Below are positions 1 to 32,443 of a stretch of DNA of 32,443 bases, in pieces. Position 1 is the stretch's first letter; each line of letters opens with the position of its first letter. The notes below the pieces were generated by a model, which had not been told where the DNA came from, did not search any database, and was given only the letters and a program-made list of their open reading frames with translations. This stretch comes from a bacterium UBA3734 (GTDB lineage Bacteria > Bacteroidota > Bacteroidia > Bacteroidales > Bacteroidaceae), in contig DFHC01000165.1 of the NCBI GenBank assembly GCA_002372575.1, positions 1 to 32,443 of the forward strand, in the 5' to 3' direction. The translations under genes were made by a program, and so were the position numbers.

Positions 1-245
1 TGGTCGGTGCCGGGCACCCAGCAGGCGTTCTTGCCCTCCATGCGGGCGCGTCGCACCAGAATGTCCTGAATCGTGTTGTTGAGCATGTGGCCCATGTGGA
101 GCACGCCCGTCACGTTGGGTGGCGGAATCACGATTGTGTAGGGTTCTCTGCCGTCGGGCTTCGAGCTGAACAGCTTGTTGTCAAGCCAATATTGATACCA
201 TTTCGATTCGACCGCCTGCGGGTCGTACTTGCTTGCTAATTCCAT
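1..245 (-). CDS. valS: Valine--tRNA ligase, N-terminal fragment
   Basis: Class I aminoacyl-tRNA synthetase that charges tRNA-Val in the cytoplasm. Only the first 81 codons lie in the window; the gene runs off the left edge. The reading frame opens with [20 protein letters not shown] and then shows the family signature [17 protein letters not shown], whose HMGH is the class I HIGH motif of the ATP site, followed by an I-x-D-I-L-V-R-R-x-R-M segment and the WVPGTD motif typical of ValS. The ATG at 243-245 is preceded by a good Bacteroidota promoter and follows a strong terminator, so it is transcribed independently of the genes to its right. IleS and LeuS are less likely because the PPPNVTG-LHMGH wording is characteristic of ValS. 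Confidence 0.93.
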
Positions 246-286
246 TGCTTTTATCTCTATTTTTCTGAATTCTACGAAAATCGTTG

Positions 287-317
287 CAAAATTAAGAAAA
301 ATATTTGAGAAACTCAA
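287..317 (-). promoter_or_regulatory. Promoter of valS
   Basis: On the minus strand the sequence reads TTG, 20 bases, TAATTTTG, which matches the Bacteroidota -33/-7 consensus TTG-N19-21-TAnnTTTG. The -7 element ends about 40 bases upstream of the valS ATG. Confidence 0.65.
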
Positions 318-339
318 ACAACTCGCATATTCTTATACA

Positions 340-373
340 AAAAAATGCGAATTTTGAATAATTCGCATTTTTT
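340..373 (-). terminator. Rho-independent terminator, probably bidirectional
   Basis: The arms AAAAAATGCGAATT and AATTCGCATTTTTT (340-353 and 360-373) form a perfect 14-bp stem around a 6-base loop. Read on the minus strand it ends the transcript of the small peptide gene just upstream and isolates valS. A and T runs on both sides would let it work in either direction. Confidence 0.8.
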
Positions 374-380
374 ATTAGGC

Positions 381-599
381 TTAATCCCACACACTTCGGA
401 TTTCCATTCCGGCAATACGGTCGGGGCTTTCGCCCCACTGCGGCGCGAAGGCGGGGCCTGTTCCGCCGCCTCCATAGCCGACTCCCGTGCCGTCGCCGTT
501 GTCGTTCACGTTGGTGATGCTGCCTTCAGCAAGAAGATTTTCGATTTCGAGGCGACGAACGCGAACCGAAGGCTGAATATATTGTTTCTTTTCCATCAT
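381..599 (-). CDS. Small peptide, MxKKxYxQP family (first copy)
   Basis: A 71-72 residue protein of unknown function. It starts MEKKQYIQPSVRVRRLE, continues with an acidic stretch ending AEGS, then a Gly/Asn/Asp-rich middle, and ends RSVWD. There is no clear signal peptide or membrane segment. It is the downstream cistron of the large secreted protein at 664-4005, 64 bases after that stop and just before a strong terminator, so it is very likely expressed with it. A second peptide with the same pattern (KKYVQPTIKI...EGS...SIWAD) sits in the same place behind another secreted protein at 21993-22166. Two adjacent ATG codons (597-599 and 594-596) are possible starts. A GTG at 608 would add MKE but is less like the second copy. 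The resemblance of the two copies is visible; the role is not. An exported or modified peptide, or a partner of the secreted protein, are options. Confidence 0.7.
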   Translation of the reverse strand: MMEKKQYIQPSVRVRRLEIENLLAEGSITNVNDNGDGTGVGYGGGGTGPAFAPQWGESPDRIAGMEIRSVWD

Positions 600-614
600 T
601 TCTTTCACGATTTA

Positions 615-663
615 GAGCCCCTCAAAGCCCCCTCTCCCTTCGGAGAGGGCGGGGGGAGAGGCT
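615..663. repeat. REP-like GC-rich hairpin between two cistrons
   Basis: An inner stem of 8 bp (CCCTCTCC at 630-637 with GGAGAGGG at 642-649, loop CTTC) is flanked by imperfectly complementary outer arms (AGCCCCTC near 615 and GAGAGGCTT near 657). The element is far more GC-rich than the surrounding spacer and touches the stop codon of the gene at 664. Elements of this form resemble dispersed extragenic palindromes of Bacteroidota genomes. It may modulate expression of the downstream peptide gene. Confidence 0.6.
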
Positions 664-3600
664 TTACTTGATTACTTTCTTTCCATTCTTGATATAGATT
701 CCCTTCTTCGCCGGCTCACCCTGCAAACGACGACCGTCAATCGAGTAATAACTATCGGTTGTCAATTCTCCACTGTCAACTGACGTGATGCTCGTGGTTT
801 CCCCATTGCCGAAATTCAGCACGATGTTCTTCGCTCCGTTTGCGGGCAGGTCGCCAGCCTTCAGGCCGTCTTTCAGTTGGAAATAGCCTCGGAACGCATT
901 CACGGGCACGTCCACGCTGGGATAGTAGAGCTTGCTGTCGCCGCCGAGATAGAGCACCGTGCGGTCTTGCGCCGCGAGGTTCACGGGCGAATAGCAGCCG
1001 ATGAAGTCAGTGCAGTCGGTGGCATCGGCGGTAACATCGCCAGAAAGAATCTCAACGCCGCTGAACACGGGATTCACGATATTCTCACCCGATGTCCATT
1101 TCACGAGATACGAGACTCCAGCCCAAACTGCGTCGGCATCCTCGAAATTCAACGTGAGCGTCTTGGTCGGGGCGTCGTAGCTCGACTCGCCCAGCCGTTT
1201 CACCGTTGCGCCTTCGAGCGGTGTGCCAGTGAAATCCTCTACGGCGAAAGGCAGGCAGAGCGTGTTCCAGCGACCGTCGCGGTAGAGCGTGCGGCCATAG
1301 ATGATGACGCTTTTTGTTTGTCCGGCATTCTCGTCGATGACATCGCTGTTGTCGCCATTGTCGCGGAAGACGATGGTGCTGGGATAGACCCAAGCATAGC
1401 TCACCGTCACCGTCACCGCCTCGGCAGGCATAACGAAGGTTGTAACAGAGCTGCTGCCGATATCAATGGCGCTCTGCACACCCACCTCGACCGTTTCGCC
1501 GCTGGCCGTCCGGCAGCTGATGCCTGTCACCTTGTAGCCGGAGGCCGCCGTTGGAGTGATTTGGATTTGCTTGCCTGCCGGAGCTTCGGTCAAGCTTTCA
1601 GAGAGGTATTGACCCGGCAGGGTGGCTCGTGCCGTGCCGCCATCTGCGGGGTCGTTCACGATGGTAATGGAATAGGTAAGTAAGGTGAACTTCGCATAGA
1701 TGCGGATGCTTTCCGTGATTTCCTGGTCGAAGTCAAATGGGGTTTCGAAGTCCGGGTCTGCATACCAGCCGCCAAAAGAGTAGCCGTCCTTGCTCGGATC
1801 GGGGGTGGGCCTTGCCACCTTTTCACCGCTGTTCACCGTGACATTGGAGAGAATCGTTTCGCCATCCTTGAAGGTTACGGTATGGGCGTTCTCCCCTTGC
1901 GGACGCCTGATAATGGTGACGGTGTATTCCGTTTCTTCAAAGTACCCATTTACATAGCTTGCCGTCAGGTGTACCATGTTGTCGCCCACGTCAAGTGCAA
2001 TCGTGCCTTCGACCCTGATAATCGCGTCCGAATAATTTGGATTGTATGTAAGTTGTAATGAGCCTGGCTTCCATTCGCTCTCAATGATTGTCAAACACGT
2101 AGCGTGTTCCGCTGCGAGACCAATCTCTTCCGTCTCGTAGGGTACGGTGATCGTGTAGGCAGTCACCTCGGGGTCAAACGCCGGCTCCAGCGTACCACCA
2201 TCTGCCGTAATCGACGCGAGCGTGCTTGCCACCGCTCCGATTTCAGCCGCCACCGTCACCGCCTGCGCGGGCATAGTGAAGACAAAACTGTTTCCGTTGA
2301 TCGTTACCGGAATATCGGTTCCGTCTGCACCCGTCACCGCAACGGATTTCAGGTATTCGTCGTTGCCCGGAATCCGCTCCAGCCGCCCCGTTATTTCTTC
2401 CCCTTCTGTCCCGGATGAGGGAACGTACACTGACGCATGTGCATTGCCCGTCTGCGTAAGCGTGATGGGATAGGTTACGGCAAAGCGCACGGTCACATTC
2501 ACCGTTTCTTCCGGCATGGTAAATGTATAGTTGGTTTTGGGGTTGTTAATAGAGGGATCCCATGGATTACCCGGATTAACGGGGACAATGACGGAACCGC
2601 CTGCATAATTTGAAAGGCTCAGTTCCACTCCGTTCGCGGTGACCGCCTTCACGGAGCTGATGCCATATCCTTCATTCGGCGTCACGGTAACCGTCACTTG
2701 ATCTCCTGCTGCGGCCTGCTGCGCTGCCTGCGGGGAGAGTTGCCCCTGCTTCCGCACCGAAATCGTCGCCGTGCCTCCCTCGACGGGCGTGATGGTGACG
2801 GTTATCGGAGGCGGGGAAAGCTTTACATATTTGTACGGTGAGCCAGAGCCGCCCAGAGGGTCGGTGCCGTTCCAGGCCGCAGCGCCGTCCGCCACAGCAT
2901 CGGTGTTCACCACCACAACGGGTTCGGGGTCGTAACCCGAAAGGTCGGGGTCTGTCCCCAACGCCCCCATGCTGCCCAGAGCCTCCAGCTCGCCACTGTT
3001 TACTTTGATACCACCCCGTGCAGAATACACACCATAGGCCCATCCTTCGGCAAAGAGACTGCCCTTAGCCACGGTAATGTCTTTATGCACATAGATGCCA
3101 TAGCTTCCTGCCGAAAAGTTGAAGTCGCCATCCAGAATCAGGCTGCCGGGCGCAACCTGAATGCCCATGTCAGTGGAAGCGTCTGCAAGGACCGCGCTGC
3201 CTTTGATCGTCAGGTCGATTCCCTCGGCAGTGATGAGGGAGCCCATAGTGCTGCCAGTTACGCCGGTGACGTTTTCCAGAGTCAGGGTGTTGGTGGCGGG
3301 GTCGAAGGATGCTTTCGCATTCTCCCCTGTGACGCCGGGAATGTCGTCCTTGTTGGTTTCATCCACTTGCGTACCACCTACCCAGAGGTCATATTGGGTG
3401 ACCTGCACAAACTTCGCCGTTAGGGTCACGTCGCCCGTAGGCGTAAAGGTATAGCTCGCCTGGTCGCTGACTTTGGTCTCGCCCTCATACCAGCCGTCGA
3501 AGCGGTAGCCGTCGTTGGGCGTGGCCGTCATGGTTTTCCGTTCACCCGAATAGCTCCATCCATAGCCATCGATTGTGCCACCATCGGCAGGCTCGCACGA

Positions 3601-4005
3601 TTGGGTAATCACATAAGTGGGCGCACCGCTGTAAATAGCCTTGATGTGTACATTGCGCTCAGGCATAATAAAATTGTACTCAAATGTAGTCGGACCGGAA
3701 AAAGAACTACTCACCACGGTAACAGGTATCCCTTCCACGAGGAGCATAAGTAGCTCCTCACTTCCACTTAGTCCAGTTGCACTCGGATCCTCGACAAGAA
3801 CCGTAATCTGCGTTCCTGGGTCGTAATAGCCGCCGGCGGAATTGGGAATAATTCTGAGATAACCTTTGTCCGACGGTTCCCGTTCGGTTGTGATTCGGTA
3901 TTGTCCTTCGAAAGGGTCAGGAGGAGAGGTTTGCCCCCACGCCGCAGCAGGCGCAAGCAGGGCGAGCATCAAGAGCGCGAAAGCGCGTTTCGTTTTGGTT
4001 TTCAT
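664..4005 (-). CDS. Large secreted multidomain protein with repeat domains and sorting-like tail
   Basis: A 1113-residue cell-surface or secreted protein of unknown function. An N-terminal signal peptide (MKTKTKRAFALLMLALLAP, cleavage near AWGQ) is followed by a divergent InlB B-repeat-like domain (about 125-200, GYRFDGWYEGE), a long beta-rich part with ITVTITPVEGGT-type repeats, a cadherin-like beta-sandwich (about 590-695, LEPAFDPEVTAYTITVP), a Listeria-Bacteroides repeat (about 705-775, GYSFGGWYADPDFETPFDF), another B-repeat, and a WNTLCLPF region near 913. The last 28 residues (YYSIDGRRLQGEPAKKGIYI...) resemble a type IX sorting tail. The ATG at 4003-4005 was chosen because the TTG at 4032 that opens the frame lies inside the -7 promoter element. 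The architecture suggests adhesion or glycan binding, which is inference. It is followed by a small peptide gene. Confidence 0.85.
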   Translation of the reverse strand: MKTKTKRAFALLMLALLAPAAAWGQTSPPDPFEGQYRITTEREPSDKGYLRIIPNSAGGYYDPGTQITVLVEDPSATGLSGSEELLMLLVEGIPVTVVSSSFSGPTTFEYNFIMPERNVHIKAIYSGAPTYVITQSCEPADGGTIDGYGWSYSGERKTMTATPNDGYRFDGWYEGETKVSDQASYTFTPTGDVTLTAKFVQVTQYDLWVGGTQVDETNKDDIPGVTGENAKASFDPATNTLTLENVTGVTGSTMGSLITAEGIDLTIKGSAVLADASTDMGIQVAPGSLILDGDFNFSAGSYGIYVHKDITVAKGSLFAEGWAYGVYSARGGIKVNSGELEALGSMGALGTDPDLSGYDPEPVVVVNTDAVADGAAAWNGTDPLGGSGSPYKYVKLSPPPITVTITPVEGGTATISVRKQGQLSPQAAQQAAAGDQVTVTVTPNEGYGISSVKAVTANGVELSLSNYAGGSVIVPVNPGNPWDPSINNPKTNYTFTMPEETVNVTVRFAVTYPITLTQTGNAHASVYVPSSGTEGEEITGRLERIPGNDEYLKSVAVTGADGTDIPVTINGNSFVFTMPAQAVTVAAEIGAVASTLASITADGGTLEPAFDPEVTAYTITVPYETEEIGLAAEHATCLTIIESEWKPGSLQLTYNPNYSDAIIRVEGTIALDVGDNMVHLTASYVNGYFEETEYTVTIIRRPQGENAHTVTFKDGETILSNVTVNSGEKVARPTPDPSKDGYSFGGWYADPDFETPFDFDQEITESIRIYAKFTLLTYSITIVNDPADGGTARATLPGQYLSESLTEAPAGKQIQITPTAASGYKVTGISCRTASGETVEVGVQSAIDIGSSSVTTFVMPAEAVTVTVSYAWVYPSTIVFRDNGDNSDVIDENAGQTKSVIIYGRTLYRDGRWNTLCLPFAVEDFTGTPLEGATVKRLGESSYDAPTKTLTLNFEDADAVWAGVSYLVKWTSGENIVNPVFSGVEILSGDVTADATDCTDFIGCYSPVNLAAQDRTVLYLGGDSKLYYPSVDVPVNAFRGYFQLKDGLKAGDLPANGAKNIVLNFGNGETTSITSVDSGELTTDSYYSIDGRRLQGEPAKKGIYIKNGKKVIK
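761..781 (-). repeat. Three 7-bp repeat units inside the coding region
   Basis: On the plus strand the units GTCAATT, CTCCACT and GTCAACT follow one another. Read on the coding strand they encode the linker SVDSGELTTDS just before the sorting-like tail. They belong to the same 7-mer class that fills the spacer at 8711-8780. Confidence 0.45.
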
Positions 4006-4029
4006 TTGCTTCTTTTTTGTGTTTCGCTG

Positions 4030-4060
4030 CAAAGATACGAAAAAATGCCTTAACCGCCAA
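4030..4060 (-). promoter_or_regulatory. Promoter of the secreted protein / small peptide unit
   Basis: The minus strand reads TTG, 20 bases, TATCTTTG, a perfect match to the Bacteroidota consensus. The -7 element ends 24 bases upstream of the ATG at 4005, giving a short leader. It also rules out the longer TTG-initiated reading of the gene. Confidence 0.75.
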
Positions 4061-4155
4061 ACGACTCGGGAGTTTTTTGTTTTTAACGGAAAAACGCTTC
4101 GCGAATTGACGACAGCGGGAAAATCAGATTTGATATGGAAAAAAACACTGGAAAA

Positions 4156-5538
4156 TCAATCGCCAATACCAGCGGCCTGTTTGTATTCAAGCAGTTTGAG
4201 TTGGTGCTCGGCATAGGCTTCGATGTGGCGATCAAGGGCCTGCTGATAGAGCAGTTGCGCCTCTAACAGGTCTGACATTCTTGACGTTCCGGCACGATAG
4301 AAATCGCGGTTCAGCCGTAGGTTCTCTTTGGCTTGTTCAATGCTGTGCTGCGCAATTTCCATCTGTTGGCGGCTTTCGCAGACGCTGTTCCAGGCGTTTT
4401 TCATGCGGATTCGCAGCAACTCTGACTTGTCTTGTTGTTCGTCGATGGCTTTCTGGTATTCGATTTTCCTGCGATTGATGGCGTGAGAGCCGCCCCACCA
4501 GTTGCTGATGGGAATGCTCACCGTGGCCATCACCATCGCAAACGTGCGGTTGTTCTTGAGCAGGTTATGGTAGTTGTAGCCCGCTCCCACAGCCACAGAT
4601 GGCAGGTTTTGTCCCACGGCCATCTTTTTCTGCAGTTTGGCAGCCTCCACTTGCTTGCCAAGGAGCTGGTATTCGGGGAGAAGCCTCACCCCCGCCACTT
4701 CTTCAGGAGGAGAGGGGAGCAAATGCTCTTGCTGGGCCGTGTCAGGTGCGATGATATCGAAGTCGTGGGCGATGCCTGTATATTGCCCCAGCAGCAACTT
4801 TACGATGTCGATGCCGTTTTGGAGTTTTATTTTTTGGCTTTGAATGTCGTTTTGCCGCAATTCCACTTGCAACTGGTCGTTTCGCAATGCGACTCCTGCT
4901 CGCACGGCCACGTCGGCATCCTTGTGCAGGTCGCCCAGCAGGGCCTCCACGGCCGCGAGCGTTTTCTGCTTCTCACGAAGCGACACCAGCTGCCAATAAT
5001 ATTCGCTCACGGTCTTCTCCACCTCATTTTCAGAGAGTTGCAGTTGCAACTGGGCAACTTCCTCGCCCACTTTCGCCAGACGGTTGCCATTGACAATCTG
5101 TCCGCCGGCAAACACGGGTTGCATGGCTGTCACCGAGGCGATGGTTCCGTTTTTCATCATTGTCATGCTCATCGGATTTGCCATTGCTGCCAGTGCCTCG
5201 GGCGGCAGTATCTGGGCGAGCGTAGCCCCCATTTCTGGCGAGATTAACGCCGAGGGGTCGATGTCCATTTTCGCCATGCCACGATTTGCGTTGAATGTCA
5301 CGCCCACAGCACTGACGTTTGGAAAATACTTGGTGAAGGCTTCGCGACGCTGTTCCTGTGCCACAGCCACGCCGGCTTGGGCCGAACGTATGGCAAAATT
5401 GTTTTGCAGGGCAGAATCGGTGAGCTGGCGGAGGGTGTAGGACTGTTGGGCCTTCATCGGTAAGAGGCTAAAAAGGCAGAAAAGTAAAATACTCATCACC
5501 TTTCTTTTTTGTCCATATTTTATTTTCATACAATCCAT
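4156..5538 (-). CDS. TolC-family outer membrane efflux channel
   Basis: Outer membrane component of a tripartite efflux system, forming the trimeric exit duct used by the RND pump encoded just upstream. The 460-residue length fits the family. A signal peptide (MSILLFCLFSLLPMKA, cut near QQ) precedes the typical TolC opening YTLRQLTDSALQNNFAIRSA. Two outer membrane efflux repeats follow, with long helical segments such as QLQLQLSENEVEKTVSEYYW and a C-terminal half ending in AEHQLKLLEYKQAAGIGD. ATG at 5538 is used; an in-frame ATG at 5529 would remove three residues. It is the last gene of the operon, 75 bases after the pump gene, and that spacer holds an array of 8-bp repeats that ends 5 bases before the start codon. 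Confidence 0.9.
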   Translation of the reverse strand: MDCMKIKYGQKRKVMSILLFCLFSLLPMKAQQSYTLRQLTDSALQNNFAIRSAQAGVAVAQEQRREAFTKYFPNVSAVGVTFNANRGMAKMDIDPSALISPEMGATLAQILPPEALAAMANPMSMTMMKNGTIASVTAMQPVFAGGQIVNGNRLAKVGEEVAQLQLQLSENEVEKTVSEYYWQLVSLREKQKTLAAVEALLGDLHKDADVAVRAGVALRNDQLQVELRQNDIQSQKIKLQNGIDIVKLLLGQYTGIAHDFDIIAPDTAQQEHLLPSPPEEVAGVRLLPEYQLLGKQVEAAKLQKKMAVGQNLPSVAVGAGYNYHNLLKNNRTFAMVMATVSIPISNWWGGSHAINRRKIEYQKAIDEQQDKSELLRIRMKNAWNSVCESRQQMEIAQHSIEQAKENLRLNRDFYRAGTSRMSDLLEAQLLYQQALDRHIEAYAEHQLKLLEYKQAAGIGD

Positions 5539-5543
5539 TTTAT

Positions 5544-5599
5544 CTTTTTAACTTTTTAACTTTTTAACTTTTTAACTCTTTAACTCTTTAACTCTTTAA
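5544..5599. repeat. Tandem array of seven 8-bp units in an operon spacer
   Basis: Four copies of CTTTTTAA are followed by three of CTCTTTAA, without interruption. On the transcribed strand this reads as TTAAAGAG then TTAAAAAG. The array fills most of the spacer between the pump and channel genes and reaches to within 5 bases of the channel ATG, in the ribosome-binding region. Confidence 0.9.
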
Positions 5600-5613
5600 T
5601 TTTCCAACCTTAA

Positions 5614-8600
5614 CTATCTTGTCAGTTTCCAATACGCCACGGGCAACACCGTGACAACGAGGATGAGCGCACCGATTCCACCTGCGAAGATGGTGACTCC
5701 GACAGGCATCCAGAACGACGATCCGGCGATAATCATCGGAATGACGCCCACGGCGGTGGTCATCGTGGTCAGGAAAATGGGAACCATTCGTCGCCGTCCG
5801 GCATCGTAGGCCGCCCGTCGCACCACTTCGTTTTCGCGCCTTCGGCTTGGTTCTTCGCCGTCAAGCAGGTTGTCGGCATGTTCATAAATGAGAATTTCGT
5901 TGCGCATAATCATACCCATCAGCGTGATGAGCCCGAAGATGCTGGTCAGACCAATCATTCGGTTCATCAGGCCGAGTCCGATGAGTGTTCCCGGAATCAT
6001 CAGTCCGAGGGCTGCCATACAGAGTGTGGTGATGCCGAAGCGTTTGAAGTTGAACAGCAGGAAGAAGAAAATGATAATCATTGCGATGGCGATACCGTTG
6101 ATAATCTGCGGCATGTTGTCGTCGTTGTATTCCAGTTCTCCGCCAATTTCAGCCCGAATGCCGTCGGGCAGTTTCAGGGCTTTTTGCATCTCTGCCAGCC
6201 GTGTTTCTACGGGTGCAGCGTAAGTGCCGCGACGGAACTCAGCCGTGACCGTCAGGCAGCGCTCACCCGAACGGTGCATAATGCGACTTTCGCTCCATTT
6301 CGGACTGACACGCGCCACTTGGCGTAGTGGAACGGAGAATTTTCCTCCCGTCCCGCTTTGCAGTGACGGCAGCATCGTGAGCGGCGAGGTGAGGCCGATG
6401 TCTTCGATGTCGGAAATGGTGAGCGAGGTGGTGTCGCGCACGACGATGGGCAATTCGTAGTCGCCTTCCCAAATGCTGCCCACTTGCAAGTCGCCCGTCG
6501 AGGCGGCTAAGGTCAGCGCCGCCGTTGTGCGATTGATGCCAAGTTGTGCCGATGCCACGGGGTCGAGCTCGACATTGATGAGCGGGAAGGGCTGTTGGAA
6601 ATCGCTGTGGACCCACTCCAGTTCGGGCATTTCGCGCATCTGCAGCATCATTTGTTCGGCGGCTGCGTGGAGCGAGTCGAGGTTCTCGCCGTAGAAACGG
6701 AATTCCAATTCTGGAACTTCCAGGAAATCAAGCCGTTTGAACTTTACGTATGCCTCGGGAAAGGCTTCCGACAGTTTGGGCTGGTAGTCGGCGAGCAGGT
6801 CGAGCGTGGCATTTGCCGACGTCGTATTGACGATGAACTGCGCAAAGTTTCGTCCTGCCATCTGCGGGGCGTAGGTTGTCTGGAAACGGGGCGACGCACA
6901 GCCCACAAACGTCGTGATGCTCGTGATTCGCTCGTCGTTTTCCATTGCATGGCGCACGCTGTCGGCCACGAGTCGCGTATCCTGCAGCCCCTTCCCCTCG
7001 GGCAGGAAAATCTCCACGGCAAACTGTCCGCGGTCGGCAAAGGGGAACAAACGTATTTTCAGCGTTGGCAGGATGAGCATTGATATCAAAATCGTCGCGA
7101 TGCACGCCCCGATGGTCATCCAGGGATGTTGGAAGGTCGTGCTCAAAATTTTGTCGTAGAACTTCTGGACGCGGTCGGTGAGTCGCTTTCCCTCGTTCTT
7201 TTTCTCGGGTACTCCGATAATTTTTACGCATAAAAAGGGAATCACGGTAACAGCCAATAGCAGCGATACCATCAGGTTGATGGTAATCGTCCACGGGAAG
7301 TCTTGAAGGGCATCGAGAAATGCGCCTCTGAACGTGATGAGAAAGGGGTAGAAAATGGCACAGATGCAGATGGTGGCGAGCATCATCGGCATAAAATACT
7401 GTGCCACCGACTTCACTGCGGCTTCCTTTGGCGGCAATCCCTTCCCTGCGTACTCCAAATAGCCGTCGATGACCACGATGGAATTATCGACAATCATGCC
7501 GAGCACCACGATGAGGCCGGCCAGCGTGACAATGTTCAGCGGGATGTTGGCGAAATACATGATGGCCACGGAAATAAACGTGCTCAGCGGGATGGTGATG
7601 GCTGCCACGATGGCCGAGCGCAGCGGGAAGAGCACCATCATGACAAGAATGATGACCGCCATCGACAGCAAAAGGTCGCGCAGGAAATCGCGGATGCTGT
7701 CGCCGACAACTTTCGGCTGGTCGGCAATGCGCGTAAGGGTGACGTCGTCGGGCAGTTCTTCGGCGCGGAAATCGTCGAGCACATTGTCCACGTCGCGCCC
7801 GTAGGCCATAATGTTGTTGCCCTGCGTCATTTCGAGCGAAAGCAGCACGCAGGGGTGACCATTTTGCTCAATATAGCTCTGTGATGTGTCGTATTCGCGC
7901 TCTATGCGGGCGATGTCGCGGATGCGCACGACTTTGCCTGTGAGCGGGTCGCTGTAGATGATTTGGTTGCCCACCTCCTCCATGCTGTTTTGTGTGGGTT
8001 CGATGTGGATGAGTGACTGTTGGTGGTCGTTGGTGAGTTGTCCGGCCATCGTGGTGAGTCCTTGCGACTGGAGCGAGGCCATCAGCGTTTGCTGTCCGAT
8101 GCCATAGGCTTCCAGCCGCTGGCGGTCAATGTAGAGGCTCACTTGCTCTTTGTGGTCGCCGTAGAGTCGCACGTTGGCCACCGACGGAATCTTGCGCAGG
8201 CGGTCGGAAAGGCGGTCGCTGTAGTCCTGCAACTCGCGATAGCTGCGCTCCTTGCTTTCCACGGCGATGAGCAGGGCCGACGTGTTGCCGAAATCGTCGT
8301 TAGCCACGAGTGCCAGTACGCCGCCTGGCAGGCTCTGCTTATAGAGTGCCAGCCCGTGCTTGATTTTGCTCCAGACTTCGTCCTTGTTGTTCACCTCGTC
8401 GTTCAGGTGCACCAGCACCATCGCCATTCCGTTTTGTGAGGTAGATGTCGTTTTTTTGCGGTTTACCTCGCCATACGTAAAGAGGTAACGCTCGAGCGGA
8501 CGCGTCACTTGCTGCTCCACCTCTTCGCTCGTGGCACCCGGATAAACGGCCACCACGACGCCTTGTCGGATGGTGAAGGGTGGAAATTCGTCTTTCGGCA

Positions 8601-8703
8601 TCACCCACATTCCGTAGATGCCAATGCCAAACAGAATGGCGATGAACAGCAGCGTGATTCTATAGTTGTCGAGTGGCCAACTGATCCATTTCGTTTTCTT
8701 CAT
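5614..8703 (-). CDS. RND-family efflux pump, inner membrane subunit (AcrB-like)
   Basis: Proton-driven inner membrane transporter that works with the adaptor and channel encoded beside it; the substrate cannot be told from sequence. The protein is 1029 residues, normal for the family. It starts with MKKTKWISWPLDNYRITLLF, a first transmembrane helix and the large periplasmic loop (GATSEEVEQQVTRPLE). A second half repeats the layout from about residue 500. Transmembrane segment 4 reads LGMIVDNSIVVIDGYL: the first of the two AcrB proton-relay aspartates is kept (D406) and the second is Asn (N407). The ATG at 8703 is preferred; the frame can be extended to a TTG at 8712. The gene lies between adaptor and channel, with repeat arrays in both spacers. 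Confidence 0.93.
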   Translation of the reverse strand: MKKTKWISWPLDNYRITLLFIAILFGIGIYGMWVMPKDEFPPFTIRQGVVVAVYPGATSEEVEQQVTRPLERYLFTYGEVNRKKTTSTSQNGMAMVLVHLNDEVNNKDEVWSKIKHGLALYKQSLPGGVLALVANDDFGNTSALLIAVESKERSYRELQDYSDRLSDRLRKIPSVANVRLYGDHKEQVSLYIDRQRLEAYGIGQQTLMASLQSQGLTTMAGQLTNDHQQSLIHIEPTQNSMEEVGNQIIYSDPLTGKVVRIRDIARIEREYDTSQSYIEQNGHPCVLLSLEMTQGNNIMAYGRDVDNVLDDFRAEELPDDVTLTRIADQPKVVGDSIRDFLRDLLLSMAVIILVMMVLFPLRSAIVAAITIPLSTFISVAIMYFANIPLNIVTLAGLIVVLGMIVDNSIVVIDGYLEYAGKGLPPKEAAVKSVAQYFMPMMLATICICAIFYPFLITFRGAFLDALQDFPWTITINLMVSLLLAVTVIPFLCVKIIGVPEKKNEGKRLTDRVQKFYDKILSTTFQHPWMTIGACIATILISMLILPTLKIRLFPFADRGQFAVEIFLPEGKGLQDTRLVADSVRHAMENDERITSITTFVGCASPRFQTTYAPQMAGRNFAQFIVNTTSANATLDLLADYQPKLSEAFPEAYVKFKRLDFLEVPELEFRFYGENLDSLHAAAEQMMLQMREMPELEWVHSDFQQPFPLINVELDPVASAQLGINRTTAALTLAASTGDLQVGSIWEGDYELPIVVRDTTSLTISDIEDIGLTSPLTMLPSLQSGTGGKFSVPLRQVARVSPKWSESRIMHRSGERCLTVTAEFRRGTYAAPVETRLAEMQKALKLPDGIRAEIGGELEYNDDNMPQIINGIAIAMIIIFFFLLFNFKRFGITTLCMAALGLMIPGTLIGLGLMNRMIGLTSIFGLITLMGMIMRNEILIYEHADNLLDGEEPSRRRENEVVRRAAYDAGRRRMVPIFLTTMTTAVGVIPMIIAGSSFWMPVGVTIFAGGIGALILVVTVLPVAYWKLTR

Positions 8704-8710
8704 TGTTTTC

Positions 8711-8780
8711 AATCATTATCAATCATCAACTGTCAGTTGTAAATTCTAAATCGTAAATCGTAAATTGTAAATTGTAAATC
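8711..8780. repeat. Array of ten degenerate 7-bp units filling an operon spacer
   Basis: In the plus direction the units are AATCATT, ATCAATC, ATCAACT, GTCAGTT, GTAAATT, CTAAATC, GTAAATC, GTAAATT, GTAAATT and GTAAATC. They run without a break through the spacer between adaptor and pump genes, and the last one overlaps the adaptor stop codon. The common form is roughly G-T-(A/C)-A-A-T-(T/C). Within it CAACTGTCAGTTG (8727-8739) is a palindrome. Confidence 0.8.
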
Positions 8781-9804
8781 AAAACACCACCCTTGTTCCC
8801 TCGCTGAGTTTCTGGAAACCCTCTGTGACAACACGTTCGCCAGCGGTGATGCCGTCGGTGATGCGAATGCGATTGCCCTGCGACGACCCTACGGTGACAG
8901 TCGTGCGATGGGCTGTTTTCTGATTATCGACGGTCCACACGAACAACGACCCGTCAGGACGACGTTGCACGGAAGTGATGGGCAGATAGAATCCTCCTCC
9001 TTCACCTTTCGACGTATGAATTTGTGAGAGAGTGACGTTTGCCACCATTCCGGGCAGCAGCTTCCGATCGGGGTTAGCCACGTGGATGTGAATATCGTAG
9101 GTGTGCGTGAGCGCGTCGGCCTGCACTCCTTTTTCAATTCTGCCGCCGCTCACCTTCTTGCCAGCCGCTTCGACCTCAATCATCGACGAGGTGTGGGGCG
9201 TGATGGCGTTCATCTCGGCCTCGGGCACTGCCACGCGCACTCTCACACGCGACACGTCGAGAATTGTCACGACTGCCTGCGAGGGTAGGGCAGTTTCGCC
9301 AGCCTTCACTTGCTGCCTTCCGACGACACCGCTTACGGGGGCCACCAGTCGGCAATCGTTCAGATTCTTGCGTGCCACGGACAGTTGTGACTTCGCCTGC
9401 GCCACTTTACTCTGAATTTCCACCCACTGGGCTTCGGGTAGCGAGCCGGCGTCGTGCAGCATTCCATAGCGTTTCAGAGCGTCGTCGGCCTGCGCCATTT
9501 GCGCCTCGGCTCCGCTGAGCAGGTTTCGCGCTTGCGTGTCGTCCATCACGGCCAAAAGTTGCCCTTTGCCGACAGCCTGTCCCTCGCTCACGAGCACGCG
9601 CTTCACAACGCCCATTCCCGTGAAACTCACTGCCGTGGCCTCGTTTTCCTCAACCACGCCCACATAGCTTTGTCCCGACACATTGCCACTGTTCACCGCC
9701 ACCTCCGTTTTCACCCGGATGGGAGCCTTCGCCTTCTGTTCTTTTTTCTCTCCGCAGCTGCCGGCCAAAAGTATCGCCAGCAGTGCAATCACACATTTTT
9801 TCAT
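8779..9804 (-). CDS. Efflux membrane fusion protein (HlyD/AcrA-like adaptor lipoprotein)
   Basis: Periplasmic adaptor that links the RND pump to the TolC-like channel. The 341-residue protein opens with a lipoprotein-type signal (MKKCVIALLAILLAGSC, Cys17). It then shows a biotinyl-lipoyl-like half (ALSFTGMGVVKRVLVSEGQ-like wording: AVSFTGMGVVKRVLVSEGQ, VGKGQLLAVMD), an alpha-helical hairpin (about 85-145), the return lipoyl half (DCRLVAPVSGVVGRQQVKAG) and beta-barrel and membrane-proximal domains ending KLSEGTRVVF. It is the first gene of the efflux operon, with a -7 promoter element just upstream. The operon is divergent from the AraC-type regulator at 9981, its most likely local controller. 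Confidence 0.92.
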   Translation of the reverse strand: MKKCVIALLAILLAGSCGEKKEQKAKAPIRVKTEVAVNSGNVSGQSYVGVVEENEATAVSFTGMGVVKRVLVSEGQAVGKGQLLAVMDDTQARNLLSGAEAQMAQADDALKRYGMLHDAGSLPEAQWVEIQSKVAQAKSQLSVARKNLNDCRLVAPVSGVVGRQQVKAGETALPSQAVVTILDVSRVRVRVAVPEAEMNAITPHTSSMIEVEAAGKKVSGGRIEKGVQADALTHTYDIHIHVANPDRKLLPGMVANVTLSQIHTSKGEGGGFYLPITSVQRRPDGSLFVWTVDNQKTAHRTTVTVGSSQGNRIRITDGITAGERVVTEGFQKLSEGTRVVF

Positions 9805-9828
9805 TGCTTTTTACTAAAAATTTCGGTG

Positions 9829-9836
9829 CAAAAGTA
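9829..9836 (-). promoter_or_regulatory. -7 element of the efflux operon promoter
   Basis: The minus strand reads TACTTTTG, matching TAnnTTTG, 24 bases upstream of the adaptor ATG. I see no clear TTG at the expected -33 distance, which could fit an activator-dependent promoter. Confidence 0.5.
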
Positions 9837-9934
9837 ACAAAATAGTCCGAATTATGGATGTTTTATTCTTCGTATTTTATGTTTTATTTCTCTACGAAAG
9901 GAGAAAAAGAACATAATATGAACCAAAAAAGACA

Positions 9935-9963
9935 TTGAAATTGAAGAAAAATGTTTACTTTTG
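9935..9963 (+). promoter_or_regulatory. Promoter of the AraC-type regulator gene
   Basis: TTG, 18 bases, TACTTTTG, ending 17 bases upstream of the chosen ATG at 9981. The spacing is slightly short of the usual 19-21. The in-frame ATG at 9951 lies partly inside this element, so it is unlikely to be the start. Confidence 0.5.
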
Positions 9964-9980
9964 CCACAAAAATTGTACAG

Positions 9981-10916
9981 ATGAGACAGCAAGAAGACAT
10001 CACACTCCAGTCGTTGGCTGAAAATGAAGACATTCAAATCGGCTATTCCGACGGCGACATCGTCATCGTTGACAGCATCCAGAAGTTTGCCGAGGTGAAA
10101 AGCGCACACGTGGCGATGAACTCCGTCGTCATCTGTACGCGCGGAAAAGTGCAGGGGCAGATGTACGGACAGCAGATTGAGCTGCACCAGAATCAGGTGG
10201 CGGTTATTCCTCAGAATGTAATGATAACCGACGTGATGGTTAGTCCCGACTTCGACCTGAAGGCGATGTTCCTGACCAACGCCATTCTGTATGATTTCCT
10301 TCGCGAGAAAATCAACGTGTGGAACGAGGTGATGTACGTCCATCGGCTTAACGTTGTCACGATGAAAGATGGCGACCTGACCTTCTACACACATTTCTAC
10401 GATATGCTGAGAATGGCGGTGGCAAAGGGTAGGGCGAATCCTTTTTACACCGAGGTCGTTCAGTCGCTGCTCCGCGCTGCCATCCTTGCGCTCTGCGGCA
10501 GTATGCAGCAGCGGCTTCCCGTCGATTTCCATTCCGCCGACACCGACGTTGCCACGGGGCACTTCCAACGGTTTCTCAACCTCCTGCACGCCAGCACAGT
10601 GAAGTATCGCACCGTCGAAGCCTACGCCGGCGAACTCTGCATCTCGCCCAAGTATTTGTCGGCCATCTGCAAGAAAAAGTCAGGGAAAACGGCCAACGAG
10701 TGGATTCGCGAGCACGTTTTGGAGGATATTCGCTACTATCTGAAGCAGACAGACCTCAGCATCAAGCAGATTTGCGACCGGCTCAATTTTTCCAACGCTT
10801 CTTTTTTCGGGAAATATGTGCGCGATCATCTGGGGCTGACTCCGAACGAGTATAGGAAAAAGTTTCGGCAGCAGTATTTGTCGGCATCAGACACGGCCTC
10901 GCCCGACAATCTTTAA
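9981..10916 (+). CDS. AraC-family transcriptional regulator
   Basis: A DNA-binding regulator of 311 residues. The N-terminal two thirds look like a cupin-type sensing domain (GKVQGQMYGQQIELHQNQVA). The C-terminal part (about 210-300) is the two-helix-turn-helix AraC domain: RTVEAYAGELCISPKYLSAI, then KKKSGKTANEWIREHVL, then LSIKQICDRLNFSNASFFGK and the final GLTPNEYRKKFRQQ. Start ATG 9981 (MRQQEDITLQS) is chosen because the upstream ATG overlaps the promoter. It is divergent from the RND efflux operon and nine bases upstream of the DUF3943 gene, so it may control either or both; the inducer is unknown. Confidence 0.9.
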   Translation: MRQQEDITLQSLAENEDIQIGYSDGDIVIVDSIQKFAEVKSAHVAMNSVVICTRGKVQGQMYGQQIELHQNQVAVIPQNVMITDVMVSPDFDLKAMFLTNAILYDFLREKINVWNEVMYVHRLNVVTMKDGDLTFYTHFYDMLRMAVAKGRANPFYTEVVQSLLRAAILALCGSMQQRLPVDFHSADTDVATGHFQRFLNLLHASTVKYRTVEAYAGELCISPKYLSAICKKKSGKTANEWIREHVLEDIRYYLKQTDLSIKQICDRLNFSNASFFGKYVRDHLGLTPNEYRKKFRQQYLSASDTASPDNL

Positions 10917-10925
10917 AGGGAAAAA

Positions 10926-13187
10926 ATGAAGAAAATATTACTTCCGATTCTGCTGTTCTCGATAACAGTCTCTGCCCAGCACTCGCCGGTGGGCATCGTC
11001 AGTCGTCAAGACACGGTGAAGGCTCTGCAGTTCGGCGTGGTCGGAACGGTTGCCAACGGACAGGCGCGGGGCGTGCAGTTGGCAGGTATGTCCAATATGT
11101 CGGTATCGTCGTTGCGCGGAATTCAGCTGGGCGGCGTCAGCAATCTTTCGACGGGAGTGGAGCGAGGCTTGCAGCTGTCGGCACTGCTCAATGTCTCGTC
11201 GGGCTATATGCACGGCTTGCAGTTCTCCGCATACAATTACGCCGACTCGCTTAATGGCTCGCAAGTGGGGCTTGTCAATATTACGCACGACACCATTGCG
11301 CACAAAATGGGACTGGTGAACGTCAATCCGAACACGAAAATCGACTTTATGCTATATGGCGGGTCCACTACAAAACTGAACCTTGCTGCCCGCTTCCGCA
11401 ATCGCAGCACCTATAACATAATCGGTGTGGGAACACACTATATGGGGCTGGACGAAAAATTCTCCGGTGCACTTTTCTATCGCATCGGCCAATATTTTCA
11501 ACTGTCTCCACGCTGGTCGGCCAGTGGCGACATTGGCTTTTATCATATCGAGACATTCGAGCACAACAATGCCAACAAGCCCGAGCGACTCTTTTCAATG
11601 CAGGCGCGCCTCAATGCCGACTTCCAGCTTAACGAGCGCATCGGCCTGTTCGCGTCTGTAGGCTTCGCCAACACGCGCTACTATCACCACGCCAGGCACT
11701 ATCGCAGCCGTCCGCTTTTCGAACTTGGGCTGACGATGAGGCATTGGCGAGAGAAAGTGCGTCAGAATGCCGCAGAATCGACGATACCAACGCCTCTCCA
11801 GACCGACTCTCTGATGGCTTTCCCGCAGGAAAAACGTCCGTGGATGGCGGCTGCCGAGGCTACGGGCATCAACGTTTTGGTACATTGTTTCGACCGATTT
11901 GTGATGAACGAAGATTTTGCTAAGACCACACTGCGCTCCATCCGACGCAATTTCGAGTATGGATTCGTGTGGGACAACGACCAGTTCTCCACCAACCTCT
12001 TCGCCCACCCCTACCACGGAAACCTCTATTACAATTCGGCCCGAAGCAACGGCCTCAGTTTCTGGGAGTCGGCTCCTTATGCCCTCGGCGGCTCGTTGAT
12101 GTGGGAATTTATGGGTGAAACAGAACCAGCTGCCATCAACGACTTGGTGGCAACCACCATCGGAGGCATCGCCATCGGCGAGGTGACACATCGTGTCAGC
12201 AACCTCCTGCTCAACGACCGCGACAGTGGTTTCTCGCGCTTCCTGCGTGAGGCCGCCGCCACCGTCATCAACCCCGTCAAGGGCTTCAACCGCATCGTTT
12301 CGGGACAGGCGTGGCGGTTGCGAAACGACCATCACCTCTACCACGACCACAGCCAGTTTCCCGTCGATTGCTCCATTTCCGCGGGCAATCGGTACCTGGC
12401 TGACAACGGTGCGCTGTTTCGCGGCGAGCACAATCCCTACGTGAACCTCTATCTCAGCTATGGCGACCCGCTCAACGAAGATGGTAACAACAAACCCTAC
12501 GACTTCTTCGAGTTCGAGACCACCTTCGGCTTGAGCAAGAACCAACCGCTCGTCAATTCGTTGCATCTGTTGGGGCGCATCTGGAGCACGCCGATGTTCA
12601 CTGACAAGGAGATGAGAAGTGAGTTTGGCATCTACCAACACTTCAACTACTACGACTCGAAACCCGTGAAAGAAGGTAGCGGCCTCACGCCATATCGCAT
12701 CAGCGAGGCGGCCTCCGTAGGGCCGGGAATCATTTTCTCCTTCCCTGAGTTGGGGGCACTGAGGCGGATGGAGCAGCGAATCTTCCTAAGTGGCATCTTG
12801 TTGGGAGGCACGAAAAGCGACTATTACAACATTATCGACCGCGACTACAATATGGGAAGCGGATTCAGCGTGAAGTCGAAAACGCATTTGGAAATGCGCC
12901 ATTTCGGACGCTTCATTCTCCACGCGAAATATTTCCGGCTTTTCACGTGGAAAGGCTACGAACAGAAAGACCTGAGCATCGTAAATCCGCTTTACCTCAA
13001 TTCACAGGGTGACAAGGGCAACGCCAGCCTGTTTGTCATCACTCCGCTTGTCGAGGTCGATTTGAAAGGCTCGTGGAGCCTGCTTTTTGCCTCCTCTTAC
13101 TTCTCGCGAGTCACACGCTACAAATATTTCGACAACGTGAGGGCGAAAACTTTCGAACTGAAAGGCGGACTGACGTATCATTTTTAA
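10926..13187 (+). CDS. DUF3943 protein with LA_2272-like surface repeats
   Basis: A 753-residue exported protein of unknown function. A signal peptide (MKKILLPILLFSITVSAQ) is followed by repeats of the LA_2272-type surface repeat (GVQLAGMSNMS, GIQLGGVSNLS, GLQLSALLNVS, GLQFSAYNY), then a beta-rich stretch. From about residue 290 a DUF3943-like region appears (EATGINVLVHCFDRFVMNED, FAHPYHGNLYYNSARSNG, ESAPYALGGSLMWEFMGE). The C-terminal third ends in alternating beta strands (FELKGGLTYHF, terminal Phe), as expected for an outer membrane barrel. It follows the AraC gene by nine bases and is probably co-transcribed. Outer membrane location is inference from the strand pattern and terminal aromatic residue. 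Confidence 0.82.
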   Translation: MKKILLPILLFSITVSAQHSPVGIVSRQDTVKALQFGVVGTVANGQARGVQLAGMSNMSVSSLRGIQLGGVSNLSTGVERGLQLSALLNVSSGYMHGLQFSAYNYADSLNGSQVGLVNITHDTIAHKMGLVNVNPNTKIDFMLYGGSTTKLNLAARFRNRSTYNIIGVGTHYMGLDEKFSGALFYRIGQYFQLSPRWSASGDIGFYHIETFEHNNANKPERLFSMQARLNADFQLNERIGLFASVGFANTRYYHHARHYRSRPLFELGLTMRHWREKVRQNAAESTIPTPLQTDSLMAFPQEKRPWMAAAEATGINVLVHCFDRFVMNEDFAKTTLRSIRRNFEYGFVWDNDQFSTNLFAHPYHGNLYYNSARSNGLSFWESAPYALGGSLMWEFMGETEPAAINDLVATTIGGIAIGEVTHRVSNLLLNDRDSGFSRFLREAAATVINPVKGFNRIVSGQAWRLRNDHHLYHDHSQFPVDCSISAGNRYLADNGALFRGEHNPYVNLYLSYGDPLNEDGNNKPYDFFEFETTFGLSKNQPLVNSLHLLGRIWSTPMFTDKEMRSEFGIYQHFNYYDSKPVKEGSGLTPYRISEAASVGPGIIFSFPELGALRRMEQRIFLSGILLGGTKSDYYNIIDRDYNMGSGFSVKSKTHLEMRHFGRFILHAKYFRLFTWKGYEQKDLSIVNPLYLNSQGDKGNASLFVITPLVEVDLKGSWSLLFASSYFSRVTRYKYFDNVRAKTFELKGGLTYHF

Positions 13188-13258
13188 ATTCCACTCTGTT
13201 TTCAGCAGTAGAAAATGCAAAAAAGCGTTACCAATGCGCAAATGTCGGAAAAAAGTCG

Positions 13259-13266
13259 TAACTTTG
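13259..13266 (+). promoter_or_regulatory. -7 element of the mazG promoter
   Basis: TAACTTTG matches TAnnTTTG and lies 28 bases upstream of the mazG ATG. No convincing TTG is present at the -33 position. Confidence 0.45.
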
Positions 13267-13294
13267 CCGACAGCAACAGAAATTTTTGAAAAAA

Positions 13295-14179
13295 ATGCAT
13301 ACACGAGAAGAAAAAATGGCTGCCTTCGGACGCTATCTCGACATTCTTGACGCACTGCGCGAGAACTGCCCGTGGGACAAGAAGCAGACCAACGAAAGCT
13401 TGCGTCCGAACACGATAGAAGAGACTTTCGAGCTCTGCGATGCACTCATTAAAGACAATAAAGCGGAGATTTGCAAGGAACTGGGCGACGTGTTGCTCCA
13501 CATCTGCTTTTATGCGAAAATCGGCGAGGAGAAAGGCGATTTCGACATTGCCGACGTCTGCAACCGCTCGGGCGACAAGCTGATTTTCCGGCATCCGCAC
13601 GTCTATCACCCGTCGCAAATCGGTGTCGCCGACCCGAAACCGTTGCCCTACGTGCCAGAAAACGAGAGCAACGACACCGCCACAGCTGAATTTTCCACGG
13701 CCAAGACCGTATCGCAGGTGCTCGACAACTGGGAACAAATCAAGCAGCGCGAGAAAGACGGCAACAAAACCGTGCTCTCGGGCGTTCCCAATTCGCTGCC
13801 CTCGCTCATCAAGGCATATCGCATTCAAGACAAGGCCTGCCACGTGGGTTTCGACTGGGAGAAGCGCGAAGACGTGTGGCAGAAAGTGCGCGAGGAACTC
13901 GACGAATTGCAGGCCGAGATTCAGCGTGGCGATACGGAAAAATCGACCCGCGAACTGGGCGATTTCCTCTTCAGCGTCATCAATGCGGCGCGGCTCTACA
14001 AGCTCAATCCCGACAATGCCCTCGAACACACGAACCAGAAATTTATTCGTCGTTTTAACTACGTTGAATCGCGTTCCATTGAAATGGGTAAGACGTTGAA
14101 AGATATGACGTTAGGAGAAATGGATAAACTTTGGGATGAAGCAAAGAAGGCAGAATCTGAACCATCAGAAAATCAATAA
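13295..14179 (+). CDS. mazG: Nucleoside triphosphate pyrophosphohydrolase MazG
   Basis: Hydrolyses nucleoside triphosphates to monophosphates and pyrophosphate, a cytoplasmic housecleaning enzyme. The 294-residue protein has the usual double MazG arrangement: an N-terminal domain with LRENCPWDKKQTNESLRP, the metal-binding EETFELCDAL and KELGDVLLHICFYA, and a second domain with VREELDELQAEIQ and RELGDFLFSVINAARL. The PHVY and DKACHVGFDWE segments are also typical. ATG 13295 (MHTREEKMAAF) is preferred to a TTG three codons upstream. It is followed 21 bases later by a lipoprotein gene and then RNase Z, probably as one transcript. Confidence 0.93.
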   Translation: MHTREEKMAAFGRYLDILDALRENCPWDKKQTNESLRPNTIEETFELCDALIKDNKAEICKELGDVLLHICFYAKIGEEKGDFDIADVCNRSGDKLIFRHPHVYHPSQIGVADPKPLPYVPENESNDTATAEFSTAKTVSQVLDNWEQIKQREKDGNKTVLSGVPNSLPSLIKAYRIQDKACHVGFDWEKREDVWQKVREELDELQAEIQRGDTEKSTRELGDFLFSVINAARLYKLNPDNALEHTNQKFIRRFNYVESRSIEMGKTLKDMTLGEMDKLWDEAKKAESEPSENQ

Positions 14180-14200
14180 AAATTAAACGAAAAAGTGAAT

Positions 14201-14770
14201 ATGAAAAATCTGTTTTATACGATGCTCGCCGTGCTGGCCGTCTCGATGTCGGTGTCAGGATGTCGCCAAACTGCGCCCACTCGCGAAACGGCGACAGCCG
14301 ACTCCGATTCCATCACGGCAGAGGAAATCATCGACATCGACTCCACCGTCTATGGCGTGTGTGGTGAAGGTACGGCGATGCACACCATTGAACTCATCAC
14401 CGACGGCGGCGACACGCTCTTCTACTCGATGTTTGTTGAAGACGAGGCTGACGTTGCCGGCGGAATGATGGTGGGCGACCGACTCGCCATCATCGGCAAA
14501 AACGACTCGGAAGGTCTCACGGCCTTGCGCGTCATCAACCTGACCACGCTGCTTGGAAAATGGACCAGCCTCGACAAGAATTTTGAAATCGTGGAGGGCG
14601 GAATGGTCAATTCCAATGTCGAGGCCGAGAGCAATCCGTGGGTGTCGTGGAAAATCCTGAACGGACAACTGCTGCTCAACACCGACACGTTCGACATCGT
14701 GGAACTGGGCGCCGACAGCCTTTACCTTGAGAACAAGACAGGCATTTTCGCCTACAAAAGAGTGATGTGA
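14201..14770 (+). CDS. Lipocalin-like lipoprotein
   Basis: A 189-residue predicted lipoprotein: MKNLFYTMLAVLAVSMSVSGC carries the lipobox with Cys21. The mature part is acidic and beta-rich. Its second half (LLGKWTSLDKN, SWKILNGQLLLNTDTFDI, LYLENKTGIFAYKRVM) resembles the lipocalin-like domains of Bacteroidales lipoproteins, with the GKW start typical of such folds. The function is unknown. ATG 14201 is used; a GTG two codons upstream is possible. Its stop overlaps the start of the RNase Z gene (TGATG), which points to translational coupling. Confidence 0.75.
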   Translation: MKNLFYTMLAVLAVSMSVSGCRQTAPTRETATADSDSITAEEIIDIDSTVYGVCGEGTAMHTIELITDGGDTLFYSMFVEDEADVAGGMMVGDRLAIIGKNDSEGLTALRVINLTTLLGKWTSLDKNFEIVEGGMVNSNVEAESNPWVSWKILNGQLLLNTDTFDIVELGADSLYLENKTGIFAYKRVM

Positions 14771-15693
14771 TGGAGGCCTTCAAAGTGCATATTCTGGGCT
14801 GCGGAAGTGCGCTGCCCACGCTGAAGCACAACGCCACGTCGCAGGTCGTGGAAGTGCGCGGAAAGCTCCACATGATTGACTGTGGCGAAGGCACACAGAT
14901 AGCCCTGCGCCGCTCCAAAATCGCCTTTTCGCGCCTGCAGAACGTATTTCTGTCGCATCTCCACGGCGACCATTGCCTTGGCATCATCGGCATGCTAAGC
15001 ACTTTCGGGCTGCTCGGACGTACAACGCCGCTCCATATCTTTGCCCCGCACGAATTCGAGTCGATGCTCCGTGCGCAGCTTGAAATGTTCTGCCACGGGC
15101 TGGAGTACGAAGTCGTTTTCCACGCCGTCGATACCACGAAAAACGCCCTCATCTACGAAGACCGAGGCGTTACCGTCGAAACCATCCCGCTGGAGCATCG
15201 CGTGCCCTGCTGCGGCTATCTTTTCCGCGAAAAACCCACGCTGTCGCACATCCGCCGCGACATGATTGATTTCTATCGGATTCCCGTCAGCCAAATCAAC
15301 AACATCAAAAATGGAGCCGACTGGACGACCGAGGACGGAACGCTTGTCCCGAACAGCCGTTTGGTACGACCTGCCGACGCGCCCCGAAGCTACGCCTATT
15401 GCAGCGACACGCGCTATATTCCCACGCTCCACCAACTGCTCCAGAACGTGGATTTGCTCTACCATGAGAGCACCTATGCCAACGACCAGCTCGAAAACGT
15501 CAGGAAATACTTCCACAGCACTGCCGAACAGGCTGCAATGGTGGCTCGCGATGCCCACGCCGGCCAGCTGCTTTTAGGCCATTACAGCGCACGCTACGAA
15601 GACGAACAGATGCTGCTCGAAGAAGCCCGAGCAGTCTTTCCCGAAAGCTATTTGAGTGACGAGGGAATGGTTTTTGAAGTTAAAAAATCTTAA
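14770..15693 (+). CDS. rnz: Ribonuclease Z
   Basis: Zinc-dependent endonuclease that removes the 3' trailer of precursor tRNAs. The 307-residue length matches the family. The N-terminus (FKVHILGCGSALPTLKHNAT) and the metal motif SHLHGDHCLG (His63, His65, Asp67, His68) are diagnostic. GEGTQIALRRSKI, LLYHESTY, HSTAEQAA and LLGHYSARYED supply further conserved active-site positions. The ATG at 14770 overlaps the previous stop by one base; a GTG directly before it is the only alternative. A short hairpin with a T-run follows the stop. Confidence 0.95.
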   Translation: MEAFKVHILGCGSALPTLKHNATSQVVEVRGKLHMIDCGEGTQIALRRSKIAFSRLQNVFLSHLHGDHCLGIIGMLSTFGLLGRTTPLHIFAPHEFESMLRAQLEMFCHGLEYEVVFHAVDTTKNALIYEDRGVTVETIPLEHRVPCCGYLFREKPTLSHIRRDMIDFYRIPVSQINNIKNGADWTTEDGTLVPNSRLVRPADAPRSYAYCSDTRYIPTLHQLLQNVDLLYHESTYANDQLENVRKYFHSTAEQAAMVARDAHAGQLLLGHYSARYEDEQMLLEEARAVFPESYLSDEGMVFEVKKS

Positions 15694-15707
15694 TCTTTTT
15701 AGAAAAC

Positions 15708-15727
15708 AAGCGTTTCCGCTTCTTTTT
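15708..15727 (+). terminator. Short hairpin terminator after rnz
   Basis: AAGCG (15708-15712) pairs with CGCTT (15717-15721) around TTTC, followed by CTTTTT. The stem is only 5 bp, so termination strength is uncertain. Confidence 0.45.
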
Positions 15728-15742
15728 ATCGGAAAAATGCGC

Positions 15743-15750
15743 TAACTTTG
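15743..15750 (+). promoter_or_regulatory. -7 element for the mini-protein / sigma factor unit
   Basis: TAACTTTG matches TAnnTTTG and ends 28 bases upstream of the mini-protein ATG. It is the only promoter-like element seen before the sigma factor gene. Confidence 0.5.
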
Positions 15751-15778
15751 CCGAAAATATATTGGAAAAAGTACGCGT

Positions 15779-16090
15779 ATGACGAAAAAAATACTTCGAT
15801 TAGCATTGGCATTCACCCTGTATGCAGGCCTTCCTACGACTGTTCTGGCCAGCAACGCCATCGAGATTCTCGACAATGAGCCTCTGCAAGGTGTCACTAT
15901 CGACGTCCGGGAATCGACCGTGCAGATTACTGGCGCCAATGGTGAGACGCTCCACGTTTACAACGTGGCTGGTGTGCGCATCAAGAGCATCAAGATCGAC
16001 GGTGACGACAAGCGTATAGAACTGAATTTGCCGAAAGGCTGCTATATTTTGAAAGTTGGCAAAACAGTACGAAAAATTTCCGTCCGATAG
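15779..16090 (+). CDS. Secreted mini-protein consisting mainly of a sorting-like C-terminal domain
   Basis: A 103-residue protein. A signal peptide (MTKKILRLALAFTLYAG, cut near VLAS) is followed by about 78 residues that look almost entirely like the type A sorting domain of the type IX secretion system: VQITGANGETLHVYNVAG, then LNLPKGCYILKVGK and the basic end RKISVR. No passenger domain is present, which is unusual because such domains normally form the tail of a much larger cargo. The 3' end overlaps the frame of the ECF sigma factor gene. It could be a decoy, a signal or a remnant of a larger gene; none can be chosen from sequence. Confidence 0.8.
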   Translation: MTKKILRLALAFTLYAGLPTTVLASNAIEILDNEPLQGVTIDVRESTVQITGANGETLHVYNVAGVRIKSIKIDGDDKRIELNLPKGCYILKVGKTVRKISVR

Positions 16091-16622
16091 TTCCTTAACC
16101 AGCTTATTGGCCGACCCGAAGACACGCCGTTCCGCTTTTGAAACGGTCGTGAAGAAATATCATGAACCCCTTTATTGGAAGGTTCGCCGTATGGTTTTGT
16201 ACCATGAGGATGCGAACGACATCATGCAGAACGTCTTTCTGAAGGCCTGGGCCAACCTCGACGATTTCCAGCAGAAATCGAAGATTTCGACGTGGCTCTA
16301 CCGCATTGCCGTGAACGAGGCGCTCGACTTCCTGCGAAGGCAGAAGACGGGTAGCGTTGTAGGAAACGAGGAAGACGTTTCAGTGTCGAACCGTCTGACG
16401 GCAGACCCATATTTCGATGGCGACGAGCTGCAAGCCTTGCTTCAGGAGGCCATCGCCCACCTGCCCGATGTGCAGCGCATGGTTTTCACCCTGCGTTACT
16501 ACGACGAGATGAAATACGCCGAGATGAGCAAGCTTTTAGACACCTCAGAGGGTGCCCTGAAAGCAAGCTATCATCTGGCCGTGAAGAAGATTACGGACTA
16601 TGTCCGCCAGCATCAGGTTTAG
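16056..16622 (+). CDS. ECF-type RNA polymerase sigma factor
   Basis: An extracytoplasmic-function sigma-70 family factor. Region 2 is clear (DPKTRRSAFETVVKKYHEPL, HEDANDIMQNVFLKAWANL, KISTWLYRIAVNEALDFLRR) and region 4 follows (LPDVQRMVFTLRYYDEMKYA, TSEGALKASYHLAVKKI). The frame has no ATG before region 2; the candidates are TTG at 16056, giving 188 residues, and TTG at 16107. The first gives an N-terminus of normal length for the family and overlaps the mini-protein gene by 35 bases. There is no anti-sigma gene beside it; the next gene is convergent, nine bases away. Confidence 0.88.
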   Translation: MAKQYEKFPSDSSLTSLLADPKTRRSAFETVVKKYHEPLYWKVRRMVLYHEDANDIMQNVFLKAWANLDDFQQKSKISTWLYRIAVNEALDFLRRQKTGSVVGNEEDVSVSNRLTADPYFDGDELQALLQEAIAHLPDVQRMVFTLRYYDEMKYAEMSKLLDTSEGALKASYHLAVKKITDYVRQHQV

Positions 16623-16631
16623 TTTCCCACC

Positions 16632-19307
16632 TCACAGTTTGTTCGCAACTTTCACGAGCTGCTCGCCGAGGCCGATGGTGTAGCCTTGCGAGCAGAACAC
16701 GACGCGATTGAACGTGTCGGCGATGATGAAAACGGGTAGCTGACCGCCATTTTGCAGTTTCATCTGCGCAGCAATTTGCTGACGAATCGTGCCGTCCTTG
16801 TCGATGCCATAGACGATGTTTTCTGGCAGTGCACCGAAATTCTCCTGTTGATATTTCGCTGCGTCGGCCTCGCTCTCGAAGAGCAGCACGAAGGGACGGC
16901 CCCACTTGTCGAGGTCGTTTTTCACCTTCGCAATGTCGCGCATCGCGTGGTTCGTCGGTTCCTGACCCACGCCGAGGATTCCCACAACAAAATAGCCGCG
17001 ACCTGTCTGCGAAAGAATGCTCACGGGGTCGCTGTCGGCCAATTTTCCACCGTCGGTCAGCAGGAATTTCGACTCCGAGTCAAACGAGCCAATGACGCTG
17101 ATTTCCGTGTCGCTCTGGCGCAGTTGCAGCGGAAGCGTTGTCGTCTTGCCTTCGGCAATGCTGAACAGTTGGTTGCTGGCCAAAACACTACCGCTGGCGA
17201 GGCGCGTGCCCGTCGTCAGCATATAGGTGCCGACATCGAGTTGCGCACCTTTTTTGAAGGTGTTGGTCCAACTCGTTCCGCCACCCATATCCACTTGTCC
17301 TTCCTCAAAATTCATGAGTTGCGTGGTGCCGTCGTCGAGGATGCGCGTCACGCTGAAATGGCTGTAATATTTCGGGTCGTCGAGCGTTTTCGTGGGTTCG
17401 TAGGTGAGTTGCAGTGTGCCCGTCGGAGCCGTTTTCTGCTCGGCAACGTCGAAATCCACATCTATCCAATGAGCTTCCCCTTTCTGGTGGAGGTTGGAGG
17501 AGGCTTTATATTGCACCTTCCCCGTCACCACGTCTTTTCGCGCCTCGATGCCTAACGAGCGAGCCAAATCGACGAAGAAAATGTCGCGCGAGCGCGTGTC
17601 GGTGAGGCGACTACGCCACACGCCGACGGGCGTCTGTGCGATGCGGAGCGATTTCTGGTCGGGGTTCAGCCGGACGTTTTCCTTCACCCACGCCACGAGT
17701 TTCGACGGGTCTTTTTGCAGGTTTTCGGGCTGCAGCTCCGTTTTTCCAGTGTTTTCCGCCATCCAAGCCTTCTCGAGGAACTGCTTGAAGGGCGTGATAA
17801 TCATTTCGTTTTCAACGCGTGGAGAAAGTTGGTCGGAAGTGGCGTTGTAGCTGTCTTCGAGGATGTCGAGCGGCATATCGCGCAGGTCTTTGTCGCTCAG
17901 CGAGGCAAGCAGGTCGAGCGAGCGACGGTCGGCAGCGTGGCGGTTCAGAAAACTGAGAATCGTCTGCCAATTTCCACGTGATTTCGCAAGAAAATTCGCC
18001 CCCTCGGGACTTAGCGACCGCGCCTCGTCTTCGCTCAGGAACGTCGCTTCGTATGCCTTGCGCAGCGAGTCTTCGTAGGCGAAGCGCTGCTTGTTTTGCG
18101 CCGCCATTTCTGCGCTCACCTCGGGCATCACCACCTGCTCGGCGGGCGGGACGATGTCGATTTCGACCGCTTTTCCACGCGCCACGGCCTGTCGGTTATG
18201 GTTCGTGAGCCGAATCGTAATCGTCTTGTCCTTGCCAAACGAGGCCTTTGCCCAGCCATACCAGCCGTTTTTCGAGGCCCATACGAGCATGTCGCCCTTG
18301 CCGGCAGTGAGGAACGTGCGGCCTTTTTCGTCGGCATATTTCGTTACGGCGCTGTAAAATTCGGCATAGTTGTAGATTTTGAAATCCACGCGTGCGCCGC
18401 CGACGGGCTTCCCCTTGCGATCGACGATGCGGAAATCTACGCGCCCCGTAGAGCCGTAGTTGTCGATGAGGTTGATTTCCGTGAAATTATTGGTGCGCAA
18501 CATCACTTCCTCGGGGCCGTTGTAGTCGCCAAAGGCTCGCGTGTGCATCAGCAGGGCGCGCGAGGCCGGCGCGTTGAACCACCCGAGATTCAGCACGGGC
18601 TCGGGCTCGCAGGCTCCCATGAAATACCACTCGCCGTCGGCCCAGGCCTCCACCCAGGCGTGGTTGTCGTCGGTGTGGGCCCAGCGCGGCGTATAGACCT
18701 GTCGCGCAGGAATACCGATGCTGCGCAGGGCGGCCACGGTGAAGGTCGATTCCTCGCCACAGCGTCCGATGGCCGTCTTCACGCAGGCCAGGGGCGAAAG
18801 CGTGCGCCCGTCGCTCGGTTGATAGGTCACGCGCTCGTGGCACCAGTGGTTCACTTCCAAAATCGCCTCCTTCATCGACATCCCGCGCACGCGTTCCTTT
18901 AATTCCTTGAAAAAAACGATGCGCGAGAGGTCGAGATTCTCGTTGTTCACGCGCAGCGGCAGCACGAAATGGCGGAAGAGCAGGTCAGGCACCCTTTTCC
19001 CCCATTCCATCGACTCGCGAGCCTGCATCGTTGTGCGCACGTTGGCGAGGTGGAAGGCCGTGGAGTAGTCGGTGATGTCGGCCACGGGCATGTAGGCGTA
19101 AAGGAATTTTAGCGCCTCGGTTTCCTCGACAGAGGTGTTGAGGCCGTCGGTCTGGAAGAATTGCTGGCCTACGAGCGCTATTTTCTCGTGGAAATCGCGT
19201 TCAACCTTTGTCCGCAGGTCGCCGTCGGCGATGAAATGGCACTGTGCCCATGTCGTGAGGGCAATACATTGCACGAAGCAAAGAAAAGTGAAAAATTTTC
19301 TCATCAT
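16632..19307 (-). CDS. Secreted transglutaminase-like protein with thioredoxin-like tail
   Basis: An 891-residue exported protein. A signal peptide (MMRKFFTFLCFVQCIALTTW) is followed by a transglutaminase-like core: KTAIGRCGEESTFTVAALRS holds the catalytic Cys183 and DDNHAWVEAW the catalytic His216, with acidic residues shortly after for the third position. A beta-sandwich region (DFRIVDRKGKPVGGARVDFK) follows. The C-terminus (PFVLLFESEADAAKYQQENF ... LPVFIIADTFNRVVFCSQGY) looks like a thioredoxin-like fold without a CxxC motif. The natural activity may be peptidase-like rather than crosslinking, as in many bacterial members. It has its own consensus promoter and is transcribed alone. ATG 19307 or the adjacent ATG 19304 is the start. 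Confidence 0.85.
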   Translation of the reverse strand: MMRKFFTFLCFVQCIALTTWAQCHFIADGDLRTKVERDFHEKIALVGQQFFQTDGLNTSVEETEALKFLYAYMPVADITDYSTAFHLANVRTTMQARESMEWGKRVPDLLFRHFVLPLRVNNENLDLSRIVFFKELKERVRGMSMKEAILEVNHWCHERVTYQPSDGRTLSPLACVKTAIGRCGEESTFTVAALRSIGIPARQVYTPRWAHTDDNHAWVEAWADGEWYFMGACEPEPVLNLGWFNAPASRALLMHTRAFGDYNGPEEVMLRTNNFTEINLIDNYGSTGRVDFRIVDRKGKPVGGARVDFKIYNYAEFYSAVTKYADEKGRTFLTAGKGDMLVWASKNGWYGWAKASFGKDKTITIRLTNHNRQAVARGKAVEIDIVPPAEQVVMPEVSAEMAAQNKQRFAYEDSLRKAYEATFLSEDEARSLSPEGANFLAKSRGNWQTILSFLNRHAADRRSLDLLASLSDKDLRDMPLDILEDSYNATSDQLSPRVENEMIITPFKQFLEKAWMAENTGKTELQPENLQKDPSKLVAWVKENVRLNPDQKSLRIAQTPVGVWRSRLTDTRSRDIFFVDLARSLGIEARKDVVTGKVQYKASSNLHQKGEAHWIDVDFDVAEQKTAPTGTLQLTYEPTKTLDDPKYYSHFSVTRILDDGTTQLMNFEEGQVDMGGGTSWTNTFKKGAQLDVGTYMLTTGTRLASGSVLASNQLFSIAEGKTTTLPLQLRQSDTEISVIGSFDSESKFLLTDGGKLADSDPVSILSQTGRGYFVVGILGVGQEPTNHAMRDIAKVKNDLDKWGRPFVLLFESEADAAKYQQENFGALPENIVYGIDKDGTIRQQIAAQMKLQNGGQLPVFIIADTFNRVVFCSQGYTIGLGEQLVKVANKL

Positions 19308-19333
19308 TTTTGTCAGTTTTAAACATTTGGCTA

Positions 19334-19365
19334 CAAAATTAGCATTTTTTCCTAAAAAAACTCAA
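19334..19365 (-). promoter_or_regulatory. Promoter of the transglutaminase-like gene
   Basis: The minus strand reads TTG, 21 bases, TAATTTTG. The -7 element ends 26 bases upstream of the ATG at 19307. Confidence 0.65.
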
Positions 19366-19414
19366 AATTCTAACATTTTTCAGCAATTTTTAAACGGAAT
19401 TGGATTTTATTTTG

Positions 19415-19422
19415 TATCTTTG
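19415..19422 (+). promoter_or_regulatory. -7 element for the secreted protein / peptide / sulfatase unit
   Basis: TATCTTTG is a perfect TAnnTTTG element. It gives an A/T-rich leader of about 75 bases before the ATG at 19503. No TTG lies at the expected -33 distance. Confidence 0.5.
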
Positions 19423-19502
19423 TCGGCAGATTGTTTAGGTAGAAAATATTTAAACAGAAAGGATAACGACGCTAATACAAATTTTTTAAACATAGGGAAA
19501 AA

Positions 19503-21980
19503 ATGAAAAAGATTGAATTACTCTTGATTTCATTGCTGCTGTCCGCGGTGGCTATGGCCACTGACTACACGGGCATTCAGTTGACATTTAAACGTACGGG
19601 AACTGACGTAGAGGTGACCGTGAAAGACTGGGAAGGAAACGTCATTCCAAAAGTGAGAGCTTCACTGGAAAGAACCTCTTTCGGAACGCTAATGTCGAGT
19701 GGTGAAGATGCAATTACTAACGGTTCTGTTCTTGCTCCAGCCTTTAGCAGTAGTTATGGAAACGTAGCAGACTCCGAAATTACCTATACTTTTAAGGTAG
19801 AGGGGTTAGACGACTCCTATGCTTTCGATAAAGCTGATATTGACGTGTATGCGATGAATAAGGATGGTGGAGCACAAGGTAACGGTGGCAACACTAAGCG
19901 ATACTTCCATTTTTTTGTGAAGACGGGAGCAGACGGAACTAATTTTGCGAACTTTGCCTCGCACGCGTTCGACACGGACATTTGTACAGTTCCCAGCAAA
20001 GACGGAGGGCTTTACCACAGTGTTCAGCATCTGTCGTCGGGTACCCTTCCGCAACCTCCTTCGAGTAGTTATTATATTCAAGTTACATTGAAGAAAAAAA
20101 GTTCTGACGGCTGCTACGCTGGTATCGGTTCCGTCAGGCTCTACTCGGGCAATGAAAAGAAGTTTTACACGATACGTCGCTTCACGACTTTGAATTCCTA
20201 TATTTATCAGGACGGCAACACAATGAGCACGGGAACCCTCAGTAATGAAAACATGTCGTGGTGGGTCTTTGAATCGACGGGAACACCCAATCGTTACTAC
20301 ATCAAAAATGCTGCGACGGGCCAATACATTCAAACTTCGTATAATATAGCCCCAAATGATGCTGTTTCTATGGGAGATACGCCCGTTGAATTTGAGGTGA
20401 AGAAAGATTTTAATAATGGAAAAAATACGAATGGATACTATTATATTGCCAGTACCGACCAAACAATATCCACGGAATCAACATCAGATACAAAAGGCTT
20501 GAATTGGAGTTCTTCGTTCAACAAGGTCGTTACGTGGTATATCAGGAGCGGAACGAATGGTAATTCTTATTGGGAAATCATTCGCGACCTCAACCGCTAT
20601 TCACCAACAGAAGCCATAGGAAGAACCCAAGACCAGTTGCAAATGTATTCCATCCCTTGCGGTGAAAAGGGAAGTGCCTATATTTCGGCGGCTGATTTCG
20701 TGGGCGAGGATGTCCTCAAGGAATTACATTTCTGCGCAACAGCCATGCCTGTTCGTCACGATTCGTTATATACCCATCAGAAGGCTGACGTGAAGCAAGG
20801 TGGCACATTGCCCGTGAACATCACCATTGATAATTCCAACTCTAATGTTCATGCTTTCGCTTATACCGATTGGGATAAGGATGGCGTTTTTGACGATCGG
20901 CAAGAGTTTTCGGGAAATGCCGTCAGCCTTTTAGCAGATGCTGAAATCGGACAATATCGCGTGCGCATTCGCGTGATAGAAGGTGAAGCCGATGCAGAAT
21001 ATCAGGCAAAGGGCTTTAGCTACGATTTCCTGGTCAATGTAGTCGATGCAAACACTGAAATAGAGTGGAGTGTAGAAGTGAGTAGTCCGTCTCGTGGAGT
21101 TGCTACGGGAACTGTTGTGGAAGAGGGTGGCGAGAAGAAACTTATAGCCACTGTGAAAACCATCGGCGATGCTGAATTCAAAGGCTGGAAATTGATGCAC
21201 AACTATTATCAGGGCGAAATGCTTTCAAGCGAAGCAGAATTAAGTGCGGATGACAATTATGAAATCCAACTTCCCCTTACGCAAAGTATTCGCCTCGTAG
21301 CTGTCATCGAACCCAATACGAAGGTCACTGAAACCGTGACGGCTGCCACCTATTCAACGATGTATTACAGTAATGTGGCACTGAGGGTTCCTGAAAATGT
21401 GCAGGCGAGGACGTATAAAGTTGCAGATGGAACTTTGTCTGTAAGTAAAACCTACGAACCTGGTGATATTATCCCTGCTGGAGAACCTGTTGCCCTCTAC
21501 GACAATAGACAAGAAGTGAATACGTATGACTTCTTCATTGCGACAACAACAAATACCCCCGATCCCGACAACATGCTGCTCGGCTTTGATGAAGCCAAGA
21601 CTACTGTCGGCCCGAATGGTGAAACTACGGGCTATGTGTTCTATAAATTCTCGTTTAAGGGACGTGATGCTAACGGACATCCCGCAAACGTCGGCTTCTA
21701 TCATGGCGCGACAGGCGGCAAAGCATTTACAAGCGCTGCACACAAGGCCTATCTCGCTGTACCACAGGGTGCGATGGGAAGTGAGGCCAAGAGTTTCTTC
21801 TCTATGCCAGATAATGGCGGGACAACAGACATCGAATCCATAGACATAACGGATGCCGACGGATCTGTATATTCCCTGCAAGGCATCAAAATCATGACTG
21901 CCAGCGAGTTTGCCAACAATCGGACAAAGCTACCAAAGGGTGTCTATATCATCAACCAGAAAAAGAAAATCATCAAATAA
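19503..21980 (+). CDS. Secreted lectin-like protein with GEVED-like domain and sorting-like tail
   Basis: An 825-residue secreted or surface protein. A signal peptide (MKKIELLLISLLLSAVAMA) leads into a beta-rich region, then a part resembling a ricin-type or related beta-trefoil (about 218-385, RYYIKNAATGQYIQTS). A GEVED-like segment follows near 450-520 (AYTDWDKDGVFDDRQEF, then GQYRVRIRVIEGEAD). The end (VYSLQGIKIM ... LPKGVYIINQKKKIIK) resembles the type IX sorting tail and matches the tail of the protein at 664-4005. It is followed 12 bases later by a small peptide gene and then a sulfatase, which suggests binding or processing of sulfated glycans; that link is inference from gene order. 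Confidence 0.82.
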   Translation: MKKIELLLISLLLSAVAMATDYTGIQLTFKRTGTDVEVTVKDWEGNVIPKVRASLERTSFGTLMSSGEDAITNGSVLAPAFSSSYGNVADSEITYTFKVEGLDDSYAFDKADIDVYAMNKDGGAQGNGGNTKRYFHFFVKTGADGTNFANFASHAFDTDICTVPSKDGGLYHSVQHLSSGTLPQPPSSSYYIQVTLKKKSSDGCYAGIGSVRLYSGNEKKFYTIRRFTTLNSYIYQDGNTMSTGTLSNENMSWWVFESTGTPNRYYIKNAATGQYIQTSYNIAPNDAVSMGDTPVEFEVKKDFNNGKNTNGYYYIASTDQTISTESTSDTKGLNWSSSFNKVVTWYIRSGTNGNSYWEIIRDLNRYSPTEAIGRTQDQLQMYSIPCGEKGSAYISAADFVGEDVLKELHFCATAMPVRHDSLYTHQKADVKQGGTLPVNITIDNSNSNVHAFAYTDWDKDGVFDDRQEFSGNAVSLLADAEIGQYRVRIRVIEGEADAEYQAKGFSYDFLVNVVDANTEIEWSVEVSSPSRGVATGTVVEEGGEKKLIATVKTIGDAEFKGWKLMHNYYQGEMLSSEAELSADDNYEIQLPLTQSIRLVAVIEPNTKVTETVTAATYSTMYYSNVALRVPENVQARTYKVADGTLSVSKTYEPGDIIPAGEPVALYDNRQEVNTYDFFIATTTNTPDPDNMLLGFDEAKTTVGPNGETTGYVFYKFSFKGRDANGHPANVGFYHGATGGKAFTSAAHKAYLAVPQGAMGSEAKSFFSMPDNGGTTDIESIDITDADGSVYSLQGIKIMTASEFANNRTKLPKGVYIINQKKKIIK

Positions 21981-21992
21981 AAAGTTCCAATT

Positions 21993-22166
21993 ATGAAAAA
22001 ATACGTTCAACCAACCATCAAAATACTTTCATTACCCGAGGTGATGCAGCAAATCTATGAAGGCTCAACCCCTGAACCTCAGTTGGCTAAACCCCATACG
22101 GATGACGCAGACACAGACGTTGATGAAGGATGGGAGATAGGCTATGAAAGCATTTGGGCAGACTAA
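21993..22166 (+). CDS. Small peptide, MxKKxYxQP family (second copy)
   Basis: A 57-residue protein of unknown function. It starts MKKYVQPTIKILSLPEVM, continues QQIYEGST, has an acidic middle rich in Asp, and ends YESIWAD. There is no signal peptide or membrane helix of the usual kind. It shares with the peptide at 381-599 the KK-x(0-1)-Y-(I/V)-QP-(S/T) start, the EGS at about residue 24 and an S-(I/V)-W end. It lies 12 bases after the secreted protein gene and 36 bases before the sulfatase gene, so the three are almost certainly one transcript. The reading frame is supported by the shared pattern and by position rather than by any known domain. Confidence 0.72.
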   Translation: MKKYVQPTIKILSLPEVMQQIYEGSTPEPQLAKPHTDDADTDVDEGWEIGYESIWAD

Positions 22167-22202
22167 TTATAAAATCATTAATAACATAAAAAATAAGAAA
22201 CA

Positions 22203-23762
22203 ATGAAGGCGAACAAATTGTTATACGGACTTGCGATGGCTCCCGCACTCGCTGGAGCACAATCTACTACCGAGAAACCCAACATCATTTTTGTTCTGTG
22301 CGACGATATGGGCTGGGGTGACCTCGGCTGCTACGGTCAGCAATATATTTCTACACCCAACATCGATCGTATGGCCGCTGAAGGAATGCAGTTTATGCAA
22401 GCCTATGCCGGATGCCCGGTGTCGGCTCCGTCGCGTGCCTCGCTGATGACAGGACAGCACACGGGACATACGAAAATCCGTGGAAACAAGGAGTATTGGA
22501 ATGGTACATTGAAAGCAAACATGTATGGAAAGAATAGTGATTACGAGGTCGTTGGGCAAGAACCGCTCGACCCGAACCACGTGGTCATTCCTGAAATCAT
22601 GAAAGAGAACGGCTACACCACGGCGCAGTTCGGCAAGTGGGCTGGTGGCTACGAGGGTAGCGAATCTACACCTGATAAACGTAAGGTGGATGTTTTCTAT
22701 GGTCCGCTCTGCCAATTCCAAGCACATGCCTACTATCCTAATTTCCTGAATAGATACGATTCTTCAATAGGAGATACGAAAGTAGAACGCGTTATCTTGC
22801 AGCAAAACATTCAGTATAATTTCGATAGTGAATATTTTAACCGTCCTGAATATAGCCCCGACCTTATACATCAAAGAGCCTTGCAGTGGATTGACGACGT
22901 GGCTGGCGGCGACAAGCCCTTCTATGGACTTTTCACTTATACGCTTCCTCACGCAGAGCTTGTTCAACCAGAGGATTCTATTCTTCTTGGCTATAAGGAT
23001 AAATTCTGTGATGACTCCAACTTTGCAAAACAACTTGGAAACTGGTATCATGAAGCAAAAGGAAGACACGCGCAATTTGCCGCCATGATTACCCGTCTTG
23101 ATGCTTATATGGGTGAAATTATGGCCAAGTTAGAGGAAAAAGGAATCGCGGACAATACGATTCTGATTTTTTCCTCGGACAACGGTCCTCATGAGGAGGG
23201 TGGGGCAGATCCCGACTTCTTCAATCGCGATGGAGTGCTTCAAGGAAAAAAACGTAGTTGTCTTGAAGGCGGAATTCGCGTTCCCTTTATTGTTCGTTGG
23301 CCTGGAAACGTGCCCGCAGGCGTAAAAAGCGATCACCAACTGGCTTTCTATGACGTGATGCCCACGTTCTGCGAACTCATCGGCATCGACGACTACGTTT
23401 CAAAGTACAAACGTCCGCAAAGCAATGGGAAAGAAGACTACTTCGATGGAATTTCTTTCCTGCCTACTTTGCTCGGTAAGGACAAAGATCAGAAAAAACA
23501 CGAATATCTTTATTGGGAAATTTGGGAATCCGGAAAGCAGGAACTTGCTGTTCGTCAGGGGGATTGGAAATTTATCTTGAAAGATGGTAACTATGCGCTA
23601 TATGACCTTGCCACCGACATTCACGAAGATCATAATTTAGCAGATGACCCTCGTTACGATGACAAACTAAACGAATTGAAAACTATCGCTCGCAATGCAC
23701 GGGTGGAAAGTTCTGTTGAACAATTCCATTTCAATCAAACAATGAAAGACGCATTGCAATAA
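22203..23762 (+). CDS. Serine-type sulfatase
   Basis: Removes sulfate esters, probably from host or dietary sulfated glycans, in the periplasm or at the surface. The 519-residue protein has an N-terminal export signal (MKANKLLYGLAMAPALAGAQ) and the sulfatase core PNIIFVLCDDMGWGDLGCYG with the metal-binding Asp pair. The active-site signature is GCPVSAPSRASLMTGQ: the modified residue would be Ser74 in S-x-P-S-R, the form converted to formylglycine by anaerobic sulfatase-maturing enzyme; that enzyme is not in this window. SSDNGPHEEGG and EGGIRVPFIVRWPG supply further metal and substrate positions. It is the last gene of the unit, ending at a strong terminator. Confidence 0.93.
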   Translation: MKANKLLYGLAMAPALAGAQSTTEKPNIIFVLCDDMGWGDLGCYGQQYISTPNIDRMAAEGMQFMQAYAGCPVSAPSRASLMTGQHTGHTKIRGNKEYWNGTLKANMYGKNSDYEVVGQEPLDPNHVVIPEIMKENGYTTAQFGKWAGGYEGSESTPDKRKVDVFYGPLCQFQAHAYYPNFLNRYDSSIGDTKVERVILQQNIQYNFDSEYFNRPEYSPDLIHQRALQWIDDVAGGDKPFYGLFTYTLPHAELVQPEDSILLGYKDKFCDDSNFAKQLGNWYHEAKGRHAQFAAMITRLDAYMGEIMAKLEEKGIADNTILIFSSDNGPHEEGGADPDFFNRDGVLQGKKRSCLEGGIRVPFIVRWPGNVPAGVKSDHQLAFYDVMPTFCELIGIDDYVSKYKRPQSNGKEDYFDGISFLPTLLGKDKDQKKHEYLYWEIWESGKQELAVRQGDWKFILKDGNYALYDLATDIHEDHNLADDPRYDDKLNELKTIARNARVESSVEQFHFNQTMKDALQ

Positions 23763-23775
23763 GTGTCGTAAACGA

Positions 23776-23810
23776 AGAGGTGAACGCAACAACGTTCACC
23801 TCTTTTTTTC
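23776..23810 (+). terminator. Terminator of the sulfatase unit, overlapping the uvrB 3' end
   Basis: AGAGGTGAACG (23776-23786) and CGTTCACCTCT (23793-23803) form a perfect 11-bp stem with a 6-base loop, followed by seven T residues. The right arm and T-run lie inside the last codons of the convergent uvrB gene. Confidence 0.88.
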
Positions 23811-25835
23811 TTCCAGCATTTGCTGTAGCCTCAGGATTTCGTCGCGATACTGGGCGGCTTGCAGGAAATCGAGCTCGCGGGCGGCCTGTTTCATCAGGGC
23901 CGTGGTGTTTTCGATGCTCTTCTCAAGCTGCTGGCGCGACATCTGCTGCACAATCGGGTCGGCCACCATACGGGCGGAATCGGGCTCCACGTAAGGCGCA
24001 TAGGCCGCAGACTCCTTCTTGCGTTTCTCGACTTCGACGGGCTGCGATTTCAGCGAGGTGGTAATCTGCTTCACGATTTGCTGCGGCGTGATGCCGTGTT
24101 CCTCGTTGTATCTGAGCTGCTTGGTGCGACGACGGTTCGTCTCGTCGATGGTGCGCTGCATGCTGCCGGTGATGCTGTCGGCATACATAATGACCTTGCC
24201 ATTCACGTTGCGAGCGGCGCGTCCGGCAGTCTGCGTGAGACTACGATGGTCGCGCAAAAATCCCTCTTTGTCGGCATCGAGAATGGCCACGAGCGACACT
24301 TCCGGCAGGTCGAGTCCCTCGCGCAGCAGGTTCACGCCCACGAGCACGTCGAAGCGTCCGGCACGCAGGTCGGACATGATTTGCACACGGTCGAGCGTGG
24401 CCACGTCGGAGTGGATGTAGTTGGCGCGCACGTCGTGGTTGAGCAGGTATTCGGTGAGTTCCTCGGCCATGCGCTTGGTGAGCGTGGTGACGAGGATTCG
24501 TTCGTCGCGCTCGGCTCGTTGGATGATTTCGTCGAGCAGGTCGTCGATTTGGTTGTGCGTGGGGCGCACTTCGATTTGCGGGTCGAGCAGTCCGGTCGGG
24601 CGAATCAGTTGCTCCACCACCACGCCGTCGGCCTCCATCAGCTCAAATTCGGCGGGCGTGGCCGAGACGTAAATCACCTGATGCACCATCTCCTGAAACT
24701 CCTCGAAGCGCAGCGGGCGGTTGTCGAAGGCGGCAGGCAGCCGGAAGCCGTACTCCACGAGGTTCTGCTTGCGGGCGCGGTCGCCGCCGTACATCGCGTG
24801 GAGCTGTGGCACGGTGACGTGGCTCTCGTCGATGACGAGCAGGAAGTCGTCGGGGAAGAAGTCGAGCAGGCAGTAGGGACGCTGTCCGGGTTCGCGACCG
24901 TCGAAATAACGCGAATAATTCTCGATGCCCGAGCAGTGCCCCAGTTCCTTAATCATTTCCATGTCGTACTCCACGCGTTCCTTGATGCGCTGCGCCTTGA
25001 TGGTGTCGCCGAGCGAGTTGAAATAGTCGATTTGTGCCATCAAGTCGTCTTGAATCTGGCGGATGGCGATGTTTTGCTGCTCTTTCGTCGTGACAAAGAG
25101 GTTGGCAGGGTAGATTTGGTAACTTTCAAAGCTTGTCAGCCGATGGAAATCGACGGCATTGAGCTCTTCGATTTCCTCGATTTCGTCGTCCCACCACGTC
25201 ACGCGGAGAACGTGCTCGGAATAGGCCATGAAAATATCGACGTGGTCGCCCTTCACGCGGAAATTGCCACGCGCCGGCTCCACATCGTTGCGCACATAGA
25301 GCGCACTGACGAGCTGTCGCAGAAACTCGTTGCGGTCGAGCCGTTGCCCACGACGAATGGGGATGACGCTCTCTTGCATGGCCGTGGGCCCTCCCATGCC
25401 ATAGATGCACGACACGCTCGACACGATGACCACGTCTTTCCGCCCCGACAACAGCGACGACACTGCCGAAAGCCGCAGACGGTCGATTTCGTCGTTGATG
25501 GCAAGGTCTTTCTCGATATACGTGTCGGTCGATGGCAGATAGGCCTCGGGCTGGTAATAGTCGTAGTAGCTGACGTAGTATTCCACGGCGTTGTCAGGGA
25601 AGAAACCCTTCATTTCCTCGTAGAGCTGCGCCGCCAGCGTCTTGTTGTGACTGAGGATGAGCGTGGGCTTCCCGGCGCGGGCAATCACGTTGGCCACGGT
25701 AAAAGTCTTGCCCGAACCCGTCACGCCGAGCAACACCTGCGAGCGGTCGCCCCGACGGATTCCGTCGGTGAGTTCCATGATGGCCTCGGGCTGGTCGCCA
25801 GTGGGCTGATATTCTGAAATGAGCTTGAAATCCAT
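23796..25835 (-). CDS. uvrB: UvrABC excinuclease subunit B
   Basis: Damage-verification helicase-like subunit of nucleotide excision repair. The 679-residue length fits the family. The N-terminus holds the Walker A motif GVTGSGKT (37-44), the beta-hairpin YVSYYDYYQPEAYLPSTDTY that clamps DNA, and DESHVTVPQLHAMYGGDRAR. Helicase motifs VGVNLLREGLDLPEVSLVAI and TQTAGRAARNVNGKVIMYAD follow, and the C-terminus (about 640-679) is the UVR domain that contacts UvrA and UvrC. It stands alone with a -7 element just upstream, divergent from bamD. Its last codons overlap the terminator of the sulfatase unit. Confidence 0.97.
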   Translation of the reverse strand: MDFKLISEYQPTGDQPEAIMELTDGIRRGDRSQVLLGVTGSGKTFTVANVIARAGKPTLILSHNKTLAAQLYEEMKGFFPDNAVEYYVSYYDYYQPEAYLPSTDTYIEKDLAINDEIDRLRLSAVSSLLSGRKDVVIVSSVSCIYGMGGPTAMQESVIPIRRGQRLDRNEFLRQLVSALYVRNDVEPARGNFRVKGDHVDIFMAYSEHVLRVTWWDDEIEEIEELNAVDFHRLTSFESYQIYPANLFVTTKEQQNIAIRQIQDDLMAQIDYFNSLGDTIKAQRIKERVEYDMEMIKELGHCSGIENYSRYFDGREPGQRPYCLLDFFPDDFLLVIDESHVTVPQLHAMYGGDRARKQNLVEYGFRLPAAFDNRPLRFEEFQEMVHQVIYVSATPAEFELMEADGVVVEQLIRPTGLLDPQIEVRPTHNQIDDLLDEIIQRAERDERILVTTLTKRMAEELTEYLLNHDVRANYIHSDVATLDRVQIMSDLRAGRFDVLVGVNLLREGLDLPEVSLVAILDADKEGFLRDHRSLTQTAGRAARNVNGKVIMYADSITGSMQRTIDETNRRRTKQLRYNEEHGITPQQIVKQITTSLKSQPVEVEKRKKESAAYAPYVEPDSARMVADPIVQQMSRQQLEKSIENTTALMKQAARELDFLQAAQYRDEILRLQQMLEEKKR

Positions 25836-25846
25836 AATTTTCTGTG

Positions 25847-25854
25847 CAAAATTA
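25847..25854 (-). promoter_or_regulatory. -7 element of the uvrB promoter
   Basis: The minus strand reads TAATTTTG, 11 bases upstream of the uvrB ATG, which would give a very short leader. No TTG is seen at -33. Confidence 0.45.
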
Positions 25855-25874
25855 CTAAAAAATATCTAAATACT

Positions 25875-25905
25875 TTGCTTTTTCAAGGATAATTGTGTAA
25901 TTTTG
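25875..25905 (+). promoter_or_regulatory. Promoter of the bamD operon
   Basis: TTG, 20 bases, TAATTTTG, a full consensus match, ending 19 bases upstream of the bamD ATG. It lies back to back with the uvrB promoter. Confidence 0.7.
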
Positions 25906-25924
25906 CAGGTCAAAATAAGCGAAG

Positions 25925-26764
25925 ATGAAGAAATCAGCTTTTGTTTTTCTCAGCGTTGCGCTCTTGCTGACGGGATGCGCCAAGGAATTCAATCAGGCCT
26001 ACAAGTCTGACGACTACGCCTATAAGTACGAATTTGCCAAGGAATGTTTCGCCTCGGGAAAATACACGCAGGCCATTTCGCTGCTCGAAGGAATTGTGAC
26101 CATGATGAAAGGCTCGCAAAACGGGCAGGAATGCCTCTATATGCTGGCGATGGCCGAATATAACAGCAAAAACTATGAAACTGCCGCCGAATATTTCCGC
26201 AAATACTATTCCTCTTACCCGCAGGGCGACTATGCCGAGCAGGCGAAGTTCTACGTGGGTCAGAGCCTCTACATGAGCACGCCCGAACCGCGCCTCGACC
26301 AGAGTCGCACGGTGTCGGCCATCACGGCGTTTCAGGAGTATCTCGACGTCTATCCGAGGGCTGCGAATAAAGAAGAAGCCCAAAAACGCCTCTTCGACCT
26401 GCAAGACAAACTGGTGCAGAAGGAACTGCACTCGGCGCAGCTCTACTACGACCTCGGCACCTATTTCGGCAACTGCAACAAGCCTGGCGAGAGCAATTTC
26501 CTGGCCTGCATCATCACGGCACAGAACGCGCTGAAAGATTATCCCTACAGCAGCCTGCGCGAGGATTTCTCGCTGCTGCTGATGAAGAGCAAGTTCGAGC
26601 TCGCGGAAAACAGTATCGAGGCAAAGAAACTGGAGCGCTACCAGGATGCCGAGGATGAGTGCTACGGTTTCCTGAATGAGTTTCCCGAGTCTGACAAAAG
26701 GTCGCTCGCCGAGAAATACATTGAGAAATGCAAGAAATATACGTCAAAAGCAGAAAAGCTTTAA
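25925..26764 (+). CDS. bamD: Outer membrane protein assembly factor BamD
   Basis: Lipoprotein of the BAM complex that inserts beta-barrel proteins in the outer membrane. The 279-residue protein starts MKKSAFVFLSVALLLTGC (lipobox, Cys18) and is built of TPR-like repeats: YKYEFAKECFASGKYTQAIS, ECLYMLAMAEYNSKNYETAA, YFRKYYSSYPQGDYAEQAKF, AITAFQEYLDVYPRAANKEE. The YPxG and YPR turns are typical of BamD/ComL. It heads an operon with the omega-like RNA polymerase subunit gene and a DUF4293 gene, an order common in Bacteroidota. Confidence 0.92.
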   Translation: MKKSAFVFLSVALLLTGCAKEFNQAYKSDDYAYKYEFAKECFASGKYTQAISLLEGIVTMMKGSQNGQECLYMLAMAEYNSKNYETAAEYFRKYYSSYPQGDYAEQAKFYVGQSLYMSTPEPRLDQSRTVSAITAFQEYLDVYPRAANKEEAQKRLFDLQDKLVQKELHSAQLYYDLGTYFGNCNKPGESNFLACIITAQNALKDYPYSSLREDFSLLLMKSKFELAENSIEAKKLERYQDAEDECYGFLNEFPESDKRSLAEKYIEKCKKYTSKAEKL

Positions 26765-26810
26765 AAACGAAATCGTAAATCGAAAAATACTCAAATCGTA
26801 AATAATAATC
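26765..26810. repeat. Degenerate AAATCG-type repeat in the bamD-rpoZ spacer
   Basis: The spacer contains AAATCGTAAATCG and a second AAATCGTAAAT, resembling the 7-bp units at 8739-8780 but less regular. It is listed because it fills another within-operon spacer with the same kind of sequence. Confidence 0.4.
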
Positions 26811-27143
26811 ATGGATTACAAAAAGTCAAAAGCACCGGTAAACACCACCACGCAAAACATCATGGATTTGTGTGAGGAAACGGGTAACATCTACGAGAGC
26901 GTGGCCATCATTTCAAAGCGCGCCAACCAAATCAGTGGTGAAATCAAGCAAGACCTCACGAAGAAACTTGCCGAGTTTGCCTCGTACAACGATTCCCTCG
27001 AAGAAGTGTTTGAGAACCGCGAGCAAATCGAGATTTCGCGTTACTACGAGAAACTGCCGAAGCCGACACTCCTTGCAACGCAAGAGTTTATTGACGGTAA
27101 CGTCTATTTCCGCGACCCCTCAAAAGAAGTCGAAGAGCAATGA
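26811..27143 (+). CDS. rpoZ: RNA polymerase omega-like subunit (Rpb6 family)
   Basis: Small RNA polymerase subunit that helps assemble the core enzyme. The 110-residue protein (MDYKKSKAPVNTTTQNIMDL, ETGNIYESVAIISKRANQIS, KKLAEFASYNDSLEEVFENR, ISRYYEKLPKPTLLATQEF) follows the Bacteroidota form of omega, which is longer than the E. coli protein. It sits behind bamD, and its stop overlaps the start of the DUF4293 gene (ATGA), indicating translational coupling. Confidence 0.88.
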   Translation: MDYKKSKAPVNTTTQNIMDLCEETGNIYESVAIISKRANQISGEIKQDLTKKLAEFASYNDSLEEVFENREQIEISRYYEKLPKPTLLATQEFIDGNVYFRDPSKEVEEQ

Positions 27144-27604
27144 TACAGCGCAAGCAAACCCTCTACCTGCTTCTGGCAGCCGTGGCAACGCTCGCTTGCC
27201 TCAGCCTGCCCTTGGGAAGCATCGAGCAGCAGGGAATGGGCGTGGAGCCCGTGCTCTACAACATTGCCCTCGTGACGCAGGGCAACACGGGTGCGAGCCT
27301 CGATTTCACCTACGCGCCGCTGGCTGTTCTGCTCGCCGTGGCTGCCATTTTGGAGCTGACGGCCATCTTCCTGTTCAAAAATCGGATGCGTCAGTCGCGG
27401 CTCTGTGCCATTTCCATTGCAGTGATTTTCGCCTGGATTGTGCTGTTCATGTATTTTAAATACTTCGGAATGACTGAAACGGGACAGCTTCAGCAAGGCT
27501 TCGCTGCTTATCTTCCATTCGTTTCAGCCGTGTTCAACTGGCTTGCCTTCCGCGCCATCCGCGCCGACGAGCAACTTGTTCGCTCTGCCGACAGAATTCG
27601 CTGA
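27140..27604 (+). CDS. DUF4293 integral membrane protein
   Basis: A 154-residue inner membrane protein of unknown function. Four hydrophobic segments are visible: about residues 8-27 (LYLLLAAVATLACLSLPLG), 60-80 (LAVLLAVAAILELTAIFLF), 91-111 (AISIAVIFAWIVLFMYF) and 120-140 (FAAYLPFVSAVFNWLAF). The N-terminus MIQRKQTLYLL is the common opening of this Bacteroidota family. It overlaps the rpoZ gene by four bases and closes the operon before a strong terminator. Confidence 0.85.
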   Translation: MIQRKQTLYLLLAAVATLACLSLPLGSIEQQGMGVEPVLYNIALVTQGNTGASLDFTYAPLAVLLAVAAILELTAIFLFKNRMRQSRLCAISIAVIFAWIVLFMYFKYFGMTETGQLQQGFAAYLPFVSAVFNWLAFRAIRADEQLVRSADRIR

Positions 27605-27632
27605 AGAATATTCACGGACACCAAAGAAAAAG

Positions 27633-27667
27633 GCCATGCATCCGAGCGGATGCATGGCTTTCTTTTT
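27633..27667. terminator. Bidirectional terminator between convergent genes
   Basis: GCCATGCATCC (27633-27643) pairs with GGATGCATGGC (27648-27658) around GAGC. A T-rich tract follows on the plus strand and an A-rich tract precedes it, so it can end both the bamD operon and the convergent lipoprotein gene. Confidence 0.85.
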
Positions 27668-27683
27668 GCTTAGAAACTTCGGC

Positions 27684-28289
27684 TTAGATGCCCAGCTTCT
27701 TCTTAGCGGCGTCGGCAGCAGCGTCAACAGTTTCGCCAGCCTTTTCCTTGGCTGCGTCAACAGTCTCGTTCACCTTCTCGGCAGCAGCGTTCTTGGCGTC
27801 CTCAACGGCCTGAGTAGCGTCCTGAGCGGCACCCTCGACAGCGTCTTTTGCACCTTCAACAGCCTGCTCAACGGGGTTGGCGAGGAGGTTGTTTACCAGA
27901 CCTTCAGCGTCAACGTCGGTCAGTGCAGCAACAGCAGCACCCACGGCAGCGTTGTCACCCACGAGAGCCTTCACCTTGTCGGCGTTCTCCTTCAGGAAGT
28001 TCTGCACCTTGGCAGCGTACTCCTTGGCAACCTCGGGATTCAGCTTCACGTACTCGGCCAGCTTCGTCTTCACGGTCTCAACGATTTCCGAAAGCTTGTT
28101 AGCGTCGGTTCCGTTCAGAGCCTCGGTGAGGCTTGCGATAGCATTGTCGGCTTCAGCACTTGCTTCCTCAGCGGTGAGCGTTACTTCTTCAGCCACTTCT
28201 TCTGTTTCCACGTTAGCCTGGGGCTTGTTGCCGCAGCTTACGAACGTCATGGCACCAACGGCCACCAACATCAAAAATACTTTTTTCAT
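27684..28289 (-). CDS. Alanine-rich lipoprotein with amphipathic repeat tail
   Basis: A 201-residue predicted lipoprotein: MKKVFLMLVAVGAMTFVSC with lipid-accepting Cys19. The mature part is acidic and helical. Residues about 138-198 consist of repeating segments such as EGAKDAVEGAAQDATQA, EDAKNAAAEKVNETVDA and KEKAGETVDAAADAAKKKL, with the 11-residue periodicity seen in LEA-like or apolipoprotein-like helices. This suggests binding to a membrane or envelope surface, by analogy only. The gene is single, with a -7 element and an A/T-rich leader that carries tetranucleotide repeats. Codon use is strongly biased to a few codons (GCA/GCC Ala, GAG/GAA Glu), consistent with high expression. Confidence 0.8.
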   Translation of the reverse strand: MKKVFLMLVAVGAMTFVSCGNKPQANVETEEVAEEVTLTAEEASAEADNAIASLTEALNGTDANKLSEIVETVKTKLAEYVKLNPEVAKEYAAKVQNFLKENADKVKALVGDNAAVGAAVAALTDVDAEGLVNNLLANPVEQAVEGAKDAVEGAAQDATQAVEDAKNAAAEKVNETVDAAKEKAGETVDAAADAAKKKLGI

Positions 28290-28308
28290 ACTTTTCTCTA
28301 ATGTTTAG

Positions 28309-28332
28309 TTAATAAATAAATGAATAAATAAA
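28309..28332. repeat. Tetranucleotide repeat in the lipoprotein leader
   Basis: The units TTAA, TAAA, TAAA, TGAA, TAAA and TAAA follow one another, 20 bases upstream of the lipoprotein start codon and inside its transcribed leader. Confidence 0.6.
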
Positions 28333-28343
28333 ACAACTGGGTG

Positions 28344-28351
28344 CAAATATA
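28344..28351 (-). promoter_or_regulatory. -7 element of the lipoprotein promoter
   Basis: The minus strand reads TATATTTG, matching TAnnTTTG, 54 bases upstream of the ATG at 28289. No TTG is seen at -33. Confidence 0.5.
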
Positions 28352-28503
28352 GAGGTTTTTTCTTTTGCTTGTTCTTTTTATTTACAAAGTTTAACTTTCC
28401 AGTTGAATTTTTGCTGTTTGCTGTTTTGTTTTTTATCAAATGTTATAGAAGATAGTTTAAAAGTTAAAACTAATTAAAAATTTAAACAAACTAAATAAAA
28501 TAG

Positions 28504-28534
28504 TTGCAAGAATAAAAATTTATAGTTATCTTTG
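28504..28534 (+). promoter_or_regulatory. Promoter of the BlaI/BlaR1-like pair
   Basis: TTG, 20 bases, TATCTTTG, a perfect consensus match, with a leader of about 60 bases. BlaI-type repressors usually bind their own promoter, but I see no clear TACA-TGTA dyad here. Confidence 0.7.
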
Positions 28535-28598
28535 CGGCAGGTATTGAAAAAAGCGTTGAAAAATAATTGACTAACCACTAAAAAAAAAGAGAACAAAT

Positions 28599-28967
28599 AT
28601 GATGAAACTGACCAACAAGGAGCGCGAAATCATGAATCTCTACTGGCAGCACGGGCCAATGTTCGTGCGCGACCTGCTGGAGCATTACGACGAGCCGCGA
28701 CCGCATTTCAACACGCTTTCCACGATGGTGCGCACGTTGGAGAAGAATGGTTTTCTCGGACACAAGCAGTACGGAACCACCTACCAATACTATCCGCTCA
28801 TCTCGGAACACGAGTTCGGCAAGCAGAGCATCGCTGGAATGGTGAAGAACTATTTTGAGGGCTCTTATATGAGTGTGGTGTCGTCGTTTGTGAGCGACGA
28901 GAAAATCTCTGTGGATGAATTACAGGCGCTCATCAAAATGATTGAAGAAAAGAAGAAAGAAGTATGA
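28599..28967 (+). CDS. BlaI/MecI-family transcriptional repressor
   Basis: A 122-residue winged-helix DNA-binding protein. KLTNKEREIMNLYWQHGPMF is the family's opening helix, HFNTLSTMVRTLEKNGFLGH the recognition helix and wing, and the C-terminal half (EHEFGKQSIAGMVKNYFEGS, VSSFVSDEKISVDELQALI) the dimerization and cleavage region. It overlaps the start of the peptidase gene by four bases (ATGA). In this family the neighbouring membrane peptidase triggers removal of the repressor when a signal is sensed. Adjacent ATG codons at 28599 and 28602 are both possible starts. Confidence 0.92.
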   Translation: MMKLTNKEREIMNLYWQHGPMFVRDLLEHYDEPRPHFNTLSTMVRTLEKNGFLGHKQYGTTYQYYPLISEHEFGKQSIAGMVKNYFEGSYMSVVSSFVSDEKISVDELQALIKMIEEKKKEV

Positions 28968-30637
28968 TGTCATTCCTGCTTTACGACCTGAAAGTAGCGG
29001 TGCTGCTGGGCGTTTTCTATATGTTCTACCGCCTGCTCATGGCCCGCGAGACGTTCCATCGGCTCAATCGCGTGGTGCTGCTTGCATCGCTTGCGCTGTC
29101 GGCCTTACTGCCGCTGTGTGTCATCACGATTCACCGCACGGTGGAGGTGGCGCGACAGATGACGGTGGAGGCGGGGCAGCCCATTGCCGTGCTGGCCGAA
29201 GATAGGGCATGGGGAGCCATTTCGTGGCTTTCGGTGGCTTATTTCGCCGGCGTGGTCTTCTGCCTCTCGCGAACATTAATTAATATATATAGCGTGCATC
29301 GGCTGATGCGCTCGTGCGAGGAAGTGGATGTGCCGAGCTATGTGCGCAGTAGGACGGAGAAGATGCGCCTGCTTGTCAGCGACCGCGACGATGTCAGGCC
29401 GTTTAGCTGGATGAACACGGTCGTGCTCTCACGCACGGACTACAAACAAGACCTCATCGACGGTGCCCGAGGCGAAAGCATTGTGCTGGCTCACGAATGT
29501 GGCCACGTGGCCTGTCGTCATTCGATCGACACGCTGTTTGTCGATATCATCGCTGCCCTGCAATGGTTCAATCCCGTGGTGTGGCTGCTCAGGGAAGAGC
29601 TGCGCACCGTCCACGAGTACGAGGCCGACGCACGGGTTCTCTCTCAGGGTTTCAACGCTTACCAATACCTAAACCTGTTGATTCACAAGGCTGCTGGCGA
29701 TGCCGGATACTCCATCGCCAATGGTATCAGTATGTCGAGTGTCCTTTCAAAACGTGTAAAAATGATGGTAAAGAACAAATCCCCGAGGTACAGCTGGGCC
29801 AAGGCGCTCTATGTTGTGCCCATCGTGGCCATTTCGTTGGCTGCTACGGCCAAGACGGTCGTGGAATACAAAGTGAAGGAGAGTCCGAAGGAAGAAAATT
29901 CGGCAGTAGTGAACAAGTCGGAGGAAATTGTCGCCAACGTCGGCAATGAAAAAGCAGTGGTCGCCGCTGTTCAGAACGACAAGGCTGCCCGCGAAGACGA
30001 CAAAAAGCTCTTCATCATTGATGGCAATGTTGCCACGGAAGAGGAGGTGGCAAAGTTGAAGAGCGGACAAATCGAGTCGATGACGGTACTCAAGGGCAAG
30101 GAAGCCACGGAGAAGTGGGGCAGCCGAGGTGCGAACGGCGTGATTATTGTCAAGACGCGCAAGGCGAAGGATGCCAAGCCGACTCTGGCAGACAGCAATC
30201 CCGTTGTCGTCAGCGATGCCGTTGATGAAACGCAGCCCGACGACAAGGGAAAGGCATTAGACGTCGTAGAGGAGATGCCGAAATTCCCGGGCGGTGATGT
30301 AAAGTTGATGGAATTTCTGTCGCAGAACGTGAAATACCCCAAAGATGCCCTGGAAAAAGGCTTGCAGGGTCGCGTCATTGTCGGGTTCATCGTCGAGAAA
30401 GACGGCACGATTTCGAATGCTAAGGTCGTGAGTTCCAGCCGATATGCCGAAGTGGAAATCAAGAAAGACGGCACTGTCGTGAAAAAATTAGAGAAAACGC
30501 AAGAATCGGCAGGTTCCACTCTCGAGGCCGAAGCCCTGCGCGTCGTGCAATTGATGCCGAAATGGACGCCCGGCAAGCAGAAGGGCAAGCCCGTGCGCGT
30601 GAAATTCAATGTCCCCATTATGTTCCGACTGCAATAA
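28964..30637 (+). CDS. BlaR1-like M56 metallopeptidase fused to plug-like and TonB C-terminal domains
   Basis: A 557-residue membrane sensor peptidase. N-terminal transmembrane helices (about 5-25, 37-57, 86-104) surround the M56 core: AHECGHVACRHSIDT contains the zinc motif HECGH (177-181), and VHEYEADARVL (217-227) the downstream Glu/Asp ligands. A further helix lies near 285-300 (VVPIVAISLAATAK). After it comes a segment like the plug of TonB-dependent receptors (about 346-395, ESMTVLKGKEATEKWGSRGA, NGVIIVKTRKA). The C-terminal 115 residues form a TonB C-terminal domain (FPGGDVKLMEFLSQNVKYPK, GLQGRVIVGFIVEKDGTI, ALRVVQLMPKWTPGKQKGKP). It is co-translated with the BlaI-like repressor. No beta-lactamase is nearby, so the signal is probably an envelope cue; that is inference. 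Confidence 0.9.
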   Translation: MMSFLLYDLKVAVLLGVFYMFYRLLMARETFHRLNRVVLLASLALSALLPLCVITIHRTVEVARQMTVEAGQPIAVLAEDRAWGAISWLSVAYFAGVVFCLSRTLINIYSVHRLMRSCEEVDVPSYVRSRTEKMRLLVSDRDDVRPFSWMNTVVLSRTDYKQDLIDGARGESIVLAHECGHVACRHSIDTLFVDIIAALQWFNPVVWLLREELRTVHEYEADARVLSQGFNAYQYLNLLIHKAAGDAGYSIANGISMSSVLSKRVKMMVKNKSPRYSWAKALYVVPIVAISLAATAKTVVEYKVKESPKEENSAVVNKSEEIVANVGNEKAVVAAVQNDKAAREDDKKLFIIDGNVATEEEVAKLKSGQIESMTVLKGKEATEKWGSRGANGVIIVKTRKAKDAKPTLADSNPVVVSDAVDETQPDDKGKALDVVEEMPKFPGGDVKLMEFLSQNVKYPKDALEKGLQGRVIVGFIVEKDGTISNAKVVSSSRYAEVEIKKDGTVVKKLEKTQESAGSTLEAEALRVVQLMPKWTPGKQKGKPVRVKFNVPIMFRLQ

Positions 30638-30677
30638 TATTTCTTTATAACACTTAATTTTAATTTCGATGCATCAC

Positions 30678-30715
30678 CTTCCGTCTGGCTCGTGAGGAGT
30701 CGGACGGAAGTTTTT
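30678..30715 (+). terminator. Terminator after the M56 peptidase gene
   Basis: CTTCCGTC (30678-30685) pairs with GACGGAAG (30703-30710) with partly paired bases between them, followed by TTTTT. It lies between convergent genes. Confidence 0.8.
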
Positions 30716-30717
30716 CG

Positions 30718-31104
30718 CTACATCGGGAAATCCTTCTCGTAAAGCACCAGTTCGGGATTTTTTTCGGAGTGGAGCACGTATTTGAAGTCGATTCCTGCAT
30801 CTTTGTAGAGCTTCAGTGCCGTAGATTCGCGGAGCGAGCGCTGCAGTCCGTCGGTGAGTTCCGCGCTGTTTTTCTCGATAAGTTCGGGATCGTCCATCAC
30901 GTCGGTCAGCGTGCAGTAGTAGATGAACGTGCGTGCCGCTCGGTCGAATACGAGGCTGTCGGTGCGGCTGTAGTTATCGACTGGGGTGGGGCAGAACTTG
31001 CGCGTGTAGTCGCGTGCTTCCTGCTCGGCACGGTCTTCGATGCTTTTCTGGCAGGCGCTCAGCAAAAAAGCGGCTGCTGTGGCTATAAAAATCAACTTTT
31101 TCAT
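30718..31104 (-). CDS. Small lipoprotein of unknown function
   Basis: A 128-residue predicted lipoprotein. MKKLIFIATAAAFLLSAC has a good lipobox with Cys18. The mature part is helical and charged (IEDRAEQEARDYTRKFCPTP), followed by YCTLTDVMDDPELIEKNSAE and a beta-like end (FKYVLHSEKNPELVLYEKDF). I do not recognise the family beyond its resemblance to other small Bacteroidales lipoproteins. The frame continues upstream to 31251, but the signal peptide and the -7 element at 31127-31134 place the start at the ATG of 31104. Confidence 0.75.
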   Translation of the reverse strand: MKKLIFIATAAAFLLSACQKSIEDRAEQEARDYTRKFCPTPVDNYSRTDSLVFDRAARTFIYYCTLTDVMDDPELIEKNSAELTDGLQRSLRESTALKLYKDAGIDFKYVLHSEKNPELVLYEKDFPM

Positions 31105-31126
31105 TGTGAAATTCCAATTTTTTTGA

Positions 31127-31134
31127 CAAAGGTA
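31127..31134 (-). promoter_or_regulatory. -7 element of the small lipoprotein promoter
   Basis: The minus strand reads TACCTTTG, matching TAnnTTTG, 22 bases upstream of the ATG at 31104. Confidence 0.45.
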
Positions 31135-31284
31135 AAAATAAAGGCAAAGGTGGGTATGGAGCATATCGTGATATTTCGAGGATTTCAGTGTTTGTCTTGA
31201 GATCGTGTTTCTCCGAGATGCACAGTAGCCGTCAGCCATCCTATCCCTCACACATCGCTAAGATAAATAGTAAAACAAGTTCAC

Positions 31285-31629
31285 TTAAAACACCGCCGCA
31301 ATCTTCCGCACTTTTTCCAGACGTTTCATAAACGACTTGTCTTGTTTGACGGCCTGCATATTATAAGCGGCTTGCAGTCCAATCCATATTTCCGCCTTGG
31401 TGCCAAGGGCGGCTTCCAACAGCAGGGCACATTCTGTTGTGACGGGGCGCTTGCCGTTGAGAATTTCATTGAACACAGTGTATGAAACCCCCATCTGGCT
31501 GGCGAGTTCTTTTTGGGTCATTTCACGGGCAATGATTTCGTCCTTAATCATTTCTCCGGGGTGTATCAGCAAGGACGATGCCATGTTGTTGGCGGTCTTG
31601 CTTCCGTCAGTATTTCGTAAAGTTGCCAT
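31285..31629 (-). CDS. higA: HigA-family antitoxin
   Basis: Antitoxin of a type II toxin-antitoxin pair, with an Xre-type helix-turn-helix. The 114-residue protein contains the HigA signature HPGEMIKDEIIAREMTQKEL, then ASQMGVSYTVFNEILNGKRP (recognition helix) and the family's LLLEAALGTKAEIWIGLQAA. It lies nine bases downstream of the toxin gene; toxin-first order is typical for higBA. Besides neutralising the toxin it should repress the pair's promoter. The first 20 residues before HPGE are longer than usual; an in-frame ATG at codon 16 could be the start. Confidence 0.9.
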   Translation of the reverse strand: MATLRNTDGSKTANNMASSLLIHPGEMIKDEIIAREMTQKELASQMGVSYTVFNEILNGKRPVTTECALLLEAALGTKAEIWIGLQAAYNMQAVKQDKSFMKRLEKVRKIAAVF

Positions 31630-31638
31630 AATTTCTTC

Positions 31639-31956
31639 CTATTTATAATGATTTGACAATTCCATAATGTTGCAAATTGTGACGATTGGCTCGTCTTCCG
31701 TTTCCGTGAGAGTGAATTCGACTCGATACTGGTCGTTGGCTCTGACAGAAAAACGTCCCTCTTTGTCGCCGTGCAAAGCCTCGAAGTGCAACGACCTGAA
31801 AGGAAATAAGTCTTCTTTTCGCTGGGCTTGAATCAGGTATTTCACGGCTTTTTGATAGCCTCTGACGACTTGGGGCTGAAATCGGAGTTTTTTGATTCCT
31901 GTTTCGCCCTTCGTGTACAGCAATTCCAGATAATTTTCGTTGAACGTTACAAGCAT
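31639..31956 (-). CDS. higB: RelE/HigB-like toxin
   Basis: Predicted ribosome-dependent mRNA interferase of the RelE/ParE superfamily. The 105-residue protein (MLVTFNENYLELLYTKGETG, QPQVVRGYQKAVKYLIQAQR, DLFPFRSLHFEALHGDKEGR, FSVRANDQYRVEFTLTE) has the basic residues and the strand R-x-N-x-Q-Y-R-V-E-F typical of HigB. The start at 31956 was chosen because the upstream extension of the frame runs across the promoter. It precedes higA on the same transcript. Confidence 0.88.
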   Translation of the reverse strand: MLVTFNENYLELLYTKGETGIKKLRFQPQVVRGYQKAVKYLIQAQRKEDLFPFRSLHFEALHGDKEGRFSVRANDQYRVEFTLTETEDEPIVTICNIMELSNHYK

Positions 31957-31976
31957 GTAGATTCGTATTTCGCTCG

Positions 31977-32007
31977 CAAAGGTATTGAAAAAAAATGAAA
32001 TTCGCAA
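31977..32007 (-). promoter_or_regulatory. Promoter of higBA
   Basis: The minus strand reads TTG, 20 bases, TACCTTTG, a perfect consensus match. The -7 element ends 20 bases upstream of the toxin ATG. Confidence 0.7.
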
Positions 32008-32080
32008 ATTATCGAATCGTTTTTTTTGAGGTTTGCAAGAAAAAGTCACAAAATAATTCAGTTTATTCGCTTTTATTTCG

Positions 32081-32088
32081 TATTTTTG
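32081..32088 (+). promoter_or_regulatory. -7 element of the lepA promoter
   Basis: TATTTTTG matches TAnnTTTG, 24 bases upstream of the lepA ATG. No TTG is seen at -33. Confidence 0.45.
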
Positions 32089-32112
32089 CAAGTCAAACGA
32101 GAAGATACACAT

Positions 32113-32443
32113 GAATCATATTAGAAATTTCTGCATCATAGCGCATATCGACCACGGCAAATCGACCCTGGCCGACCGACTGTTGGAGTACACGAAAACC
32201 ATCCAAATCACCGAGGGGCAGATGCTCGACGACATGGATTTGGAGAAGGAGCGCGGCATCACCATCAAGAGCCATCCCGTCTCCATGGTCTACCATGCCC
32301 AGGACGGCCGGGACTACCTCTTCAACCTGCTGGACACGCCCGGCCATGTGGACTTCGCCTACGAGGTGAGCCGTTCGATGGGCGCGTGCGAAGGGGCCGT
32401 GCTCGTCGTGGACGCCGCCCAGGGCGTCGAGGCCCAGACCGTC
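32113..32443 (+). CDS. lepA: Elongation factor 4 (LepA), N-terminal fragment
   Basis: Ribosome-associated translational GTPase. Only the first 110 codons are in the window; the gene continues past the right edge. The opening [20 protein letters not shown] contains the P-loop AHIDHGKS, followed by [18 protein letters not shown] (switch I) and the G3 motif [16 protein letters not shown] (switch II), then [16 protein letters not shown]. The wording separates it from EF-G and TypA. It is divergent from higBA. Confidence 0.96.

Follow-up and report, generated by a model that had tools for sequence, protein, structure and literature searches.

What is encoded by two small genes that begin alike and that each lie directly behind the gene of a large exported protein, on opposite strands of the 32,443-nucleotide stretch of bacterial DNA analyzed here (the window)? 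Our analysis indicates that their products are probably ribosomal precursors of a RiPP system of Bacteroidota that resembles the linear polyphosphorylated peptides (LPPs), and that such precursor genes are scattered, each apparently co-transcribed with the gene of a surface protein.

Precursor-like peptide 1 (381..599, minus strand) has 72 amino acids and reads MMEKKQYIQPSV...LLAEGSITN...RSVWD*, with YIQP at residues 7-10 and the serine of LLAEGS, Ser27, at Tyr+20. Precursor-like peptide 2 (21993..22166, plus strand) has 57 amino acids and reads MKKYVQPTIK...IYEGSTPE...ESIWAD*, with YVQP at residues 4-7 and Ser25 of its YEGS at Tyr+21. The two are similar solely at the start and in the short block: 24 residues align at 38% identity (9 identical), with an E-value of 8e-5 for this single comparison. 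No Pfam or NCBIfam model matches either peptide, even at E 10, and a plasmid search with peptide 2 gave no match. Directly 3' of the peptide 1 stop, our own scan places a terminator-like hairpin followed by a T run (339..370, minus strand), a feature that is missing from the output of a separate consensus scan.

Because the window pair shares just nine identical residues in 24, the pair could be read as two spurious small open reading frames that resemble each other by chance. Look-ups by identity found close relatives only (2 and 24 clusters), and a first scan of genome contigs found none, so profiles were required to reach the wider family. A profile built from the window pair gave weak, consistent matches in 36 of 100 genomes (own genome included). 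We also used a 25-sequence profile built on the first 30 residues of the peptides, from which weak, unrelated or incomplete rows were left out (L010, L012, L013, L028 and a few others). At E<=1e-3, this profile finds homologues in 71 of the 151 genomes of the bacterial family, in 17 of 30 genera, and phylum-wide in only 4 of 296 genomes (own genome included in each count); of 15 near-complete congeneric genomes, 14 are positive at E<=1. A profile search of a large protein database retrieved 232 clusters at E<=1e-3, and the 120 of these that were listed are all free of Pfam domains; where a name is given, it is 'hypothetical protein'. The existence of this family, whose members are strictly placed relative to surface genes, already refutes the chance explanation, which we consider to have next to no probability. 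The observation of the sequence-only reading, which had paired the peptides by features such as their common start and EGS block and had asked for just such a profile search, is confirmed, and the two turn out to be members of a large family.

The layout of that family can be described from 126 unique peptides (the 2 of the window plus 83 and 43 from fetched loci, minus two repeats). They follow the pattern KK-x-Y-x-x-P-x-(I/V)-x-V-V-x-L-x5-L-L-A-G-S and then a variable part with a median of 32 residues and a net charge of -6, net negative in 98% of the peptides. YxxP is present in 126 of 126, a conservation that is partly selection because the peptides were found via this motif. A serine is present at Tyr+17..22 in 117 of the 126, the first one in this interval mostly at +20 (67) or +19 (34) and at +18 in 7. 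The S-(I/V)-W ending that had been read from the window pair holds for that pair but not family-wide, where a tryptophan lies within the last 12 residues in 82 of 126 peptides. By eye, the peptides show no signal peptide. At the codon level, 14 of 18 peptide pairs have a dN/dS under 1; two pairs, closely related and with few changes, exceed 1, which leaves the codon evidence mixed in these two, and two have no dS. None of the outcomes that the sequence-only reading had named as refuting it (a lack of homologues, of association with secreted proteins or of codon-level conservation) was observed. Some of the genes stand in tandem. Locus L110 (G044:C25:51000-64000) holds two tandem units of tail protein plus peptide, with nearly identical peptides, and L091 (G024:C1:337000-349000) holds tandem repeats of a peptide and a lipobox gene, with three peptide matches about 1.8 kb apart.

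In the window, each peptide is the next cistron behind an exported protein with a sorting-like tail, as the sequence-only reading had described. Partner 1 (664..4005, minus strand) has 1113 amino acids, InlB-like repeats and a T9SS-type-A-like tail (667..816, minus strand; YYSIDGRRLQ..KKGIYIKNGKKVIK), and its C-terminal end reads ...YYSIDGRRLQGEPAKKGIYIKNGKKVIK. Partner 2 (19503..21980, plus strand) has 825 amino acids and a tail of the same kind (21831..21977, plus strand), with the C-terminal end ...VYSLQGIKI...LPKGVYIINQKKKIIK. The gaps between partner and peptide are 64 nt for peptide 1 and 12 nt for peptide 2. In a scan of the two window partners with the T9SS type A sorting model TIGR04183, partner 2 scores 17.5 bits, under the cut-off of 23, and partner 1 gives no match. 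The tails of the partners resemble the sorting domain of T9SS type A cargo, whereas the peptides themselves have no such tail and the two window tails are under the cut-off or unmatched. The minus-strand sequence that encodes the tail of partner 1 contains a promoter-like match (10 of 12 positions, E. coli-type consensus; 779-751), so peptide 1 might own a separate promoter.

Several other features of the window adjoin these pairs. Between partner 1 and peptide 1 lies a perfect palindrome, CCCTCTCCGAAGGGAGAGGG, at 630-649; it has a single copy in the window, allowing up to 3 mismatches, and resembles intergenic elements of the repeat type. The strand that carries partner 1 also carries, immediately upstream of it, genes for an OEP, an RND permease and an HlyD-type adaptor that form a multidrug-efflux-like operon (4156-9804). 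A transglutaminase-like protein of 891 amino acids (16632-19307) adjoins partner 2 on the opposite strand, and a sulfatase gene (22203-23762) follows peptide 2 on the same strand after 36 nt.

The association with tail proteins extends beyond the window. In the own genome, all four copies at E<=1e-3 lie directly behind a T9SS-like tail match; a fifth candidate, on contig C78, was picked up by a DNA pattern alone, escapes the profile and lacks an upstream tail. We examined 84 peptides in 80 loci around matches in 13 genomes, neighborhoods that we chose among the profile matches, leaving out some weak same-genus matches. By a looser text rule, 46 of the 84 lie behind a tail protein, including that of L065, which lies 428 nt behind a tail protein and also precedes a lipobox protein. 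Among the other 38, 26 precede a lipobox protein by rule and one more does so by eye (L071). A second set of 40 loci, chosen among the best matches, draws chiefly on 12 further genera of the family, with two loci from a genome of another order. Its 43 peptides comprise 21 behind a tail, 12 before a lipobox protein and 10 others, some of them at contig ends or with divergent tails, although for one of these ten, on the own contig C13 (L162), the coordinates place a tail match directly upstream. As background, among 1107 genes of other loci 2 follow a tail gene and 74 precede a lipobox protein, a control that is rough because these loci surround a housekeeping gene. Outside the own genome, then, about half of the peptides follow tail proteins and about three in ten just precede a lipobox protein.

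These counts bear out the expectation that the peptides sit behind tail proteins more often than other genes do, but they do not do so in every genome. Counting the peptides that lie at most 700 bp downstream of a same-strand tail gives 16 of 24 in genome G055 and 8 of 11 in G012, yet 1 of 13 in G003 and 0 of 8 in G046. Genome G010 has 9 peptide matches at E<=1, several of them weak, and no tail match at E<=0.1. With lipobox neighbors also common, we rejected a partnership restricted to T9SS cargo: the tail proteins that had been taken for the neighbor kind are one of two common classes, and the second, the lipobox proteins, had been missed.

The tail (class A) partners are varied in content. 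When 45 of the 46 were scanned for domains (L065 was left out of the alignment), BspA-type leucine-rich repeats were found in 9 of the 45, along with InlB-like repeats, C10 and M60 peptidases and carbohydrate-binding modules. Of the lipobox (class B) partners, which would be surface-exposed, 5 of 27 match the fimbrillin-like family Mfa_like_1, and most match nothing at E<=1e-3. In L137 and L014, for instance, the protein ahead of the peptide has a tail that looks permuted (..NGKIVIVKNGVKYSANGQ..K) and may represent a further variant of the sorting tail. We also considered whether in G012 a cassette of tail plus peptide hops between unrelated cargo; this was rejected, as the paralogues align across the cargo too, which shows that whole genes were duplicated together with the peptide.

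The gene order suggests that peptide and surface protein share a transcript. Where at most 300 nt separate a class A partner from its peptide (40 pairs), the median distance is 19 nt. No terminator lies between cargo and peptide in these pairs, and 9 lie past the peptide, compared to 11 in 800 shuffles. The peptide is thus apparently co-transcribed with the gene of its surface protein.

The YxxP start resembles a motif bound by RREs, and we therefore looked for an RRE. A PqqD domain (PF05402) is found in 14 of 16 genomes; of the two without it, one has no peptide match and the other has one at E 0.46. Elsewhere a PqqD-type RRE is found in 70 of 80 and in 66 of 70 genomes, with G024 counted again in the latter. 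At the 14 PqqD loci, an HprK-like kinase is present in 12, a SipW-like peptidase in 13 and both in 12, and 10 of the 14 lie near a sigma factor gene (recognized by its sequence start, with sigma-70 domains confirmed in one). From 550 additional loci we took the best 80, and 75 of these have RRE, kinase and peptidase together, in a count over all open reading frames. These 80 come from Prevotella, Hoylesella, Segatella, Leyella and uncultured Prevotellaceae, the named ones mainly from rumen, oral and gut samples. In the own genome the PqqD gene (contig C163, L173) stands alone, and neither a kinase nor a peptidase gene turned up in the stretches read of this assembly, which is 58.5% complete. 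Between sigma factor and kinase there is also a gene for a small exported-looking protein of about 150 amino acids (..YGFAASFNDSTVYFTDIQ..), at 9072-9524 of L163 and with counterparts in L164-L176; the L163 copy has no Pfam or NCBIfam assignment over the cut-off.

Conservation of key residues makes the cassette look active. In the RRE, Asn35 is kept in 103 of 105 sequences and Asp74 in 105 of 105. By our own alignment, these would correspond to Asn33 and Asp70 of LppB, which hold the proline and tyrosine of the leader according to the available passages of PMC13381572. The Ser, His and Asp of the peptidase are each kept in 99 of 99 sequences and the Walker A lysine of the kinase in 96 of 96; these counts are not de-duplicated, and three loci occur twice. 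Kinase and peptidase score under the curated cut-offs of known families, and similarity of the kinase and the PqqD protein to HprK-related kinase A (TIGR04352) and SynChlorMet (ScmC/ScmD) is weak and far under the cut-offs. The AlphaFold model of the kinase (pLDDT 94.8) has PEP carboxykinase and HPr kinase as its best PDB matches. That of the peptidase (pLDDT 79) points weakly to the LexA/signal-peptidase superfamily, S24/S26-like, with nothing at E<=1e-3.

These three genes match members of the gene set of the LPPs, which are known from the lpp cluster of Paenibacillus alginolyticus (Nat Commun 2026, PMC13381572). As described in the available passages of that paper, the LPP genes encode a discrete RRE, an HprK-like kinase, a SipW-like Ser-His-Asp leader peptidase, an NTP transferase and an MsbA-like transporter. 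LPP precursors have a required YxxP, a variable C-terminus and a phosphorylated Ser3 in a core that begins A-Q-S. The peptides described here share the YxxP N-terminus, the variable C-terminus, a serine near the proposed start of the core (A-G-S resembling A-Q-S) and, in relatives, the discrete RRE, the HprK-like kinase and the SipW-like peptidase, joined in some loci by an NTP transferase or an ABC transporter. The differences are that LPPs are described as restricted to Bacillota, with a biological role that is unknown, whereas our peptides are from Bacteroidota; that LPP precursors number 1-3 per cluster, whereas ours are scattered and many per genome; and that the neighbors are capsule loci for LPPs and T9SS-tail or lipobox genes here. 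In addition, the LPP leader motif VLxHQxIxFET is absent here and replaced by the consensus YxxPx(I/V)xVVxLxxxxxLL, and the Tyr-Ser spacing is mostly 19-20 instead of 18. The word 'bacteroid' is absent from the main text of PMC13381572 as available, and the available passages of a survey of Bacteroidales RiPP clusters (PMC10352776) contain neither YxxP nor T9SS. Matched on gene set and layout, there is a good probability that the window-type system works like that of the LPPs.

By resemblance to the LPP core A1-Q2-S3, we place the putative split of leader and core at LL|A-G-S. In peptide 1 the proposed leader would be residues 1-24 (528..599, minus strand) and the proposed core, with EGS first, 384..527 (minus strand), in keeping with the family serine at Tyr+17..22. 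By the same analogy, peptide 2 would have a leader of residues 1-22 (21993..22058, plus strand) and a core that again starts with EGS (22059..22163, plus strand). A double-glycine (C39) leader, which has hydrophobic -7 and -12 positions, was also considered for LLAGS; inspection by eye spoke against it, as these positions are not hydrophobic here.

Several loci link peptide and cassette genes, which are given here in the direction of transcription except where noted, with SpI for the SipW-like, signal-peptidase-like protein. In L261, an apparent operon runs peptide, NTP transferase, HprK-like kinase, SpI, PqqD and ABC, with 294 nt between the first two; these are the genes of the LPP set. A tail protein and a peptide are followed by NTP transferase, SpI and PqqD in L260 and by NTP transferase and SpI in L262. 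In L258 and L259, tail protein and peptide face a cluster of kinase, SpI, PqqD and ABC genes on the opposite strand; the genomes of these two loci belong to a single genus and share the peptide, and both enter the linkage count. L257 has PqqD, a fused HprK/SpI gene, a peptide and a lipobox protein. The order is peptide, lipobox protein, PqqD and NTP transferase in L264, from another order, and peptide, lipobox protein and PqqD beside an SpI-ABC fusion in L172. In a named relative (L177), a tail protein and a peptide precede a sigma factor, HprK, SpI, one further gene and PqqD, and the RRE of this locus is the closest to the window's (88%) among the named loci of the best 80 of 550. Because L258/L259 and L260/L262 are same-genus pairs, these represent about seven independent arrangements. 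The fusions of peptidase with ABC transporter (L172, 5462-7498) and of kinase with peptidase (L257, 8163-9422) support a single pathway.

Under uniform placement, 0.34 peptides would be expected within 3 kb of PqqD and 4 were observed; within 10 kb, 5 were observed and 1.1 expected. Most peptides have no enzyme gene nearby, and only 1 of the best 80 of 550 cassette loci has a peptide match within about 10 kb. The NTP transferase (PF14907, by Pfam) lies beside the peptide in L260, L261 and L262 and near it in L264; the best 80 of 550 loci gave no NTP transferase match. ABC transporter domains are found by Pfam in L165, L172 (fused), L258, L259, L261 and L263 and by text pattern in L168 and L265. 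In the best 80 of 550 loci, the text pattern finds no ABC gene close to the cassette. Co-occurrence of PqqD and peptide looks perfect in 16 genomes and is weak in 148 (65/3/69/11, p 0.09), because PqqD is nearly universal in the bacterial family. This table holds 68 of the 71 peptide-positive genomes (the 71 include the own genome), and 3 of these have no PqqD match.

Which pathway, and to what end, can be weighed against other explanations. One is that these are lasso peptide precursors. Like paeninodin and other lasso systems, ours combines a YxxP (in lasso peptides YxxP/WxxP) leader with a discrete PqqD-type RRE (lasso B1) and an HprK-like tailoring kinase. Among NCBIfam models, lasso chaperones match the PqqD protein best, though under the cut-off, and in a search of the PDB with the RRE profile LppB (9x8z, E 0.046) ranks behind two lasso RREs with bound leaders, 6jx3 (E 2e-7) and 9x90 (E 0.008). 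However, the lasso-type B2 peptidase (PF13471) exceeds its cut-off in just 1 of 16 genomes (3 of 16 at E<=0.01), and it is an LPP-type, SipW-like peptidase that adjoins the RRE instead. Lasso membership was rejected on this count, and we regard it as very improbable. A proposal outside RiPPs altogether is that the peptides are cytoplasmic acidic microproteins that act as dedicated export helpers or regulators of the adjoining exported protein, much as small acidic type III secretion chaperones serve their effectors. This would suit small, acidic products that show no signal peptide by eye and adjoin exported cargo, but it leaves unexplained both the conserved LL-A-G-S site and the peptides that head or flank clusters of NTP transferase, kinase, peptidase, RRE and ABC genes, and the cargo domains are very diverse. 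We consider it distinctly unlikely.

The strongest competitor accepts that the peptides are RiPP precursors but holds that the product is free and diffusible, bacteriocin-like or a signal, so that sharing an operon with a surface protein would mean co-regulation and no partnership. RiPPs are often diffusible, and the leader/core layout with its variable acidic core fits such a product. What speaks against it is the one-to-one pairing with tail or lipobox genes, which recurs in 12 other genera and in one genome of another order, and the joint duplication of cargo and peptide in G012. The repetition of the pairing across genera and this joint duplication favor a partner-tied function, and we judge a diffusible product unlikely, though less so than a microprotein. 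Of the two roles that the sequence-only reading had offered, that of precursor peptide is well supported by the YxxP leader, the RRE/kinase/SipW-like cassette and the peptides in or beside LPP-type clusters, and that of small partner of the secreted protein holds at the level of gene association and no further.

Taken together, these observations lead us to prefer an LPP-like model for the scattered precursors. The small gene would be transcribed with a surface protein, either behind a T9SS-tail protein or before a lipobox protein, part of which are fimbrillin-like. The leader KKxYxxPx(I/V) would dock on the discrete PqqD-type RRE, as its motif and the conserved RRE residues suggest. By analogy to the LPPs, the HprK-like kinase would then phosphorylate the conserved serine in the (A)-G-S start of the core, and the SipW-like Ser-His-Asp peptidase would cut near LL|AGS. 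The acidic core would be exported, in genomes that have an MsbA-like ABC transporter by this protein, and could act at the cell surface together with the co-encoded protein; this last step, in which the product works with its surface-protein neighbor, is the least certain. One or a few shared cassettes would serve many scattered precursors. More tentatively, the system may be a genome-wide, surface-directed one of the Prevotella type, in which a few cassettes serve up to about two dozen precursors per genome, each for one T9SS cargo or surface lipoprotein, with the phosphopeptide as prosthetic ligand, assembly factor or tag.

Among the literature matches listed, with subscription papers and some preprints outside their scope, no title or start of an abstract reports such peptides. 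The family adds an overlooked set of small genes in Prevotella-like bacteria (up to 24 matches per genome at E<=1), and the proposed model would tie the maturation of RiPPs to cargo of type IX secretion and to surface lipoproteins. As LPPs have been published as a Bacillota-only class (PMC13381572, available passages), a Bacteroidota branch that is paired with surface proteins would offer a testable clue to the role of the phosphopeptide. In Prevotella-like bacteria, many surface proteins may thus each have a modified peptide made specifically for them.
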